64,000 nucleotides of DNA from Corallococcus sp. EGB (GTDB lineage Bacteria > Myxococcota > Myxococcia > Myxococcales > Myxococcaceae), in the NCBI RefSeq assembly GCF_019968905.1, contig NZ_CP079946.1:2604001-2668000 (forward strand), given 5' to 3'. Position numbers and translations under genes: made by a program. Below, piece after piece: positions 1 to 64,000 of the stretch. Positions within the stretch are counted from its first letter, which is position 1. Each line of letters starts with the position of its first letter. A model generated the notes under the pieces. That model ran no database searches, was not told where the DNA came from, and saw only the letters and a list, made by a program, of their open reading frames with translations.

Positions 1-1800
1 CTGGATGGCTTGAGCCGCGACACCCGCCGCCTCACCCACGGCCGAGGCGAGACGGGCTCCGGCTACCAGCGCGAGCTGTCCGCGGAGCTCGCCGTGACGC
101 TGGCCCGCCAGGCCGTGCGCCTGGGCCTCACCGTGCTGTGCGTGACGCCCTACCGCGCGCAGGCGGCGCTCCTGCGCAAGCTGGGCAACGCGGCGGGCTT
201 GCGCCACGACATGTTCAGCGCCTCCACCATCCACCGCCAGCAGGGCACCCAGTACGACGTGGTGATGGTGGACACGGTGGCCGGAGGCCGGCCCTTCCCG
301 CCGCACACGCTGGTGCCCATCCTCAACGTCGCCGCCAGCCGCGCGAAGGAATACCTGCTGGTGCTCGCCTCGCGCGCGGAGGCCCGCGCGTCACCCGTGC
401 CCGCGCGCTTCCTGTCGCTGCTGCCGCGCGTGCGCGTCCACGCGGGCACGCCGCCGAAGCTGGAGCTGCTCGCCGCCACGCCGCGTCCCCCGCCTCCGCC
501 CCCGCCGCCGCTCGTGCCCATGGGGCTGGGCGGTGAAATCGCGGGCGGCAAGGACACGGGGCCGCTCTTCACCCAGGAGCAGGTCTCCCTCTTCGAGCGC
601 CGCTTCGACGACGGGCACCACCTGGTGCGCGGCGTGGCCGGCAGCGGCAAGACGTACGTGCTGGCGCACTGGGCCGCGCGCTACCTCCTGGAGAACCCGC
701 GCGCCCGGGTGCTGGTGTCCTTCTACAACCGCTCGCTCGCGCCGCTCGTGGACAAGCTGCTCGTGGAGGCGCTCACCGTTCGCGCCGGACCGGAGCGGGT
801 GCGTCCGCTCAAGGCCCAGGTGACGGTGAAGCACGTGGGCGCGCTCAGGCGCCTGGAGCCCCACACCTTCGACGCCGTCTTCGTGGACGAGGCGCAGGAC
901 ATGGACGCCAGGGGCCTGGCCTCCCTGCACGCCCTGGTGCGCCCCATCGTGGGCGAGGACGGCCGCGAGTCCCGCTGCTTCCAGCTGTTCATGGACGACT
1001 CGCAGAACGTCTACGGCCAGGTGCCCATCGACAGCTTGAAGGAGCAGCTCCCCGAAGGGCTGTCCTTCCGCGGCCGCACCCGCGTGCTCAAGGAGACGTT
1101 CCGCGCCACGCGCGACATCCTCGACGTGGCCTTCAACGTCGTGCTGGACCCGCTGCGGCACCACCGCGTCACCGACCCCGGCATGCGCGAGTACATGAAG
1201 GCCGGGGAGCTGGCCCGCGAGCGGCTCCTGTGGCTGCCGGAGGAGACGCTGGAGGGGCTCTACCGCGTGCAGTCCACCGAGCGCGGCGGCGTGCTGCCGC
1301 AGGTGAAGGACTTCGCCTCCGGCACCAGCGAGGCGCGCTGGGTGGCCAGGGAGATTGCCAGGCTCGTGAGCGAGGAGGGCGTCCACCCCGGCGACATCCT
1401 GGTGGTGGCGCCGGTGATGCCCGCGTCGTTCACGGACGCCCTGCGCAAGGCGGGCGTGCCCGCGGAGGCCTACGGCGGCAAGGGCGGACGGGACGTGACG
1501 GACTTCCGCGTGAGCGGCGTGGACCACGTGCGCGCCACCACGGTGTTCTCCTGCAAGGGCCACGAGTGCCCCGTCGTCTTCTTCGCGGGATTGGAGGCCC
1601 TGGACTCCATCGAGGCGTGGATGGCGGGGGCCCGCCAGCGCAACGCGCGTGAGAACGAACGCATCCGCCGCGCCATGTTCTACGTGGGGTCCACCCGCGC
1701 GATGAAGCGCCAGTACCTCACCGGCGTGCGTGGGGGCCGTTTCCTGCGGGTGGCCGCGTCGTACGTGGAGACGCTGTCCGGCCACCGCCCGGCGCCCTGA
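1..1800 (+). CDS. SF1 helicase-type protein, 5' end outside window
   Basis: The frame is open from base 1, so the gene probably starts upstream; the first in-window start would be TTG at 10. Counting from there (596 aa), residues about 40-125 resemble the C-terminal half of a UPF1-type superfamily-1 helicase (TPYRAQ, STIHRQQGTQYD, LNVAASRAKEYLLVL). A proline-rich linker follows near 160-168. A second UvrD-like motor comes next, with Walker A GVAGSGKT at 208-215, DEAQD at 293-297, and C-terminal helicase motifs including FYVGSTRAMKRQY near 556. It thus looks like two fused NTPase units. DNA or RNA unwinding or repair is inferred from the family only; the substrate is unknown. It is followed by a convergent gene after 19 bp. 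Confidence 0.8.
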   Translation: MDGLSRDTRRLTHGRGETGSGYQRELSAELAVTLARQAVRLGLTVLCVTPYRAQAALLRKLGNAAGLRHDMFSASTIHRQQGTQYDVVMVDTVAGGRPFPPHTLVPILNVAASRAKEYLLVLASRAEARASPVPARFLSLLPRVRVHAGTPPKLELLAATPRPPPPPPPPLVPMGLGGEIAGGKDTGPLFTQEQVSLFERRFDDGHHLVRGVAGSGKTYVLAHWAARYLLENPRARVLVSFYNRSLAPLVDKLLVEALTVRAGPERVRPLKAQVTVKHVGALRRLEPHTFDAVFVDEAQDMDARGLASLHALVRPIVGEDGRESRCFQLFMDDSQNVYGQVPIDSLKEQLPEGLSFRGRTRVLKETFRATRDILDVAFNVVLDPLRHHRVTDPGMREYMKAGELARERLLWLPEETLEGLYRVQSTERGGVLPQVKDFASGTSEARWVAREIARLVSEEGVHPGDILVVAPVMPASFTDALRKAGVPAEAYGGKGGRDVTDFRVSGVDHVRATTVFSCKGHECPVVFFAGLEALDSIEAWMAGARQRNARENERIRRAMFYVGSTRAMKRQYLTGVRGGRFLRVAASYVETLSGHRPAP

Positions 1801-1819
1801 AACAGGCGCCGCGGGCTTG

Positions 1820-2188
1820 TTACATCCTCCAGCCGCCGGTGACGCCCGCGCTCTTGCCGAACGCCGGCTGCCCGTACACCTCGCGGAAGCGCGCGCGCAG
1901 CAGGTCGAACGTCTGCTGAAGATCCGGCGCCGCGGCGCGCGCGTCCGGCAGCTGTCCGCCCATCCGCGCGAAGCAGCGGCTCATGGCGCCCTCCAGCCAC
2001 TGCGACACCTCGGCGGTGTCCTGGTCCTGGAGCCGCTCGAAGACGGACAGGGCGCGCTCCAGCGTCTCGCCCACGAGCTCCGTGGCATCGACGGAGCTGC
2101 CAGCGCAAAGCCTCGCGGCCCGAAGCTCCAGGGCCGGACGATGCTTGCGAACGAACTCCCCGAAGGCATGCAGATTCACGGTGACCAT
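1820..2188 (-). CDS. Small sigma-70 region 2-like hypothetical protein
   Basis: 122 aa. The stretch around residues 18-45 (RLCAG, then ATELVGETLERAL) resembles the region 2 helix of ECF-type sigma factors, where a DAEDLVQETFLRA-like motif is usual. There is no recognisable region 4 helix-turn-helix, so it may be a degenerate or truncated sigma-like protein rather than a working sigma factor. A GAAGG Shine-Dalgarno lies just upstream of the ATG at 2188. It is a single gene convergent with the helicase. The function is unknown and the sigma resemblance is by eye. Confidence 0.6.
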   Translation of the reverse strand: MVTVNLHAFGEFVRKHRPALELRAARLCAGSSVDATELVGETLERALSVFERLQDQDTAEVSQWLEGAMSRCFARMGGQLPDARAAAPDLQQTFDLLRARFREVYGQPAFGKSAGVTGGWRM

Positions 2189-2429
2189 TCTTAACCCTTC
2201 GCCCTGTCGCTGTCAGAACGCCGGACGCGAAAAACCTTGGCCACCGGACACCATGCAGCGTGACGCTGGAAAAGGATGGTGGGATGAATCATGTATCACT
2301 CTCCGTCCTGGCAGGCGAGCCACCGGGGGCGTCAGCTCTTGTCCGTGGGTCGTGCAGGCCACCCGGTGGGACCGGGCAGACCCAGGGCATCCACGTTGTT
2401 CTCCGCGCGCTTCGAGGAAAGCAGGGGAC

Positions 2430-3230
2430 ATGCGCCACACGGTGGAGCTGACGGAGATGGGCGGAAGTGACGAAGGGCCCCGTGTCCTGTTGTTGCCGGG
2501 ACTGGGCGCTCGTGGATCGGGCTTCCGCGAACTCGCGCTGCGGCTGACGGAGGTCGCGCGTCCCGTGCTCGTCGAGTACCCGGAAGGCAGGCACGCGGCC
2601 TGCGGCGCGAGGGCGCTGGCGGAGCAGGTGCTGCGCGTCACCGGCAAGGTGGACGCGGTGGTGGCCAGCTCCTTTGGCGGCATGGTGGCGGCGCACCTGG
2701 CCGCGGGCGGTGCGACGCGCGGCGTCGCGTTCCTGGGCTCCTTCACGCGCACCGCGCAGGTGGGGCCGCGTGGGCGGATCATCGCGATGATGGGCCCCAT
2801 CGCGGTGGTGGGCCGTCCTGGACGCATCGCGGCGTCGCTGGCGGCGTGGCGGCCGGTGGCCTCGCACCAGGTGGCGGACGTGGTGCCCACGACGACCCTG
2901 GAGCGGCTGACGACGCTGCGGCGCGCGTTCTCCATCCACGCGGAGCCGCCGCCGCCGGACCTGCGTCCGCTGAACGTGTCGTGCCTGTGCATCCAGGGGG
3001 ACCGCGACGTGCTGGTGCCGCCGTCCTCGCTGGAGCGGCTGGCCGCGTCGCTGCCGGAGGGCACGCCCCGGCATCTGCTGCGCGGCGCGGGACACGTGCC
3101 CTATTTCTCGCACCCGGAGGAGTGCGCGCGGCTGCTCACGCCGTGGCTCCAGGCGCTCGCGCCCGCGGGGCTCGCGGGGCTCGCGGGGCTCGCGGCGGCC
3201 CTGGAGTCGGAGGCGGGGTCCGCGGCCTGA
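2430..3230 (+). CDS. Alpha/beta hydrolase
   Basis: 266 aa from ATG 2430, preceded by a GGAAAGCAGGGG ribosome-binding site. The frame is open further upstream but lacks hydrolase-like sequence. It has an alpha/beta hydrolase layout: LLLPGLGARGSGF (oxyanion loop), nucleophile elbow ASSFGG (Ala replaces the first Gly of GxSxG), a late acid in QGDRDVLVPP and the catalytic His in GAGHVPYFSHPEE. The substrate is unknown; BioH-like esterases and lipases are the nearest types. The C-terminus carries an AGL tripeptide repeat encoded by three 9-bp repeats. No signal peptide is seen, so it is probably cytoplasmic. Confidence 0.85.
   Translation: MRHTVELTEMGGSDEGPRVLLLPGLGARGSGFRELALRLTEVARPVLVEYPEGRHAACGARALAEQVLRVTGKVDAVVASSFGGMVAAHLAAGGATRGVAFLGSFTRTAQVGPRGRIIAMMGPIAVVGRPGRIAASLAAWRPVASHQVADVVPTTTLERLTTLRRAFSIHAEPPPPDLRPLNVSCLCIQGDRDVLVPPSSLERLAASLPEGTPRHLLRGAGHVPYFSHPEECARLLTPWLQALAPAGLAGLAGLAAALESEAGSAA
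3165..3191 (+). repeat. 9-bp tandem repeat (gcggggctc x3)
   Basis: Three perfect copies of gcggggctc at the 3' end of the alpha/beta hydrolase gene encode Ala-Gly-Leu repeats. Because the unit is a multiple of three, slippage would change length without breaking the frame. Confidence 0.8.
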
Positions 3231-3332
3231 CGCCGCACGCGGCCTTGACAGCGCGCGCACGGTTCGACGGATCCGCCCTCCCAGTGGGGGGGTGTACGGA
3301 CGCGGAGGCGCAAAGTAGTTTCGCCCCCGCCG

Positions 3333-4190
3333 ATGTCGACCCGTCCTCTTCGCGCGCTCCTCTTCCTGTCGTTCCTGTCCACCGCGGCCCAGGCCGCTCC
3401 GGAAACCGCCCCCGCACTGGCCGCTTCGCCCGTGCAGCCCGCCGCGCCGGCCCGGGCCACGCCGCCCGCGCCGCGCCGCACCGTGCTGCTCTTGGGGGAC
3501 AGCCTCATCGCCACGGGCTTCGGGGAGTACCTCCAGAACCAGCTCGCCGCGCACCCGCTCATCCGCTGCGAGCGCCGCGCGAAGTCGTCCACGGGCCTGG
3601 CGCGCCCGGACTTCTTCGACTGGCTGGAGGTCGGTCAGCAGGAGGTGAAGGAGCACCAGCCGGACGTGGTGGTGGTCATCATCGGCGGCAATGACGGGCA
3701 GGCCCTGCACACGCGGCAGGGGCACGCCACCGTGCAGTGGGGCAAGCCGGACTGGCAGGGCGAGTACCGCCAGCGGATCACGGACTTCGTCACCGCCATC
3801 TCCGCGCCGGGCCGCAAGATTGTCTGGCTGGAGCTGCCCGCCACGGGCCGCCAGCGCTTCGAGCAGAAGCTCACGCTGATCCGCGACCTGCAGCGCGAGG
3901 TCATCTCCGGGCGCGAGGACGCCGTGCACCTGGAGACGCGGCCCTTCTTCACCGACGCGCGCGGCAGGGCGCTGAAGCAGGCCCGCGTGGAGGGCTTCCG
4001 CAAGCCCATGCGCCTGCGCATGACGGACGGCGTGCACTTCACCGTGGCCGGCGGGCGCTACTTCGCGAACAAGGTGTATCCGGAGGTGCTGGGCGTGCTG
4101 GGCCTGGAGGCCCCGGAGCCCGAGGAGCAGCACACCGCGCGTCCCGCCGCCGCGCCGGTGAAGCCGGCGATGCAGGCCCTGGTCCCCTAA
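3333..4190 (+). CDS. Secreted SGNH-family hydrolase (DUF459-like)
   Basis: 285 aa with an N-terminal signal peptide (hydrophobic ALLFLSFLSTAAQAA, cleavage near residue 21) and an Ala/Pro-rich linker. The SGNH blocks are visible: block I LLGDSLIATG near residue 50 with the nucleophile Ser, block III GGND, and block V DGVHFT with the catalytic Asp and His. It is probably periplasmic and acts on an ester, perhaps on a cell-wall or envelope acyl group, as is proposed for DUF459 relatives. The substrate is not established. A short Pro/Ala tail follows the domain. No operon partner is apparent. Confidence 0.85.
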   Translation: MSTRPLRALLFLSFLSTAAQAAPETAPALAASPVQPAAPARATPPAPRRTVLLLGDSLIATGFGEYLQNQLAAHPLIRCERRAKSSTGLARPDFFDWLEVGQQEVKEHQPDVVVVIIGGNDGQALHTRQGHATVQWGKPDWQGEYRQRITDFVTAISAPGRKIVWLELPATGRQRFEQKLTLIRDLQREVISGREDAVHLETRPFFTDARGRALKQARVEGFRKPMRLRMTDGVHFTVAGGRYFANKVYPEVLGVLGLEAPEPEEQHTARPAAAPVKPAMQALVP

Positions 4191-4205
4191 GCCTCCCACC
4201 CCGGG

Positions 4206-5063
4206 TCAGGAGTGGCGCGGCCAGGAGTCCTCGCTGCCCCCGTGGGGACGGAGCCTGCGCACGGCGCGCAGGAGCAGCTCCTCGTCGCGCGGGTTGGCCA
4301 GGAAGCCCCGCGCGTCCAGCTTGCGCGCCCGGTCGAAGCCCTCGTCGTCCGACGCCCCGTGGACGATGAGCGCGCCCTCGATGCGGACCTCGCCCGCGAG
4401 CAGCCCCTCCATGGCCTGGAGGGGGGCGAGCACCACGTCGCTCTCCTTCGTGTGCAGCACCTCCAGCGGCGTGGCCACGCGCGAAGGGATGCCGTTGCGC
4501 GCCAGCGTGCGGGAGATGAGCACCGCGGTGACGGGGGGCCAGCCGTAGAGCATCAGCGGCGGGCTGGGCACGGCGGGGCGGCGCGGCTCCGGCGCGGCCC
4601 CGGCCGTCTCCCTGATGCCATAGAGGGCGCTGAGCGCGCGCGACAGGGCGCTGTCGGAGGCCAGGTGAGGCTCCACGCGCGCCTTGCCGGACACGGCCCG
4701 CACGTCATCCACCGCGTCCAGTGACAGGGGCGCGGGCACGGCGAGGTGGAGCACCTCCTTGTCCTCGCGCGTCTCCAGCCGGAGCGGCACGACGCCGTAC
4801 TGCCGGGCGATGCGCGAGGGCACCAGGTTCGTCAGGGAGCGGTCGAGCGGATGCCGGTCCAGGTCCACGGCCTCCACGTCGAACTGGATGGCCAAGCCGC
4901 GCAGCACGTCCGCCTCCGTGCACACGCCCTCGCTCACCAGGGCGCGGCCCAGGGGGACGTGGACCTCGTGATGGTGCACCAGTCCCAAGCGGAGCTGGCC
5001 TTTGTCGACCACCCCCAGCTCCAGGAGGATCTCCCCCAATGGGCGTCTGGATCCGATCTCCAT
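4206..5063 (-). CDS. GspE N-terminal (MshEN)-domain protein with receiver-like tail
   Basis: 285 aa from ATG 5063; a GTG two codons upstream is also possible. Residues about 5-145 match the N-terminal domain of type II secretion/type IV pilus ATPases: LGEILLELGVVDKGQL, ALVSEGVCTEADVLRGLA, then LVPSRIARQYGVVPL. The ATPase core is absent. Residues about 175-280 look like a degenerate receiver or response-regulator fold (VTAVLISRTLARNGIPSR, then DVVLAPLQAMEG). MshEN domains bind c-di-GMP in several species, so this may be a nucleotide-sensing adaptor. That role is inferred. Confidence 0.75.
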   Translation of the reverse strand: MEIGSRRPLGEILLELGVVDKGQLRLGLVHHHEVHVPLGRALVSEGVCTEADVLRGLAIQFDVEAVDLDRHPLDRSLTNLVPSRIARQYGVVPLRLETREDKEVLHLAVPAPLSLDAVDDVRAVSGKARVEPHLASDSALSRALSALYGIRETAGAAPEPRRPAVPSPPLMLYGWPPVTAVLISRTLARNGIPSRVATPLEVLHTKESDVVLAPLQAMEGLLAGEVRIEGALIVHGASDDEGFDRARKLDARGFLANPRDEELLLRAVRRLRPHGGSEDSWPRHS

Positions 5064-5171
5064 GCCCACTCAACGTGGCGACCCGGTCCGCTGGCGACGA
5101 CGGTCAGCCGAGGGCTCGCACGCCCGCCCGCCCTCAAGCCGCGTGAAAAGGGGGCCGGTGCGGGCCGTCCG

Positions 5172-5540
5172 TTACGGGCGCGCCGGGAACAGCGCCGCGT
5201 AGGCCTCTGGCTTGAAGCCCACGGTGACGGCCTCCTTGGAGACGAGCACGGGCCGCTTCACCAGCTTCCCGTCCTTCGCCAGCCACTCCGCGAGCTCCGC
5301 GTCGGAGGCCGCGTCGACCTTCTCCTTGCCGAGCCCGCGGTAGCTCTGGCCGCTGGTGTTGAGCCACTTGCGCACGGACACGCCGCTTCGGGGAATCCAC
5401 TGGCGCAGCTCCGCCACGGAAGGGGGCTGGTCCACGATGGGGCGCGTCCTATAGGAGACGCCTCGCGCCTCCAGCCACTTCAGCGCCTTCTTGCAGGTGT
5501 CACATCCGGAGTACGTCAGCACGAGGATGTCATCGGACAT
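5172..5540 (-). CDS. ArsC/Spx family thioredoxin-fold protein
   Basis: 122 aa from ATG 5540; a longer frame upstream adds nothing family-like. It has the ArsC/Spx/YffB pattern: a short beta strand ILVLTYSGCDTCKKAL with the redox CxxC (Cys-Asp-Thr-Cys), then KWLNTSGQSYRGLG and the conserved LVKRPVL with the family Arg. It is closer to the YffB/Spx-like group than to a dedicated arsenate reductase, and no arsenic-resistance genes are nearby. A redox or stress role is inferred. Cytoplasmic. Confidence 0.85.
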   Translation of the reverse strand: MSDDILVLTYSGCDTCKKALKWLEARGVSYRTRPIVDQPPSVAELRQWIPRSGVSVRKWLNTSGQSYRGLGKEKVDAASDAELAEWLAKDGKLVKRPVLVSKEAVTVGFKPEAYAALFPARP

Positions 5541-5756
5541 GCGCGGGGCTTCTACCAGAGCGCTTCCGGGAAGAGAGTCCATGAACCGCATCCCCGGAGA
5601 CTACACCCGTTGAAGAGGATGCCTGGAAGCCGCCGGGGCGCGGAGCCCCTGCCTCCCCGCACGGAGGGCAGGCAGGCCGCCGTGCCCCGGAGCCTGCCCC
5701 GCGGGGCCGGGAAGCGCATTCTTTCAGAGGCCATCCCATTCTTCGGAAGGAGACGC

Positions 5757-6794
5757 ATGGAGGGCACACGCGCCGAACCCATTCCCGCCGCGGAGGAGCC
5801 GCTGGAGTTGCCAGCGAAGCGCCGGCGGGGCTGGTGGATTCCAGGGGCGCTGATGCTCATCGCGCTCCTGGCTTTCATCCTCTCGCGGCACGCGGAGGAG
5901 AAGCAGTTCCTGGACCTCTTGCAGAAGGCCCGGCCCGCGTGGCTGCTGGTGGCGGTCGCGTTCCAGGCGGGCACGTACCTGTGCGTGGCGGGCATCTGGT
6001 GGATCGTCCTGCACCGGGCGAGGCTGAAGGCGCCGCTCTGGTCTCTCGCCCGGCTGTCGCTGATGAAGCTCGCGTTCGACCAGGTGATTCCCACCGGTGG
6101 CGTGGGCGGGTCGCTGCTCGTGGGACGCGGGCTGCGCCGCGAGGGCGCGAACCCCGGCGTCGCCGCGGGCGCGGTGCTGCTCACCGTGCTGTGCTTCTAC
6201 ATCGCGCAGGCGCTGGGCGTGGGCGCCAGCCTCTTCTTCCTCTGGCGCCGGTCCGAGCTGAGCAACTGGATCCAGATCCTCGTCACCGGCTTCGGCGTGC
6301 TGGCGGTGCTCATCCCCATGGCCATCCTCTGGGTCACCGGGCACCGCGATTGGAAGCCGGGCCGCTTCGCCCGGCGCATCCCGTCGCTGGGCTCGATGCT
6401 CAAGGCCATCGCGGAGGTGCCGCCCGGCATGCTGCGAAACCCCGGCCTGATCGTGCGCGGCGTCATCCTGCAACTGGGGGTGTACGTGCTGGACGCGGCC
6501 ACGCTGGGCGCCATGCTCCGCGCCATGGGGCAGGAGGTGCCCCTGAGCACCGTGTTCGTCAGCTTCATGGTGGCCTCCATGGCGGAGACGGTGTCCATCA
6601 TCCCCGGCGGCGTGGGCACCTACGAGGCCACGTCCGTGGGCATGCTCAACCTCTTCGGCGTCCCGGTGGAGGCGGCGCTCGCGGGCACCATGCTCCTGCG
6701 CGGCTTCACCCTGTGGCTGCCCCTCATTCCCGGCCTGTACCTCCTGCGCCACGCCTTCGGACGCGGACTTCAGGCCGGTGGGCAGGCAGACTGA
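5757..6794 (+). CDS. Lysylphosphatidylglycerol synthetase TM region / UPF0104 membrane protein
   Basis: 345 aa from ATG 5757 with a strong AGGAG site. After a charged N-terminus, about eight hydrophobic segments follow (first WIPGALMLIALLAFIL). The family signature PTGGVGGSLLVGRGLRREG sits near residue 105 and the late PGGVGTYEA near 285. The family includes the flippase half of MprF and the AglD-like proteins. No lysyl-transferase domain is present, so a lipid-flipping or envelope role is possible but unproven. Inner membrane. Confidence 0.85.
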   Translation: MEGTRAEPIPAAEEPLELPAKRRRGWWIPGALMLIALLAFILSRHAEEKQFLDLLQKARPAWLLVAVAFQAGTYLCVAGIWWIVLHRARLKAPLWSLARLSLMKLAFDQVIPTGGVGGSLLVGRGLRREGANPGVAAGAVLLTVLCFYIAQALGVGASLFFLWRRSELSNWIQILVTGFGVLAVLIPMAILWVTGHRDWKPGRFARRIPSLGSMLKAIAEVPPGMLRNPGLIVRGVILQLGVYVLDAATLGAMLRAMGQEVPLSTVFVSFMVASMAETVSIIPGGVGTYEATSVGMLNLFGVPVEAALAGTMLLRGFTLWLPLIPGLYLLRHAFGRGLQAGGQAD

Positions 6795-6861
6795 CTTCAC
6801 GGGAAGTCGAGGAAACGCCCCAGCCCCTTGCGGCGCTTCCCGCGGGCGCCCCTCTTGCGCG

Positions 6862-7320
6862 ATGGTTCGCTCCAGCGTGGACGACACCGGAAGCGAAAGC
6901 GAAGCACTCATGAACCTGGGCCCGGCGCTCTTCCTCCACCCCGGCGTGAAGGTGCGCCCGTGCGAGTGGGGCATGGGCGTCTTCACGGACGTCTTCATCG
7001 CCGCGGGCGAGCTCATCGAGGAATGCCATTACCTCAAGGTGCCGCAGCGCCAGTGCCGGGGCGAGCCGCTCGACGACTACGTCTTCGAGATCCGCTGGCA
7101 CCGCCATGAAGAGCCGCGCAAGGGGGACTGGGTCGCCCTCGTGATGGGCTATGGAATGATCTACAACCACGCAAGCGACCCCAACGCGTCCTACAGCCGC
7201 GCCGAGGACCGCGATGTGTTCCGCTATCACGCACTGCGGGACATCCACCCGGGTGAGCAGATCTGCATCAGTTACGGAGAGAACTGGTGGAAGGCGCGGG
7301 GTGAGGAAGTTCCTCCCTGA
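6862..7320 (+). CDS. SET domain-containing protein
   Basis: 152 aa from ATG 6862; ATG 6910 (MNLGPALF) is an alternative that starts right at the domain. SET-domain motifs are present in order: WGMGVFT (GxGxF), YNHASDPN (NHxxxPN, AdoMet and substrate pocket) and HPGEQICISYGENWW (GEEI..YG). SET proteins are lysine methyltransferases. In bacteria the substrates are mostly unknown, and small stand-alone SET proteins are often acquired from eukaryotes or spread laterally. No pre-SET or post-SET zinc cluster is seen. Cytoplasmic, monocistronic. Confidence 0.85.
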   Translation: MVRSSVDDTGSESEALMNLGPALFLHPGVKVRPCEWGMGVFTDVFIAAGELIEECHYLKVPQRQCRGEPLDDYVFEIRWHRHEEPRKGDWVALVMGYGMIYNHASDPNASYSRAEDRDVFRYHALRDIHPGEQICISYGENWWKARGEEVPP

Positions 7321-7507
7321 GTCGCCTTTGCACCGTGTGCGCAGTTGACCGGTGCGTTCGCACTTCCTGCCCCGTGAGCGCGTCTTCTTCCTCGGGCAAG
7401 CGAGGAAGCGCTCGGAAACGAAATCCCCACTGTCAGCGTGGGGAGCAACCGGTACAATGCAGCCTGCCTGTGCGCCGGTCGTCTGTCAGGCTGCGCGGGT
7501 GCGAGGA

Positions 7508-9142
7508 ATGCCAGACATCATGCCATTGCGTCGTTTCTACCTGTCCTCCGCTCTCGTGCTGTCCGCCTCCGCCTGCACCGGCAACATCGGTGGGCAGGAC
7601 GCGGCGCCTGAAAGCGCGGCGGCACCCGCGCGGGTTCGCCGGCTGACTCGCGACGAGTACAACAAGTCCGCCTCCGCGGTGCTGGGCACGGAGGTCGACA
7701 TCGCCCAGGGCTTCGCCGCCGAGGACACCATCCTCGGCTTCTCCACGCACGAGCGGCTCCAGGTGACGTCGCTGCTGGCGGATCAAATCGACACCGCCGC
7801 GGTGGCGCTCGCGGAGCAGGGCAAGTCACAGCTCAGTGACCTCTACGCATGCCCCAAGGGCAAGACGCAGGACGATTGCGCGCGCGCCTTCATCCAGCGC
7901 GTGGGTGAGCGCGCCTTCCGCCGGCCGGTGACGGCCGAGGAGGAGACGGACCTGCTGGCCCTCTTCAACGAGGGCAAGAAGAACGGGACCATGGAGTCCG
8001 GCGCGGAGCTGGTGCTCCAGGCGCTCTTCTCCTCCGCGTCGTTCCTGTACCGCACGGAGCTGGGGCCGGAGAACGCGCGCAAGGGCCAGGTCGTGGAGCT
8101 GACGCCCTACGAGGTCGCCTCCGAGCTTTCCTACATGGTGACCGGTGGACCGCCGGACGCCGCGCTGCTCGCCTCCGCCAGGGCCGGCACGCTGTCCTCG
8201 CCGGACGAGCGTGAGGCCCAGGCGCGCCGCCTGCTCAAGACGGACGCGGCGCAGGCGAAGCTGCGCCAGTTCTTCATCGAGTGGCTGGGGCTGGGCGGCC
8301 TGGCCAAGGTGAACAAGAACAACCTCGTGTACCCGGACTACAGCGTGGACTTCCGCGACTCCATGGTCCGCGAGCGCGATGCCTTCATCGACTTCATCGT
8401 GAAGGAGCACTCGGGCTCCGTGGAGGAGCTGGTGGGCGCGAAGTACTCGTTCGTGGATGAGACGCTGGCGAACTTCTACGGCGGCCTCGAGCGCACCAAC
8501 GTGAACGACGACACGGGGATGGGCCGCGTGGCGCTTCCGCCGGAGCGCCAGGGCATCCTCACGCAGGCGGGCGTGATGTCCACGTACGCCCACTTCGACT
8601 CGTCCTCGCCCATCAAGCGCGGCAAGTTCGTGCTCACGCGCATGTTGTGCCGCACGGTGCCGGCGCCGCCGGCCAACGTGTCCACCATTCCCCCGGCCCT
8701 GTCCGACGACGCCACCACCCGCGAGCGCTTCGCGGCGCACACCAACAACCCGAACTGCTCCGGCTGCCACAAGATCATCGACCCCATGGGCTTCGGCATG
8801 GAGGACTTCGACGGGCTGGGCCAGTACCGCACGGAGGAGAACGGCAAGAAGGTGGACGCCAGCGGCGCGGTGATGGCCGCGGACGGCACCACCAACCTGG
8901 GCAGCTTCACGGGCGGCGCGCAGCTGGCCAACTTCCTGACCCGGAGCGAGGAGCTGGCCCACTGCGTGCCGCTCCAGCTCGTGCGCTATGCCCTGGGGCG
9001 CGACGAGCACGCCTCGGACGCGGAGCTGCTCAACGCCATGCGCACGGGCGCCTACCGCACGGACCACCTGAAAATCACCGAAGCGCTGGTCAGTCTGGTG
9101 CGCTCGACCTCCTTCACCCAGCGGCGTCTGCCCACCCGTTGA
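7508..9142 (+). CDS. DUF1592/DUF1588 domain lipoprotein (planctomycete-type cytochrome-like)
   Basis: 544 aa from ATG 7508. ATG 7520 is equally likely because the GAGGA site touches the first ATG. A lipoprotein signal ends in the lipobox SASAC. The domain order matches the multi-DUF family: an N-terminal DUF1587-like region (RRLTRDEYNKSASAVLG), DUF1595 (FIQRVGERAFRRPVTAEE), DUF1592, DUF1588 with the CxxCH motif NCSGCHKIIDPMGF, and C-terminal DUF1585. The CxxCH could bind one c-type haem. The family is usually co-encoded with DUF1552 proteins, as here 12 bp downstream. The biochemical role is unknown; an oxidative or extracellular-polymer function has been suggested. Confidence 0.9.
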   Translation: MPDIMPLRRFYLSSALVLSASACTGNIGGQDAAPESAAAPARVRRLTRDEYNKSASAVLGTEVDIAQGFAAEDTILGFSTHERLQVTSLLADQIDTAAVALAEQGKSQLSDLYACPKGKTQDDCARAFIQRVGERAFRRPVTAEEETDLLALFNEGKKNGTMESGAELVLQALFSSASFLYRTELGPENARKGQVVELTPYEVASELSYMVTGGPPDAALLASARAGTLSSPDEREAQARRLLKTDAAQAKLRQFFIEWLGLGGLAKVNKNNLVYPDYSVDFRDSMVRERDAFIDFIVKEHSGSVEELVGAKYSFVDETLANFYGGLERTNVNDDTGMGRVALPPERQGILTQAGVMSTYAHFDSSSPIKRGKFVLTRMLCRTVPAPPANVSTIPPALSDDATTRERFAAHTNNPNCSGCHKIIDPMGFGMEDFDGLGQYRTEENGKKVDASGAVMAADGTTNLGSFTGGAQLANFLTRSEELAHCVPLQLVRYALGRDEHASDAELLNAMRTGAYRTDHLKITEALVSLVRSTSFTQRRLPTR

Positions 9143-9154
9143 GCCCTGACTTCC

Positions 9155-10537
9155 ATGTCCCGCGACTTCTCCCGACGCAGCATCCTGAAGCTCCTGTCCG
9201 GCACGGCCATGGCGGCGCCCTTCGCGCACCTGCTCACCAGCTCCGTGGCCGAAGCGGCGGACGCCGCGCCCCTGCGCTTCATCGCGCTGTTCACGCCCCA
9301 CGGCTTGCTGCCGGAGTACTGGACGCCCAAGGGCAGTGACACGAACTTCAACATCGACTTCGAGAACTCCGTCCTCCAGCCGCTCCAGCGCCACCGCGAC
9401 AAGCTGCTGGTGCTGGACGGCCTGGACTACCGCGTCCTCTACGAGCACGGCCGCACCGGCCACGAGGGCGGCCCCGTCACCTTCCTCACCGGCAGCCAGG
9501 TGGAGGTCTCCAGCGGCGACGAGCTGCCCAACGGCCCGTCCCTGGACCAGGTGATTGGCAACGCGGTGGGGGGCTCCACCCAGTTCCGCTCGCTGCAGCT
9601 GCACGCCTACGAGCAGTTCGGCGCCCAGCACGTCTACAACAGCATCTCCTTCACGGAGAACGGCTCGCGCGTGCCGTTCGAGCTGAACCCCGCCAACGTC
9701 TACAAGCGCCTCTTTGGCGGCATGGGCGGCTCCGCGGCGGAGGCGCAGGCCATCCTGTCCAAGCGCAAGAGCCTCCTGGACTACCTCATCAAGGACGCCA
9801 CCCGGCTGAAGTCGCGCCTGGCCGCGGCGGAAGGCACCAAGCTGGACACGCACCTGGCGGCGCTGCGCGACATCGAGCGGCGGCTCACCCACACGGGCGC
9901 GCTCGGCTGCTCCAAGCCGCAGGAGCCCTCCGACGCGCTGAGCGACCTGGGCGACATCAACAACATGCCCGGGCTCACCGAGCTGCACATGGACCTCATC
10001 GCCCGCGCGTTCGCGTGTGATTTGACGCGCGTGGTGACCATGACCATCCCCGGGCCGTCCATGCCGTGGATTGGCATCGACGAGGACATCCACAACGACA
10101 TCGCTCACCGCACGGACGTCCAGAGCGAGCCCCAGCGCACGCAGATCCGCCTGCGCATGGTGCAGGTGCAGCGCTGGTACACCGAGCAGGTGGCGCGGCT
10201 GATGGACGCGCTCAAGTCCATCCCGGAGGGCAGCGGCACGGTGCTCGACAACACCCTCATCCTGTGGGGGAACGAGCTGGGTGACGCCGCCGGCCACATG
10301 AACGTGTCCATCCCCACGGTGCTGGCGGGCGGCGCGGGCGGGAAGTTCCGCATGGGCCGCATGCTGTCCCTGCGCCCCGGCAAGGATCCGCTGGGCACGT
10401 GGAAGGGCCCGGGCAACCCGCTGCCGGGCGCCGTGGAGCACAACAAGCTGCTCACCTCCATTGCCCAGGCCTTCGGGGTGAACGTGGACCGCTTCGGCCA
10501 CCCGGACTACACGGGCACGCTGCCCGGCCTCACCTGA
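9155..10537 (+). CDS. DUF1552 domain protein with Tat-like signal
   Basis: 460 aa. The N-terminus SRRSILKLLSGTAMAAP is a twin-arginine type signal peptide, so export of a folded, possibly cofactor-bearing protein is expected. The rest matches DUF1552: FIALFTPHGLLPEYWTP, VLDGLDY, GHEGGPVTFLTG, then DLTRVVTMTI and ILWGNELG. It resembles the alkaline-phosphatase/sulfatase-like DUF1501 group only in general layout. It is co-transcribed with the DUF1592 gene and closed by a hairpin at 10563-10598. The pair is a recurrent gene couple of unknown biochemical function. Confidence 0.9.
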   Translation: MSRDFSRRSILKLLSGTAMAAPFAHLLTSSVAEAADAAPLRFIALFTPHGLLPEYWTPKGSDTNFNIDFENSVLQPLQRHRDKLLVLDGLDYRVLYEHGRTGHEGGPVTFLTGSQVEVSSGDELPNGPSLDQVIGNAVGGSTQFRSLQLHAYEQFGAQHVYNSISFTENGSRVPFELNPANVYKRLFGGMGGSAAEAQAILSKRKSLLDYLIKDATRLKSRLAAAEGTKLDTHLAALRDIERRLTHTGALGCSKPQEPSDALSDLGDINNMPGLTELHMDLIARAFACDLTRVVTMTIPGPSMPWIGIDEDIHNDIAHRTDVQSEPQRTQIRLRMVQVQRWYTEQVARLMDALKSIPEGSGTVLDNTLILWGNELGDAAGHMNVSIPTVLAGGAGGKFRMGRMLSLRPGKDPLGTWKGPGNPLPGAVEHNKLLTSIAQAFGVNVDRFGHPDYTGTLPGLT

Positions 10538-10562
10538 GCTGGCCTCAAGGCCTCCCAAAGAC

Positions 10563-10598
10563 AACGGGAGCGGGCCCTTCGTGGACCCGCTCCCGTTT
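10563..10598. terminator. Rho-independent terminator
   Basis: A strong GC-rich hairpin (arms acgggagcggg and cccgctcccgt) is followed by tttt on the plus strand. It lies between the convergent DUF1552 and esterase genes and could serve both. Confidence 0.8.
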
Positions 10599-10623
10599 TC
10601 ATTTCAGGGACGGACGGTGGGGC

Positions 10624-11928
10624 CTACCCGCCGAGCGCGCCGTTGATGAGGGGCGCGAGGATGCTCATGCCGGCGTCTTCCTTGTTGTAGTTGTTGGCCG
10701 GCTCATAGACGCGGACGCGCTGGTTGTTGTTGATGAAGCGCGTCAGGAAGACGTCCATGGGGATCATCTCGCTGTGGCAGGCCCAGGACTGCCACGGGCT
10801 GTCGATGTACTCGTACCAGTACTTCTTCTCCATCTTCTGGCAGGCGTGCGCGCCCACGAAGGTGATGATGGTGCTGCAGTGGCTGGCGTTGATGTCGCGC
10901 TGGTGCGGGATGAAATAGCTGAAGTTGTTGTACTTGTTCAGCTCGTTCACGAACGCGTCCTGGTCCTGCTTCCAGTACGCGTGGATGGACGCCTCGTCGT
11001 TGGGCGTCTTGAAGCGCTCATACGAATAGCGCGAGTAGTTGTAGTCCATGGTGTAGCCCGTGTACGCGAGCTGATCATTCGGGAACTCCGTGGCCACCAT
11101 GCGGTTGATGCTGCCCATGTCGTTGATGCTGAAGCTGGCCGGCAGCTGGCTGAACACCGAGTCCAGGTTCCACGACGAGCGGATCTTGTCGTGCAGCGGG
11201 CGCGACAGGGAGTTCGCGTTCGGCGCCATGAAGATGGGGCCGGAGTCGTTGATCATGTACCCCTTGGCCGGGTTGATGGCCTTGCGGATGAAGTAGTAGC
11301 CGGCGGAGGTGGACGTGCCGCCCGCGCTGTAGCCCGTCACCAGCAGCTTCTGCACGTTGGGGAAGTTCTGCTTGGCGTAGTTCGCCGCGGCCAGCGTGTT
11401 GGTGTAGCCGTTGTGGTACCAGGTGAGCGGCGCCTGGCCGCCGGTGGTGTCCACGTACGTCTTGGCGTTGTTGCCGATGTGCACGTCGCCCGTGCAGTAC
11501 GGCATGTAGACGATGTTCCAATCCTTCGTCACCAGGTCCTTGCGGGAGCGGAAGGGCAGGCCCGGGTCCGCCCCGTTGACGATGGGGGACACGTACTTCG
11601 CCGTGAACTGCTTCATGTAGTCGTCGGCGATGCCGTTGGGGTTCGCCGCGCCCAGGATGCCCAGGCGGCCGCTACAGGAATCGTAGTCCCAGCACGCGCC
11701 ACCGCCCTCCATCATGAAGAGCAGGTTGGGCGAGTTCGTGCGGTGCACGAAGAACTTGTACTGCGAGCCGTTGCCACACTTCGTGCCGGGCAGCGTCACC
11801 TTCTGCCAGTCGTAGTTGTTGCCGCCGTCCACCAGCACGTCGACGATGCCTTCCACCAGCACTTCGGCATGCGCGGCGCCCACGGGGGCGGAGAGGGCCA
11901 GAAGGCTCATCCAGAGAAGACTTCTCAT
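10624..11928 (-). CDS. Secreted pectinacetylesterase/Notum-family esterase
   Basis: 434 aa from ATG 11928, preceded by GGAGGA; the open frame upstream of it is not coding-like. It has a Sec signal peptide ([19 protein letters not shown]). Family features are [17 protein letters not shown] (oxyanion loop), [13 protein letters not shown] and the nucleophile motif [16 protein letters not shown] late His in [10 protein letters not shown] may complete the triad. Pectinacetylesterases and Notum remove acyl groups from polysaccharides or proteins. In a predatory soil bacterium an extracellular deacylase is plausible; the substrate is unknown. Confidence 0.85.
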
Positions 11929-12209
11929 GCGGCTTCCTCCAAGAGGGGGAGTGAGTGGGGTTGCGGTCGCGGATGATACGTTCTTGTTTATCAGCCGGAA
12001 GCAGGGAAACTTCGCTTGCGGTGAAAAATTCGAATTCCGCGTGGAGTGCAGCATTCCATCCGAGGGGATGGGGATTGTCGCCGTGCGTCAGTCAGGAACT
12101 GGGAATTGACGCGCAAGGACATGTTTTAAATGTATCAATTGCGCGGTGCGTTGCCGGCATGGGCTGACGCGGGTTGCGGTGGGCGCGGGGCGCGCGGTAT
12201 GGCTTTGGC
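11929..12209. promoter_or_regulatory. Divergent intergenic region, locally AT-rich
   Basis: This 281-bp gap separates the esterase (leftward) from a membrane-anchored hypothetical (rightward). It holds unusually AT-rich patches for this genome (ttgtttatc near 11985, gaaaaattcgaattc near 12025, tgttttaaatgtatcaatt near 12122), as expected for divergent promoters. No -35/-10 pair or operator can be assigned with confidence. Confidence 0.4.
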
Positions 12210-12884
12210 ATGAGCACACGCGCGCGATGGCAGCTGCCCCTGGGCACGGCGGGAGTCCTGGTCCTGGCGGTGGGGGCGTGGCTTGTCTTGGGTGGGCAGA
12301 CGCCGGAGGACACCGCGCCGCCGCCCGCGCCCGTGGCGCAGGCCCCCGCGCCGCCGCCCGTGTTCGCGTCCACGCCGGCGGTGCCCCGCGCGAAGGATGG
12401 CGGGCTGGACCTGGTGGGCGCGGCGACGGCCCAGGTGCGGGCGGCGCCGGAGGAAGAGGAGGCCCGCCCCTACCCGGTGGACCTGGAGGCGCTGCGCGCG
12501 AAGCTGCCGGGCAACCTGTACTGGGACACGGACGTGCCCACGAAGGACCCCGAGGAGCTGGCCCGCCGCGAGGGCGTGAAGGCGAAGTGGAACGCGCTCT
12601 ACGGCAAGGTGCTGTCCAACGAGGCCACGGAGGAGGAGGTGCACCAGTACTACGAGCACCGCCGCCAGGTGTCCGAGGACGCCATCACCTTCGCCACCAC
12701 GGTGCTGCAGGACTACGGCGACAAGCTGCCGGAGGAGCACCGGGGCCTGTTGGAGCTGAGCGTGAACATGCACCGCACGCGCCTGGCGGAGATTCCGCGC
12801 CAGGAGTCGGAGGCGCTCGCCCGCCGCGAGGCCCACGCCCAGCGGCAGAAGGAGTGGCGGGCCGGCGGCGCACGCCAGCCCTGA
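12210..12884 (+). CDS. Membrane-anchored hypothetical protein
   Basis: 224 aa from ATG 12210. One N-terminal transmembrane segment (LGTAGVLVLAVGAWLVLG) is followed by a long Pro/Ala-rich linker and a charged, helical C-terminal region with coiled-coil character (EATEEEVHQYYEHRRQ, later ESEALARREAHAQRQKEW). I do not recognise a family. The layout suggests a periplasmic domain tethered to the inner membrane. It is convergent with the helicase gene, with only 4 bp between stops. Confidence 0.65.
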   Translation: MSTRARWQLPLGTAGVLVLAVGAWLVLGGQTPEDTAPPPAPVAQAPAPPPVFASTPAVPRAKDGGLDLVGAATAQVRAAPEEEEARPYPVDLEALRAKLPGNLYWDTDVPTKDPEELARREGVKAKWNALYGKVLSNEATEEEVHQYYEHRRQVSEDAITFATTVLQDYGDKLPEEHRGLLELSVNMHRTRLAEIPRQESEALARREAHAQRQKEWRAGGARQP

Positions 12885-12888
12885 GCCA

Positions 12889-15024
12889 TCAGCCCTGCAC
12901 GGGGTCGCCCGCGCCGGGGAAGCTGCGGATGAGCGGGGAGCGCACGGCGGAGGAGGCCACCCACAGCTGGTGGGAGGCGCGCGTGACGGCGACGTGCAGC
13001 CGGCGGCGGGCCTCGTCGTCCGCGGGGTAGGCGCGTGCGGTGACGTCCGGGAGGAGGACGTAGTCGAACTCCAGGCCCTTCACGTTGTCCACGTCCGTCA
13101 CGTCCACGCCGGGCTCGAAGGAGAAGTCGCCCTCCAGCACCAGCCGCGCCCAGGGCATCTCCCGGATGACGCGGTGGAAGGACTGGGCGGCCTCGCGGCT
13201 GCTGGCGATGACGCCCACGGAAGCGTGCGGCTCGCGCAGCACCAGGTCTCGCAGGGCGTCTCCCAGGAAGAGCCAGGCCTGGGCCTCGTCCGGGAAGTGG
13301 TGGAAGCCCACGGGCGCGCCCTCGCGGCCGGCCCGGGCGGCGTTGGCGGGGGACTGTGAGCCCAGCACGTGCTGCGCCAGCTCCACCACCGGGCGCGGGC
13401 AGCGGTAGGACACCTGGAGCCGGCAGGTGGCGGCGTCGCGGATGCCCAGCTCGCCCAGGGCCGCGTCCCAGCCGGCGAAGCCCGCCGTCGTCTGTTGCAC
13501 CTCGTCGCCCGCGAGCGTGCAGCTGCGGCCGTGGGCGAGCAGCTGGCTGACGACGAAGAGCTCGAAGAGGGAGAAGTCCTCCGCCTCGTCCAGCACCACG
13601 TGGGCCAGCCGTTCCGCGCCCAGCGCGCCCCGCTGCGCCTTGAGGAACATCAGGGCGGGCAGGTCGTCCGCGTCCACGGTGCCCGCGAGCGCGTCCGGGG
13701 TGTCCTCTTCAATGGCGCGCCCGTCCACGGTGACGAGGCGGTCCTCGTCGAAGCCCTTGTACTGGCGCGACAGCGGCGTGGCGGTCTGCTGCTTCGTGTG
13801 CTCCAGCACCTCCTCCACCACGGTGAGGGGCAGCTCCCCCTTCGCGTCCGCCACCACGGCCTCCAGGAAGGCGCGGTCGAGGTACGCGTCCGCCAGCTTG
13901 ATGCGCAGCCGGTCCAGCGTGGGGGGCAGGGGCTTGCCCTTGAAGACGGGCACGCGGTCCGCCAGCGCCCGGCGCAGGGCGGGGTGGCGCTTGAAGCGCG
14001 AGACGAGCGCGGGCGTGTCCGGGGACAGCTTGATGCCCGGCACGCTGAAGGCGGAGCGCGCGGTGGCCAGCGACCAGGCCTCCAGCGTCTGCACGGACAC
14101 CTTGCCCAGGCCCAGCGGCGCGAGCAGCCGGCGCGTGAGCCGGGCCAGGCCCGCCTCCGGCACGACGACCTGGACGCGCGCCTGCGGGTACGTCTTCGCG
14201 TCGTCGAAGACGACCTTGGCCAGCCGGTGCAGCGCCACCGTCGTCTTGCCGCTGCCCGCGCTGCCCAGCACCAGGAGCGGCTGCTCCGGGCCGGTGCTGA
14301 CGGCGGCGTACTGCTCCGCGTCCAGGAGCGCCGTCACCCCGAAGGCGTCCTCGACGTGCGTGGTGCCCCGGCCCACGCCCAGGACGCCCGGACGCGCGGC
14401 GGTGCCGCTGCCGCCCCCGAGCACGGAGGCCGCGTCGCGCCCGCGCGCGTGCCAGCGGCCCTGGGCATCGCGCTGGAGCAGGTGCGGGCCGGTGCTGATG
14501 CGGGTGAGGACGCCCTTCTCGATGATGACCAGCCGGCGCGCCTCCACCTCGCCCTCGGAGAGCCGCTCGCCGAAGTACTCCTCGAACGCGTCGCCCTCCT
14601 CGTAGTTGTAGAAGACGCGGGCCACGGGGGCGAAGCGCCAGTCGATGACGCGCACCCCGGCGCCCAGGTTGGCGAAGCTGGTGCGGCCGAGCAGGTAGTC
14701 GCGCGCGCCGGTGGGCCCGGACAGGCGCAGGTGCGCGAAGTAGGGCGCGTTCGAATCCGGCAGCGGCACGGTCTCCTGCCGCTCCAGCATGGAGCGCACC
14801 TCGTTCATCTGGGTGAAGACGTGCGGCAGGTCCGCGGCGTGCGCCGTGGTGGCGTCGTCGCGCAGCACCTGCAGCTGCGCCAGCAGGCCCTGGGTGTCCA
14901 GCGTGCGCTCCGCGGCCTGCCGGCGCGCCTCCGCCAGCGCCTGCTGCACGCGTGACAGCAGGGCCTCCTCCTCGGCGATGAGCGCGAGCGCCTCGGGCGA
15001 CAGCTCCTGCTCCTGGCCGACCAT
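12889..15024 (-). CDS. HelD-like / helicase IV-like UvrD-family ATPase
   Basis: 711 aa from ATG 15024 (GGAAGG upstream); a much longer open frame upstream is not coding-like. A coiled N-terminal arm (EEALLSRVQQALAEARR) is followed by a beta-rich segment with VIDWRFAPVARVFY, typical of HelD-type proteins. Next come Walker A GSAGSGKT at 254-261, a late UvrD core with LDEAEDFS, SYRCPRPVVELA, and a C-terminal VKGLEFDYVLLPDV. HelD proteins pull stalled RNA polymerase off DNA; helicase IV acts on DNA. Which applies is not decidable here. Cytoplasmic, single gene. Confidence 0.85.
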   Translation of the reverse strand: MVGQEQELSPEALALIAEEEALLSRVQQALAEARRQAAERTLDTQGLLAQLQVLRDDATTAHAADLPHVFTQMNEVRSMLERQETVPLPDSNAPYFAHLRLSGPTGARDYLLGRTSFANLGAGVRVIDWRFAPVARVFYNYEEGDAFEEYFGERLSEGEVEARRLVIIEKGVLTRISTGPHLLQRDAQGRWHARGRDAASVLGGGSGTAARPGVLGVGRGTTHVEDAFGVTALLDAEQYAAVSTGPEQPLLVLGSAGSGKTTVALHRLAKVVFDDAKTYPQARVQVVVPEAGLARLTRRLLAPLGLGKVSVQTLEAWSLATARSAFSVPGIKLSPDTPALVSRFKRHPALRRALADRVPVFKGKPLPPTLDRLRIKLADAYLDRAFLEAVVADAKGELPLTVVEEVLEHTKQQTATPLSRQYKGFDEDRLVTVDGRAIEEDTPDALAGTVDADDLPALMFLKAQRGALGAERLAHVVLDEAEDFSLFELFVVSQLLAHGRSCTLAGDEVQQTTAGFAGWDAALGELGIRDAATCRLQVSYRCPRPVVELAQHVLGSQSPANAARAGREGAPVGFHHFPDEAQAWLFLGDALRDLVLREPHASVGVIASSREAAQSFHRVIREMPWARLVLEGDFSFEPGVDVTDVDNVKGLEFDYVLLPDVTARAYPADDEARRRLHVAVTRASHQLWVASSAVRSPLIRSFPGAGDPVQG

Positions 15025-15355
15025 GACGTCTTCCTTTCCGCCCGTGGGCACCCTGGGCGCGTGCAAGGTGAACGCTGGCCCACGCCGGGTCAACCCGTTG
15101 GATTTCCGGGCCATCTTGCTAGATTGGGGATCGCGGCCGAGGTGCCCACCCGGCGTCCCCGTTTCCCTCCTCCCGCGGCCGGGCCTCCCATCCACCGTGC
15201 CAGGTTGCCTCCCCATGGGGTGGTGTGGATGTCCGCGACTGGGCGATGCCTTGGGTTGTCTGTCGAATGCGGCGCACGCCGGATGCGGGTGGCTTCTAAC
15301 GGCACGCGCGGCTTGCTTCCTTGCGCATCCATCCCGAACACGGAGGAAGTACCGG
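15025..15355. other. Divergent intergenic region
   Basis: 331 bp between the leftward helicase and the rightward outer-membrane protein gene. I see no conserved RNA, repeat or ORF of note. The GGAGGA at about 15342-15347 is the ribosome-binding site of the next gene. Promoters for both genes must lie here but are not assignable by eye. Confidence 0.4.
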
Positions 15356-16210
15356 ATGACCTTGATGAACGCGCCGTTCCGCTGGACGCTGTCGCTCGCC
15401 GCCGCGCTGGGAATCGTCACGTCGGCGGGGGCCCAGGAGCCGGAGCCCCAGACGGAGACGGAGACGTCCACGACGACGACCACCACCACCACGATGAACT
15501 CGGAGGAGATGGCGGAGCCCGCGGGGAAGCACCACCACCAGGGCCGCATCGGGCCGCAGTTCGCGGTGAGCGGCAACGTGGGCTTCGGCCTGGGCTACGT
15601 CTACACGAACGGCCAGAGCCCGACGGGCGGGTTGGAGGACCTGAAGATCACCCAGTCCGCGAAGATCTCCTTCCCCATCATCGCGGAGCTGGGCTTCCGG
15701 GTGACGCCGCGCTTCTACCTGGGCGCGTGGGGAAGCTGGGAGCCGGTGCTGAACAAGCGGAACGCGCTGTCGTGCCCGGAGGGCTTCAGCTGCCATACCT
15801 TCCAGTGGCGCGTCGGGCCGGAGCTCCGCTACCACCTCCGGCCGGACCTGGGCTTCGATCCGTGGATTGGTCTGGGCCTGGGCCTGGAGGTCCTCAAGAG
15901 CCACGTGGAGGGAGACACGCAGGTGCAGGTCGCGCCGGGTGTGTCGCTCCCCACGCACGTGGACACGCACGTCACGGACCGGGGCATCACGATCGCGCGG
16001 GTCACGCTGGGCGGCGACATCCGCGTGACGCGGGCCCTGGCGCTGGGGCCCATCATCAGCGCGTCGGTGGGCCAGTACACGGTGCGCACCGGTCACCAGA
16101 CGCTGGACATCACCGGCGTGGGCAGCAGGGATCAGTCGCTCTCGCCCGTGGATGACGGCTTCCACGCGCTGTTCACCGTGGGCATCCGGCTGGCGTTCGT
16201 GCCCATGTAG
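15356..16210 (+). CDS. Outer-membrane beta-barrel protein
   Basis: 284 aa from ATG 15356 with an ideally spaced GGAGGA. It has a Sec signal peptide (LSLAAALGIVTSAGAQ). A low-complexity run of threonines (residues about 38-47) and a HHH patch follow. The rest alternates aromatic and polar residues typical of beta strands (FAVSGNVGFGLGYVYTNG, PRFYLGAWGSWEPVL, WIGLGLGLEVL) and ends in an amphipathic strand (FTVGIRLAFVPM). It is probably an OmpA/OmpX-like 8-10-stranded barrel of unknown function. Confidence 0.8.
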   Translation: MTLMNAPFRWTLSLAAALGIVTSAGAQEPEPQTETETSTTTTTTTTMNSEEMAEPAGKHHHQGRIGPQFAVSGNVGFGLGYVYTNGQSPTGGLEDLKITQSAKISFPIIAELGFRVTPRFYLGAWGSWEPVLNKRNALSCPEGFSCHTFQWRVGPELRYHLRPDLGFDPWIGLGLGLEVLKSHVEGDTQVQVAPGVSLPTHVDTHVTDRGITIARVTLGGDIRVTRALALGPIISASVGQYTVRTGHQTLDITGVGSRDQSLSPVDDGFHALFTVGIRLAFVPM

Positions 16211-16340
16211 CACCGCGTGGTGGCGCTCCGGTGCTCTCGCTGCACCGGGCCGGCCAGCCGCTGTCCTTCACGTTCAGCCGCGCACGCGGAAGGCCGTGCG
16301 GCTTGAAAGCGCGGGGCGGGCCCTGCCAGCATCCGGTGCC

Positions 16341-17486
16341 ATGGATGAGCGCTTCACCCCGGAGCACGAGGCGTTCCGCCGCACCGTGCGTCAGTTCGTC
16401 GAGAGGGAACTGGCCCCGCACGCGCTGGAGTGGGACCAGGCCGGCGAGTTTCCTCGCGACGTCTTCCGCCGCTGCGGCGAGCTGGGCTTCTTCGGCATCA
16501 GCCATGATCCGGCCCATGGCGGCAGCGGGCTGGACTACTGGTACGTGGCCGCCTTCGCGGAGGAGCTGGCGCGGGCGCGCAACGGGGGCGTGGCGATGTC
16601 GCTCCTGGTGCAGGGGCAGATGGCCACGCCGGTCATCAACGAGCTGGGCACCGACGAGCAGAAGCGCGAGTTCCTCGCCCCCGCGCTCGCCGGGGAGCGC
16701 ATCGCGGCGCTGGCGATGAGCGAACCGGACGCGGGCTCGGACCTGGCGCGCCTGCGCACCACCGCGAGCAGGGACGGCGATGACTACGTCATCCAGGGCG
16801 CGAAGACGTGGATCTCCAACGGCGCCCGCGCGGACTTCCTGGTGCTGGCGGTTCGCACGGGCGGGGCGGGCGCGCCGGGCATCTCGCTGGTGACGCTGCC
16901 CACGGACGTGAAGGGCTTCTCCGTGTCGAAGAAGCTCCAGAAGGTGGGGCACCGCTCGTCGGACATGGCCATCCTCTACTTCGAGGACTGCCGCATCCCC
17001 GCCCGCTACGTGCTGGGCCGGGAGAACGACGGCTTCTTCCACATCATGAACAGCTTCCACGCGGAGCGCCTGGTGACGGCGCTCTACACGGTGGCGGTGA
17101 TGGACGACCTGCTACGGGAAACCCTCCGCTACGGCCGCGAACGTCAGGCGTTTGGAAAGCGGCTCCTGGACTTCCAGGTGTGGCGCCACACCTTCGTGGA
17201 CCATGCCACCCGGGTGGAGGCGGCGCGGCAGCTCACCTATCAGGCGGTGCAGCTCTTCAATCGCAAACGCAAGCAGAAGCCGGTGAAGGAGATTGCCATG
17301 GCCAAGCTGCTCACCACGGAGCTGGCCCAGCGCGTGGCCTATGACTGCCAGCAATTCCATGGGGGCATGGGCTACGTGGAGGAGTCGCACGTCGCGCGGG
17401 CGTGGCGCGACGTGCGCATGCTCACCATTGGAGGCGGCACCTCCGAGGTGATGAAGGAGATCATCGCGGGGACGATGGCGCTGTAG
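16341..17486 (+). CDS. Acyl-CoA dehydrogenase (LCAD/IVD-like active site)
   Basis: 381 aa from ATG 16341. It is a full-length FAD-dependent acyl-CoA dehydrogenase: N-terminal helices (FTPEHEAFRRTVRQFV), the flavin loop ALAMSEPDAGSDLA, middle beta domain, and C-terminal helices with RQAFGKRLLDFQ and FHGGMGYVEE. The usual catalytic Glu in the IYEGTSEI motif is Gly here (TIGGGTSEVM). Long-chain and isovaleryl-type enzymes instead use a Glu on helix G, and E242 in FHAERL sits there. The enzyme likely oxidises branched or long-chain acyl-CoA in the cytoplasm. No beta-oxidation genes are adjacent. Confidence 0.95.
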   Translation: MDERFTPEHEAFRRTVRQFVERELAPHALEWDQAGEFPRDVFRRCGELGFFGISHDPAHGGSGLDYWYVAAFAEELARARNGGVAMSLLVQGQMATPVINELGTDEQKREFLAPALAGERIAALAMSEPDAGSDLARLRTTASRDGDDYVIQGAKTWISNGARADFLVLAVRTGGAGAPGISLVTLPTDVKGFSVSKKLQKVGHRSSDMAILYFEDCRIPARYVLGRENDGFFHIMNSFHAERLVTALYTVAVMDDLLRETLRYGRERQAFGKRLLDFQVWRHTFVDHATRVEAARQLTYQAVQLFNRKRKQKPVKEIAMAKLLTTELAQRVAYDCQQFHGGMGYVEESHVARAWRDVRMLTIGGGTSEVMKEIIAGTMAL

Positions 17487-17513
17487 CCTCCAGCGGCCTT
17501 CCTCGGCCGGGCG

Positions 17514-18038
17514 CTACTTCCCCAGGAGGCCGCCGAGCATTCCGCCCAGTCCGCCGCCGCCCTGGGGGCTGGCTGCGCCGCCGGAGCCGCCCGCGAGCAG
17601 GGGCACCACGGCGAGGATCTTCCCGACCAGCCCCGGATCCAGGCGGGACTTGAGGAAGTCGAGCAGCAGGGGCGCCACCAGGGTCGCCTTGCCCGCGTCC
17701 AGGTTGAAGCGCTGGAGGATGGCCACCATGCCCGCCACCTCGCCCGCGTGGGCCGCCGCGCCGCCCAGGGCACCCATGAGGCCGCCACCGCCGCCCGCGC
17801 CTCCGAGCATGCCGCCCAGGGCGCCCATGAGGCCGCCGCCGTCGCCCGCCGGGGCCTGTGCCGCCTGCTGCTGCCAGCCCTGCATCTCCGGGATGGCCTG
17901 CCCCATCTGCCGGGCCGCGTCCGGGCCCACCTTCTCCTGCACCGTGCCCTGCACCAGCTTCAGGAGTGAACCCGCGAGTCCCTGTGCCTGCGTTCCATCC
18001 ACTCCAAGCTGCTGCGAGAGCTGTCCGATGAGGTCCAT
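17514..18038 (-). CDS. DUF2780-like protein
   Basis: 174 aa from ATG 18038 with AAGGAG upstream. The N-terminus (MDLIGQLSQQLGVDGTQAQ) followed by VGPDAARQMGQAIPEM resembles DUF2780 proteins. The centre and C-terminus are very rich in Gly, Met and Leu (GGMLGG repeats). A helical patch DLVAPLLLDFLK-type lies between. No signal peptide is seen. The function is unknown. It is convergent with the acyl-CoA dehydrogenase and probably independent of the Nudix gene upstream. Confidence 0.8.
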   Translation of the reverse strand: MDLIGQLSQQLGVDGTQAQGLAGSLLKLVQGTVQEKVGPDAARQMGQAIPEMQGWQQQAAQAPAGDGGGLMGALGGMLGGAGGGGGLMGALGGAAAHAGEVAGMVAILQRFNLDAGKATLVAPLLLDFLKSRLDPGLVGKILAVVPLLAGGSGGAASPQGGGGLGGMLGGLLGK

Positions 18039-18154
18039 GTGCCGCGCTCCTTCACGTGGGGCCAGGTGAGAGGCGGCGGTTGTAGCGGTCCTGGCCGGGG
18101 AGCTGGCTGGAAAACCGGCGTGAGCGTTGGTCGGAGGACGCCCGGCGGGCAGTC

Positions 18155-18643
18155 CTACAGCCGGGTGAAGGACCAGCTCACCGCGCGACCGCCCTCGTAG
18201 GGCATCACGCCATGGAAGGGGCGCGGGTCCGCGTCGAACACGAGCGGCAGGAAGTGCCGGTCTCCGTCCCACAGCGACAGGGACAGGATGGAGGACACGG
18301 GGACCCAGGACAGCGAGCCCTCGGGGTTCCTGTCCAGGGGCGTGCCCTCGAAGGCGTCGATGCGGAAGATGAAGCCCAGCCAGTCCTCGCCGTGCTTGCC
18401 GAAGCCGGGCCAGGACAGGGTGCCGCGCAGGACCATGCGCGTGCACTCGATGCCGGCCTCCTCGCGGATCTCCCGGCGCATGCACGCGGCGATGTCCTCG
18501 TCGCGGTCCATCTTGCCGCCCAGGCCGTTGTACTTGCCGTAGTGGGCGTCGTCCGGGCGCGCGTTCCGGTGGATGAGCAGCACCTGCTGGCCGTCCGGGG
18601 ACATCACGTAGCCCAGCGTGGCGACGATGGGGGTGTAGGGCAT
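18155..18643 (-). CDS. Nudix hydrolase (MutT-like)
   Basis: 162 aa from ATG 18643, preceded by AGGAG; a 12-codon longer start is possible. The Nudix box is complete, running from GGKMDRDED through REIREEAGIE (residues about 43-65), and supplies the metal-binding Glu residues. The neighbouring YNGLGGK and the aromatic WPGFGKHGEDWLGF are typical of 8-oxo-dGTP diphosphatase-like members. It probably hydrolyses an oxidised nucleotide or a related diphosphate; the substrate is not proven. Cytoplasmic. It may share a transcript with the membrane glycosyltransferase upstream (51 bp). Confidence 0.9.
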   Translation of the reverse strand: MPYTPIVATLGYVMSPDGQQVLLIHRNARPDDAHYGKYNGLGGKMDRDEDIAACMRREIREEAGIECTRMVLRGTLSWPGFGKHGEDWLGFIFRIDAFEGTPLDRNPEGSLSWVPVSSILSLSLWDGDRHFLPLVFDADPRPFHGVMPYEGGRAVSWSFTRL

Positions 18644-18694
18644 GCGCCGGTTCGTCTCCTGATTCCGGCGGGGCGTCAAGCGGCGCGGAGCCGC

Positions 18695-20251
18695 TCAGCG
18701 AGACGCGCCGGTCAGGAGGTCGGAGGGCGGCTCGTGGCGGCGCCACAGCTCGGCGGCGGGAGCGTCCGGAGACACGGCGCGCGTGTAGTTCGCTTCGAAC
18801 CAGAGGCGGCTGTCGGAGGACAGCTGCCGGTGGCCGCGCGCGCCCAGCAGCACGAAGTCACACCGCCCCAGGAGCGCGAGCATCCGCTTCTGGGAGCCCT
18901 CGCTGGCGAAGGCCGCCGCCGCGTCCGGGAAGCGTTCTCCCGACGCGAGCGCGTCCTGGAGCATGAGCGCGTAGGGGTCCACGGGCACGGCGTGTCCCGG
19001 GAGCGCCGGCGGAAGTCTTCCGGCCATGAGCCCCCAGGCCGGCTCGAAGCCGCACAGCGACGCGTCCGGTGGCACCTGTTCGCGCACGTAGCGCGCCTGG
19101 AGGACCTGCTCCGGAGGACGGATCTCCGAGCCGCGAAGCGTTTCCTGAAGGGAGTGCAGCGGCGCCAGCAGCACCATCCCGAAGGCGCCCACGCCCACCG
19201 GCCGTGCCCGGGCCGAGGCGAAGCCCACGAGCGCCGCCGCGCCCAGTCCGGCGAGCAGCGCCTCCGGCCCCGCGAGCAGCGCGTTGTAGTTGGACCAGTA
19301 GCTGTGCGCGGCGAGGTACGCGGCCACGGTGAGCAGGTACGCGGTGGCGGCGAAGCGCTCGGGCGCGGCCTCCGCGCGGGTGCTCCGGCGGGCGGCCCGG
19401 AACAGCGCGACGCACAGCCCCACCGCCGCGAGCAGCAGGGCATACCGGCGCCGCTCATGGGTCATCTCCAGGAGCCGCTCCCAGCGCGACGTGATGCCGT
19501 CCTCGGGGCGGGCGGACTGGAACCACAGCGCGTCGCGCACGAAGGCGCGCGGGGCCATCAGGGCCAGCGGCCCCACGAGCGCCAGCGCCGTGAGCGACGC
19601 GGTCAGCACGAATCTCCGAGTCAGGCTCCAGCGGAGGTCCGGCGCCCGGGCCACGAGCGCCGCCGCGCCCCAGATTCCGCCCAACACCTTCACCGACGTC
19701 ATGAGGCCCGCCATCACGCCAGCGAGGCCCGCGCGGCGGGGCAGGGGAGCGCGGCCCGAAGGCAGGAGCCAGATGTTCGCGAGCCCCAGACCGCACAGGT
19801 TGAGCAGCGGATCCAGGAACGGACCGCGCTCCATGGTGACGACCTCCGGGTGCACCGCGTAGACCAGCGCGGCCACCACGCCCGCGGCGGGTCCCCAGGC
19901 CCGCATCGCCAGCCGGCCCACGAGCATGGTGCTCACGGCGCCCATCGCGGTGGCGAGCCAACGTGCCAGCGCGAAGCCCGTGGCCGGGTCACCGAACGCG
20001 CCCACCGCCGCGGCCGGAGCCCCCAGGAGCAGCGCGCCCGGCGGATGCACGAAGAGGTAGTCGCGGTAGGGCAGCACGCCCTTCCACAGCAGCGCGGACG
20101 CCGCGGCGTAGACGCCCTCGTCGTAGTTCACGATGTAGCCGAGCGCTCCGGCGCGGTGGAAGAACGGCAGGGCCCGCAGTCCCCAGGCGCCCACGCCCAT
20201 CGCCATCAGGAGCCAGGGCCACCAGCGCCGGGCCCTGCCATTCGCCGTCAT
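18695..20251 (-). CDS. Membrane glycosyltransferase, GT39/ArnT-like
   Basis: 518 aa from ATG 20251; a TTG six codons upstream is an alternative. Its first periplasmic loop carries NYDEGVYA, the acidic D-E motif that binds the polyprenyl-phosphate sugar in ArnT/PMT enzymes. Then PYRDYLFVHPPG and about ten hydrophobic segments follow, and a C-terminal soluble domain (CGFEPAWGLMAGRLPP). It probably transfers a lipid-linked sugar to an envelope molecule at the periplasmic face. Neither donor nor acceptor can be named. Confidence 0.85.
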   Translation of the reverse strand: MTANGRARRWWPWLLMAMGVGAWGLRALPFFHRAGALGYIVNYDEGVYAAASALLWKGVLPYRDYLFVHPPGALLLGAPAAAVGAFGDPATGFALARWLATAMGAVSTMLVGRLAMRAWGPAAGVVAALVYAVHPEVVTMERGPFLDPLLNLCGLGLANIWLLPSGRAPLPRRAGLAGVMAGLMTSVKVLGGIWGAAALVARAPDLRWSLTRRFVLTASLTALALVGPLALMAPRAFVRDALWFQSARPEDGITSRWERLLEMTHERRRYALLLAAVGLCVALFRAARRSTRAEAAPERFAATAYLLTVAAYLAAHSYWSNYNALLAGPEALLAGLGAAALVGFASARARPVGVGAFGMVLLAPLHSLQETLRGSEIRPPEQVLQARYVREQVPPDASLCGFEPAWGLMAGRLPPALPGHAVPVDPYALMLQDALASGERFPDAAAAFASEGSQKRMLALLGRCDFVLLGARGHRQLSSDSRLWFEANYTRAVSPDAPAAELWRRHEPPSDLLTGASR

Positions 20252-20680
20252 CCACGTCAATCCGTCCAAGGCGCGAGCATGCTACGCAGCAGCCGACATT
20301 CGCGCGAGCCTCACGAGGGCAGGGGTGCACGAAAGGCAGGGCGCGACGCGAGTCCATCGCGATGCAGCGCGAGTGAAACATGCGTCACTCCAGCGCCTGT
20401 CGGGCCGGCCCCGGAGGTGAAGCCCGCCGCGCATCCTGCGCGGGCGCGCGGCGCCGAGGTTGTTTCAGGAGTCCAGGATGCCGCGGGAGAGCGAACGCGA
20501 GGTGTCTTCGCACGGGTGAGACTCGTGGCACCCGCGTGCCAGGCGGGGCGTTGCGCTCATGCAACGCGATGACCGGCCCGGGTCACGCAATGCGTCAGGA
20601 GGCGCTACGACGCGGAGTGCTGGCCGCCGCCAAAGTCCTTACGCTAGCGTCCGGCGCCCTTTCCCTCTCCAGGAGCCATC
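20252..20680. other. Divergent intergenic region
   Basis: 429 bp between the leftward glycosyltransferase and the rightward small gene at 20681. Apart from the inverted repeat at 20548-20567, nothing recognisable was seen: no ORF with coding character and no RNA gene. Confidence 0.4.
20548..20567. promoter_or_regulatory. Perfect inverted repeat, possible operator
   Basis: GCGTTGC, a 6-bp spacer and GCAACGC form a perfect 7-bp inverted repeat about 115 bp before the ATG at 20681. It could be a regulator site or a small hairpin; no specific regulator is implied. Confidence 0.35.
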
Positions 20681-21091
20681 ATGGGACTTGCCGAGCGTCG
20701 AGCAGCCAAGGAGTTCGAGACCAAGCGCTTTCCGCAGTTCAAGAAGGACATCGACGAGGCAGCCGGCTTCGAAGTGCCCGTGACGGTTGCCTGGGACACG
20801 CTGACCCTGGAGGGCGAATCCCATCTCTATGACGAGTGCTGGCCCAAGGTGTACTTCGTGCCGCTCATCGAGGCGCTCAAGGGCATCACCATCGACGACA
20901 TGGGCAAGGAGGCGCTCAAGAGCTCCCTCAAGAAGATCGAAATCCAGAACCGCGCGGACACCGGCAATGCGTCGCGGATTGCCTCCTTCGAAAACGGCAC
21001 CCTGCTGCTGGATAACAATCCCCACACCAACGTGGATGAAGTGACGGAACGCACCAAGGCCATCCAGTCGCTGCTCGAGTCCAAGCTCTGA
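20681..21091 (+). CDS. Hypothetical protein upstream of DyP cluster
   Basis: 136 aa with a clear AGGAG ribosome-binding site. Soluble, no signal peptide. It begins with a charged helix (LAERRAAKEFETKRFPQFKKD), has a central FEVPVTVAWDTL strand and LYDECWPKVYF, and ends in an acidic helix. I do not recognise the family. It is separated from the following DyP cluster by 337 bp, so membership in that operon is uncertain. Confidence 0.7.
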   Translation: MGLAERRAAKEFETKRFPQFKKDIDEAAGFEVPVTVAWDTLTLEGESHLYDECWPKVYFVPLIEALKGITIDDMGKEALKSSLKKIEIQNRADTGNASRIASFENGTLLLDNNPHTNVDEVTERTKAIQSLLESKL

Positions 21092-21428
21092 GTTTCGAGG
21101 GCTGCGCCGCGGCGTCCATCGAGGGCGCCGCTGTGCGCGCCACCGGTGTGCCTCCCGGTGAGGAAGCTTCGTCTTGAGGCATGTCTCACCAGGGAATCTG
21201 ACACCTGGCCGCAAGCCCAGTGCTGCCTCCCTCGTGTGATGAGGTCGTGCGCGGCCCAGGCTCCGAGCGAGTGGTCGTGGGCCGGAGGGTGGAGCCCTTG
21301 TGCGCCCTCGACGGCGGCGGGTTCGCGCGGGAGCGCTCGAAATGCAGTCTGGCCGGTGGAAGGCCCAGGAACTTGCATGCGCCAGCCCCCGTCGCGACCT
21401 TGAGCCATGAGCAGCGAGGAGCTTCGCG
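21092..21428 (+). other. Intergenic region before the DyP cluster
   Basis: 337 bp without a convincing gene. The GAGGAG near 21416 is the ribosome-binding site for 21429. No hairpin terminator with a T-run was found, so read-through from 20681 is possible. Confidence 0.4.
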
Positions 21429-21962
21429 ATGGAACTCACCCCCCAGGCCATGGCCATCCCCAAGTCGACCGAGCACCTCGAAAAGGGGAAGTACGGCCCC
21501 ATCTTTCCGAAGACCCCCGCATGTTACGGCTTCACCATCGTCGCCAACGTCAAGCCGGGGCGCGCCGATACCATGCGCGGCTACGGGCAGCGATTGGCCG
21601 AGTCCCTCAAGAAGGAGCCCCACCTCCTCGCGCCGCTCAAGCTCCACTACCTGCGCTGGGTGCTCTTCGATAACGACACCCGGTTCATGTATCAGGGCAT
21701 CTTCGACACAGACTTCGACAAGTACACCGAGGACGCGGTCGTCATCTTCACGCGGTCCGGAATCAACACGGCCTTCGAGAACCTCGAGGGCTTCCCCATG
21801 GACTGGAAGACGAACACGCGTGCGTTCATCCAGTTCCTCCGGGACCACCAGTGCAACAGCTTCCTCGAGTACGGCGAGTACCCGTACTTCTCGAGCGATG
21901 AGATCAAGAAGGCCCTGAAGCTCAAGGCCGCGTTCTCCGAGATGCTCGAGCAGATGCAGTAG
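21429..21962 (+). CDS. Unrecognised protein, first gene of DyP operon
   Basis: 177 aa with GAGGAG just upstream. Soluble, no signal sequence. CYGFTIVANVKPGRADTMR and HYLRWVLFDNDTRFMYQGIF suggest a ferredoxin-like alpha/beta fold of the sort also found in the two halves of DyP peroxidases; this is a weak structural analogy, not an assignment. It ends 23 bp before the next gene in the same direction. A partner or assembly factor for the peroxidase is a reasonable guess from position only. Confidence 0.75.
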   Translation: MELTPQAMAIPKSTEHLEKGKYGPIFPKTPACYGFTIVANVKPGRADTMRGYGQRLAESLKKEPHLLAPLKLHYLRWVLFDNDTRFMYQGIFDTDFDKYTEDAVVIFTRSGINTAFENLEGFPMDWKTNTRAFIQFLRDHQCNSFLEYGEYPYFSSDEIKKALKLKAAFSEMLEQMQ

Positions 21963-21985
21963 GACCGCAGCGAGAAGGGCCTGCC

Positions 21986-23002
21986 ATGAGCCAGACGCCC
22001 GCACGGACGTACAACCAGAACCATGCCCCCAGGCCGTATGCGAAGGGGCATCGGCGCGTCAGCGTCTACACGTCCTGGAGCTACCCCGGAGAAGCCAATC
22101 GGGAGCCCGCCGAAATGGACAATCGGTTCTCGACGATGACCGAGGTCCGCCGGGTGCTCTGGCCCGCCTATGAGTCCCCGCAGTGGGCGGACCCCCGGCG
22201 GTTCCAGCAGGGCATCTCCGGCTCGCTGGAGCTCTTCTTCTGGGCCTGGGTGCGCTTCCAGGAGGTCATCGAGGAGGTCACCGGATACGCGGTCCCCATG
22301 TTCCAGCGGGTCGACCAGGCGGGCTTCACCCTGCCGCTCGACGAGCGGGTCCTCGCGGACGCGGACACGCTGCTCGTCTTCAGCCTGGACCACAACGTCA
22401 CCGAGCAGGTGGCCGCGCCGGAGGAGATTGAAGCGGTCCGCGCGTTCCTCGCGCGCGAAGGCACCTGTCTGGTGATTGGCCCCCACCATGACGTGGGGCA
22501 CTCGCCAGACATGCAGGAGCGCGCCCTCGAACACGCCCACCATGGTGACGCGCTGGTGCCTCGTCAGCAGCGCTTTGGCGGTTATGCGCGCTCGTTGATG
22601 AAGGGGCTGGGAATCCCGGTCGAGAATCGCTGGGGCCTCCGCCCCGCCGTCGTCGCCGGAACGAACCGGAGCGTCCCCCTGACGGTGCGCGAGGACCTGG
22701 ACACCCGCGGCTGGCTCCGCGGGGTCCAGAACTTCAACTTCCACATGCACCTGCCTCACTACGCCGTCACCACGGACGACGCACGTGCGGTCCGCGTCCT
22801 GGCGAAGCAGCCCATTGATTTGTCCCGGCCCCACCCCTTCACCAACGCGGGCAACACCGAGTTCAACGCCCTGCTGTGGATGCCTCCGGGCGATGGCCGG
22901 GCCGGCGACGTGCTGGTGGCGGACTCCACCATCTTCAGCACCCTGTTCGGGGCGGACGAGAGCCTCGAGCGTTTCTGGAAGAACCTGGCCACCGACCGCT
23001 GA
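21986..23002 (+). CDS. Unrecognised protein, GATase/DUF4350-like fold, DyP operon
   Basis: 338 aa. The middle part (DADTLLVFSLDHNVTEQVAAP, split by a helix, then FLAREGTCLVIGPHHDVG) has the look of the flavodoxin/class-I-amidotransferase-like fold used by DUF4350-type binding modules, but no Cys nucleophile is visible. It is rich in His in the centre (HHDVGH, HAHHGDAL) and again at NFHMHLPHY, which might bind metal or haem. Its stop codon ends one base before the start of the peroxidase, so translation is coupled. Confidence 0.75.
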   Translation: MSQTPARTYNQNHAPRPYAKGHRRVSVYTSWSYPGEANREPAEMDNRFSTMTEVRRVLWPAYESPQWADPRRFQQGISGSLELFFWAWVRFQEVIEEVTGYAVPMFQRVDQAGFTLPLDERVLADADTLLVFSLDHNVTEQVAAPEEIEAVRAFLAREGTCLVIGPHHDVGHSPDMQERALEHAHHGDALVPRQQRFGGYARSLMKGLGIPVENRWGLRPAVVAGTNRSVPLTVREDLDTRGWLRGVQNFNFHMHLPHYAVTTDDARAVRVLAKQPIDLSRPHPFTNAGNTEFNALLWMPPGDGRAGDVLVADSTIFSTLFGADESLERFWKNLATDR

Positions 23003-23003
23003 C

Positions 23004-24317
23004 ATGCTCGAACTGGACGACATCCAGAGCGGAGTCCTTCGGCCCCGGCCCACGCCGTACTTCGCGACCTACATCCTCCTCCGCATCGATGACCGGAGGG
23101 CAGGGCGGGAGCTGATGGGCCGGCTCTGCTCGGTGGTGTCCTCGTCCGCGCATCCCGAGCGCCCGGCCGCCGAATGCTGGGTCAGCGTCTCGCTCACATA
23201 TCCCGGGCTTCAAGCCTTGGGCGTGCCGCAGGCGTCCCTGGACAGCTTCGCGTGGGAGTTCCGGCAGGGGATGGCGGCCCGCGCGAGGGCGCTGGGGGAC
23301 GAAGGGGAGAGCAGCCCCGAGCACTGGGAATCCCCGCTGGGAACCCCGGACGTCCATGTCGTGCTGACGGCGCTCTCCCCGGACCGGGCCCGGCTCGACG
23401 CCGCGCTGGAGCGGGCGAATGGGGCCCTGCGCGAGTTGGAGGGCGTCCAGGCCATCTGGCGTCAGGACTGCCACGTGCTCAGCACGGAGCGGGAGCCGTT
23501 TGGCTTCAAGGATGGCATCAGCCATCCGGCCGTCGAGGGGAGCGGCATTCCCGGAAGCAACCCCCACGAGGTGCCGCTCAAGGCCGGTGAGTTCGTCCTG
23601 GGCTACCCCGATGAGACAGGCACCCTGCCACCCATGCCCCAGCCCGACGTCCTGGGACGCAATGGGACATACATCGTCTTCCGCAAGCTCCATCAGCGGG
23701 TGGCCGCGTTCCGGCAGTACCTGAAGGACAGCGCGAGGAGTCCCGAGGACGAGGAGCTTGTGGCCGCGAAGATGATGGGGCGGTGGCGCAGCGGCGCGCC
23801 CCTGGCGCGGTGCCCGTACCATGACGATGCAGCCCTGGGCGCCGACCCCCGGCGCAACAATGACTTCCACTACGCGGACGACCCGACCGGGTACAAGACA
23901 CCTCCCGGTTCACACGTCCGGCGCACGAACCCCCGTGACGCATCCGTCGCGGGCGTGGTCAGGCTCCATCGGATGATCCGGCGCGGAACCGCCTACGGGT
24001 CCGAGCTCCCCGAAGGCGTCCTCGAGGATGACGGCGCCGACCGGGGCCTGATGTTCGCCTTCATCGGCTCGCACCTCGGACGGCAGTTCGAGTTCGTGCA
24101 ATCGGAGTGGATCAACGGCGGTGAGTTCCTGGGCTTGGGTGAGGCGAAGGATCCCGTCGTGGGTGCCAACGAGCGAGCCGGGTCGTTCTCCTACCCGAGG
24201 CGGCCCATCCCCCGGTCTCTGAAAGGTCTGTCCAGGTTCGTGGTCACCCGCGGAGGCGAGTATGGCTTCATGCCCGGCCTTCGCGCCCTGCGGTGGCTGG
24301 CGGACCTGCGGACCTGA
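23004..24317 (+). CDS. Dyp-type peroxidase family protein
   Basis: 437 aa from ATG 23004, one base after the preceding stop. The family motif GXXDG is GFKDG at 167-171 with distal Asp170. The proximal haem ligand is His304 in GSHVRRTNPRD. The C-terminal arm GLMFAFIGSHLGRQFEFVQ is also typical. DyP enzymes oxidise dyes, lignin-like phenolics and sometimes porphyrins with hydrogen peroxide. No Tat signal is present, so the protein is cytoplasmic or cargo of an unseen shell; no encapsulin gene is nearby. Third gene of a tight operon with 21429 and 21986. Confidence 0.93.
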   Translation: MLELDDIQSGVLRPRPTPYFATYILLRIDDRRAGRELMGRLCSVVSSSAHPERPAAECWVSVSLTYPGLQALGVPQASLDSFAWEFRQGMAARARALGDEGESSPEHWESPLGTPDVHVVLTALSPDRARLDAALERANGALRELEGVQAIWRQDCHVLSTEREPFGFKDGISHPAVEGSGIPGSNPHEVPLKAGEFVLGYPDETGTLPPMPQPDVLGRNGTYIVFRKLHQRVAAFRQYLKDSARSPEDEELVAAKMMGRWRSGAPLARCPYHDDAALGADPRRNNDFHYADDPTGYKTPPGSHVRRTNPRDASVAGVVRLHRMIRRGTAYGSELPEGVLEDDGADRGLMFAFIGSHLGRQFEFVQSEWINGGEFLGLGEAKDPVVGANERAGSFSYPRRPIPRSLKGLSRFVVTRGGEYGFMPGLRALRWLADLRT

Positions 24318-24325
24318 AAGCGACA

Positions 24326-24353
24326 GGGCCCGGAACCTTTCGATTCCGAGCCC
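24326..24353. terminator. Hairpin between convergent genes
   Basis: An imperfect stem (gggcccggaa pairing with ttccgagccc, 8-nt loop) lies right after the DyP stop and before the end of the convergent DUF4476 gene. There is no long T-run. Confidence 0.55.
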
Positions 24354-24380
24354 AGCTCATTCAAATGAAGTCGCTTGGAA

Positions 24381-25049
24381 CTACTGGGTGATGATGTCCG
24401 TGTACTCGCTGCCGCTGATGGAGTTCTTCCACTTGGAGGAGAAGCCCAGCGCGTGCTGCGGATCCACCACGTGGGGCGCGGCCTCCTTCGCCACCTCCAG
24501 GCGGGTGATCTCATTGTTGAACAGGTCCAGCACCATGCCGAACTGCATCGCGGTCAGGTAGACGCGCTTGAGCATCTTCTCCGCCTTCTCCTGGCGGACG
24601 ATCTCGTTACGCTCGCTCTTGAGCGACTGGTAGAAGCCGCTCCAGGTGGACGCGTCCATCGGGTACTGTCCATCCCGCCGCATCAGGCAGCCCTCGTCCC
24701 CACGCGTGCCACAGTCGCGGTCGCGGTACACAGGCTGGGCGGCCACCGGCGTCTCCTCCCGGGGATGATGCATCCGGGGCTCCATGCGGGTCTCCCGCGT
24801 CTCGCTCCGGGACTCCGTCTCCATCGTGCCGCCCGTCACGCGCACGTCCATCCGGGCGCCGCCGCCGCGCACCTTCACGGTGGTCGTCTCCTCGCCGTTC
24901 TCGGTCGTGGTGGTCTTCATCTTGATGCGCGCGGAGGGCATGTCGGCATCGTTGACGTCCACCTGCATGTTGAACTCCGCGTCCTGCGCGAAGCTGGCGG
25001 AGGAAGCGAACAGGGACGAAACGAGCACGGCGCGGACGATGCGGTTCAT
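24381..25049 (-). CDS. Secreted DUF4476 domain protein
   Basis: 222 aa with a Sec signal peptide (VRAVLVSSLFASSASFAQ). The mature N-terminal half is low-complexity with Thr, Glu and Arg runs (KMKTTTTENGEETTT, ESRSETRETRMEPRM) and a short Cys pair (CGTRGDEGC). The C-terminal ~80 residues (WSGFYQSLKSERNEIVRQEK, then MQFGMVLDLFNNEITRLEVA) match the helical DUF4476 domain, common in myxobacterial and Bacteroidota secreted proteins. The function is unknown; periplasmic or surface location is expected. Confidence 0.8.
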   Translation of the reverse strand: MNRIVRAVLVSSLFASSASFAQDAEFNMQVDVNDADMPSARIKMKTTTTENGEETTTVKVRGGGARMDVRVTGGTMETESRSETRETRMEPRMHHPREETPVAAQPVYRDRDCGTRGDEGCLMRRDGQYPMDASTWSGFYQSLKSERNEIVRQEKAEKMLKRVYLTAMQFGMVLDLFNNEITRLEVAKEAAPHVVDPQHALGFSSKWKNSISGSEYTDIITQ

Positions 25050-25745
25050 GGTGATTCCTGCGTGGGAAGCGGGTTCGGTGCGGGTGCAACGTCAGGCGTT
25101 GTCGCCGCCGTGCTCTCTCCACGGACCCTCCGGGAATTTATTCACGGGATGTGTATCGCGCGGTTTTTCGGGTCCGACTCATGGTTTGAGAAAAATGGAA
25201 GTCCACCCCGCCCGCCACCACCGTGGCGGAAGTGGATCCGGAAGGGCATGCACGCGCCTTCCTCCGGTGGGGCGAGCGGACTTCTCGCGGGGCCGTGCGT
25301 GGAACGGGGCCACGTCCTTCCCCTTCGAGGTCCTCCGTGCGTGCCCTCCGCCCGCTGCGCTGCTGCGTTGCCTTTGCCCTGTCCTCCACTTCAGTTGTGG
25401 GTCATCTCCGACTCGACGCAGCACCTGACGCCCGAGCACGTGAAGGTCATCAAGGAGTTCTTCGCCGCGGGCCACGGCGTGTACATCTGGGGTGACAACG
25501 AGCCCTACTCCGCGGACGCCAACGTGGAGCGCTTCGGCGACACCGTGGTGTGCGCGGACCTGCGCACCCCCCGGCCCAGACGCCCGCGCCGAAGCCGTGA
25601 CGGCGTGAGCCTCCCGCGGAAGCCTCTTCAAAATCCTCGTGACACCCTCGAATGATGAATTGCACATGCGTGCGGCCGGGGGCACAAGGCGCGCGGCGGT
25701 CGCCCAGGCGCACTCCCGCGCCGGCCACCGTTCGCCGGAGGGGAA
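25050..25745. other. Gene-poor region with a decayed fragment
   Basis: About 700 bp. The left third is the promoter zone of the leftward DUF4476 gene and includes an AT-rich stretch around 25135-25205. The right half holds the pseudogene fragment at 25395-25571 and the ribosome-binding site of 25746. Nothing else is supportable. Confidence 0.5.
25395..25571 (+). pseudogene. Fragment of a GATase/DUF4350-like gene
   Basis: About 59 codons translate to a compact, protein-like stretch: LWVISDSTQHLTPEHVKVI, FFAAGHGVYIWGDNEPY, then FGDTVVCADL. This has the strand-helix-strand pattern of a class-I-amidotransferase-like domain. There is no start codon or ribosome-binding site, and the frame turns to Arg/Pro-rich noise at the end, so it is a remnant of a larger gene. 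Confidence 0.45.
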
Positions 25746-27803
25746 ATGTCCCGCATGCGCATCATCGCCGCGGCCGTATGGCTCGCGGCCTGTAACCCGC
25801 AGGTTTCCAGTCCAGAGGCGCCCACGGCGTCCGGGCCGGAGGAGGCCACCCGGGAACAGGTGCTCCAGGGGGAGCTCGAAGTCCGGGTCGTGGACGCGCC
25901 GTCGTTCAAGGCGTCACGCGAGGAGTACTTCCTCGTCGCCGGGGGGCGGCATCTGCCGCTGACCTTCACCGGTGGAGCGCCGGAGGGGTTGCTCAGCGGT
26001 CAGCGGGTGACGCTGCGTGGAACCCAGGGGGCGCAGCGCTTCATGGCGCGGACCGTGGAGGTGGACCGTCAGGCCGCGGCCGTGCAGGCCACCTCTGGCA
26101 CTTGTGGCGTCACCGGCGTGCAGCGCAGCCTCGTCATCCTCGCGGCCTTCCCGGGAATGCCCCAGCCCGCCGCCACCGCGCAGGGGGTTCGTGATGCGTT
26201 CTTCTCCAGCACGCAGCGCTCGCTGGCGAACTACTGGAGCGAGGTGTCCGAAGGCCGCACCACGACCACGGGCGAGGTGGTGGGCTGGTACACGCTGGAC
26301 CGCGCCTATTCCTGCTCGGAGACGGACGCCATGCGCGACGCGGCCATCCGGGCGGCGGACGCGGACGTGGACTTCCGGCAGTACGACCGCATCTTCATCG
26401 TCCATCCCAACCCCGCGCAGGGCTGCTCCTACGCGGGGCAGGCCACCCTGTCCTGCGGACAGGTCGCGACGGCGGATGGCACCGTGACGGCCTCCCTGGC
26501 CTGGCTCGTCGCGGACTGGATGACGACCCACGACACCGCCGTGAAGCTGGTGACGCACGAGGCGGGGCACAACCTCTCGTTGAACCACGCGAGCTCGCGC
26601 GACTTCGGCACGGAGCCACTGGGCATGCCGGGCACCCTGGGCGTCATCGACGAGTACGGGGACCTCTTCTCGACGATGGGCTCCTGGAACCTGGGCCACT
26701 ACGCGGCGCCGCACAAGGCGCGCATCGGCTGGCTGGCTCCGTCCGCGGTGGCCCAGGTGGATGGCACGGGCGGCACCTTCACGCTCGCGCCGGTGGTGGC
26801 GTCCGGTGGGCTCAAGGCGCTCAAGGTGCGCCGGGGCACTGGCGCCAATGACTGGCTTTGGGTGGAGTACCGCCGGCCCGTGGGGCTCTATGAGTCGACG
26901 TTGGCATCCCAGGTGTTCGGCGGCGCGCTCATCCATCTGGCGGACGCGGAAACGCGGGATGGCACCCACCTGCTCGACTTCACGCCGGGGACGTCCTCCT
27001 GGAGCGACCCGGCCCTGTTGCCGGGCACGACGTGGAACGACCCGTACAGCAACCTCTCCCTCACGGTGGAGGCGGCGACGGCCGCGGGGCTGACGGTGAG
27101 CATCCAGTACCGCACGACGGCCTGTGTGCGGGCCGCGCCCGAGGTGCGGGTGACGCCGCCGGAGCCGCCCTTCTGGCCCGGGGCGCGGCCGGAGTTCGCG
27201 CTGGAGGTGATCAACCGGGACTCGGTCGGCTGCGGTCCCAGCACCTTCCAGCTCTCCGCTATCGTCCCCCCGGGCTGGGGCTCCGACCCGCTGCCCGCGC
27301 AACGCACGATTGCCGCTTCCGCCTCCGACACCCTGGGCCTCCAGACGTACGTGCCCTACAGCACGCCGCTCGGGCCCTACACTGCGGGCGTCACCGTCAC
27401 GAGGGGTAGTCAGAGCGTGCAGGGCACGGCCACGGTGGAGGTCGTCGAGCGTTGCATCGCGACGCCGCCCACGCTGACGCTCTCACCGGCGACCGTGACG
27501 GCGGCCCCGGGCGCGGACGTCACGTGGACGGTGAGCGTCACCAACAACGACTCCGCCTCGTGCAATTGGGTCTGGTACGACTTCTGGTCCACCCTGCCGG
27601 ACGGCTGGGACACGTCCCTGTCCGACTGGGGCGTCAACCTGCCTCCCGGCGGGGCCTACACCTTCACGATGACCAAGACCGTGCCTCCCGGCGCGCGTGG
27701 CACCCACACCGTGGACCTGGTCATCAACCAGGATGACTTCGGCATCGCGGCCAGCGCCACGGCCACGGTGAACGTGGTTGGCAATTCCTCGAGTACGCGG
27801 TGA
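25746..27803 (+). CDS. Secreted M11/gametolysin-like metalloprotease lipoprotein
   Basis: 685 aa from ATG 25746 with GGAGG upstream. The lipoprotein signal ends in LAAC. The zinc motif HEAGHNLSLNH begins at His271 (HExxHxxxxxH, zincin), followed by a Met-turn-like STMGSWNLGHY, as in gametolysin-type (M11) peptidases. Two C-terminal beta-sandwich modules (residues about 460-570 and 575-680, NEW3/DUF11-like, with DSVGCG and NDSASCN) may bind carbohydrate or protein. It is expected on the outer surface or released, fitting prey or matrix degradation. Confidence 0.85.
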   Translation: MSRMRIIAAAVWLAACNPQVSSPEAPTASGPEEATREQVLQGELEVRVVDAPSFKASREEYFLVAGGRHLPLTFTGGAPEGLLSGQRVTLRGTQGAQRFMARTVEVDRQAAAVQATSGTCGVTGVQRSLVILAAFPGMPQPAATAQGVRDAFFSSTQRSLANYWSEVSEGRTTTTGEVVGWYTLDRAYSCSETDAMRDAAIRAADADVDFRQYDRIFIVHPNPAQGCSYAGQATLSCGQVATADGTVTASLAWLVADWMTTHDTAVKLVTHEAGHNLSLNHASSRDFGTEPLGMPGTLGVIDEYGDLFSTMGSWNLGHYAAPHKARIGWLAPSAVAQVDGTGGTFTLAPVVASGGLKALKVRRGTGANDWLWVEYRRPVGLYESTLASQVFGGALIHLADAETRDGTHLLDFTPGTSSWSDPALLPGTTWNDPYSNLSLTVEAATAAGLTVSIQYRTTACVRAAPEVRVTPPEPPFWPGARPEFALEVINRDSVGCGPSTFQLSAIVPPGWGSDPLPAQRTIAASASDTLGLQTYVPYSTPLGPYTAGVTVTRGSQSVQGTATVEVVERCIATPPTLTLSPATVTAAPGADVTWTVSVTNNDSASCNWVWYDFWSTLPDGWDTSLSDWGVNLPPGGAYTFTMTKTVPPGARGTHTVDLVINQDDFGIAASATATVNVVGNSSSTR

Positions 27804-27811
27804 CACAAGCG

Positions 27812-27844
27812 GCGGCCCGCGTTGCATGTCCCGACGCGGGCCGC
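27812..27844 (+). terminator. Hairpin after the metalloprotease gene
   Basis: A perfect 11-bp stem (gcggcccgcgt / acgcgggccgc) with an 11-nt loop starts 9 bp past the stop. It lacks a T-run, so it may attenuate rather than fully terminate. Confidence 0.6.
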
Positions 27845-27932
27845 GCGCGTCTCCCCGGGGCTCACGGTGGGGCGAGGTGCCGTGGCAGTGTTCGCGGTCG
27901 CCGCCCTACGCCAACCATTCCGGGAGGGTTTC

Positions 27933-28133
27933 ATGTCTGGCTTTGTGAAGAGGACGGGACAGTCCCTGCTTGCCGTCGTCGCGGGGACCGCGTTGTCATT
28001 CAGCGCCACGCAGGCGCTCGCTCCGGTGCCGGAGGCGCCCGCGCGGTATGAGCGCTCCGCCTGCATCGCCCAGTGCATCGAGCTGAACTACAGCTATGGC
28101 TATTGCAATCGCACGGAGTGCTACTGCTACTGA
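27933..28133 (+). CDS. Small secreted Cys-rich peptide
   Basis: 66 aa from ATG 27933 with a good GGGAGG site. The signal peptide (SLLAVVAGTALSFSATQALA) leaves a mature peptide of about 36 residues whose end carries five Cys (CIAQC, then GYCNRTECYCY; spacing C-x3-C-x10-C-x4-C-x1-C). It may be a small extracellular disulfide peptide or toxin, or a modified-peptide precursor. I know no family. It follows the metalloprotease gene by about 130 bp across a hairpin. Confidence 0.6.
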   Translation: MSGFVKRTGQSLLAVVAGTALSFSATQALAPVPEAPARYERSACIAQCIELNYSYGYCNRTECYCY

Positions 28134-28373
28134 GGCGGCCCACTTCCAGGTGGCTCCGGAGATGGTGCGCTGGCCGCCGTCTCCCGCGTGAAGGTGCGGC
28201 GTTGGCTGTTCGACATCCGCGCCCTGCCCGCCGTCGTGGGCACGAAGGAGGCGGGGACCGGTCTCCCGATATTTTCGGGGAGGTGGCAACTTCTTCCGGA
28301 CTTCACGATAATCTCCCACACGCACTTCGTCGCCTGGGGTCCCGTCCCGGGCGGCTCGCGATGGGTGGATCGC

Positions 28374-28592
28374 ATGGGCTTGAACATTCCGAATTCGGCA
28401 CCGCTGGACGCGATGAACGCCAGCCAGCGCCTGAACCCGGAGGAGCAGAAGCTGCTCCAGGGGCTCAAGGGCGATGACCTCGTCCGCGCCCGTGCCCAGC
28501 TCATGCTCCAGAAGCAGCAGGAGACCGTCGCCTACGTCTCCAACATGCTGAAGGGCGACACCGCCCTGCAGGTGATTGGCAACCTGAAGTAG
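28374..28592 (+). CDS. Small helical hypothetical protein
   Basis: 72 aa from ATG 28374. Short, without a signal peptide, almost entirely helical after a flexible start: LNPEEQKLLQGLKGDDLV, ARAQLMLQKQQETVAYVSN, then a GDTALQVIGNLK end. The two-helix layout superficially resembles small needle or rod subunits of secretion systems, but no secretion genes are adjacent. No strong ribosome-binding site was seen; ATG 28413 (MNASQRL) is an alternative start. Confidence 0.5.
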   Translation: MGLNIPNSAPLDAMNASQRLNPEEQKLLQGLKGDDLVRARAQLMLQKQQETVAYVSNMLKGDTALQVIGNLK

Positions 28593-28615
28593 CCGGGGCG
28601 GGCGTGCCTGGCGAG

Positions 28616-29008
28616 TCAAGGCACGTAGGCGATGCAGTCAATCTCCACGCGCAGGCCCGCGTCTGGAAGCGCGGACACCTGCACGGTGGTGCGCGCGGGC
28701 CGGTGACCGGCGAAGACGCGCTCGTAGACGGCGTTCATCCGGGGGAACTCCTGCATGTCCACCAGGAAGACGCCGCAGCGCAGGACGTGCTGGAGGCTGG
28801 AGCCGCCGGCCACGAGGATGCGCTCCAGGTTGCGCAGCACCTGCTCCGTCTGCGCTTCGATTCCTTCGGCCTGCACACCGGTGGCGGGGTCCTTGGCCGC
28901 CTGTCCGGAGATGAAGAGCAGCCGGTCCAACTGCATGCCGGGAGAATACGGGCCCACGGGCTTGGGCAGTCCAGGCGCGACGATGGGCTGATGCTTCGCT
29001 GACGTCAT
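28616..29008 (-). CDS. ridA: RidA family enamine/imine deaminase
   Basis: 130 aa, the normal length for the YjgF/YER057c/UK114 family, with an AAGGAG site upstream. Conserved motifs are PVGPYSPG near the start, LLFISGQAAKDPATG, the Arg in RPARTTVQVSALP that binds the substrate carboxylate, and the terminal VEIDCIAYVP with the active-site Glu. RidA hydrolyses reactive 2-aminoacrylate made by PLP enzymes. Cytoplasmic, single gene. Confidence 0.93.
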   Translation of the reverse strand: MTSAKHQPIVAPGLPKPVGPYSPGMQLDRLLFISGQAAKDPATGVQAEGIEAQTEQVLRNLERILVAGGSSLQHVLRCGVFLVDMQEFPRMNAVYERVFAGHRPARTTVQVSALPDAGLRVEIDCIAYVP

Positions 29009-29157
29009 GGGCTTTTCTCCTTGGATGGGCGCAGGTCTAGCGATTGCCAGTCCTTGGGTCCAGCCGCCAGAGTCGGATCGGACGGCGGATCCGCGTGCAT
29101 GGAACGGACGGGCCCATCAGGCCCCTGCCTGGCCATGCATGAGGTGCAGGAGAAGGG

Positions 29158-29191
29158 CGGCCCGGCTCCGGGCTGAGCCGGGACCGGGCCG
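29158..29191 (-). terminator. Hairpin downstream of the FN3/FG-GAP gene
   Basis: An 8-bp GC stem (cggcccgg / ccgggccg) with a partly paired inner loop lies about 30 bp past the stop of the leftward giant lipoprotein gene. There is no strong T-run. Confidence 0.45.
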
Positions 29192-29218
29192 CGGATGCAT
29201 CCGTCCATGCTCGCCCGG

Positions 29219-32200
29219 TCAGGGCAGACAGACGTTCATCACCAGGGTCGCGCTCTGGGCGTCGTCATCCGCGAGCGCCAGGTCCGGCAGGCCGTCCCCG
29301 TTCCAGTCCGCGCTCAACGCGTCCTGGACGGCCCTTCCCCATGCCGTCCTGGGACCGGCCGCGTAGGCTCCGGCGGGCTGCTGGAGCACGATGGCGGCCT
29401 CGTGGTTGCTGAACGAGAAGAGGTCCACCTGGCCGTCGCCGTTGAAGTCATCGGTGAGGACGCGGATGCCTCCCCGTGCCCCCAGCGGGGTCAGCGGCGT
29501 CAGGCTGGGCTGGCGGGCGGCATCGAAGGTGAGGAACCCCAGCGCGCGCTGCTCCAGCGTGAGGCCGACGCGCCCCTGGCCCTCCAGGTCCGCGCGGCCC
29601 ATGGCCCAGAGGTTCACCTCTCCGGTGAACGTCGTGGGGCCGGTGAGCGTGCCGTCGCCCCGGCCCCAGAGCACATGGACCAGGCCCGCCGTGATGCTGG
29701 GCGTTCCCTGGCGCATCACCGCGAGGTCCATGTGTCCATCCCGGTCCAGGTCCGCGGCGAGGAGCCTCGAAGACGGGCCCGCGGCGGCGACGTTGAAATC
29801 CACGCGCGGAGCGAAGCGCCCACCGCCCACGTTGAGCCAGACGCCCAGCTGAAGCTGGCTGTATGAGAACGAGCGCAGAGTCACGAGGTCGAACCGGCCG
29901 TCCTCATTGAGGTCCACCTTGATCAGTTCCTGCGGATCCGCTCCCTCGCCATAGCGCTCGGCCGGGCTGAAGTCCCCGCCCGCCGTGCGCTTGAAGACGA
30001 CCAGTTGGGGGGCCGCCGTGGTGCCCGACACCGTGGTGATCGCCGCCAGGTCCTCCTGGCCATCCTCATCCAGGTCCCCCGCGATGATGTCCTGCACGCC
30101 GCCGGTGGCGGTGCTCCCCGTGGGCGGCACGAAGACCGGCGCCAGCAGCGCGGCCCCGCGCGCACCATTGCCAGACAGTGACAAGGCAATGGCATTCTTC
30201 TCATGGACGCCCACGGCCAGATCCGCGGCCCCGTCGCCGTTGAAGTCCGCGCTGGCGAGCCCCGCGGGCTTGCCTTCCAGCCGCAGGCTTTCAGGCGTCA
30301 GGGAGCCTCCCCAGAAAAGCCGGACGTCCGGGTAGCTGTCCGCGAGGACGACATCCTTCCGGCCATCCCCGTCGAAATCGCCCACGGCGGGAGCGGCGCC
30401 CTCGCCACTGAAGCCATAGGTCACGAGGGGCGCGAAGGGCGGGGTGGACGTGCTGCCCCTGAGCAGGTTCAGCCGTCCTCCCGCGCTGTTCGTCCAGAAG
30501 AGGTCGTCCAGGCCGTCCGCATCCAGGTCGACGGCCACGGGGTAGGAATAGACGCCCCCCGTGGGCGCGGGAATGGAGTACTGCGTCAGCAGGGCCAGCG
30601 TGCCCGCGGGGGAGCTGTAGATGCGCACCGTGTCCGGCGACACGATGGCCAGGTCGTCCCGCTTGCCATCGTGGTCGAAGTCACCGACCGCCAGGTCTCC
30701 GTAGCAATAGGAGCAGGGGGCATACACGGGGACCTTGAAGGAGCCGGTCCCGGTGCCGTTGGCCTGGACGACCCGGTTGTTGGCGTAGTCGACCCGGGCG
30801 TAGTCCAGGAACCCGTCGCCATTGAAGTCCGCGACGGCCGGGCAGGAGGGCGCCGAAGTGGCGACCGCCGAGGGCGCGGAGAAGCTCCCATTGCCCGCGC
30901 CACGGTAGAGGAGGATCCGCTTGTCGGTGGTGTGCGCGAGCACATCCAGCTTCCCATCGGAGGTGAAGTCTCCGGTCAAAAGGCAGTCGAACCCGACGTT
31001 CACGGTCAGCCGCGTGGCAATGGGCGTCTGGAAGGTCCCCGTGCCCGTACCCGGGAAGACGACAAAGCCTCCCGCGGTCGTGCTGTCTTCTTTCAGGATG
31101 GCCGCGACGTCCAACTTCCCATCCCCGTCGAAGTCCGCCACGGCGGGCGGCAGCTCCCGGAAGATCGAGCCCGCGGAGACAGACGGCGCAAGCCGCGTCA
31201 GGGAGCGTCGGGGCCCGCTGGCGAGCACGACGAGGCGGGAGCCATTGCCCACGACCGCGTCCGCGAGCCCATCCCCCGTGAAGTCACCGGCCCCCACGAA
31301 GCTGCTCACGTCGTTGAAGAAGTGTCCGGAGGCGGGCGCGAAGGTGGGGGCCTCGCAGGCGAGCGGGGGGACGTGGCGGTGGAGCGCGGGGGCGGACGGC
31401 CGGCCTTGTCCCGCGGAATTGAGAGCCTTCACCTGAAAACGATAGGTATTGCCGGGCACCAGGCCTGGAACGGTCGCGATGTGCGTGCCCGCCGGGACGG
31501 TGACGGAGCCCCCACCGGGCGACGCGGTGACCTGGTATTCCGTGACGGGGTCCCCCGCGGGTGCTGTCGCCGGGTTCCAGAGCACGACGGCGCCCTGCAC
31601 GGTGGAGGTGACGCGGACATCCGTGGGAGCCCGGGGTTGCGGGCGCGTGAGGAGGGGGCCAAACGAGACCGACGGGCCTTCACCCACGCCGCTCAGCGCG
31701 CTCACGGTGAAGGTATACGGCGTCTCCAGCGCGAGCCCGGAGATGGAGGCGACCAGGAGGTTGGCGGGCACCGTGCGTTCCGCGCCCGCGGGCGTGGACG
31801 TCAGCTTGTAGTAGGTCACGGGAGCGCCGCCATCGGAAGCAGGCGGACGCCAATCCAATTCAACATTGCCCTGGTGGAAGACGCCCGTGAGGTTGATGGG
31901 CGCGGAGGGCAGGGAAGGGGTCGTGACCGCGCTGGACGTCGCCGCGGTCCCCGTCCCCGTCGAGTTCTGGGCGGCCACGCTGAAGGTATAGGTCCCGCCA
32001 TTGGCAAGGCCTGAGATCGTCGTGGAGGTCGTGGAGGCACCTGCGAACTGGGTAACGCCGCCCGGCTGCGTGGTGACGAGATACCCGGAGATGGCGCCAC
32101 CGCCATTGCTCACGGGGGCCGTCCACCGCACCGTCGCGGAACGGATGCCCGCCGTCGCCGTCACGTTCTGGGGCGCGCTCGGAAGGGCCGCGGGCCTCAG

Positions 32201-32827
32201 GGGGCTCGTTGAATAGGAAGGCTGTGAATTGCCCACCGCGTTGGTGGCCAGCACCGTGAACGTGTACGGCTGCCCATTGGTGAGCCCGGTGACGACGAAG
32301 GACGTCCCCGAGGTGGCATACGTCTGCCCTCCCGGGGAAGCGGTGATGGTGTAACCCTGGATGGGGAGCCCTCCATTCGAAGGGGCGTACCAGTTCAACT
32401 CCACCTGCTGGTCGCCCGGCTTGTACGTGCTCCAACTGGGACTGGAGGGGACATCGAAGGTCCGCACGGAGGCGGATGCGCCAGAAGTCTGGCGGGTGCC
32501 ATCCGCGAGGATGGGCGTGACGGTGAACTTGTAGGTCGTCCCGTTCGCAAGCCCCGTCACCACGGTGCTCCGGGCCGTCGGGCCCGTGATGACCTTGGCG
32601 CCTCCAGGGGTGGCCAAGACTTCAAAAGAGGCGAGAGGGCTGCCGCTGCTGTCCGGCGTATAGCCCCAGGAGACGGTCATCTCCCGGATGCCCGGTACCG
32701 AGGTGACGCCCGAGGGGGCCGCAAGGGGTTGCTGCTGGACTGTCACAGCGGAGGATGGCTCGGCTCCACACCCGAACGAGCCGACCCCGATCAGGGTCGT
32801 CGTCAGGAACAACAAAACATTTCGCAT
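29219..32827 (-). CDS. Giant FN3 and FG-GAP/VCBS repeat lipoprotein
   Basis: 1202 aa with a GGAGAAG site. The lipoprotein signal (LLFLTTTLIGVGSFGC) is followed by about five fibronectin type III modules (residues about 35-490; repeated GLANGTTYKFTVTP-type strands). About ten FG-GAP/VCBS repeats follow (about 500-1200), each with a calcium-binding DxDGDGxxD-like loop such as DFDGDGKLDV, DLDRDGHMDL and DFNGDGQVDL. It is likely surface-exposed, forming a beta-propeller on an FN3 stalk for adhesion or ligand binding. Confidence 0.9.
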   Translation of the reverse strand: MRNVLLFLTTTLIGVGSFGCGAEPSSAVTVQQQPLAAPSGVTSVPGIREMTVSWGYTPDSSGSPLASFEVLATPGGAKVITGPTARSTVVTGLANGTTYKFTVTPILADGTRQTSGASASVRTFDVPSSPSWSTYKPGDQQVELNWYAPSNGGLPIQGYTITASPGGQTYATSGTSFVVTGLTNGQPYTFTVLATNAVGNSQPSYSTSPLRPAALPSAPQNVTATAGIRSATVRWTAPVSNGGGAISGYLVTTQPGGVTQFAGASTTSTTISGLANGGTYTFSVAAQNSTGTGTAATSSAVTTPSLPSAPINLTGVFHQGNVELDWRPPASDGGAPVTYYKLTSTPAGAERTVPANLLVASISGLALETPYTFTVSALSGVGEGPSVSFGPLLTRPQPRAPTDVRVTSTVQGAVVLWNPATAPAGDPVTEYQVTASPGGGSVTVPAGTHIATVPGLVPGNTYRFQVKALNSAGQGRPSAPALHRHVPPLACEAPTFAPASGHFFNDVSSFVGAGDFTGDGLADAVVGNGSRLVVLASGPRRSLTRLAPSVSAGSIFRELPPAVADFDGDGKLDVAAILKEDSTTAGGFVVFPGTGTGTFQTPIATRLTVNVGFDCLLTGDFTSDGKLDVLAHTTDKRILLYRGAGNGSFSAPSAVATSAPSCPAVADFNGDGFLDYARVDYANNRVVQANGTGTGSFKVPVYAPCSYCYGDLAVGDFDHDGKRDDLAIVSPDTVRIYSSPAGTLALLTQYSIPAPTGGVYSYPVAVDLDADGLDDLFWTNSAGGRLNLLRGSTSTPPFAPLVTYGFSGEGAAPAVGDFDGDGRKDVVLADSYPDVRLFWGGSLTPESLRLEGKPAGLASADFNGDGAADLAVGVHEKNAIALSLSGNGARGAALLAPVFVPPTGSTATGGVQDIIAGDLDEDGQEDLAAITTVSGTTAAPQLVVFKRTAGGDFSPAERYGEGADPQELIKVDLNEDGRFDLVTLRSFSYSQLQLGVWLNVGGGRFAPRVDFNVAAAGPSSRLLAADLDRDGHMDLAVMRQGTPSITAGLVHVLWGRGDGTLTGPTTFTGEVNLWAMGRADLEGQGRVGLTLEQRALGFLTFDAARQPSLTPLTPLGARGGIRVLTDDFNGDGQVDLFSFSNHEAAIVLQQPAGAYAAGPRTAWGRAVQDALSADWNGDGLPDLALADDDAQSATLVMNVCLP

Positions 32828-32950
32828 TCGCGCCGCTTCTCCGGTCAGGAGCTACCAGGAGTCAAAGAAGGTACTCCTCCTGTCTGACATGACGTCGAAG
32901 CGTTCGTGCAAGATGGCGCGCGTGTTCGTGGGCTCGGAAAGGAGCCGTGC

Positions 32951-33180
32951 ATGGACTCGATGCCTGCGGTCGTCGCCTGTGCCGCGGGGCTGCTCCTCGC
33001 GGGCTGCGCTCACGAGCCGGTCACATGTGTATACACGTTGGATTACAATCCACGGTGCGTCCAGGCATTGCACAGTGGCGACCTGGACCTGGCGGAGACG
33101 TATTGCAATCCAGGGCTGGAGTTCGAGCCCCGTTCCGCTGACGGGGCCACCTGCCTGGGCCCGGGCACTGCCGAGTTGGG
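32951..33180 (+). pseudogene. Truncated TPR-type lipoprotein gene
   Basis: From ATG 32951 the frame encodes a lipoprotein signal (AACAAGLL-like core ending LAGC) and CVQALHSGDLDLAETYCN plus GLEFEPRSADG, the opening of a TPR-repeat lipoprotein such as occur in gliding or sporulation loci. After about 75 residues homology-like sequence stops, and the frame runs on across the convergent YqeY-like gene as noise. It is most likely a 5' remnant. Confidence 0.5.
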
Positions 33181-33185
33181 CGCGC

Positions 33186-33545
33186 TCAAAGTGCCAGGAG
33201 CACCTCCACTTGCGTCTGTAGCACGCGGGCTTCTTCGCGCTTGCCGAGTTGGAGGTAGAGCGCGGCCGCGTCGCGACGCTCCTGGATTTCACGCTGGATG
33301 AGCGCATCCACCGTCTCCGGAGCCAAGAGCAGTCGAGGCACCTCGCCACTGCCGAGTCCCGCCGTGCTGCCAGCGATGCGGCCACCGGCGGCAGGTTCAG
33401 GCGCGACGCGGATGTCGGGTGCCTCGGCATTGTCGATGGCGGCGAGCGTTTCCCGAAGCACCGCGGAGGCGGGGGCGTTTCGAGTGCGCAGTGCCTCTTT
33501 CAGCGCGGCACGCAGCGTGGCCTTCCATTCAGCGACGGTCTTCAT
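33186..33545 (-). CDS. YqeY-like (GatB/YqeY) domain protein
   Basis: 119 aa with GGAGG upstream. The pattern KATLRAALKEALRTRN, then VLRETLAAIDNAE, and the C-terminal IQREIQERRDAAALYLQLGK matches the GatB/YqeY helical domain. The family is usually nearer 150 aa, so this is a short member whose last subdomain may be missing. YqeY proteins are linked by sequence to the tRNA-binding tail of GatB; their role is unclear. Cytoplasmic. Confidence 0.75.
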   Translation of the reverse strand: MKTVAEWKATLRAALKEALRTRNAPASAVLRETLAAIDNAEAPDIRVAPEPAAGGRIAGSTAGLGSGEVPRLLLAPETVDALIQREIQERRDAAALYLQLGKREEARVLQTQVEVLLAL

Positions 33546-33716
33546 GCGCCTCCAGGTTTGGAAATGGGGTCATACGCTGTACCTTGGGGACGACCTAGGG
33601 AGGAACGAGCCCGCCGCACCGAGCGGCTCAGTTGCTGAACACGCTCGCCACGGCTCTTCCTCCTGGTGGAGGAATCGGGTCCACTTGGAGCCCCTCCACG
33701 AACGGGTGCTTGCTCC

Positions 33717-35375
33717 ATGACGAAGAAGACGGCTGCTTCCGATGCGAACCCGACGGGCCTCTCCCGCCGCACGCTGCTCGGGGCCGCGGCGGCTGTGACC
33801 GGTGTTCTGGCTGCCCGCGATGCGCGCGCTGCCGCGCCGGCCGCCGCCGCACCCGGGTCCTTCGCGCTCGAGGAGGCGACGGTCGCGGAGCTGCGCGCGG
33901 GCCTGGAGTCCGGCAAGTACACCGCGCGCGGACTGACGGAGTCCTACCTCGCGCGCATCCGGGAGCTCGATCGCACCGGGGACCTGCCGCTGTGCTCGGT
34001 CATCGAACTCAACCCCGACGCGCTCACGCTGGCCGACTCTCTGGATGCCGAGCGCAAGGGGAAGGGCGCGCGCGGGCCGCTGCACGGCATCCCCGTGCTC
34101 ATCAAGGACAACATCGCCACGGCGGACAAGATGCAGACCACGGCGGGCTCGCTCGCGCTGGTGGGCGCCGTCCCCGCGCGTGACGCCTTCATCGTGGAGC
34201 GGCTGCGCGCCGCCGGCGCCGTCCTCCTGGGCAAGACGAACCTCAGTGAGTGGGCCAACTTCCGCTCCACGCACTCGACCAGCGGTTGGAGCGGACGTGG
34301 TGGCCTGTGCCGCAATCCCTACGCGCTTGACCGGACCCCTTCGGGCTCGAGTTCCGGCTCGGGCGCGGCCACCGCGGCCAGCTTCTGCGCCGTGTCGGTG
34401 GGCACCGAGACGGACGGATCCATCGTCTCGCCTTCGGCCGCGTGCTCACTGGTGGGCTTGAAGCCCACGGTGGGGCTCGTCAGCCGCGCGGGCATCATCC
34501 CCATCTCCTCGACCCAGGACACCGCGGGCCCCATGACGCGCACCGTGGCGGACGCCGCGGCGCTGCTGAGCGTGCTCGCTGGCGAGGACCCCCGCGACGC
34601 AGCCACCGCCGCGAGCAAGGGCCGCGCCCACCCGGACTACACGAAGTTCCTCGACCCCCAGGGGCTCAAAGGTGCGCGCATCGGTGTGCCGCGCGAGCGG
34701 TTCTTCGGCTACCACCCGGCCACGGACGCGGTCGTGGAGCGCGCGCTCGAAGTGATGAAGGCGCAAGGGGCCGTGCTGGTGGATCCGGTGGTGTTGCCCA
34801 ACGTGGCGAAGCTCGACGAGCCCGAGTTGGAAGTGATGCTGTATGAGTTCAAGGCGGGCCTGGAGGCGTACCTTGCGGAGCTCGGCGAGGGCGCCCCCGT
34901 GCGGACGCTCGCGGACCTCATCGCCTTCAACGAGAAGAACCGCGAGCGTGAGATGCCCTACTTCGGGCAGGAGCTGCTGCTCCAGGCGCAGAAGAAGGGC
35001 CCGCTCACTGACGCCGCCTACAAGAAGGCGCTCGCGGCGTGCCGCCGGTATTCGCGCGCCGAGGGCCTGGACGCGGTGATGAACAAGCACCAGTTGGATG
35101 CGCTCGTGGCGCCGACCCAGGCACCCGCGGGCCCCATCGACCTGGTGCTGGGCGACCATTGGCTGGGCAGCAGCTCCACGCCCGCCGCCGTGTCCGGCTA
35201 CCCCACCATCACGGTACCCGCGGGCGACGTGCACGGGCTGCCGGTGGGGGTGTCCTTCATCGGCCGAGCCTGGAGCGAGCCCGTGTTGCTCAAGCTCGCC
35301 CATGCCTACGAGCAGGCCTCGCACGCGCGGCGCAAGCCCGCATTCCTCCCGAGCGTGGACCTGCGCGGCGCGTAG
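33717..35375 (+). CDS. Tat-exported amidase (amidase signature family)
   Basis: 552 aa from ATG 33717. The N-terminus LSRRTLLGAAAAVTG is a twin-arginine signal. The amidase-signature catalytic elements are present: Lys in GIPVLIKDNI, the Gly/Ser-rich TPSGSSSGSGAATAA with the cis-Ser, and the nucleophile Ser in TETDGSIVSPSA. Activity would be hydrolysis of an amide (amino-acid amide or acyl amide) in the periplasm; the substrate cannot be named. Monocistronic; a ribosome-binding site is not obvious. Confidence 0.9.
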   Translation: MTKKTAASDANPTGLSRRTLLGAAAAVTGVLAARDARAAAPAAAAPGSFALEEATVAELRAGLESGKYTARGLTESYLARIRELDRTGDLPLCSVIELNPDALTLADSLDAERKGKGARGPLHGIPVLIKDNIATADKMQTTAGSLALVGAVPARDAFIVERLRAAGAVLLGKTNLSEWANFRSTHSTSGWSGRGGLCRNPYALDRTPSGSSSGSGAATAASFCAVSVGTETDGSIVSPSAACSLVGLKPTVGLVSRAGIIPISSTQDTAGPMTRTVADAAALLSVLAGEDPRDAATAASKGRAHPDYTKFLDPQGLKGARIGVPRERFFGYHPATDAVVERALEVMKAQGAVLVDPVVLPNVAKLDEPELEVMLYEFKAGLEAYLAELGEGAPVRTLADLIAFNEKNREREMPYFGQELLLQAQKKGPLTDAAYKKALAACRRYSRAEGLDAVMNKHQLDALVAPTQAPAGPIDLVLGDHWLGSSSTPAAVSGYPTITVPAGDVHGLPVGVSFIGRAWSEPVLLKLAHAYEQASHARRKPAFLPSVDLRGA

Positions 35376-35397
35376 CGGAGGGCAGTGGCTTCGGTCG

Positions 35398-36015
35398 CTA
35401 CATGAGACCGAAGCCCTTCTTGACGAGCAGCCTTCTGGAGGAACTCGCCTTCACGGTGGTGAGTTCGATGGTGTCTTCGTTCACGCCGGTGACGTCCTGC
35501 TTCAACTCACCGACGAACTTGCCGTACTCCCCCGTCTGGGGATTCAAGACCAGGATGGAGACAATCTCGTCGTAGCCGTAGATGTCGAACTTGCACGACA
35601 TCCCGCCCATGCTTCCGCATTTGAGCTTGATCTGGACCGCGGCGTTCATGGCGAAGCTGTCCAGGACACCTCGGGCGGCCAGACAACTGTAGATCTTGAT
35701 GGTGATCGCCTTGTCGGTCAGCCCGTCCGCGAGCACCCGCGCGGCCAGCTCGTGCGGCTGGAGGATTTCCCGGGTGCCATCTTCGGTGGGACCCCGGTCG
35801 ACCATGCGGTTCGGCGTCACGTCGCCATGGCCAATGATGTAGAGCGTGTCGCCGGCCTTCAGGTCGCCGAGCGGCTTGTCGGGGCCGTGCCGCACCCGCA
35901 CCAGCTCCTTGGTCCAACCCCGTGCCTTCTCTGCCTGGATCCACCTGTCGATGAGGTCTTCGATGCAGTCGCTCTTGAAGGGATTGTAGAGAAACACTCT
36001 GGTCATGCGCGCCAT
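35398..36015 (-). CDS. Possible clan-CD-like (caspase/C80-type) protein
   Basis: 205 aa from ATG 36015 with AAGG upstream. No signal peptide. Two motifs stand out: LYIIGHGDVTPNRMV, a strand ending in His-Gly, and about 55 residues later ITIKIYSCLAARG, a strand ending in Ser-Cys. That His-Gly / strand-Cys spacing is the hallmark of clan CD cysteine peptidases (caspases, CHAT, C80 self-processing domains). The Cys-rich segment KCGSMGGMSCKF follows. Family membership is a by-eye inference. It is divergent from 36123. Confidence 0.55.
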   Translation of the reverse strand: MARMTRVFLYNPFKSDCIEDLIDRWIQAEKARGWTKELVRVRHGPDKPLGDLKAGDTLYIIGHGDVTPNRMVDRGPTEDGTREILQPHELAARVLADGLTDKAITIKIYSCLAARGVLDSFAMNAAVQIKLKCGSMGGMSCKFDIYGYDEIVSILVLNPQTGEYGKFVGELKQDVTGVNEDTIELTTVKASSSRRLLVKKGFGLM

Positions 36016-36122
36016 TGCACCTTGGGGTCTCCTTCGAAGTCGAGCCGCACCGTCGACCGCGCGGCCTCATTGCCTTGCTGCCCTGTCTGGTATTGGAATC
36101 GCAGCGTGGAGGTGAACGCTCG

Positions 36123-37601
36123 ATGAGGCACGGTGCGCCACGGGTATGGGTCTACATGATGGCCCTTTCCACCGTGGCGTGTGCCACTGGCATCCCCTCA
36201 CGAGGCGCGACGGGGGTCTACGCGGCGCGGCCACCGCCTGTGGCGGAGAGGCTTTCCGGGCCTACCTGGTCCTGGCTGGATCCGGAACAGCTACGGCCCG
36301 ACACCGGCGCTCAGCGCGACGAGGAGCTGCTCGGCTGGCTCATCTCGGGAGACCGCGCCCAGCGCGCCGAGGCGCAGGTGCGGCTGCTCCCCCAGGGCGC
36401 ATCGCTACTGCCCAGGCTCGAGGCGTTGGCCACCCGTGCCCGCGATGACGAGGCACGGTCGGCACTGCTCGAGTTCATCCAAGTCCTCACGAAGCGCAGG
36501 TTCCACCCAGACATGCTCGGCGACCATCCGGAGCTGAGCGCGCTGAGCGCGAAGGCCGTGGCCCGAGGCCTGGGGCTCGTGGCTTTCTGGCAGACGGAGC
36601 CCGCTCCACGCGAGCTCCTCCAGGAACTCCCGGTGAGCCTCTGCGGCAACGAACCCCACCACGACCCACGGCTGCGCATCGAGGGACGGAGGCTCCGGGA
36701 GCTGAGAGACAAACTGGGAACGCTCGGCGGATTGGCGCTGCCCGGTGTCGAGCGGCTCCTGGACTCGCCCTCCGCCACCGTCCGTCTCCAGGGAATCGTG
36801 CTCGCGGGGGCGCTGGGGCTTCGTCCGAGTCAGGCGGCGCTCGAACGGATGCGGAATGATCCGGGAACGGTCGAACTGGAAACGCGTTACGCGGACTCGG
36901 ACTTCTTCGAGAACACGTCCATGGCATCGCGGCAGTCGAAGGTCTCACTCTCCCACCGCGCGTCCCTGGTGGCAGGGAGGTTCAATGCAACCTGGCGGGA
37001 GGCTCGTGAGAACGACCCAGAGCTGTACCGCATCGAGGATGGAATCAGGGAGTGGCTTGTCTCCGCACGGACCGTGGCGGCGGCGGATGACAACCCGGGG
37101 ATTTCCGAAGAACTGTCGGGGGACCTCATCAACAGTCTTCGCCAAGGGGGCGGCTGGGACGCCGCGGATGCACAGCAGTATTGGAACCGGGTCAGGCCGG
37201 TGTGGCGCTTGTTCTGGATGACGGGCGGACTCACGCCGGATGACGGCTGGCGGGAGGACTGGTACGCGCTCCTCCACAGTCGGGACGGCTTCCAGACCCG
37301 CCGCGAGCCTGGCTCCGGGAGCGGGACCGTCGTTCGCGTCGAGACCCCCGTGGGAGTGGAGGCGGAGCTCGTCTCCTTTCCCAACGGCGCCAACGACGAG
37401 GTCGTGGTCCAGCGGGGCGTCCTGCCCCTCACGCTTTCTTCCAAGCAACCGGTCTACCACCTTGGTATCCGGCTGCGGTTGGGCGGGGAATGGGTGGACA
37501 CGGGGCCGTTCTTCTTTCCGCCCCAGGGCGGCCGGATGACGGTCTGGCTGCAGCCGGAGATGTTCCTGCGCTACCTGAAGGAGCGCGCGGCGCGGCCCTG
37601 A
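36123..37601 (+). CDS. HEAT-like repeat lipoprotein, hypothetical
   Basis: 492 aa from ATG 36123, preceded by GGAGG. A lipoprotein signal ends in TVAC. The first half is helical and repeat-like: AQRAEAQVRLLPQGASLLPR and LLDSPSATVRLQGIVLAGAL look like HEAT/armadillo-type repeats. The second half ends in a beta-rich region (VETPVGVEAELVSFPNG, VYHLGIRLRLGGEWVDTGPF). I do not recognise the family. It is probably envelope-attached. It lies 45 bp before the next lipoprotein gene in the same direction and may share a transcript. Confidence 0.75.
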   Translation: MRHGAPRVWVYMMALSTVACATGIPSRGATGVYAARPPPVAERLSGPTWSWLDPEQLRPDTGAQRDEELLGWLISGDRAQRAEAQVRLLPQGASLLPRLEALATRARDDEARSALLEFIQVLTKRRFHPDMLGDHPELSALSAKAVARGLGLVAFWQTEPAPRELLQELPVSLCGNEPHHDPRLRIEGRRLRELRDKLGTLGGLALPGVERLLDSPSATVRLQGIVLAGALGLRPSQAALERMRNDPGTVELETRYADSDFFENTSMASRQSKVSLSHRASLVAGRFNATWREARENDPELYRIEDGIREWLVSARTVAAADDNPGISEELSGDLINSLRQGGGWDAADAQQYWNRVRPVWRLFWMTGGLTPDDGWREDWYALLHSRDGFQTRREPGSGSGTVVRVETPVGVEAELVSFPNGANDEVVVQRGVLPLTLSSKQPVYHLGIRLRLGGEWVDTGPFFFPPQGGRMTVWLQPEMFLRYLKERAARP

Positions 37602-37646
37602 GCCGGGTTTTCGTTCCCACGTACGCGGCTGGTAGCATCACGGCGC

Positions 37647-39932
37647 ATGCGATTCAGCTGGGTGTTGCTCGGGGTCGTGGGGCTCGCGTGCGCGGGGCCC
37701 TCTCGCGGCGTGCGTGACGCGGATGCGACGCTGACGGTGCGGGTGAAGGACGCGGAGGGCAGGCCCGTGCCCGGCGCCCGGCTGAAGCTCCTGCGGGCGA
37801 ACCTGAGCCTCGTGAGTCCGCGAATCGACTCCACCGACGCGCGAGGGACCGCGAGGCTGCACCCTCGGCCCGGGTGGTACTACGTGCGGACCGAGGCGCC
37901 GGGGTTCGTGGCGTATCCGGAGGCGGAGGTGAGGCTTGCGCCGGGGGCGAGCCAACAGCTCGACATGACCCTCGTTCGCGAGGCCCCCTTCTCCGGCCGC
38001 GTGGTGGATGCGCAAGGACGGCCCGTGGAGGGCGTGGAGCTGCGGCTCTTCCCGGAGGATCCGGACGCGCCCTGGGCGGACGCGGCGAGCGACGCGCAGG
38101 GGCACTTCGCGTTCACACGCGTGGCGCCAGGGCCAGTCGTGCTCCAGATGTACAAGGAGGGCTGGAGCCCCTACCGCATGGCGTTCACGGCGCCTCGGGC
38201 CGAGCTCACGGTGGTGCTGGGGACATTCGGCGCCTTGAAGGTGCGGGTCGTGGATCCACAAGGCCGGCTCAAGCCCGGGGGCCCCTCCGGAATCACGCCC
38301 GTGGTGCGGTCTCCTGATTTCGTGCTGTTTCCAGAGAAGACCGCCGACGCGAAGCTCTTCCCGAGGCTGCCCGCAGGGCGCTACCTCGTCACCGGCTATC
38401 ACGAGGCCGCGCCCGACTGTTCCTGGAGTCGCACCGAGGAGGTCGAGGTGCAGCCCGGTGGACTCACGGAGTTCACCGTGAGCTTCGAGGGCCTTCACGG
38501 TCAGGGAGCCTTGAGAGGGCGTGCCGTGGATCCGACGGGGAGGGCGCTGGATGGGCGTACGGTGAGGGCCCTGTTCCCTGGAGGGGGCGAGGACACGGTG
38601 GGCCTGGGCGAGCACTGCGAGACGACCACCGGCGCGGACGGATCCTTCGTGCTTCCAGAACTCCTGGTGCCTGTCGACCATCTTGAGCTGAATGATCCCG
38701 AGGTGACCTGGCGGTGGGCGTCACCCCCTCCACGTCCGGGGGCTGCGCAAGAGGCCGTGGTGTTCCGAACGGACTGGGGGCTCGTGGAGGGCCGGGTCCT
38801 GGGGCCGAGCGGACGACCCATGGAGCATCTCCGGGTGGAAGGCCGCCCGGTGGAGGCTCCCCACGGGCGCTTTCGATGGCGCACCTTCGGCGCCGAGCCC
38901 CAGCAGTGGCTCCTCGAAGCAGAGGGTTTCGCATCCACCCTCCTGCGCATGGAGGGACAGCCGGATGAGGTCCAGACGCTTCCCGACATCACCTTCGACG
39001 TGGGCCGGGTCGTGCGCGGCTGCATCATCACCGCCGAAGGAACGTCCGTGGGCGCGGGGCTGGAGGTGATGCTGTTGGAGCCCTCCCGCATCGGGGTTCC
39101 CACCCGCACCCAGAGCCTGCAACCGACGCTGGAGGCGAAGACGGACGACCAGGGATGCTTCCAGCTTGGGCACGTCGCCGGGCGGCCCCAGCTCCTGCGC
39201 GTGGACGCGGCCTCACGGGGTACTGCGTTGCGTGAGCTGAAGCCGGGCGAGACCGGGACGGACCTTCGGCTGGACCCCTGGGTGCCCCTGTCAGGGGCCG
39301 TGACGGATGGCGAGCGCGTGCCCCTGGAGGGGGTGCGCCTGGACGCGTTGTGTGAGGGTGGCTTCTTCGCGGACGCCATCACCGATAGGGAGGGGCGCTA
39401 CATCCTGAAGGTCCCCTCCGGACGCGAATGCTTCGTGCATGCGCTGGGCGTCGAGCAGGAGGGACGCCGCCCCCGGCCGCCCGTGTTCGTCTTCTCGCCC
39501 CAGCGGATCCGCGCGTCCTCGGGGGCAGGCGCGTCACTGGACTTCGCGATGCGACAGGGGCCCGCCTCGCTGCGCGTGAGGCTTCCCAATCCGCACGAAT
39601 CCATGACCGCCTTCGCCCTTCCCGGTGACATCCCCATGCCGCGGAGTGCGCAGGAGCTGGACGGCCTCGTGCGCGCCGGCCTCCGCGCGAACCCCTCGCC
39701 CGGCATGTGGCCCTCCGAGAGCCTCGGCTTTGTAGAGAGCTTCTTCTTCGGCCAGGGCGAGTTCGTGATCAGCGCGCTACCCCTGGGGCACTACACGGTC
39801 TTCGTCCAGCGGCAGGGAGGCGACGGGGACGCCGTCATCCGACTGCCGGTGGAGCTGACGCGCGCGGGGGAGCACCTGCTCGAAGCAGAAGACCCCTACG
39901 ACGACGGCCACGGCACCGTGTTCCCGCGCTGA
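37647..39932 (+). CDS. Carboxypeptidase-regulatory-like repeat lipoprotein
   Basis: 761 aa. A lipoprotein signal (WVLLGVVGLAC) is followed by six to eight repeated CarboxypepD_reg/PEGA-like beta-sandwich units, each starting with a strand plus DAEGRPVPGARLKL-like turns (VVDAQGRPVEGVELRLF, AVDPTGRALDGRTVRALF, VTDGERVPLEGVRLDALC). Such modules act as stalks or ligand-binding units on bacterial surfaces. No catalytic domain is visible. Outer membrane or surface localisation is expected. Confidence 0.85.
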   Translation: MRFSWVLLGVVGLACAGPSRGVRDADATLTVRVKDAEGRPVPGARLKLLRANLSLVSPRIDSTDARGTARLHPRPGWYYVRTEAPGFVAYPEAEVRLAPGASQQLDMTLVREAPFSGRVVDAQGRPVEGVELRLFPEDPDAPWADAASDAQGHFAFTRVAPGPVVLQMYKEGWSPYRMAFTAPRAELTVVLGTFGALKVRVVDPQGRLKPGGPSGITPVVRSPDFVLFPEKTADAKLFPRLPAGRYLVTGYHEAAPDCSWSRTEEVEVQPGGLTEFTVSFEGLHGQGALRGRAVDPTGRALDGRTVRALFPGGGEDTVGLGEHCETTTGADGSFVLPELLVPVDHLELNDPEVTWRWASPPPRPGAAQEAVVFRTDWGLVEGRVLGPSGRPMEHLRVEGRPVEAPHGRFRWRTFGAEPQQWLLEAEGFASTLLRMEGQPDEVQTLPDITFDVGRVVRGCIITAEGTSVGAGLEVMLLEPSRIGVPTRTQSLQPTLEAKTDDQGCFQLGHVAGRPQLLRVDAASRGTALRELKPGETGTDLRLDPWVPLSGAVTDGERVPLEGVRLDALCEGGFFADAITDREGRYILKVPSGRECFVHALGVEQEGRRPRPPVFVFSPQRIRASSGAGASLDFAMRQGPASLRVRLPNPHESMTAFALPGDIPMPRSAQELDGLVRAGLRANPSPGMWPSESLGFVESFFFGQGEFVISALPLGHYTVFVQRQGGDGDAVIRLPVELTRAGEHLLEAEDPYDDGHGTVFPR

Positions 39933-39963
39933 GCTCCGTCGAGGAACGTGGGGCCGCCGCGCG

Positions 39964-41757
39964 CTATCGAGCCTGCCCCTCGAGCGTGAGCCCGCCGCCG
40001 TGCACGGCGCCGTACGCGTGCGCGGGGTGGATGACAGGCTCCTCCAGGGGCGCGGGCCGCATCAGGCCTGCCCCCAGGAGCGCACCCTCGAGCGAGCCGT
40101 GCATCCGCTTCTCGAGCAGGTGCTGCGTGAGTGGTTCGAGCACGGTCTCCAGATGGGGCGGCACCTTCACCAGCGCCAGGTGCGAGCCTCGCACGGCGAG
40201 GAACTCCGCCAGGTACTGGAGCGTCGCCACACCGGCGGCGTCCACGAGCGGCACCCGCGACAGGTCGATGACCACGAGCTTCGCCCAGGGCGGGCCGTCG
40301 ACGAGGTCGTAGAGCTTGAGGTGGTTGATGAACAGGATGGGCCCGTCCACGCGCGCGACCATGAGGTCCAGCGCCTCGGGGGTGTGGGGCGCTTCCGCGG
40401 GGGGCACGTGCAGGCCCGGCTGCAGCCGCGATGCATCCGTCACCCGCTGCACCTCCAGCCGCAGGGCGCCATGGCGCCGCACGTAGAGGATGCTCGCCAG
40501 CGCGAGCCCCGCCCCGATGCCGGCGAACACGTTGAACACCGCAATGCCCAGCGCGGTGACGAGCACCACGCCCAACGTCGACTTGGACTGATTCCACATG
40601 GCAACAAGGCCCTCCAGGTTGAGCAGACGCACTCCCACGACGAGCAGGATGGCGGTGAGTGCGGCAATGGGGATGCGCGCCACCAGCGGCGCGAGCAGCG
40701 CCATGGCCACGAAGAGCCACAGGGCATGCAGGACAGAGGCGGCGCGGGTGCGCGCGCCCGCTTGGATGGACGCGCTGGCGCGCACGATGGCGCCCATCAC
40801 CGGGAAGCCGCCGAACACTCCGGCCGCGATGTTGGCCAGCCCCTGCGCGATCAGGTCCTGGTCCAGGTCACTGTGCGTGCGCGCACCCGTGAGCGCATCG
40901 AGCGAGCTCGTCGCGAGCAGCGAGCCGAGCGACGCCAGCAGCGCGAGACCGAAGGCCGCCGGCAGGAGTCCCGCGAGGTGCACGCCCTCGAAGGACGGCA
41001 GCGTCGGCATGGGCAGCGAGCGCGGCAGGGCGCCCACCGCGTCGTAGCCCGCGCCGAGCGAGACCATGAGCACGGTGCCGATCGTCAGCCCCACGAGCAC
41101 CGCGGGGATGCGCTTGTGCACCCGGGGCAGGGCCACCATGGCCAGCGCCGTGAGCGCTCCGGCCGCGACCCCGAGCCAGCCCACGTGTTCGCCCCAGGTG
41201 CGCCGCAGCACGAGCGCCACGGCGTTCGCGTGCGTGTCCTCCACCGCGAACAGCCTCGGCAGCTGCGTGTTGAGCAGCAGGAGGCCAATGCCCACCGTGA
41301 AGCCCATCACCACCGGCCGGGGGATGAGCCGCGCGAACCGCCCGGCGCGCACGAGCCCCAGCGCCACCTGCATGGCACCCGCGAGCACCGTCGCGATGGC
41401 GAGGCCCGCGGCCCCATGCGCCGCCACGATGGCCGCGGCCAGCGGCAGCAGCGCCGCCTCGGGGCCCGTGACCTGATAGCGACTGCCACTGAGCAGCCCG
41501 CCGATGATGCCCGCCACCACGCCGGAGACGAGCCCCACGCTCGCGGGCAGCCCCGCCGCGGTGGCGAGCGCGACATTGAGGGGAAGTGCCACGCACGCCA
41601 CGCTGAGGCCGGCGGCCGCGTCGGCTGGCAGGCTGCTGGGCTGCACCATCTCGCGCCAGCTTTGGAGGAGCTCGCCCGCACGCCGGGTCGAGAAAGGTCG
41701 CTTGGAGAGAGCGGTCGTCGAATGCATGACGCCGGCGTCTTTCAGGCGCCGTGCCAT
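39964..41757 (-). CDS. SulP family anion transporter with STAS domain
   Basis: 597 aa from ATG 41757; ATG 41727 (MHSTTALS) is an alternative, and neither has a strong ribosome-binding site. It has about twelve transmembrane segments with the SulP signature region (ASVGLVSGVVAGIIGGLL, GSRYQVTGPEAALLPL) and GGFPVMGAIVRASASIQAGA. A C-terminal STAS domain (KLVVIDLSRVPLVDAAGVA) lies near residues 470-540. Substrates of the family include sulfate, bicarbonate and dicarboxylates; none can be singled out. Divergent from the two-component system at 41901. Confidence 0.93.
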   Translation of the reverse strand: MARRLKDAGVMHSTTALSKRPFSTRRAGELLQSWREMVQPSSLPADAAAGLSVACVALPLNVALATAAGLPASVGLVSGVVAGIIGGLLSGSRYQVTGPEAALLPLAAAIVAAHGAAGLAIATVLAGAMQVALGLVRAGRFARLIPRPVVMGFTVGIGLLLLNTQLPRLFAVEDTHANAVALVLRRTWGEHVGWLGVAAGALTALAMVALPRVHKRIPAVLVGLTIGTVLMVSLGAGYDAVGALPRSLPMPTLPSFEGVHLAGLLPAAFGLALLASLGSLLATSSLDALTGARTHSDLDQDLIAQGLANIAAGVFGGFPVMGAIVRASASIQAGARTRAASVLHALWLFVAMALLAPLVARIPIAALTAILLVVGVRLLNLEGLVAMWNQSKSTLGVVLVTALGIAVFNVFAGIGAGLALASILYVRRHGALRLEVQRVTDASRLQPGLHVPPAEAPHTPEALDLMVARVDGPILFINHLKLYDLVDGPPWAKLVVIDLSRVPLVDAAGVATLQYLAEFLAVRGSHLALVKVPPHLETVLEPLTQHLLEKRMHGSLEGALLGAGLMRPAPLEEPVIHPAHAYGAVHGGGLTLEGQAR

Positions 41758-41812
41758 GCGTTGTTTCAGAGGGAAACTCGCCCCCGCTGTCGGTCCATCC
41801 CTCCAGCGCCCC

Positions 41813-41830
41813 TGTCGGCTCGGACCGACA
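41813..41830. promoter_or_regulatory. TGTC-N10-GACA palindrome, GlrR-type enhancer site candidate
   Basis: TGTCGG, 6 bp and CCGACA form a perfect palindrome that reads TGTC-N10-GACA. That is the form known for upstream sites bound by GlrR in enterobacteria. More copies of the half-site lie at 41788-41793 (TGTCGG) and 41840-41845 (CCGACA). It sits between the SulP gene and a GlrK/GlrR-like two-component system. No sigma-54 -24/-12 promoter was confidently found beside it. Confidence 0.55.
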
Positions 41831-41900
41831 CTGTTGGGGCCGACAGACGGCCGTGTGAAGTGACGGGCCGCGCGCGCAGGCGCGGGTTAGATTGCGCGCC

Positions 41901-43397
41901 ATGTTGGTGCTTCGACTGCGCGCACGGCTCCTGTTGTCCTACGCGGTGGTCACCGCACTGCTGGTGGCGGCGTTCTCACAGATGGCCGTGGGCCTCATGC
42001 GCACCCACGACCTGGTGGCTAGCGTGGGCCAGCAGGAGCTCGCCTCCTTCGAGCGAGAACAGCGTGTGTACGTCGCGGCCTGGGCGCTCGAGCTGGCGGT
42101 GCGGCGCGGAGTGGTGGCCTGCGAACAGCGTGACAGCAGCGCGCCCACCGTGCACCGCGCTGTCGCCAGCGCGCGCCAGGATCTCCAGACCGCGCTCGGC
42201 GCCGGCGCGGAGCAGCTCGATGCGGGCTTCCGCGCGAGCGCCCAGGACTATGTGCAGTACGCCCTGCAACTGGAGCAGGCCGGCACCTGTGAGTCGATGC
42301 TGTCGTTTCCCCTGAGGGAGCGGCGGCTGCAACTGGATGAGGTCCTCACCACGGTGTGGTCCGAGCGCACGCGGGACATGCGCCTGGCCATCCAGACGAA
42401 GGAGGACCACGCACGCGCCATCGGCTCGGCGGCGCTGCGCTCCGGTGGGCTCTTTGGCCTCCTGGGCATCCTCGCCGCGGGAGCGCTCGCCTTCGGGCAG
42501 GCGCGCGCGGTGTCGAACTCGGTGGCGCTGCTCTCCACGCACGCGCGCCGCATTGGCCAGGGTGACTTCAGCCCGCTGCCGCCATTGCGCGGGCCCGAGG
42601 AGCTGCGCGCGCTCTCGCTGGACCTGGACCGCATGCGTGGGCGCCTGGCGGAGTTGGATCAGCTCAAGAGCGCGTTCGTGGCCTCGGTGTCCCACGACCT
42701 GCGCACGCCGTTGGCCCGCGTGCGCGAGGCCCTCTCGCTCCTGGGCGATGGCAGCACGGGCCCCCTGACGCCGCAGCAGGCCCGCGTGGTGAAGCTCGCG
42801 CAGGCCGCGTGCGAGCGCGAGATCCGCATGGTGACCTCCGTGTTGGATTTGTCGCGCGTGCAGTCCGGCCAGCCGCTGCAGCGCAACGCCGGCGCCTCGG
42901 TGGAGCAGATTGTCCAGAACGTCCTTCAGGACCTCGCCTTCGAAGCGGATGAGCGCAAGGTCCAGCTGGTGTACGACGCGGCCGCGAAGCCCGTGCGCGC
43001 GCCCATGGACACCGCCCTGGTCGAGCGCGCCCTGTCCAACCTGGTGAGCAACGCCATCGCTGTCTCCAGCGCGGGCAAGACCGTGCGCATCGCGTGTGAG
43101 CTGGTGAGCCGCAAGCGCCCTGGCGCCCCAGGCCCCGTGTCCGCGGTCCAGCTGTCCGTCACGGACCAGGGCCCCGGCGTGCCCGCGCACGCGCGCGAGT
43201 GGATCTTCCGGCCCTTCGCGAGCCTCGAGGTCGGCGGGCGCCGCAGCACGGGGCTGGGCCTCGCCATCGCGCGCGAGATGATCACCGCGCACGGAGGGGA
43301 GCTGTCGCTCGCGGACACTCCCGGGCCTGGAGCCACCTTCACCTTCTGGATTCCCCTGGAAGACCCCGCGACCCCTGGAGGCCGCCTTGACGCCTGA
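41901..43397 (+). CDS. Sensor histidine kinase, GlrK/QseE-like
   Basis: 498 aa from ATG 41901. Two transmembrane segments (LLLSYAVVTALLVAAFS; GLFGLLGILAAGALAFG) flank a helical sensor region of about 150 residues. A HAMP linker follows, then HisKA with the phospho-acceptor His265 in SVSHDLRTPLARV and an HATPase_c domain (NLVSNAIAVS, DQGPGVP, GLGLAIAREM). This layout is that of GlrK/QseE kinases. Its 3' end overlaps the regulator gene, so the two proteins are made together. Confidence 0.95.
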   Translation: MLVLRLRARLLLSYAVVTALLVAAFSQMAVGLMRTHDLVASVGQQELASFEREQRVYVAAWALELAVRRGVVACEQRDSSAPTVHRAVASARQDLQTALGAGAEQLDAGFRASAQDYVQYALQLEQAGTCESMLSFPLRERRLQLDEVLTTVWSERTRDMRLAIQTKEDHARAIGSAALRSGGLFGLLGILAAGALAFGQARAVSNSVALLSTHARRIGQGDFSPLPPLRGPEELRALSLDLDRMRGRLAELDQLKSAFVASVSHDLRTPLARVREALSLLGDGSTGPLTPQQARVVKLAQAACEREIRMVTSVLDLSRVQSGQPLQRNAGASVEQIVQNVLQDLAFEADERKVQLVYDAAAKPVRAPMDTALVERALSNLVSNAIAVSSAGKTVRIACELVSRKRPGAPGPVSAVQLSVTDQGPGVPAHAREWIFRPFASLEVGGRRSTGLGLAIAREMITAHGGELSLADTPGPGATFTFWIPLEDPATPGGRLDA

Positions 43398-44814
43398 GCC
43401 CACCGTCCTGCAGCCCCATGTGCTCCTGGTGGATGATGACCTCCAGCTCGCGGAGCTCATGTCCATGCGGATGACTTCACGCGGCTACCGCGTGACCGTG
43501 GAGGGCGAGGGCAAGGCCGCCCTGCGCAGGCTCGCGCAGGAGCGCGTGGACGCCATGGTGCTCGACCTGCGCCTGGAGGACATGGATGGCATGGACGTGC
43601 TTCGGGCCGCGCGGCAGCGTGCTCCCGAGCTGTCCGTCATCATGCTCACCGCGCACGGCTCCATCGAAACCGCGGTGCAGGCCATGCAGGAGGGAGCCTA
43701 TGGCTTTCTCACCAAGCCGTTTCACGACCACGAGCTCATGCAGAAGCTCACGCACGCGCTCGAGCGCTCGCGTCTGCGCCGGGAGGTGGCCGAGCTGCGG
43801 AGGCGCATGGGGGAGGACGGCGAACCCCTGCTCCTGGGCATCAGTGAGGCCATCTCGCGCGTGCGCGAGGTGATTGCCCGCATTGCCCCCACCGACGCCA
43901 CCGTCCTGCTCACGGGGGAGAGCGGCACCGGCAAGGAGCTGGCGGCGCGGATGCTCCACGTGCTCTCGCGGCGCAGCACGGGGCGCTTCGTCGCCGTCAA
44001 CTGCGGCGCCCTCCCGCCCGAGCTGCTGGAGAGCGAGCTGTTCGGCCACGTGAAGGGCGCGTTCTCCGGGGCCGTGCGCGAGCGCGAAGGCCTGTTTGGC
44101 GCCGCCAACGGCGGCACGCTGTTCCTGGATGAGATTGGCGAGGCGTCCCCGTCCGTGCAGGTGAAGCTCTTGCGCGTGCTGCAGGAGCAGCGGCTCACGC
44201 GCGTGGGCGCGGACGTGGAGGAGGCCGTGGACGTGCGGGTGGTCGCCGCCACCAATCGGGACCTCGCGGAAGAGGTGGCCGCGAAGCGCTTCCGTCAGGA
44301 CCTCTACTTCCGGCTGCACGTGGTGCCCATCGAGCTGCCGCCCTTGCGTGAGCGGCTCGAGGACATCCCCCTGCTCGCGCAGCTCTTCCTGGAGCGCACG
44401 GCGAACCGCTATGGCCTGCGTCCGCCGCGCCTCGCGCCCGCGACGGTGGAGCTGTTGCAGCGCTATGGCTGGCCCGGCAACGTCCGGGAGCTCATCCACG
44501 AGATGGAGGCCGCGGTGCTGCTGGCCGGCACGGACGAGCTTCAGCCGCGGCATGTGCCTCGCCTGGGGCAGGCGCTGGAGCGGCCCCCCACCGGGAGCGC
44601 GCAGCTGCCAGGCGTTCCTGGCGGGACAGAGGCCCTGCCCTCGCTGCGCGAGGCCCGTGATGCCTTCGAGCGCGCCTACCTCGCGGAGGCCATGCGCCGC
44701 AGCGGCGGCAGTGTCAGCGCCGCGGCGCGAATGGCCGGGCGCAACCGGAGCGACTTCTACGACCTGCTCAAGCGGCATGGCCTGTCCGCCGCTGACTTCA
44801 AGGGAACAGCCTAG
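43387..44814 (+). CDS. Sigma-54-dependent response regulator, GlrR/QseF-like
   Basis: 475 aa from TTG 43387, which overlaps the kinase gene by 11 bp. The receiver domain has phospho-acceptor Asp60 (MVLDLRLEDMDG). The AAA+ domain has Walker A GESGTGKE, the sigma-54 contact loop GAFSGA (Ser for the usual Thr) and Walker B FLDEIGE, then GWPGNVREL. A Fis-type helix-turn-helix (SVSAAARMAGRNRSDFYDLL) ends the protein. It should activate sigma-54 promoters; a candidate site is at 41813. Confidence 0.95.
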   Translation: MTPEPTVLQPHVLLVDDDLQLAELMSMRMTSRGYRVTVEGEGKAALRRLAQERVDAMVLDLRLEDMDGMDVLRAARQRAPELSVIMLTAHGSIETAVQAMQEGAYGFLTKPFHDHELMQKLTHALERSRLRREVAELRRRMGEDGEPLLLGISEAISRVREVIARIAPTDATVLLTGESGTGKELAARMLHVLSRRSTGRFVAVNCGALPPELLESELFGHVKGAFSGAVREREGLFGAANGGTLFLDEIGEASPSVQVKLLRVLQEQRLTRVGADVEEAVDVRVVAATNRDLAEEVAAKRFRQDLYFRLHVVPIELPPLRERLEDIPLLAQLFLERTANRYGLRPPRLAPATVELLQRYGWPGNVRELIHEMEAAVLLAGTDELQPRHVPRLGQALERPPTGSAQLPGVPGGTEALPSLREARDAFERAYLAEAMRRSGGSVSAAARMAGRNRSDFYDLLKRHGLSAADFKGTA

Positions 44815-46214
44815 GGCTGGCCCGTGCTGTGCGCGCGGGCGTCCAGGACCACCTGCCCGTTCTTCATCACGAACCGGACCTGGTTCAGCGCCCGGATGTC
44901 TTTCAGCGGATCCCCCTCCACCGCGAGCAGGTCCGCGAGCTTGTTCGGCGCGAGCGAGCCAATCTGGTCCTGCATGCGCAGCAGCTCCGCCGCGTTCACT
45001 GTCGCGGCGCGCAGGATGTCCGCGGGTTTGAGACCCGCCTCGGCATAGGCGAGGATCCACTTCACGCTGGCCTGACCTCGCGTCAATCCTGGCAGCACGA
45101 TGTACATGTCCGAGCCGGCGGCGATCCGAACACCCGCGGCCACGGCACGGCGGAGGCGCTCCTGGGCCCTGGCAATGGACCTCCTGCAGCGCTCCTTCGT
45201 CTGGCGCTGGCGCTCCGCATCGCCGCCCTCGGCATCGAAGAGGTCACACGCGTCCATCGGGCCATCCGTCGGTACCAGGAAGATGCGGCCGCGGGCCATG
45301 GGCGCGAGCACGTCATCGGGGAGCGAGTACCCATGCTCGACGGAGTCGACGCCCGCCTGGACCGCGATGCGGATGCTTTCGTCGGTGGTGGTGTGCGTCG
45401 CCACCGGGCGCTTCATGCGGTGGGCCTCCTCGACGATGACTTTCAGCTCCGCCAATGAGAGGAGGTTGTGCCCGTTGTCGACGATGACCTTGATGCAGTC
45501 CGCGCCGTCCATGAGCGCTTGCCGCACGGCGCGCCGGGCCTCCTCCACACCGGAGATGGTGACGTACTCCTGCTCGATGAGGGACTGCGCCGGAGGTTGG
45601 AGCGTGGGAAACTGCCCGCCCTGGGGCGCGAGCGCGCGGGTGCAGGCGGAGATTCGCGGGCCCTGCACCCAGCCCCGCTGGATGGCGTTGCGCAGCGCCA
45701 CGTCGCCGTTGACCCCCGAGTTGCCGACATCGCGCACGGTGGTGACACCCGCCTCGAGCATCTCGCGGCCCAGCTTCGCGCCCAGGAGCGCGCGCTCGGC
45801 GGTGCTGCTCTGGGCGACCGGGGGGATGAGGCTGCCGTCTCCGTTCAACGGGCCCAGGTCCAGCAGCAGGTGCGAGTGCGCGTCAATCAGCCCGGGCAGC
45901 AGGGTGACGTCCCCCAGGTCGATGACCCGTGTGCCCGAGGGGATGGCGAGGCCGGTGCCCACGGCCTGGATGCGTGAGCCTTCGATGAGCACGACCGCGT
46001 CCGGGAGGGCCCGCTCGCTCTTCCCGTCAAAGAGCCTGGCGGCGCGCAGGGCGATGCGCGTGGGCTCCGCGGAGGAGGACGTCTGGCCCCATGACGATAC
46101 GGAAACGCAGCACAGGAGGAACGTGCCAATGGCAGTCGTCAACAGGCGTCGGGAACGGGAGGGCAAGGCGTGGCTCCTGGAGGCGCTGACGTGTGCCTGT
46201 GACGATAGATCCAC
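44811..46214 (-). CDS. Secreted amidohydrolase family protein
   Basis: 467 aa from GTG 46214; the exact start is uncertain and frames reach 46331. A signal segment (LLTTAIGTFLLCCVSVSSWG) suggests export. Metal-dependent hydrolase motifs are IDAHSHLLLDLG (HxH), then the His in VATHTTTDESI, VEHGYSLPDD and the Asp in AAGSDMYIVLPG. It resembles imidazolonepropionase/prolidase-like amidohydrolases, which hydrolyse peptide-like or ring amides. The substrate is unknown. Its stop codon overlaps the stop of the response regulator. Confidence 0.88.
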   Translation of the reverse strand: MDLSSQAHVSASRSHALPSRSRRLLTTAIGTFLLCCVSVSSWGQTSSSAEPTRIALRAARLFDGKSERALPDAVVLIEGSRIQAVGTGLAIPSGTRVIDLGDVTLLPGLIDAHSHLLLDLGPLNGDGSLIPPVAQSSTAERALLGAKLGREMLEAGVTTVRDVGNSGVNGDVALRNAIQRGWVQGPRISACTRALAPQGGQFPTLQPPAQSLIEQEYVTISGVEEARRAVRQALMDGADCIKVIVDNGHNLLSLAELKVIVEEAHRMKRPVATHTTTDESIRIAVQAGVDSVEHGYSLPDDVLAPMARGRIFLVPTDGPMDACDLFDAEGGDAERQRQTKERCRRSIARAQERLRRAVAAGVRIAAGSDMYIVLPGLTRGQASVKWILAYAEAGLKPADILRAATVNAAELLRMQDQIGSLAPNKLADLLAVEGDPLKDIRALNQVRFVMKNGQVVLDARAHSTGQP

Positions 46215-46600
46215 ATTGACCTGATGTCGGCATCGCCAATCCAGGAGGAGCTGGAGCCCGGTGCGCGCGACACCGCTGCGTTGCAGCGGTTGAAGGCGCA
46301 GGTCCACGAACTCAAGGCCTCGGTCGCGCACTCCGAGCGACTGGCGCGAGAGGCCCGGGCCACGGCCCCGCGCATGGACACGCCCAGGGCTCCAGGGCAG
46401 GCCCGATTGATGACGCGGATGCGTGGGAGGGGCCGTTCATGGCCGCGCTCACGGGCACTCCGGGCCGGCCAGGAGAAGTCGAGGCGGTGGCCTATCTTGC
46501 ATGGGCGGGAGTGGACCTGGCGTCTTGAACGATGGGTGAGCCGCTGATGGGCCTGCGTCTTCCCGCGTGGCCGGTCGTCAGGGGGCAGGGTCTCCTGGGG
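46215..46600. other. Intergenic region with a coding remnant
   Basis: 386 bp between the leftward amidohydrolase and the rightward Cys-rich lipoprotein. It holds the short remnant at 46406-46528 and nothing else supportable. A plus-strand frame at 46224-46547 starts coding-like (QRLKAQVHELKASVAHSE) but turns to Arg/Trp-rich noise. Confidence 0.4.
46406..46528 (+). pseudogene. C-terminal coding remnant, copy 1
   Basis: Forty codons and a stop translate to IDDADAWEGPFMAAL followed by GRPGEVEAVAYLAWAGVDLA. No start codon or family was identified. A near-copy lies at 49107-49253, which argues that the reading frame was once a gene end. Confidence 0.45.
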
Positions 46601-48271
46601 ATGAAGGCAAACCGCTGGCTGTTGCTGGGGGCCCTGGGTGTCGCCCTCGGTGTCGTCGCTTGTAGCAGTGGAGACATTGGCAAGCCGCCGGACCACCCGC
46701 CGGCCACGGTGGATGCCGGAACGGACGCGGGGCAGCCCCTGCCCGACGCGGGGCCCGGCTCGCAGTGTCTCGGTGAGGGCACGGCGTGCAGCCGGGACTC
46801 GGGCGCCCAGTGCTGTACGGGCCTCTGCTCGGACACGGGCGTCTGTCCGGCCCCCAATGCCCAGTGCTCCCCCGCGGGCGACGCCTGCGCCAATGGCATC
46901 GAGTGCTGCACGAACAGCTGTCTGGACGGCAAGTGCTCCACGCTGCAGTGCCTGGACGTGGGCAGCACGTGCGCCAGTGCGGAGGCGTGCTGCACGAAGC
47001 TCTGCGGCGCGGACGGCAGGTGCGCGGCGCTGCCTGCCGACAGCACCAGCAGCTGCAAGGTGCCGGGCCAGGCATGCACCAGCGCGAAGGACTGCTGCTC
47101 CAGCAACTGCCAGGGAGGGCTCTGCAGGCCGGCGTACTCGTGCCAGGCCAATAACGACCTGTGCATGAAGGGCACGGACTGCTGCGGCGGTGTGTGCTCG
47201 CAGGAGAGCACGGGCACCCCGGGCCGCTGCGTGGCGGTCAGCGGTGGCGGCGCGGGGGGCTGCCTCCAGGACGGCAACCCGTGCTCGGGCTCCAGCAACT
47301 GCTGTTCGCGCACGTGCGTGGACCTGGGCTATGGGACCACCGTGTGCCAGCCGGTGGGCGGCTGCCGTCCCACGGGCGACTACTGCACCAACAATGGCGT
47401 GTGCTGTGGGGGGGAGAAGCTGTCCAACGCGGTGGACTGCCGCGAGAGCCGCTGTGACAAGCCGAATGGCTGCAACCCGGTGGGCAACGTCTGCGGCAGC
47501 GGCCAGCTGCCGGATGGCGGCATCATCGACGTGAACGCCCGCCAGGCCTGCTGCGACGGCCAGAAGGCCGTGTGCAAGGTGGACTCCGTCGGCGTGCCGC
47601 GCTGCTTCGGCGGTTGCCCCAACAACACCTGCCCGGCGGGCTGTCCCACGGGCTACACCGGCAAGGAGCCGTGCTGCATCCCGCAGGACCAGCAGTGCCA
47701 GTTCTCCGACCAGTGCTGTGGCGGCGCGCGCTGTCTGCCCGGCGCGGATGGCGGCCTGACCTGCCAGAAGGTGACGTGCGATCCCGTGGGCACGCCCTGC
47801 GACCCGCAGGCCCCCAAGTGCTGTGCTGGCACCACCTGCTCCATCGTCTCCGAAATCGCCTACGCCTGCCGTCCCGACGGCGTGCCGGGCGGTGGCGGCA
47901 CGGACGGTGGCACGGACGGTGGCATGGGTGGGGGGACGGACGCGGGCCTGTGCGCCGCGAACGGGAAGGCCTGTAGCTCGGGTGCCGCCTGCTGCTCCGG
48001 CATCTGCAACAACGGCACCTGCTCCGCTCCCAGCGCCTGTCAGCCGCAGGGGCAGGCCTGCACCTCGCCCGCGGACTGCTGCGTCGGGCTCGGCTGCAAC
48101 ATCCCGGGTGGGAGCGTCGCCGGCACCTGCGTGACGGGTTCGACCTGCTCCGCCGGTGGTCAGGCGTGCTCGCCCACCAGCCCCTGCTGCCCGCGGCTCA
48201 ACTGCGAGACGTCCGCCGGGGAAGCCTGCACCGGCACGACGCCCTGCACGTGCAACAGCCCCATCGGATGA
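46601..48271 (+). CDS. Cys-rich repeat lipoprotein
   Basis: 556 aa from ATG 46601. The lipoprotein signal ends in GVVAC. An Asp/Pro-rich linker leads into about a dozen repeats with CC pairs (ACSRDSGAQCCTGLCSD, ACANGIECCTNSCLDGKC, ACTSAKDCCSSNCQGGLC). These resemble disulfide-rich Dickkopf/EGF-like knots common in myxobacterial surface proteins. A Gly/Thr/Asp linker (GGGTDGGTDGGMGG) sits near residue 430. Likely surface adhesion or protection; the ligand is unknown. Its stop overlaps an ATG of the next frame (ATGA). Confidence 0.85.
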   Translation: MKANRWLLLGALGVALGVVACSSGDIGKPPDHPPATVDAGTDAGQPLPDAGPGSQCLGEGTACSRDSGAQCCTGLCSDTGVCPAPNAQCSPAGDACANGIECCTNSCLDGKCSTLQCLDVGSTCASAEACCTKLCGADGRCAALPADSTSSCKVPGQACTSAKDCCSSNCQGGLCRPAYSCQANNDLCMKGTDCCGGVCSQESTGTPGRCVAVSGGGAGGCLQDGNPCSGSSNCCSRTCVDLGYGTTVCQPVGGCRPTGDYCTNNGVCCGGEKLSNAVDCRESRCDKPNGCNPVGNVCGSGQLPDGGIIDVNARQACCDGQKAVCKVDSVGVPRCFGGCPNNTCPAGCPTGYTGKEPCCIPQDQQCQFSDQCCGGARCLPGADGGLTCQKVTCDPVGTPCDPQAPKCCAGTTCSIVSEIAYACRPDGVPGGGGTDGGTDGGMGGGTDAGLCAANGKACSSGAACCSGICNNGTCSAPSACQPQGQACTSPADCCVGLGCNIPGGSVAGTCVTGSTCSAGGQACSPTSPCCPRLNCETSAGEACTGTTPCTCNSPIG

Positions 48272-48285
48272 CCGGAGACCCCCTC

Positions 48286-48912
48286 ATGCTCACCTCCTTT
48301 TCGCGTGCCGTGACCGTTGTCGCGTGTTCCCTCTTCCTGTCCCTGGGCCTCACGGCTTGCGGGGATGACGCCATCAGCTCCGACGAGCAGGCCCGCCGCG
48401 CGTACCTCGGACTCGACCCGTCCGTGAGCAAGGCCCTGCAACTGGGGTTCGTCGGCTTCAACGCCGCGGCCAACGCGAACATCCCGCCCCAGTCCACGAC
48501 GGGCGCCGCCTCTGGGACACTGCTCGTCACCGGGCAGGTGGATCAGGGCAGCTCGGCCAACAAGGGGATGCGTCTGCGCATTGGCATGACCGGGTACTCC
48601 GACGGGGAGACCGTCCTGGGTGGGGACGAGGATCCGGTGAACATCACCTACGCGTCGAGCACGGACACGGCGGCGCAGCCGGAGCTCACCCTCCAGTTGC
48701 GCGACCTCCCGGGCGGCACGTTCACCGGGACGCTCAAGGGGGCCTTCCAGATGTCCGGGGACCTGGAGGGCAGCGTCACCCTGGACCTTGCCCTCACGGG
48801 TGAAATCGAGGACGACGGCACGGGGCAGGTCCGCCGCACGCCGGGCAGCACCCATGTGACGGGCACCGCCACGTCCGGAGAAGGCGTCTACACCGTCGAC
48901 GTCACGCGGTAG
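48286..48912 (+). CDS. Lipoprotein, hypothetical
   Basis: 208 aa from ATG 48286 with GGAG eight bases upstream; an in-frame ATG at 48268 forms an ATGA overlap with the preceding stop. The lipoprotein signal is SLFLSLGLTACG. The mature part is beta-rich without a recognised domain (LRIGMTGYSDGETVLG, PELTLQLRDLPGGTFTGTL). It is translationally linked to the Cys-rich lipoprotein, so the two probably act at the same envelope site. Confidence 0.75.
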   Translation: MLTSFSRAVTVVACSLFLSLGLTACGDDAISSDEQARRAYLGLDPSVSKALQLGFVGFNAAANANIPPQSTTGAASGTLLVTGQVDQGSSANKGMRLRIGMTGYSDGETVLGGDEDPVNITYASSTDTAAQPELTLQLRDLPGGTFTGTLKGAFQMSGDLEGSVTLDLALTGEIEDDGTGQVRRTPGSTHVTGTATSGEGVYTVDVTR

Positions 48913-48978
48913 CGGAAGGGGCCCACGGCTACGCCGCGCGGGAAAGCCTCCGCCCCGCGCTGCTTCCTCTCGCGCTTC

Positions 48979-49014
48979 GATTCCGGGCCCTGACCTCGGT
49001 TACGGCCCGGAATC
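48979..49014. terminator. Perfect hairpin after the lipoprotein pair
   Basis: An 11-bp perfect inverted repeat (gattccgggcc / ggcccggaatc) with a 14-nt loop lies about 65 bp past the stop. There is no T-run, so it may be a weak terminator or simply an inverted repeat. Confidence 0.45.
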
Positions 49015-49106
49015 GCAGAGGTGCGGTTCGTAGTCGATGCCGCCGGTCCCCCCGGAGCCGACGCCGGACGAGGCGGTCGCACGGACCGAGCCCGGACGTA
49101 TTCCAG

Positions 49107-49253
49107 ATGTTCCTGAGCGAAGGCCTGATTGATGACGACGCGGACGCGTGGGAGGGGCCGTTCGTGGCCGCGCTCATGGGGAATCCGGGGCGGCCCGGAG
49201 AGGTCGAGGCGATGGCCCACCTCGCACGGGCGGGAGTGGACCTGGCGCCTTGA
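49107..49253 (+). pseudogene. C-terminal coding remnant, copy 2
   Basis: From ATG 49107 the frame gives MFLSEGLIDDDADAWEGPF followed by GNPGRPGEVEAMAHLARA. It closely matches the remnant at 46406-46528, with one extra Asp codon. A different frame just upstream (PPEPTPDEAVARTEPG) looks like the same protein before a frameshift. No family was recognised. Confidence 0.45.
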
Positions 49254-49379
49254 CCGGGCCGCGGACCGCCGGGCCGTGCGGATGGTCGTGATGGCCATGC
49301 CCATGATGCGCAGCGTCCACGTGATGAACCCGGCGAGGGCGGTGATGCGGCAGTCGGCGTGGAGCGCGCCATCGCCCGA

Positions 49380-49693
49380 ATGGCGGAGGCCCGGCGCCCG
49401 CGTGCTCGACAGCCCGGGAGTTCACCAGGAGGAACCATATCGGCTGCACCACAGGTGATGGCGGGGCAGGGCGACATCCGAACGTGGCAGGAGGACTTCT
49501 ATCTCGAACTGCATCAGCACCCGGAGGTCTCCCACCACGAGAACGCGACAGCGCGGAAGGTGGCCGAGCGGCTCAAGCAGGCGGGCTTTCAGGTGCACTC
49601 TGGAGTCGGCGGCACCGGCGTCGTCGGGGCGTTGCGCAATGGAGACGGCCCCACGGTGCTGCTCCGGGCGGGCATGGATGCGCTGCCCGTCCG
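49380..49693 (+). repeat. Direct repeat, M20 segment copy 1
   Basis: 314 bp matching 57196-57509 with roughly a dozen and a half substitutions and no gaps that I could see. It covers the 5' part and upstream region of an M20 amidohydrolase gene. Confidence 0.85.
49437..49693 (+). pseudogene. M20 amidohydrolase, 5' remnant copy 1
   Basis: The frame encodes GQGDIRTWQEDFYLELHQHP and VSHHENATARKVAERLKQAG, the N-terminus of an M20-type amidohydrolase/carboxypeptidase. The codon matching the start ATG of copy 2 (57253) is ATA here (49437-49439). Homology stops at 49693 after MDALPVR, before the metal-binding HxCGHD motif. The gene is dead: no start, and more than three quarters missing. Confidence 0.8.
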
Positions 49694-49776
49694 CGATGGC
49701 GACGACGCGGCCCTGGAAGGTGACGGTGTCCTCGGGCAGCACCGGCCGGGAAAACCGCACCCGGCCGCGGCGCACG
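49694..49776 (-). pseudogene. MaoC-like dehydratase fragment
   Basis: On the minus strand 27 codons read RVRFSRPVLPEDTVTFQGRV plus VAIADG. This resembles a strand-turn-strand of MaoC/hot-dog hydratases (RPVFPGDTL-type). It is wedged between the M20 remnant and the left end of IS66 copy A. Confidence 0.4.
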
Positions 49777-49846
49777 GTAACCGTCCGGCCAACGACGTGC
49801 CGTGAGGGATTGCCGGGGTAGCGGGGCGCGGCGGACGCTGCTGGGC

Positions 49847-50161
49847 ATGGCGAAGCAGGTGGAGAAGCCGGAGTGGGCGCGCATCGCGGAGGCCTTTGAG
49901 GCGAGCGGGCAGACGCAGCGGGAGTTCGCGTTGGCGCACGGCATGCGGCTGAGCACGTTGCAGTCGTGGGTGTACCGGCATCGGCGGTCCGCTCCATCGC
50001 GAGCGGAAGCCGTGCGGCTGTTGCCGGTGCGAGTGGCGAGCGCCCCCGCGGCGCCGGAGTCCCTGCTGGAGGTGGTGGCCACGAGCGGAGCGCGGGTGCG
50101 ATTCGCGGTAGGCACCGACGTCGGTTACGTGGCCCGGCTCGTCGCCGCGTTGGGGCGCTGA
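49847..50161 (+). CDS. tnpA: IS66 accessory protein TnpA (copy A)
   Basis: 104 aa from ATG 49847; a longer frame starts at 49802. A helix-turn-helix-like segment (GQTQREFALAHGMRLSTLQ followed by SWVYRHRR) is typical of the small IS66 OrfA/TnpA protein, which is needed with TnpB for full transposition and probably binds the element ends. It ends 4 bp before tnpB. Confidence 0.85.
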   Translation: MAKQVEKPEWARIAEAFEASGQTQREFALAHGMRLSTLQSWVYRHRRSAPSRAEAVRLLPVRVASAPAAPESLLEVVATSGARVRFAVGTDVGYVARLVAALGR

Positions 50162-50165
50162 AGCG

Positions 50166-50531
50166 ATGTTCGCCCTGCCTGCGTCGGTGCGCGTGGTGCT
50201 GGCGATGGAGCCGGTGGACATGCGCAAGTCGATTGACGGCCTCATGGCGCTGGTGCGCACGGCGTGGGGCGAGGACGTCTACTCGGGGCACCTCTTCGCC
50301 TTCGTCTCCAGGCGAGGCGACCGCATCAAGGTGCTGACGTGGAGCCGGGGCGGCTTCGTGCTTCTCTACAAGCGGCTGGAGACGGGCCGCTTCCGGCTGC
50401 CGCCGGTGGACGCGGGCGCGCAGGCAGTGACGCTGGACGCCACGCAGTTGGCGATGCTGCTGGACGGCATCGACGTGGCCCAGGTGAGGCGCCAGCCCGC
50501 CTGGGCACCTCCCGGGCGTACGGGCAGCTGA
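50166..50531 (+). CDS. tnpB: IS66 accessory protein TnpB (copy A)
   Basis: 121 aa. It matches the IS66 Orf2/TnpB family: VVLAMEPVDMRKSIDGLMAL, GHLFAFVSRRGDRIKVLTW and GGFVLLYKRLETGRF. The protein assists TnpC; its biochemical role is not settled. It lies between tnpA and tnpC in the usual order. Confidence 0.95.
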   Translation: MFALPASVRVVLAMEPVDMRKSIDGLMALVRTAWGEDVYSGHLFAFVSRRGDRIKVLTWSRGGFVLLYKRLETGRFRLPPVDAGAQAVTLDATQLAMLLDGIDVAQVRRQPAWAPPGRTGS

Positions 50532-50577
50532 CGTGCCCGGCTCGGGACGCGGCGTGGCGCAGGCGTGTTGAGGTTGG

Positions 50578-52098
50578 GTGCCGCGCGAACTCCCTCAGGA
50601 CCACTTCTGCCCCTGGCGTGAGGAAGCCGAGGAGCTCAAGGCCGAGGTGAGCCGCATTGGCGGGGAGGTGGACGCCCTCAAGGGGCAGCTTGCGGCCCTG
50701 CAGCGCCACGTCTTCGGCAAGAGGGCGGAGAAGCTGCCGACGGTGGCGGCTGAGTTGCGAGGGGACGCGGATTCGACGGCGGCCCAGGCCGAGGCCGCGA
50801 AAGAGAAGCGGCAAGAGAGAGCCGCCCGCAAGGCCGAGGGGGCCCCGGCGCGGGAGATTCGCCACGCGGTGCCGGCCGAGGAGCGCCACTGCCCGGCGTG
50901 CGGCAGCGAGGACTTGAGGCCCCTGGGCAAGGGCAAAACCTCGGTGGTGTACGAGTACGTGCCCGCCCGCTTCGAGAAGCAGGTGCACGTGCAGGAGGTG
51001 CTGGCGTGCGCGTGCGGCCGGGGCGTCGTCACCGCCCCGCCTCCGGCCCGGGTGGTGGACAGGGGCGAGTACGGCCCGGGCTTCCTCTCCCACGTGGTGA
51101 CGTCGAAGTGCGCGGACGCCATGCCGCTGCACCGACTCGCCCAGCGGGTGGAGAGAAGCGGCGTGCCCATGAGTCGCAGCACCCTGACGGACCTCTTCCA
51201 CCAGGCCGCCTCGGTGCTGCTGCCTCTTTCGCAGCACCTCCTGCAGTGCATTGCGTCCGCGGACGTGGTGTGGGCCGACGAGACGCCCATGCGCGTGCTG
51301 GACGTGAAGAAGACACGCCAGGGCTACCTCTGGACTTTCCTCACCCAGACGCCCGAAGGGCAGTGGCTCCTGGGCTACCGCTTCAGCCTCGGCCGGGCCA
51401 GCACGACGCCCAAGGACGTGCTGGGCGGCACCCGGGGCGCCCTCGTCGTGGATGCCTATACCGGCTACAACGCGGTGACGCTGCCCGAAGGGCGCGTCCG
51501 CGTCGGGTGTTGGGCGCATGTGCGGCGCCGCTTCTTCGAGGCGCTCCCCACCGCGCCCGAGGCCCGCGAGGCCTTGGACTTCATTCTGGCCCTCTACCGG
51601 GTGGAGGCGCTGGCCCGCGACGCGGGCGTCGTGCGCACGGACGCGCACCAAGCGCTGCGCCAGCAGCAGAGCCTCCCCGTCCTCTCGGCGCTGCGTGCGT
51701 GGATGGAAGCGCAGACTTCGCGCCATCTGCCCAAGGGGCCCATGGGCCAGGCCCTCTCCTACGCGCTGAAGCAGTGGGACGCCCTGACGCGCTTCTCTTC
51801 CGACGCGCGTCTGCCCTTGGACAACAACCGCTCCGAGGCGGCGCTGCGCAAGGCCGCCCTGGGCCGGAAGAATTTCCTCTTCGTCGGCCACGAGGCCGCA
51901 GGGCAGAACCTCGCCGGCCTCTACGCTCTCGTCGCCACCTGCGAGGCCAACCAGGTCAATCCCGAGGCGTACCTCGCGGATGTCCTGCTGCGGGTGCAGA
52001 CGCACCCGAATGCGCGCATCGGTGAGTTGCTACCTCACGAGTGGAAGCGGCGACGCGCCGCTGACCCGCCCGAGTCACCCCTCCAGCCCAGTCCCTGA
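50578..52098 (+). CDS. tnpC: IS66 transposase TnpC (copy A)
   Basis: 506 aa from GTG 50578. An N-terminal coiled coil (EEAEELKAEVSRIGGEVDAL) is followed by a zinc-finger-like HCPACGSEDL. The DDE core includes ADETPMRVLD and GALVVDAYTGYNAV, and the family C-terminus has RLPLDNNRSEAALRKAALGR followed by KNFLFVGH. This is the catalytic transposase. Length and motifs look intact. Confidence 0.95.
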   Translation: MPRELPQDHFCPWREEAEELKAEVSRIGGEVDALKGQLAALQRHVFGKRAEKLPTVAAELRGDADSTAAQAEAAKEKRQERAARKAEGAPAREIRHAVPAEERHCPACGSEDLRPLGKGKTSVVYEYVPARFEKQVHVQEVLACACGRGVVTAPPPARVVDRGEYGPGFLSHVVTSKCADAMPLHRLAQRVERSGVPMSRSTLTDLFHQAASVLLPLSQHLLQCIASADVVWADETPMRVLDVKKTRQGYLWTFLTQTPEGQWLLGYRFSLGRASTTPKDVLGGTRGALVVDAYTGYNAVTLPEGRVRVGCWAHVRRRFFEALPTAPEAREALDFILALYRVEALARDAGVVRTDAHQALRQQQSLPVLSALRAWMEAQTSRHLPKGPMGQALSYALKQWDALTRFSSDARLPLDNNRSEAALRKAALGRKNFLFVGHEAAGQNLAGLYALVATCEANQVNPEAYLADVLLRVQTHPNARIGELLPHEWKRRRAADPPESPLQPSP

Positions 52099-52181
52099 CC
52101 AACTCGCTCCTCGCGGCGCCCGCTGAGCACGGTCGTGGTCCGTCTTCAATCCTTCCGGCACGTCACTGGCCGGACGGTTAC

Positions 52182-52704
52182 GAAGAGCTCGCGCCATACA
52201 CCGGCCGTAGCCGGTCGCATTGTCGGACGTGCGTGACGGTGTCTCCCACCTGGAACGTGCGTGCCATGAATCAGGAGTCTAGCGGCCCTGGCACATGGAT
52301 CCGCCATGACTTCTCGCGGTCTCCTTGGCTATTCCTCGGGTGCCAGGAATGTGTCCAGCGAAGGCACGTCCTCGAATTCCTTTTGCGGGTCGAGGAGGGG
52401 GGCTGTCGGTCTCCAGGTGTCGTAATCCGAGGGCTCACCCATCACGACCGCGGACTGCTCCTCCTGATGCGGAAGGGCCCGTTGAGGAGTGCGGCATGCC
52501 GAGATGCACACCAGGACGAGAACCGCCCCGGGCGTATGTCGTGACGAGGGGCGGAGCAGGGCGCGGTCAATCATGAGTGAGTTCGATGCGTGTGTTGCGT
52601 CTCGGAGATTCCAACCCAAGACAAGGGGGGGAGATCTTTCATGCGAAGACCGCCCCCCACGGATTCACGACGTGCTGTACCAGCAGCTACGTGCCGCTAC
52701 TGTC
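52182..52704. repeat. Segmental duplication, copy 1
   Basis: This segment right of IS66 copy A is repeated at 63479-64000 with only two differences seen: a silent a/c change in the small lipoprotein gene, and one fewer G in a G-run near 52625. The second copy reaches the window edge, so the real repeat is longer. It includes the small lipoprotein gene and the end of the Cys-rich protein gene. Confidence 0.9.
52329..52574 (-). CDS. Small lipoprotein (duplicated, copy 1)
   Basis: 81 aa from ATG 52574. The lipoprotein signal (PGAVLVLVCISAC) leaves an acidic, Pro-rich mature peptide (GEPSDYDTWRPTAPLLD, EFEDVPSLDTFLAPEE) without a known domain. It is the last gene of a minus-strand run with 52687 and 54082. 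A nearly identical copy is at 63626-63871. Confidence 0.65.
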   Translation of the reverse strand: MIDRALLRPSSRHTPGAVLVLVCISACRTPQRALPHQEEQSAVVMGEPSDYDTWRPTAPLLDPQKEFEDVPSLDTFLAPEE

Positions 52705-54075
52705 GTCACAGCGACAAAATAGATCATTGCATACCAGGACCCCGTTCTGCCCACATGGGAGCCCGCATACTCCGTACGTCGGCGAACATTGGCTGCCGAG
52801 CTGGCAAGTACCGCAGGAGTACATTGTTCCACATCCGTCTGAAACGGAACCACACTGACGGTTTGCGCAGGCTGTCGCTTGTGGAATGGGTTGGCAGGTG
52901 CCACAGACATTGGCGGTCCCGGCTCCGCCGCAGCTGTCCGTGCCGGAGCAGGTGCCACAGGATGTCACCGTCCGGGACTGACCGCAGTTGTCCTGGCCTG
53001 TTACCGAGCCGCAGTTTTTTCCCTGCCGCGAGCAGAACTGGGCGTTGGTTTCGGGCGCGCAACCGCACTGATTGGCGACACCGGAGCCACCGCAGGTCTG
53101 TGGGGCTGTACAGGTGCCGCATGATGCGATGTTGCTCGTGTTTCCACAGATATCCGTGGCCTGGAGGGGGCCGCACTGCGCCGAAACCCTGTGGCAGATC
53201 TCTTCCTCTGACTCGGCAATGCACTCTCTATAGCCACACGTCGCCAAGGGATCGCGTTCGGCCTCCGGAAGGCTGTTCGTAACGAGCTGGCATTGACTTT
53301 CAAGGAGGGTGCTTGGCTCGTCGGACGGCTGTCTCAGTTGGCTCTGCCGCGTGATGGCCTGCTTGTAGAGGTCGATGGCAAGCTTCTTGTTGCCGGTTCG
53401 AGTGGCGAGTTCAGCGCGAGCCGCCAGGCACGCCACAAGGGCTGGCGCCTGCGCAAGGACTGCCTCCGCTTGCGCGGTGTTGTTCTTCTGCTCGTGGTAC
53501 GCGGCAAGTATCAATGCCTGCGAGCACTGTTGGGCGGGAACGGGCGCCTGCGGTGGGTCCAGGATCTCCAGCTTGGTTTGAGCGATGGCCCAGCCCTTCC
53601 AGCTCCCAGGAGTGGATCCTGTGCGGGAATCCAGAAGGAGCTTCAGTTTGTAGGTCCCAGTGGCCAGCAGCGAGGTGGCTTCTGGGGGAAGAATCACGAG
53701 CAACTTTTTCGGACTGCCAGGAGCAATCTGGGTGCTTGCTCCTACCGGCGTCAAGACTTGAAAGGGCCAGGACTGGAGCACTCCTTGTTGGTTCTTGACG
53801 GACAACTTGACGAGCCGTGTCCATTTTCCGGAGGGAACGGAAATCTGGACGGGCTGAACCGTGGCGATGCCTGCCGCCACGACCTCGCCTGCGGGCAAAC
53901 CAAAATAGAGCTGGAGGATGAGGGGCGAACCTCTAAAGGTGACGTTCGGGGGGGTGCCGAAAACGCCAATTCCCAGCTCAGGTTCGATGACTGTCTGGGC
54001 TTGGGCAGTGAATCCCTGAAGTGCGAAACAAAAGAGGAGCACCTGCAGCAGTGACGTCGATTTTCGAGTGTTCAT
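52687..54075 (-). CDS. Secreted Cys-rich protein
   Basis: 462 aa with a Sec signal peptide (LLQVLLFCFALQGFTAQAQ). The first 170 residues are beta-rich (VTFRGSPLILQLYFGLP). A short TPR-like helical stretch follows (YHEQKNNTAQAEAVLAQAPA, KLAIDLYKQAIT). From about residue 270 come many Cys in CGTC-type repeats (IASCGTCTAPQTCGGSG, SCGTCSGTDSCGGAG). The stop is 7 bp after the upstream metalloprotease stop region, so they are one operon. Lower GC than the neighbours suggests foreign origin. The function is unknown. Confidence 0.75.
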   Translation of the reverse strand: MNTRKSTSLLQVLLFCFALQGFTAQAQTVIEPELGIGVFGTPPNVTFRGSPLILQLYFGLPAGEVVAAGIATVQPVQISVPSGKWTRLVKLSVKNQQGVLQSWPFQVLTPVGASTQIAPGSPKKLLVILPPEATSLLATGTYKLKLLLDSRTGSTPGSWKGWAIAQTKLEILDPPQAPVPAQQCSQALILAAYHEQKNNTAQAEAVLAQAPALVACLAARAELATRTGNKKLAIDLYKQAITRQSQLRQPSDEPSTLLESQCQLVTNSLPEAERDPLATCGYRECIAESEEEICHRVSAQCGPLQATDICGNTSNIASCGTCTAPQTCGGSGVANQCGCAPETNAQFCSRQGKNCGSVTGQDNCGQSRTVTSCGTCSGTDSCGGAGTANVCGTCQPIPQATACANRQCGSVSDGCGTMYSCGTCQLGSQCSPTYGVCGLPCGQNGVLVCNDLFCRCDDSSGT

Positions 54076-54081
54076 GGTGCC

Positions 54082-56415
54082 TTACCTTTGGGGAGCGGCA
54101 ATGCGGTCATTGACGAGAATCTGATGCATGCAGTCGCCTCGGCTGGCACTTCCATGCCGCGAGCGCGCCCCCGCATTGAAGGTTACGCCTGTTTTTCTCG
54201 AGCAGAGCTGCTTGCCGGGTTGTTCTCGGTTCCGGATCCAGAGTCGCTTGACGCTGGTTGCTGTGTCAGTCCCCTCGCGAACAAGTGTCGCCCCGGTGTA
54301 ACGCATGTAGCAATCCTCGAAGCCACTGTATTGGTTTCCCGAGGTCGGGGAGAAAGTGACCTTGTCGAACCTTCCAGCCTGGCGATAATCCGGTGATGGA
54401 ACTAGTTCCACGAACGTATCCGCATCATAGAGTTCGGTGATTCGGATCGGCTCCACTTTCCCCTTTGCATCCTTCGCCTGGATGAATGCGTCATAAGCCC
54501 TTACGATAAATTCTTCGGAGACCGCTGCGTCGCCATGATGGTAGATGTTGACGGTGTGTCCAAGCTCGTGTGCGACAACCGACGCGATCTCCAGTGTGTC
54601 GCTGTCGAGGGTCTTTCTTGATAGCTCAACGACCGAATGGTCCTTGGGCGTGCCGTTGGCTGAAGAGTTCTTCCGGAATGTCATGGACTGCCCAGTCGGG
54701 GTGTCGACATCCTCATCGGAAGGGGGTCTCAAGACGACAAGGTGCTGATCGACAAGATGTCTGCCATCGGGCGCCCTGTTGAAGTTGATCACGCGGTGGT
54801 CGAGCTTGAAGTCACCCCGCCCCTCTGTCGGAGGGAACTCGCCGTCATCCAGTTGGTGGACACGCAGATTTGTGGTGGAGGCGAACAGTGTGATGCCTGG
54901 GTCTGCTATGTCCTTGAGCGCCATGTCCACAGAGAGGAAGTAATCCTTGGCTTTCGGATTCCCGCTGGTGTGTTTGCCCTTTTCCTGGAAGCCACGGTAT
55001 TCCTCATACAGTGTCAGGCCATCTCCTCTGTTTCCGTCGCCGAGTGGAATGTCCTCGTTGTCATCGGTGTCTTCCAGGTTCTCGACCTGATATTGCTGCT
55101 TCCAGCTGTCGGCGATGAAGGAGTCGCTCTTGCGCTTGGGGATACGCAATGCGCTTTCATTGGGTGCGGAGGTGACCACCCCATGGATGATACGTCCGTC
55201 AGGCAGCGTCGCATCCACCGTCATCTCGCCGTAGGCGCCCCAGTCGAATGAATCAACATACACAGTGGCGGAGTCATACAAGCTGTCCGGTGTCCGTCCT
55301 TCCTGGAGGGTCTCGCCGCCTGATGTCGCGTCCGTGATGTCGAGCGCTGTTTCCTGGGTGGGGCGCAACTCAAGGTCGCGTTCGTTATACTGCCCCCCGA
55401 CCAGTGGCCAGTTGCTCGACACCCCGGGGACTGTTGAGGACTTGAGCCGGAAGACAATGTTCTTGGCCTGGAGAGCTTCGGGTCCCAGGAGTCTGGCTGT
55501 CACCTCGAGTGAGTTGATGATATCTGAGCTTGCATCCTGCGACAGGGACTGGGGCGGGCCAGAACTGAAGGCGACGGCAACACCATCGAGAGGTGGGGCG
55601 TCGAGCATCTCGTCGGCTTCATCCACCGAGGGAGCGGAAGGCCGCCATTCGGCGTAGTTGTCGGGAGGCTCGATGAGGAGCTTGACCTCGTTGAGGTCCA
55701 TTGGCGAAAGCTGGAACGAGAAGTTGTAGGGGATCTTCTGGCTCTCTGAGCCACAAGGGGCAGCCTGGTCCTCCGTGACGTTCACGCTGAGTTCCAGTCC
55801 GCTCGCCGGAATGGGCCATGGCGTGGTTCCGAGTCCTGGGTACCTCAGCGCCGGTTTATAAACGGTCGAGGTGTGTGTTTCGACCGAGGACTCGGAGAGC
55901 GTGGTGATGAAGGCACTGCTGGTGTTGATGTCATGCCCATAGAGGAACCGGAAGTTTGGGCCCTCGTAGGCAGTTGCTTCTGGCGTCATGAACAATAATG
56001 CGAGTGTGTTGATTTTTTGGGAAGGGAGCGTCCAGGTCGTCCGATGCCAGAGCTGAGTGGTGATGTTTGTTTCCTGGATGCATTTGATCGTAACTGTTCC
56101 CTGGAACCGGCCCGTCCATGCGTAGAGAGAGCCGGCGTCCTGTGTCAGATACGCGATCCCCGCCCCCTGGTGGGTACATTCAATGGTGTAGGTTGACCCC
56201 CCTTCGGTGAAGGTCCGTTTGGCTGCGGCCGATGAGAACCTCACCGTGCCACCGTAGACCTTGACGTTCTCGAAGCGCGTGTTGCCCAGGGCAGAGGTCT
56301 TGCTTCGGAGCTGAAGCGCGTCGTCATTCGAAGTCGATGGGCGGCAGGCTGTGATTGCCAGTAATGCGAAGACTGCAGATATCTGCCGCAGAGTGGGCGA
56401 TGAAGTGCGGGCCAT
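54082..56415 (-). CDS. HExxH metalloprotease-like lipoprotein
   Basis: 777 aa. The lipoprotein signal ends in ITAC. The long N-terminal two thirds are beta-rich with no domain I recognise. The zinc motif HELGHTVNIYHH lies near residue 622 (HExxHxxxxxH). After it VEPIRITELYDAD and a Cys-containing tail follow. It is probably a surface or secreted zincin. It heads the minus-strand operon with 52687 and 52329 and has lower GC and less biased codon use than the flanking chromosome, which suggests recent transfer. Confidence 0.8.
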   Translation of the reverse strand: MARTSSPTLRQISAVFALLAITACRPSTSNDDALQLRSKTSALGNTRFENVKVYGGTVRFSSAAAKRTFTEGGSTYTIECTHQGAGIAYLTQDAGSLYAWTGRFQGTVTIKCIQETNITTQLWHRTTWTLPSQKINTLALLFMTPEATAYEGPNFRFLYGHDINTSSAFITTLSESSVETHTSTVYKPALRYPGLGTTPWPIPASGLELSVNVTEDQAAPCGSESQKIPYNFSFQLSPMDLNEVKLLIEPPDNYAEWRPSAPSVDEADEMLDAPPLDGVAVAFSSGPPQSLSQDASSDIINSLEVTARLLGPEALQAKNIVFRLKSSTVPGVSSNWPLVGGQYNERDLELRPTQETALDITDATSGGETLQEGRTPDSLYDSATVYVDSFDWGAYGEMTVDATLPDGRIIHGVVTSAPNESALRIPKRKSDSFIADSWKQQYQVENLEDTDDNEDIPLGDGNRGDGLTLYEEYRGFQEKGKHTSGNPKAKDYFLSVDMALKDIADPGITLFASTTNLRVHQLDDGEFPPTEGRGDFKLDHRVINFNRAPDGRHLVDQHLVVLRPPSDEDVDTPTGQSMTFRKNSSANGTPKDHSVVELSRKTLDSDTLEIASVVAHELGHTVNIYHHGDAAVSEEFIVRAYDAFIQAKDAKGKVEPIRITELYDADTFVELVPSPDYRQAGRFDKVTFSPTSGNQYSGFEDCYMRYTGATLVREGTDTATSVKRLWIRNREQPGKQLCSRKTGVTFNAGARSRHGSASRGDCMHQILVNDRIAAPQR

Positions 56416-56562
56416 GTCTGGTGAGTGCTTTCGGATCTGGTGATGAGGGAACTGAACGCGACGGGCGTCCCCGGCCTATGTTTAACATAGTACGCCGGGG
56501 TGGGATGCCAGTTCCGTGCCAGGTTTCCGTGACGTAGGGCCGGGCTTGCTGGAAAGAGGAAA

Positions 56563-56591
56563 GGGGCGGCCCTCCCATGTGGAGGCCCCCC
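56563..56591 (-). terminator. Terminator-like hairpin
   Basis: An imperfect GC hairpin (cctcc/ggagg core extended by G/C pairs) is followed on the minus strand by tttcctcttt. It lies just past the end of the MYXO-CTERM gene fragment. Confidence 0.5.
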
Positions 56592-56616
56592 TCGTTACTT
56601 CAGGACGTCAGGACGA

Positions 56617-57141
56617 CTACGCCGATTTGCGACGGCGCAGCATGCCCATGGCCGCGAAGAGCGCCATTAGCGGAGCCATGCCGCCCACAGAGCCAACGGC
56701 GGACGAGCAGCCGCCGCCCTCTTCCTCGACCTTCGGGACGGTGACCTTCACCTCGGCGGTGCTGGTGGCACCGGCCGCGTCCTTCACCGTCACGGTGAAG
56801 GTGTGGGTCTCCGCCGTGGTCTTCTTCGCTGGCGTGAAGCTGGCTTCGGCGGAGTTGGCGCCCGACAGCGTCGTCGCCGCGCCACCCGTCTGCACCCAGG
56901 CGTTTGTCAGCGCCTCGTTGTCCGGATCCGTGGACGTCGAGGCGTCCAGCTTCACCTGCTCACCGCCGCGAGCACCGGAGATGAGCCGGGCCTTGGCGAC
57001 CGGCGCCTGGTTCACGTTCGTCACCATGACCGAGTAGACGAACTGACCGGCCGTCGCGCCGTCCGCGTCCGTCACCACCAGTCTGAAAGCCAGGGCCGTG
57101 TTGCCCTGCACCTGCGGCGCGGTGAAGCCCAGCTCCCTCAA
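56617..57141 (-). pseudogene. 3' fragment of a PKD/REJ-type MYXO-CTERM surface protein
   Basis: 174 codons with no signal peptide: a beta-sandwich of PKD/cadherin type (ALAFRLVVTDADGATAGQF, QVKLDASTSTDPDNEALTN, HTFTVTVKDAAGATSTAEV). It ends in a Gly/Cys motif (EEEGGGCSS), a hydrophobic helix and the basic end LRRRKSA, i.e. a MYXO-CTERM sorting tail. The missing N-terminus lies where the M20 repeat region begins, so this is the surviving 3' end of a larger surface-protein gene. Confidence 0.65.
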
Positions 57142-57195
57142 GCAGGTGCGGAGGTGGCGAGCGCGGGGCTTGAGGCAGCGGCCAGGAAAGAGCGG

Positions 57196-57509
57196 ATGGC
57201 GGAGGCCCGGCGCCCGCGTGCTCGACAGCGCGGGAGTTCACCAGGAGGAACCATGTCGGCTGCATCACGGGTGATGGCGGGGCAGGGCGACATCCGAACG
57301 TGGCAGGAGGATTTTTACCGAGAGCTACATCAGCATCCGGAGCTCTCCCACCACGAGAACGCGACAGCGCGGAAGGTGGCCGAGCGGCTCAAGCAGGCGG
57401 GCTCTCAGGTGCACTCTGGAGTCGGCGGCACCGGCGTCGTCGGGGTGTTGCGCAATGGGGACGGCCCCACGGTGCTGCTCCGGGCGGACATGGATGCGCT
57501 GCCCGTCCG
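57196..57509 (+). repeat. Direct repeat, M20 segment copy 2
   Basis: 314 bp matching 49380-49693. This copy keeps the ATG (57253) and continues past the point where copy 1 breaks off. Confidence 0.85.
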
Positions 57510-57713
57510 TGAGACGACCGGGCTGCCCTATGCCAGCACCGTCACCACGACCAATGCCGACGGCGACGCGGTTCCGGTGTCGCATGCCTGTGGCCACGAC
57601 ATGCACGTCGCGTGTCTGCTCGGAGCGGCCCACCTGTTGGCGGCGGGGCACCGAACACTGGAACGGCCGGGTCGTCACGCTGTTCCGGCCGGCCGAGGAG
57701 ACCGGAGACGGAG
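57253..57713 (+). pseudogene. M20 amidohydrolase, 5' remnant copy 2
   Basis: From ATG 57253 (GGAGGA upstream) the frame encodes an M20 amidohydrolase N-terminus up to the metal-binding SHACGHDMHVACLL. Near 57660 a frameshift moves the family-like sequence (WNGRVVTLFRPAEETGDG) into another frame. At 57714 the IS21-family element cuts the gene. It is therefore frameshifted and truncated. Confidence 0.85.
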
Positions 57714-57863
57714 TGTCGTAGCTCGGCGTAACAGGTCCTCCGGAGTTCGGCGAACCCGGTCGGGGTGAGTTCGGCCAAACCGGTCCGCACCGGTTCGGCC
57801 AACCCGGTCCCCCGGGCGTCCCGCCGACAGGCCACGCTGGCTTCCCTTGGAAAGGGAAGTGGC

Positions 57864-59456
57864 GTGAGTAACCGGAGAGTGGAGATGGACTGGCTGCAGG
57901 AATTGGTGCGGTTGCACCGCCTGGGCACGCCCGCGCGGCAAGTGGCCCGGGTGCTGCGCATGGGCGTGAACGTGGAGCGCAGCTATCGGCGCGTGCTGGA
58001 AGCGGCGGGGCTGCTGCGGGGCGACGTGCAGGTGCTGCCCGAGCTCGAGGTGCTCAAGGCCGCAGTGCTGGCGGGGCGGCCCGCGGCCCCGCCAGCGCCC
58101 CAGCAAACGTCCAGCCTGGAGGCACACCGCGCCCAGGTGGAAGCGTGGGTGGCGAAGGGACTGCAGCCACAGGCCATCTTCACCCGGTTGCAGATGGAGG
58201 CGGGGGTGCCGGCAGGCAGCCTCTCGGCCGTCAAGCGCCTGGTGGGCAGCGTGCGTCGGGCGCAGGGCGTGAGTGAAGAGGACGTCGCCATCCCCGTGGA
58301 GACGGCCCCAGGCGAAGTCGCGCAGGTGGACTTCGGTGAAGTGGGCCGATTGTACGACGCAGACGCAGGGACTCTGCGTCGCGCCTGGGTGTTCGTCAGG
58401 GTGCTCGGCTATAGCCGCCACCTCTTCGCCACGGTGGTTTTCGACCAGCGTGTGGAGACGTGGCTGCGCTGCCACGAGGCCGCCTTCACGTACTTTGGCG
58501 GGGTGCCCCGGTGCGTGGTGCCCGACAACCTCAAGGCGGCGGTGGTGCGCGCTGCTTTCGGGGTGGACGGGGAGCGGGCCCTGCAGCGCAGCTACCGCGC
58601 GCTGGCGCGCCACTACGGCTTCATCGTCGACCCGGCCCCTCCTCGCGCCCCTGAGAAGAAAGGCAAGGTGGAGGCGGGCGTGCGCTACGTGAAAGGCAAC
58701 TTCTTCGCCGGGAGGGCCGGAGAGGACGCGCGCGAGTGCGAGGCCGCACTGCAGCGCTGGCTGCGGGACGTGGCGTCGGTGCGCGTGCACGGCACGACGG
58801 GGCGTCAGCCGCGCCTCCTCTTCCAGCAGGCCGAAGCCGAGGCGCTGCGTGCGCTGCCGGCGGCCGCGTGGGCGCCCGAGGTGTGGCACGAGGCCCGCGT
58901 GCACCGCGACGCCCACGTCATGTACGGCCGACGGCTGTACTCAGTGCCGTGGCGTCTCATCGGCCAGCGCGTCTGGCTGTGCGTCACGGCCTACGACGTG
59001 CGCGTGTACGCCCAGGACGAGCGCGTGGCCACCCACCCGCTGCGCGGCGAGGGCCACCGCAGCACCGTGGAGTCCCACCTGCCCGAGGCGCGCGCGGCCC
59101 TGCGCCACCGCAGCCGCGGCCACTGGGAGACACGGGCGGCCCGGCTGGGCCCGCACACCGAGGCGTACGTGCGCGCCGTCTTCGACGCCGATGACGTCCT
59201 CAGCCAGCTGCGCTGCGTGCAGGCCATGGTGGTGCACCTGGAGGGCTTCCCGCGCGAGCGGGCCGAGGCCGCGTGCCGCCGGGCGCTGCACTTCGGCAAC
59301 CTGCGCTACCAGGGCCTCAAGGACATCCTGCGCCGCGGCCTGGACTTGCAGCCGTTGCCCCAGGACGGGCACCTGGCCCTCGCCACGCCCGCCGCCACGG
59401 CTGCGTCGCCGGCGCCCCGCTACGCGCGCGACGTGCGCACGCTGCTGCTGCGTTAG
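57864..59456 (+). CDS. istA: IS21-family transposase IstA
   Basis: 530 aa from GTG 57864 (AAGGGAAG upstream); ATG 57885 (MDWLQELV) is an alternative. An N-terminal helix-turn-helix (LHRLGTPARQVARVLRMGVN) is followed by the DDE integrase core: VAQVDFGEVG (Asp), CVVPDNLKAAV (Asp) and PEKKGKVEAGVRYVKG (Glu). Intact in length. IstA cuts and joins the element ends, with IstB as its ATPase helper. Confidence 0.92.
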   Translation: MSNRRVEMDWLQELVRLHRLGTPARQVARVLRMGVNVERSYRRVLEAAGLLRGDVQVLPELEVLKAAVLAGRPAAPPAPQQTSSLEAHRAQVEAWVAKGLQPQAIFTRLQMEAGVPAGSLSAVKRLVGSVRRAQGVSEEDVAIPVETAPGEVAQVDFGEVGRLYDADAGTLRRAWVFVRVLGYSRHLFATVVFDQRVETWLRCHEAAFTYFGGVPRCVVPDNLKAAVVRAAFGVDGERALQRSYRALARHYGFIVDPAPPRAPEKKGKVEAGVRYVKGNFFAGRAGEDARECEAALQRWLRDVASVRVHGTTGRQPRLLFQQAEAEALRALPAAAWAPEVWHEARVHRDAHVMYGRRLYSVPWRLIGQRVWLCVTAYDVRVYAQDERVATHPLRGEGHRSTVESHLPEARAALRHRSRGHWETRAARLGPHTEAYVRAVFDADDVLSQLRCVQAMVVHLEGFPRERAEAACRRALHFGNLRYQGLKDILRRGLDLQPLPQDGHLALATPAATAASPAPRYARDVRTLLLR

Positions 59457-59511
59457 CGCCCCCTCCTCGCTGTCCCCGCAGTCCCACCCCGCTCAAGGAG
59501 TGTCCCGCCGC

Positions 59512-60294
59512 ATGAGTACCTATGACGAGCTCGTCCCCGTGCTGAAGAAGCTGCGCCTGTCCGGGCTGCTGCAGTCCCTCGAGGTGCGCTGCCGCGAGGC
59601 GGCCGACGCCAACCTGTCGCTGACGGAATTCCTCTACCGACTCCTGGCCGACGAGGTGGAGCGCCGCGACGGCAAGCAATTGGACGTGCGCATGCGCCGT
59701 GCCGCCTTCGAGCGGCCCAGCACCCTGGAGGACTTCGACTTCTCCTTCAACACCTCCGTCCCTCGCACCAAGGTGCTGGAGCTGGGCACCTGCGCCTTTG
59801 TCGAGCGGCAAGAGAATGTGCTGGTGGTGGGCCCGGCGGGCGTCGGCAAGAGTCACCTCGCCCAGGCGCTGGGGCAGCGAGCTTGCCGCGCCGGCCACGC
59901 CGTCCTCTACGTGAGCGCCCACGACATGCTCACGCAGTTGCGAGCCTCACGCGCCGACAACGGCTACGAGCGTCGCCTCCTGCGCTTCACCACGCCAGCC
60001 CTGCTCATCGTCGACGACCTCGGACTGCGGCCCCTTACGGGTGAGGAGGGCATCGACTTGTACGAGATTGTCCGCCGTCGCTACGAGCGCGCGGCCACTT
60101 GCATCACCTCCAATCGCGCCTTGGAGGAGTGGCCGCCGCTGTTTGGTGACGCACTGCTGGCCAGCGCCGCCATGGACCGGTTGCTGCACCACTCCCATGT
60201 CCTCACCATCGAGGGTGACAGCTACCGTAACCCTCCGCCCGCCAAGCGCACCCGCGCTCCGCGCGCGGCCCAGGTCGAGACTGCCGCACGCTGA
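59512..60294 (+). CDS. istB: IS21-family helper ATPase IstB
   Basis: 260 aa from ATG 59512, with AAGGAG upstream. A DnaC/IstB AAA+ ATPase: N-terminal helices (LKKLRLSGLLQSLEVRCREA), Walker A VGPAGVGKSH, Walker B LLIVDDLGLRPL, sensor ITSNRALEEWP and the C-terminal AAMDRLLHHSHVLTIEGDSY. It loads on DNA and directs IstA. The stop lies about 100 bp before the start of IS66 copy B. Confidence 0.95.
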   Translation: MSTYDELVPVLKKLRLSGLLQSLEVRCREAADANLSLTEFLYRLLADEVERRDGKQLDVRMRRAAFERPSTLEDFDFSFNTSVPRTKVLELGTCAFVERQENVLVVGPAGVGKSHLAQALGQRACRAGHAVLYVSAHDMLTQLRASRADNGYERRLLRFTTPALLIVDDLGLRPLTGEEGIDLYEIVRRRYERAATCITSNRALEEWPPLFGDALLASAAMDRLLHHSHVLTIEGDSYRNPPPAKRTRAPRAAQVETAAR

Positions 60295-60390
60295 CACCTG
60301 GCGCAGCCCCTGCCGGACCGGTTTGGCCGAACCCGCGCGGCCCACTCCGTCGCAATTCCTGGGCGCTTCACGTCCGGACCTGGTTGGCCG

Positions 60391-60398
60391 AACCGAAC
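60391..60398. repeat. 8-bp target site duplication, left
   Basis: aaccgaac directly left of IS66 copy B; the same 8 bp is at 62804-62811. Eight bp is the usual IS66 duplication length. Confidence 0.9.
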
Positions 60399-60468
60399 GT
60401 AACCGTCCGGCCAACGACGTGCCGTGAGGGATTGCCGGGGTAGCGGGGCGCGGCGGACGCTGCTGGGC

Positions 60469-60783
60469 ATGGCGAAGCAGGTGGAGAAGCCGGAGTGGGC
60501 GCGCATCGCGGAGGCCTTTGAGGCGAGCGGGCAGACGCAGCGGGAGTTCGCGTTGGCGCACGGCATGCGGCTGAGCACGTTGCAGTCGTGGGTGTACCGG
60601 CATCGGCGGTCCGCTCCATCGCGAGCGGAAGCCGTGCGGCTGTTGCCGGTGCGAGTGGCGAGCGCCCCCGCGGCGCCGGAGTCCCTGCTGGAGGTGGTGG
60701 CCACGAGCGGAGCGCGGGTGCGATTCGCGGTAGGCACCGACGTCGGTTACGTGGCCCGGCTCGTCGCCGCGTTGGGGCGCTGA
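60469..60783 (+). CDS. tnpA: IS66 accessory protein TnpA (copy B)
   Basis: 104 aa, same sequence as the copy at 49847 and the same layout ahead of tnpB. The open frame extends upstream to 60424. Confidence 0.85.
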   Translation: MAKQVEKPEWARIAEAFEASGQTQREFALAHGMRLSTLQSWVYRHRRSAPSRAEAVRLLPVRVASAPAAPESLLEVVATSGARVRFAVGTDVGYVARLVAALGR

Positions 60784-60787
60784 AGCG

Positions 60788-61153
60788 ATGTTCGCCCTGC
60801 CTGCGTCGGTGCGCGTGGTGCTGGCGATGGAGCCGGTGGACATGCGCAAGTCGATTGACGGCCTCATGGCGCTGGTGCGCACGGCGTGGGGCGAGGACGT
60901 CTACTCGGGGCACCTCTTCGCCTTCGTCTCCAGGCGAGGCGACCGCATCAAGGTGCTGACGTGGAGCCGGGGCGGCTTCGTGCTTCTCTACAAGCGGCTG
61001 GAGACGGGCCGCTTCCGGCTGCCGCCGGTGGACGCGGGCGCGCAGGCAGTGACGCTGGACGCCACGCAGTTGGCGATGCTGCTGGACGGCATCGACGTGG
61101 CCCAGGTGAGGCGCCAGCCCGCCTGGGCACCTCCCGGGCGTACGGGCAGCTGA
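60788..61153 (+). CDS. tnpB: IS66 accessory protein TnpB (copy B)
   Basis: 121 aa, identical to the copy at 50166. Intact. Confidence 0.95.
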   Translation: MFALPASVRVVLAMEPVDMRKSIDGLMALVRTAWGEDVYSGHLFAFVSRRGDRIKVLTWSRGGFVLLYKRLETGRFRLPPVDAGAQAVTLDATQLAMLLDGIDVAQVRRQPAWAPPGRTGS

Positions 61154-61199
61154 CGTGCCCGGCTCGGGACGCGGCGTGGCGCAGGCGTGTTGAGGTTGG

Positions 61200-62720
61200 G
61201 TGCCGCGCGAACTCCCTCAGGACCACTTCTGCCCCTGGCGTGAGGAAGCCGAGGAGCTCAAGGCCGAGGTGAGCCGCATTGGCGGGGAGGTGGACGCCCT
61301 CAAGGGGCAGCTTGCGGCCCTGCAGCGCCACGTCTTCGGCAAGAGGGCGGAGAAGCTGCCGACGGTGGCGGCTGAGTTGCGAGGGGACGCGGATTCGACG
61401 GCGGCCCAGGCCGAGGCCGCGAAAGAGAAGCGGCAAGAGAGAGCCGCCCGCAAGGCCGAGGGGGCCCCGGCGCGGGAGATTCGCCACGCGGTGCCGGCCG
61501 AGGAGCGCCACTGCCCGGCGTGCGGCAGCGAGGACTTGAGGCCCCTGGGCAAGGGCAAAACCTCGGTGGTGTACGAGTACGTGCCCGCCCGCTTCGAGAA
61601 GCAGGTGCACGTGCAGGAGGTGCTGGCGTGCGCGTGCGGCCGGGGCGTCGTCACCGCCCCGCCTCCGGCCCGGGTGGTGGACAGGGGCGAGTACGGCCCG
61701 GGCTTCCTCTCCCACGTGGTGACGTCGAAGTGCGCGGACGCCATGCCGCTGCACCGACTCGCCCAGCGGGTGGAGAGAAGCGGCGTGCCCATGAGTCGCA
61801 GCACCCTGACGGACCTCTTCCACCAGGCCGCCTCGGTGCTGCTGCCTCTTTCGCAGCACCTCCTGCAGTGCATTGCGTCCGCGGACGTGGTGTGGGCCGA
61901 CGAGACGCCCATGCGCGTGCTGGACGTGAAGAAGACACGCCAGGGCTACCTCTGGACTTTCCTCACCCAGACGCCCGAAGGGCAGTGGCTCCTGGGCTAC
62001 CGCTTCAGCCTCGGCCGGGCCAGCACGACGCCCAAGGACGTGCTGGGCGGCACCCGGGGCGCCCTCGTCGTGGATGCCTATACCGGCTACAACGCGGTGA
62101 CGCTGCCCGAAGGGCGCGTCCGCGTCGGGTGTTGGGCGCATGTGCGGCGCCGCTTCTTCGAGGCGCTCCCCACCGCGCCCGAGGCCCGCGAGGCCTTGGA
62201 CTTCATTCTGGCCCTCTACCGGGTGGAGGCGCTGGCCCGCGACGCGGGCGTCGTGCGCACGGACGCGCACCAAGCGCTGCGCCAGCAGCAGAGCCTCCCC
62301 GTCCTCTCGGCGCTGCGTGCGTGGATGGAAGCGCAGACTTCGCGCCATCTGCCCAAGGGGCCCATGGGCCAGGCCCTCTCCTACGCGCTGAAGCAGTGGG
62401 ACGCCCTGACGCGCTTCTCTTCCGACGCGCGTCTGCCCTTGGACAACAACCGCTCCGAGGCGGCGCTGCGCAAGGCCGCCCTGGGCCGGAAGAATTTCCT
62501 CTTCGTCGGCCACGAGGCCGCAGGGCAGAACCTCGCCGGCCTCTACGCTCTCGTCGCCACCTGCGAGGCCAACCAGGTCAATCCCGAGGCGTACCTCGCG
62601 GATGTCCTGCTGCGGGTGCAGACGCACCCGAATGCGCGCATCGGTGAGTTGCTACCTCACGAGTGGAAGCGGCGACGCGCCGCTGACCCGCCCGAGTCAC
62701 CCCTCCAGCCCAGTCCCTGA
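61200..62720 (+). CDS. tnpC: IS66 transposase TnpC (copy B)
   Basis: 506 aa from GTG, identical to the copy at 50578 with all domains present. Together with tnpA and tnpB this copy could be active. Confidence 0.95.
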   Translation: MPRELPQDHFCPWREEAEELKAEVSRIGGEVDALKGQLAALQRHVFGKRAEKLPTVAAELRGDADSTAAQAEAAKEKRQERAARKAEGAPAREIRHAVPAEERHCPACGSEDLRPLGKGKTSVVYEYVPARFEKQVHVQEVLACACGRGVVTAPPPARVVDRGEYGPGFLSHVVTSKCADAMPLHRLAQRVERSGVPMSRSTLTDLFHQAASVLLPLSQHLLQCIASADVVWADETPMRVLDVKKTRQGYLWTFLTQTPEGQWLLGYRFSLGRASTTPKDVLGGTRGALVVDAYTGYNAVTLPEGRVRVGCWAHVRRRFFEALPTAPEAREALDFILALYRVEALARDAGVVRTDAHQALRQQQSLPVLSALRAWMEAQTSRHLPKGPMGQALSYALKQWDALTRFSSDARLPLDNNRSEAALRKAALGRKNFLFVGHEAAGQNLAGLYALVATCEANQVNPEAYLADVLLRVQTHPNARIGELLPHEWKRRRAADPPESPLQPSP

Positions 62721-62803
62721 CCAACTCGCTCCTCGCGGCGCCCGCTGAGCACGGTCGTGGTCCGTCTTCAATCCTTCCGGCACGTCACTGGCCGGACGGT
62801 TAC

Positions 62804-62811
62804 AACCGAAC
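62804..62811. repeat. 8-bp target site duplication, right
   Basis: aaccgaac directly right of IS66 copy B, paired with 60391-60398. Confidence 0.9.
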
Positions 62812-62838
62812 AGCGACCTGCTTGGCCGAGCCTTGACA

Positions 62839-63393
62839 CTGCCCACCGCGCCCGAGGCCCGCGAGGCCCTGGACTTCATTCTGGCCCTCTACCGGGTGGA
62901 GGCGCTGGCCCGCGACGCGGGCGTCGTGCGCACGGACGCGCACCAAGCGCTGCGCCAGCAGCAAAGTCTCCCCGTCCTCACTGCGCTGCGTGCGTGGATG
63001 GAATCCCAGGCCCCACGCCACCTGCCCAGGGGCCCCATGGGCCAGGCCCTCTCCTACGCGCTCAAGCAGTGGGACGCCCTGACGCGCTTCTCTTCCGACG
63101 CGCGTCTGCCCTTGGACAACAACCGAAGCGAGGCCGCGCTGCGCAAGGCCGCCCTGGGCCGGAAGAATTTCCTCTTCGTCGGCCATGAGGCCGCGGGCGC
63201 GAACCTCGCGGGCCTCTACGCCCTCGTCGCCACCTGCGAGGCCAACCAGGTCAATCCCGAGGCGTACCTCGCGGATGTCCTGCTGCGGGTGCAGACGCAC
63301 CCGAATGCGCGCATCGGTGAGCTGCTACCCCACGAGTGGAGGCGGCGACGCGCCGCCGACCCGCCCGCTTCGCCCCTCCAGCCCAGTCCCTGA
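62839..63393 (+). pseudogene. tnpC: Truncated IS66 transposase tnpC (copy C)
   Basis: About 184 C-terminal codons of TnpC, starting at PTAPEAREALDFI and including RLPLDNNRSEAALRKAALGR. The N-terminal coiled coil, zinc finger and first catalytic Asp residues are gone, so it cannot be active. An ATG at 62833 lies in the IS21 end and is fortuitous. Confidence 0.88.
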
Positions 63394-63478
63394 ACAACTC
63401 ACGCTCCTCGCGGCGCCCGCTGAGCACGGTCGTGGTCCGTCTTCAATCCTTCCGGCACGTCACTGGCCGGACGGTTAC
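62839..63478 (+). mobile_element. IS66-family element, truncated right end (copy C)
   Basis: It matches the last ~640 bp of copies A and B but with about 5% substitutions (for example ESQAPRHLPRGP where A has EAQTSRHLPKGP). The right inverted repeat ends at 63478. The left part is missing and abuts the right end of the IS21 element. The flank to its right is the same sequence as right of copy A. Confidence 0.88.
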
Positions 63479-63625
63479 GAAGAGCTCGCGCCATACACCG
63501 GCCGTAGCCGGTCGCATTGTCGGACGTGCGTGACGGTGTCTCCCACCTGGAACGTGCGTGCCATGAATCAGGAGTCTAGCGGCCCTGGCACATGGATCCG
63601 CCATGACTTCTCGCGGTCTCCTTGG

Positions 63626-63871
63626 CTATTCCTCGGGTGCCAGGAATGTGTCCAGCGAAGGCACGTCCTCGAATTCCTTTTGCGGGTCGAGGAGGGGGGC
63701 TGTCGGTCTCCAGGTGTCGTAATCCGAGGGCTCACCCATCACGACCGCGGACTGCTCCTCCTGATGCGGAAGGGCCCGTTGAGGAGTGCGGCAGGCCGAG
63801 ATGCACACCAGGACGAGAACCGCCCCGGGCGTATGTCGTGACGAGGGGCGGAGCAGGGCGCGGTCAATCAT
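63626..63871 (-). CDS. Small lipoprotein (duplicated, copy 2)
   Basis: 81 aa, same protein as 52329-52574; the only base change seen is silent. Same signal peptide and acidic tail. Confidence 0.65.
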   Translation of the reverse strand: MIDRALLRPSSRHTPGAVLVLVCISACRTPQRALPHQEEQSAVVMGEPSDYDTWRPTAPLLDPQKEFEDVPSLDTFLAPEE

Positions 63872-63982
63872 GAGTGAGTTCGATGCGTGTGTTGCGTCTC
63901 GGAGATTCCAACCCAAGACAAGGGGGGAGATCTTTCATGCGAAGACCGCCCCCCACGGATTCACGACGTGCTGTACCAGCAG

Positions 63983-64000
63983 CTACGTGCCGCTACTGTC
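63983..64000 (-). CDS. Secreted Cys-rich protein, second copy, 3' end only
   Basis: The last six codons including the stop of a second copy of the 52687-54075 gene, identified only by the continuing near-identity with copy 1. The rest lies beyond the window. Confidence 0.5.
   Translation of the reverse strand, partial: DSSGT

Follow-up and report, generated by a model that had tools for sequence, protein, structure and literature searches.

A conserved three-site array of GlrR-type sequences beside a candidate sigma-54 promoter in the divergent region of a SulP gene and a GlrK/GlrR-like pair of myxobacteria

The window analysed here, a stretch of 64,000 nucleotides from Corallococcus sp. EGB (contig NZ_CP079946.1, positions 2,604,001 to 2,668,000), contains a gene for a SulP-family anion transporter and, divergent from it, genes for a sensor histidine kinase and an NtrC-family response regulator (Table 1). 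The ATG at 41727 was taken as the start of SulP because the one upstream (41757) is not conserved. The scores of SulP against the NCBIfam models for DauA, sulP and BicA were under their cut-offs. Farther along the window, a search of positions 50000-64000 in 300-nt blocks revealed direct repeats with 100% identity (50000-51843 with 60622-62465, and 52105-52404 with 63402-63701), the copies being 10,622 or 11,297 bases apart, with one of the blocks occurring a third time at 62839-63138 (93%); these repeats suggest a sizeable recent duplication.

Table 1. Positions of the genes and candidate regulatory features of the locus, in window coordinates
Feature	Position	Strand	Basis and remarks
SulP-family anion transporter with STAS domain, likely target	39964..41727	-	Pfam Sulfate_transp 3.5e-59, STAS 1.1e-7
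-24/-12-like element TGGCACG-N4-CTGAA (GG-N10-GA), putative	41741..41756	-	10/12 consensus letters; TGGCACG fully matched
SulP-proximal candidate activator site	41788..41805	.	here retains the TGTCGGTC half only; ~41 bp from GG
Middle candidate activator site TGTCGG-N6-CCGACA	41813..41830	.	exact TGTC-N10-GACA; centre ~66 bp from -24 GG
SulP-distal candidate activator site TGTTGG-N6-CAGACG	41832..41849	.	2 mismatches in the window; centre ~85 bp from GG
Highly conserved block GGGTTAGATTGCGCGCC immediately upstream of the kinase ATG	41884..41900	+	98% column identity, 13 Corallococcus loci
GlrK-like sensor histidine kinase (HAMP, HisKA, HATPase)	41901..43397	+	domain matches; profile match to E. 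coli GlrK
GlrR-like NtrC-family response regulator (receiver, sigma-54 AAA+, GAFSGA loop, Fis-type HTH)	43387..44814	+	domains; GlrR homology

The preliminary description had taken the two genes downstream of the divergent region for a GlrK/GlrR-like pair, and our comparisons agreed. By profile comparison the kinase matched E. coli GlrK over most of its length, including the periplasmic region (probability 99.8), and by BLAST over the C-terminal half (28%); two of its cysteines aligned with GlrK and were invariant in nine homologues. The best NCBIfam model for the regulator was that of GlrR (PRK15115), with 424 bits against an equivalog cut-off of 763, and the protein aligned with GlrR of E. 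coli, a stress regulator, at 45% identity across 462 columns; judged from these matches, it is a GlrR-like relative and not GlrR itself. A receiver, a sigma-54 AAA+ domain and a Fis-type HTH with a GlrR-type recognition sequence were all found in it, the recognition region AARMAGRNR..FY.LL.RH.L being common to the regulator and E. coli GlrR. The sigma-54 contact loop reads GAFSGA in Corallococcus; the motif was not found in L130, and every other SulP-linked locus in which it could be located has GAFTGA. Elsewhere in the same genome (L078/L114; G000:C1:4350126 and 4352293), the C-terminus of a protein resembled the regulator HTH (45% over 47 residues, E 5.5e-5), and a beta-carbonic anhydrase gene lies approximately 1.7 kb away.

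Between the divergent genes, a TGTC-N10-GACA palindrome had been reported, with the half-sites TGTCGG at 41788 and CCGACA at 41840. All three are present; the palindrome reads TGTCGG-CTCGGA-CCGACA, and it matches the published GlrR/QseF consensus, given as TGTN12ACA (PMC6075780) or TGTCN10GACA (PMC8745638). A further half-site that had escaped the earlier list, TGTTGG, was found at 41832, and the array consists of three sites with the palindrome in the middle rather than of one palindrome plus loose half-sites. In 13 Corallococcus loci, the half-site columns of the middle site were 97% identical; the figure for its own spacer was 81% and that for the remaining intergenic region 85%. This site was exact in nine of the 13 loci, the other four having a right half that reads CCAACA and hence no exact match. 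Identity at 41788-41795, within the SulP-proximal site, was 100%, and the SulP-distal site carried one mismatch in 11 of the 13. Sites with zero or one mismatch occur at equal distance, at both the proximal and the distal position, in loci of Archangium (g8), of g16 and of Myxococcus/Pyxidicoccus (as which we took genus g24, which includes Pyxidicoccus fallax). Within Corallococcus, the columns of the elements were 94-100% identical compared with 85% elsewhere (p 2e-10, for columns that are not independent). The window holds a second exact TGTC-N10-GACA at 35583-35600, beneath overlapping ORFs, which is probably due to chance.

The comparison of orthologous loci that the preliminary description had called for showed that the palindrome is conserved: of 35 distinct loci, drawn from several genera of myxobacteria, 34 had TGTC-N10-GACA with at most one mismatch and 27 had the exact form. 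These loci derive from 36 rows, L129 and L190 being one locus; the kinase is visible in 34 of them, and the contig of L134 ends before the kinase. Only the SulP locus of G040 (L022/L133) lacked such a site and had two-mismatch sites only. Since a one-mismatch site was reached in 8-13% of shuffled regions, such sites are cheap, and it is the exact sites and their spacing that carry weight. In other genera the kinase is only approximately 40% identical, yet the sites stand at comparable places. The kinase was present in 13 of 16 Corallococcus genomes and in 9 of the 27 from genus g24; of 59 genomes sampled across the family, 17 had it, and these same 17 had the regulator. Two records call for comment on their own account: in L189 (G076:C1:2730559-2731734, g24) the kinase match spans residues 1-392 of 484, and the gene may be truncated or frameshifted; L136, titled Comamonas sp. 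KCTC 72670, carries a myxobacterial locus, so that the title looks wrong or the assembly mixed.

On the SulP side of the array lies the putative sigma-54 promoter. Taken alone, the element is not significant, as the window contained six -24/-12-like matches with up to two mismatches against 6.8 expected. At the corresponding place it was the top consensus match in 13 ranked loci, including L132 (a SulP without the linked pair), and it was tied with another position in L130. In most loci its form is YGGCAYG-N5-TG(A/T)A. Because the search demanded them, the -24 GG and the 10-bp spacing are present in all 36 rows; the genera compared share the GG-N10-G spacing and the -24 GGC. The -12 dinucleotide was GA or GT in 34 of 35 loci and the canonical GC in L135 only, in a search that required A after the dinucleotide and excluded GG, whereas the ranking search required just G followed by A, C or T. 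Among characterised sigma-54 promoters of M. xanthus, one-base changes in GC or GG have been accepted for asgE, spi and nla6 (PMC7910581), and the nla6 promoter, which was analysed by mutation, is tabulated as TGGTGCG-N4-GTGTT (PMC9765219).

In pattern counts summed over eight genomes, TGGCAYG-N4-YTGCW occurred 161 times against 140 for the control and TGGCAYG-N4-YTGAW 47 times against 9; the GC form was thus hardly enriched and the GA form approximately fivefold over its reversed control, although the reversed GA pattern contains TAG-like words and codon bias may explain the difference. The same pattern counts showed that TGGCACGGTCCTTGAT recurs in seven of the eight genomes. In 31 of 36 rows, 14-18 nt separate the first ATG from the -12 position; in the remaining five the distance is 3 or 10 nt. 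In those 31 rows the predicted start of SulP transcription is 2-6 nt before the first ATG, and the SulP transcript would therefore be nearly leaderless.

The spacing of the array ties it to one of the two genes. Sites occur near 40, 65 and 85 bp from the -24 GG in Corallococcus, Archangium, g16 and g24, although one of the three positions is degenerate or beyond the two-mismatch cut in most of these lineages; the loci of Myxococcus vastator and M. dinghuensis have sites at 41 and 86 bp. The SulP-distal site keeps a distance of 83-86 bp to the -24 GG in all four lineages (96 in L018), whereas its distance to the kinase start ranges from approximately -70 in Corallococcus through -92 in L007 and -107 to -110 in Archangium and g16 to -131 to -133 in L020 and L019. 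The near-constant distance to the GG, set against a distance to the kinase start of anywhere between about 70 and 133 bp, argues that the array belongs to SulP. With candidate promoter elements compared on the SulP side, SulP appears the likelier target of the array than the kinase. The spacing has exceptions: in Sorangium the sites lie approximately 61 and 104 bp from the GG instead of 40 and 85, the array of L018 is displaced by about 10 bp, the sites of L135 stand at 82, 63 and 50, and those of the carbonic anhydrase locus of G040 at 75 and 52 bp.

The array also keeps company with the gene pair. SulP was the divergent neighbour in 31 of the 34 kinase loci tested (L020 and L184 being one locus); the other neighbours were a beta-carbonic anhydrase gene in L021 and MgtE genes in L010 and L011. 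When the species-genome collection was scanned by pattern, starting from a SulP alignment, 45 SulP loci were retrieved, 16 of them with the kinase and regulator in the fetched flank. Exact sites occurred upstream of SulP in 11 of these 16 and in none of the 29 without the pair in the fetched flank (Fisher 4e-7), and sites with at most one mismatch in 15 of 16 and 6 of 29, respectively (Fisher 3e-6). Both values ignore kinship and overstate the independence of the loci, which are related: seven of the 16 linked loci are Corallococcus or its MAG. For at least eight of the 29 unlinked loci, the sequence available upstream of SulP is shorter than 3 kb, so that the pair could have been cut off; L134, which is among them and has three one-mismatch sites, may well belong to the pair-linked group. 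Seven further unlinked SulP genes (L068-L074) had no exact site, and one of them had a one-mismatch site. A Deltaproteobacteria MAG (L132) has a CGGCACG-N4-TTGTT element with a one-mismatch site 56 bp off and no kinase in the 3.3 kb upstream of SulP.

The three Corallococcus genomes without the kinase are also without this SulP (E 1e-60). In G038 and G046, where the pair adjoins mgtE and no SulP is linked (G046 has a 37% identical SulP elsewhere in the genome), no site was found within 330 bp, and the regulator loop reads GAFTAA or GAFTDA instead of GAFTGA (L049, L048). In these two genomes the sigma-54 contact appears to have decayed along with the target. Both belong to a genus in which G015 and G030 keep SulP and the sites, and the loss may accordingly be one event.

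We consider it likely, on the strength of the conservation, the spacing, the co-occurrence and the GlrR homology, that the GlrR-like regulator, once phosphorylated, acts through the three sites to activate SulP from a sigma-54 promoter. Counting against this reading are the GA or GT at -12, the deviant spacing in Sorangium and a few other loci, the element and one-mismatch site of the unlinked L132, the four Corallococcus loci with CCAACA in the middle site, the very short predicted SulP leader and the GAFSGA loop of Corallococcus. In this scheme the GlrK-like kinase would phosphorylate the regulator, which would bind the upstream activating array as dimers or as a higher oligomer and, via its GAFS/TGA loop, contact sigma-54 RNA polymerase at the -24/-12 element some 40-86 bp away; the outcome would be divergent transcription of the SulP transporter. 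We infer the binding, the use of the GA/GT -12 box by sigma-54, the activation and the direction of control. The preliminary description had proposed an enhancer for SulP and/or the regulators themselves, a view that the GlrK/GlrR-like pair, the consensus match and the conservation support, with SulP as the likelier of the two targets.

The sites might instead serve mainly to autoregulate the kinase-regulator operon by activating or repressing a housekeeping promoter, SulP being secondary or unregulated. The array lies approximately 50-115 bp upstream of the kinase ATG, and the kinase-side block at 41884-41900 is conserved as strongly as the sites; however, it is the distance to the SulP-side GG that is constant, the regulator has a sigma-54 ATPase domain, and where SulP is missing the sites are absent and the loop is degenerate, and we regard this alternative as rather unlikely. 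A sigma-70 consensus scan of the intergenic region gave no match, so that the promoter type of the block can only be surmised; it may be a housekeeping -10 box belonging to a leaderless transcript. A separate housekeeping promoter probably serves the kinase-regulator operon, and, since the block is so highly conserved in Corallococcus, autoregulation may be added to the control of SulP.

Less probable still is that the SulP-side element is a housekeeping or ECF-type leaderless promoter and that the regulator acts otherwise than through sigma-54. The missing GC hallmark at -12 and the short distance to the first ATG would fit such a promoter, but the conserved GG-N10-G spacing and -24 GGC, the GC of the divergent L135 and the changes tolerated in asgE, spi and nla6 of M. 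xanthus (PMC7910581, PMC9765219) speak for sigma-54. Palindromic operators are common and the regulator was assigned to this one from sequence, so the sites could in principle be the operator of an unrelated transcription factor; the GlrR consensus match, the adjoining GlrR homologue with the same recognition sequence and the co-occurrence make this very unlikely. Chance in GC-rich DNA would account for the weak statistics of a single site in the window but hardly for conservation and spacing across genera, and we consider it negligible.

Those single-site statistics deserve to be given. The window contained two exact TGTC-N10-GACA against 0.78 expected, and two or more were found in 16 of 100 shuffles, so that the palindrome by itself is weak evidence. 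The Corallococcus sp. EGB genome contained 142, compared with 52 for the reversed pattern; however, the window shuffles scaled to 9.43 Mb predict approximately 115, and any genome-wide enrichment is therefore slight or absent. The longer TGTCGG-N6-CCGACA occurred five times in this genome and its reversed control not at all. The other four places each lie within a stop-free frame of more than 500 codons, which suggests coding sequence, although such frames are weak evidence in GC-rich DNA. What raises the site above chance, as far as these comparisons go, is its local, position-specific conservation across genera.

No wider regulon emerged from the counts of TGTCGG-N6-CCGACA in 11 genomes (1-6 per genome, against 0-3 for the reversed control), because the numbers were similar where the kinase was not found (one in G049, two in G029, four in G058). 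Genome-wide, the motif as counted marks no large regulon, and the kinase, regulator and SulP probably form a one-locus circuit. In 28 of 30 carbonic anhydrase loci from 12 genomes, among them both loci of the Corallococcus sp. EGB genome, the 600 bp upstream of the match contained no exact site; the two with an exact site, the kinase-divergent one (G040:C67) and L076, are both in G040.

Carbonic anhydrase is of interest for the transported ion. Its gene lies near SulP in two g16 loci (L053, L064) and in place of SulP in a paralogous locus (L059), which points to bicarbonate. In can2-sulP of Acidithiobacillus ferrooxidans, likewise, SulP adjoins a beta-carbonic anhydrase and bicarbonate transport has been predicted (PMC6458275). 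That paper places STAS-bearing SulPs, such as the one described here, in clades not linked to can2, and in its passages on can2-sulP no GlrKR-like pair is described. Bicarbonate as the substrate of SulP is a lead only: counted against it are the STAS link, the scarcity of exact sites at carbonic anhydrase loci noted above, and the outcome of a search of the window and of L119-L163, neither of which yielded a relative of the L059 carbonic anhydrase.

The locus shares several features with GlrK/GlrR (QseE/QseF) of Enterobacteriaceae, namely the recognition sequence, a kinase alignable over most of its length and the two aligned cysteines. E. coli glmY, our positive control, has three exact TGTC-N10-GACA upstream and a TGGCAC...CTGC promoter; three sites upstream of a sigma-54-type promoter, putative in the myxobacterial locus, and a position beside the regulator locus are common to both systems. 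They differ in the target, which is the small RNA gene glmY in E. coli and probably the divergent SulP gene here, and in gene order, as qseG lies between the two E. coli genes whereas those described here overlap (43387 < 43397) and have no qseG. The E. coli sites are also approximately 100, 163 and 196 bp from the -24 GG instead of about 40-86 bp, and the GA/GT -12 box and the GAFSGA loop of Corallococcus set the myxobacterial system apart. The Nla and NmpR NtrC-like activators of myxobacteria are likewise response-regulator enhancer-binding proteins acting on sigma-54 promoters, and some of their target promoters have imperfect -12 or -24 hallmarks (PMC7910581, PMC9765219, PMC6211767); the half-sites given for Nla28, CT(C/G)CG(C/G)AG, are unlike TGTC/GACA.

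GlrR-type regulators, their sites and SulP transporters are already known; what marks this system as a variant is the way they are combined, together with the compact array, the GA/GT -12 box and the missing qseG, and no report of a myxobacterial link between GlrR and SulP was found in the open-access literature searched. As a tentative extension, in which we place little confidence, the locus could be a self-contained, patchily distributed myxobacterial module in which a GlrKR-type pair serves inorganic-carbon (bicarbonate/CO2 or pH) homeostasis. The pair would control SulP, or a beta-carbonic anhydrase at the one paralogous locus, by way of an enhancer of three sites, and the sigma-54 promoter, with its lineage-fixed, non-canonical GA/GT -12 box, would give a near-leaderless mRNA.

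Myxobacteria, predators that live in soil, have many NtrC-like regulators, and for one of these our analysis provides a sequence-level prediction of the regulator, its sites, its promoter and its target. It also suggests that gammaproteobacteria and myxobacteria have retained a common GlrR DNA specificity even as the regulated target shifted from a small RNA to an ion transporter. How strict the hallmarks of sigma-54 are could be tested directly on the conserved GA/GT -12 box and on the degenerate loop of the target-less genomes.
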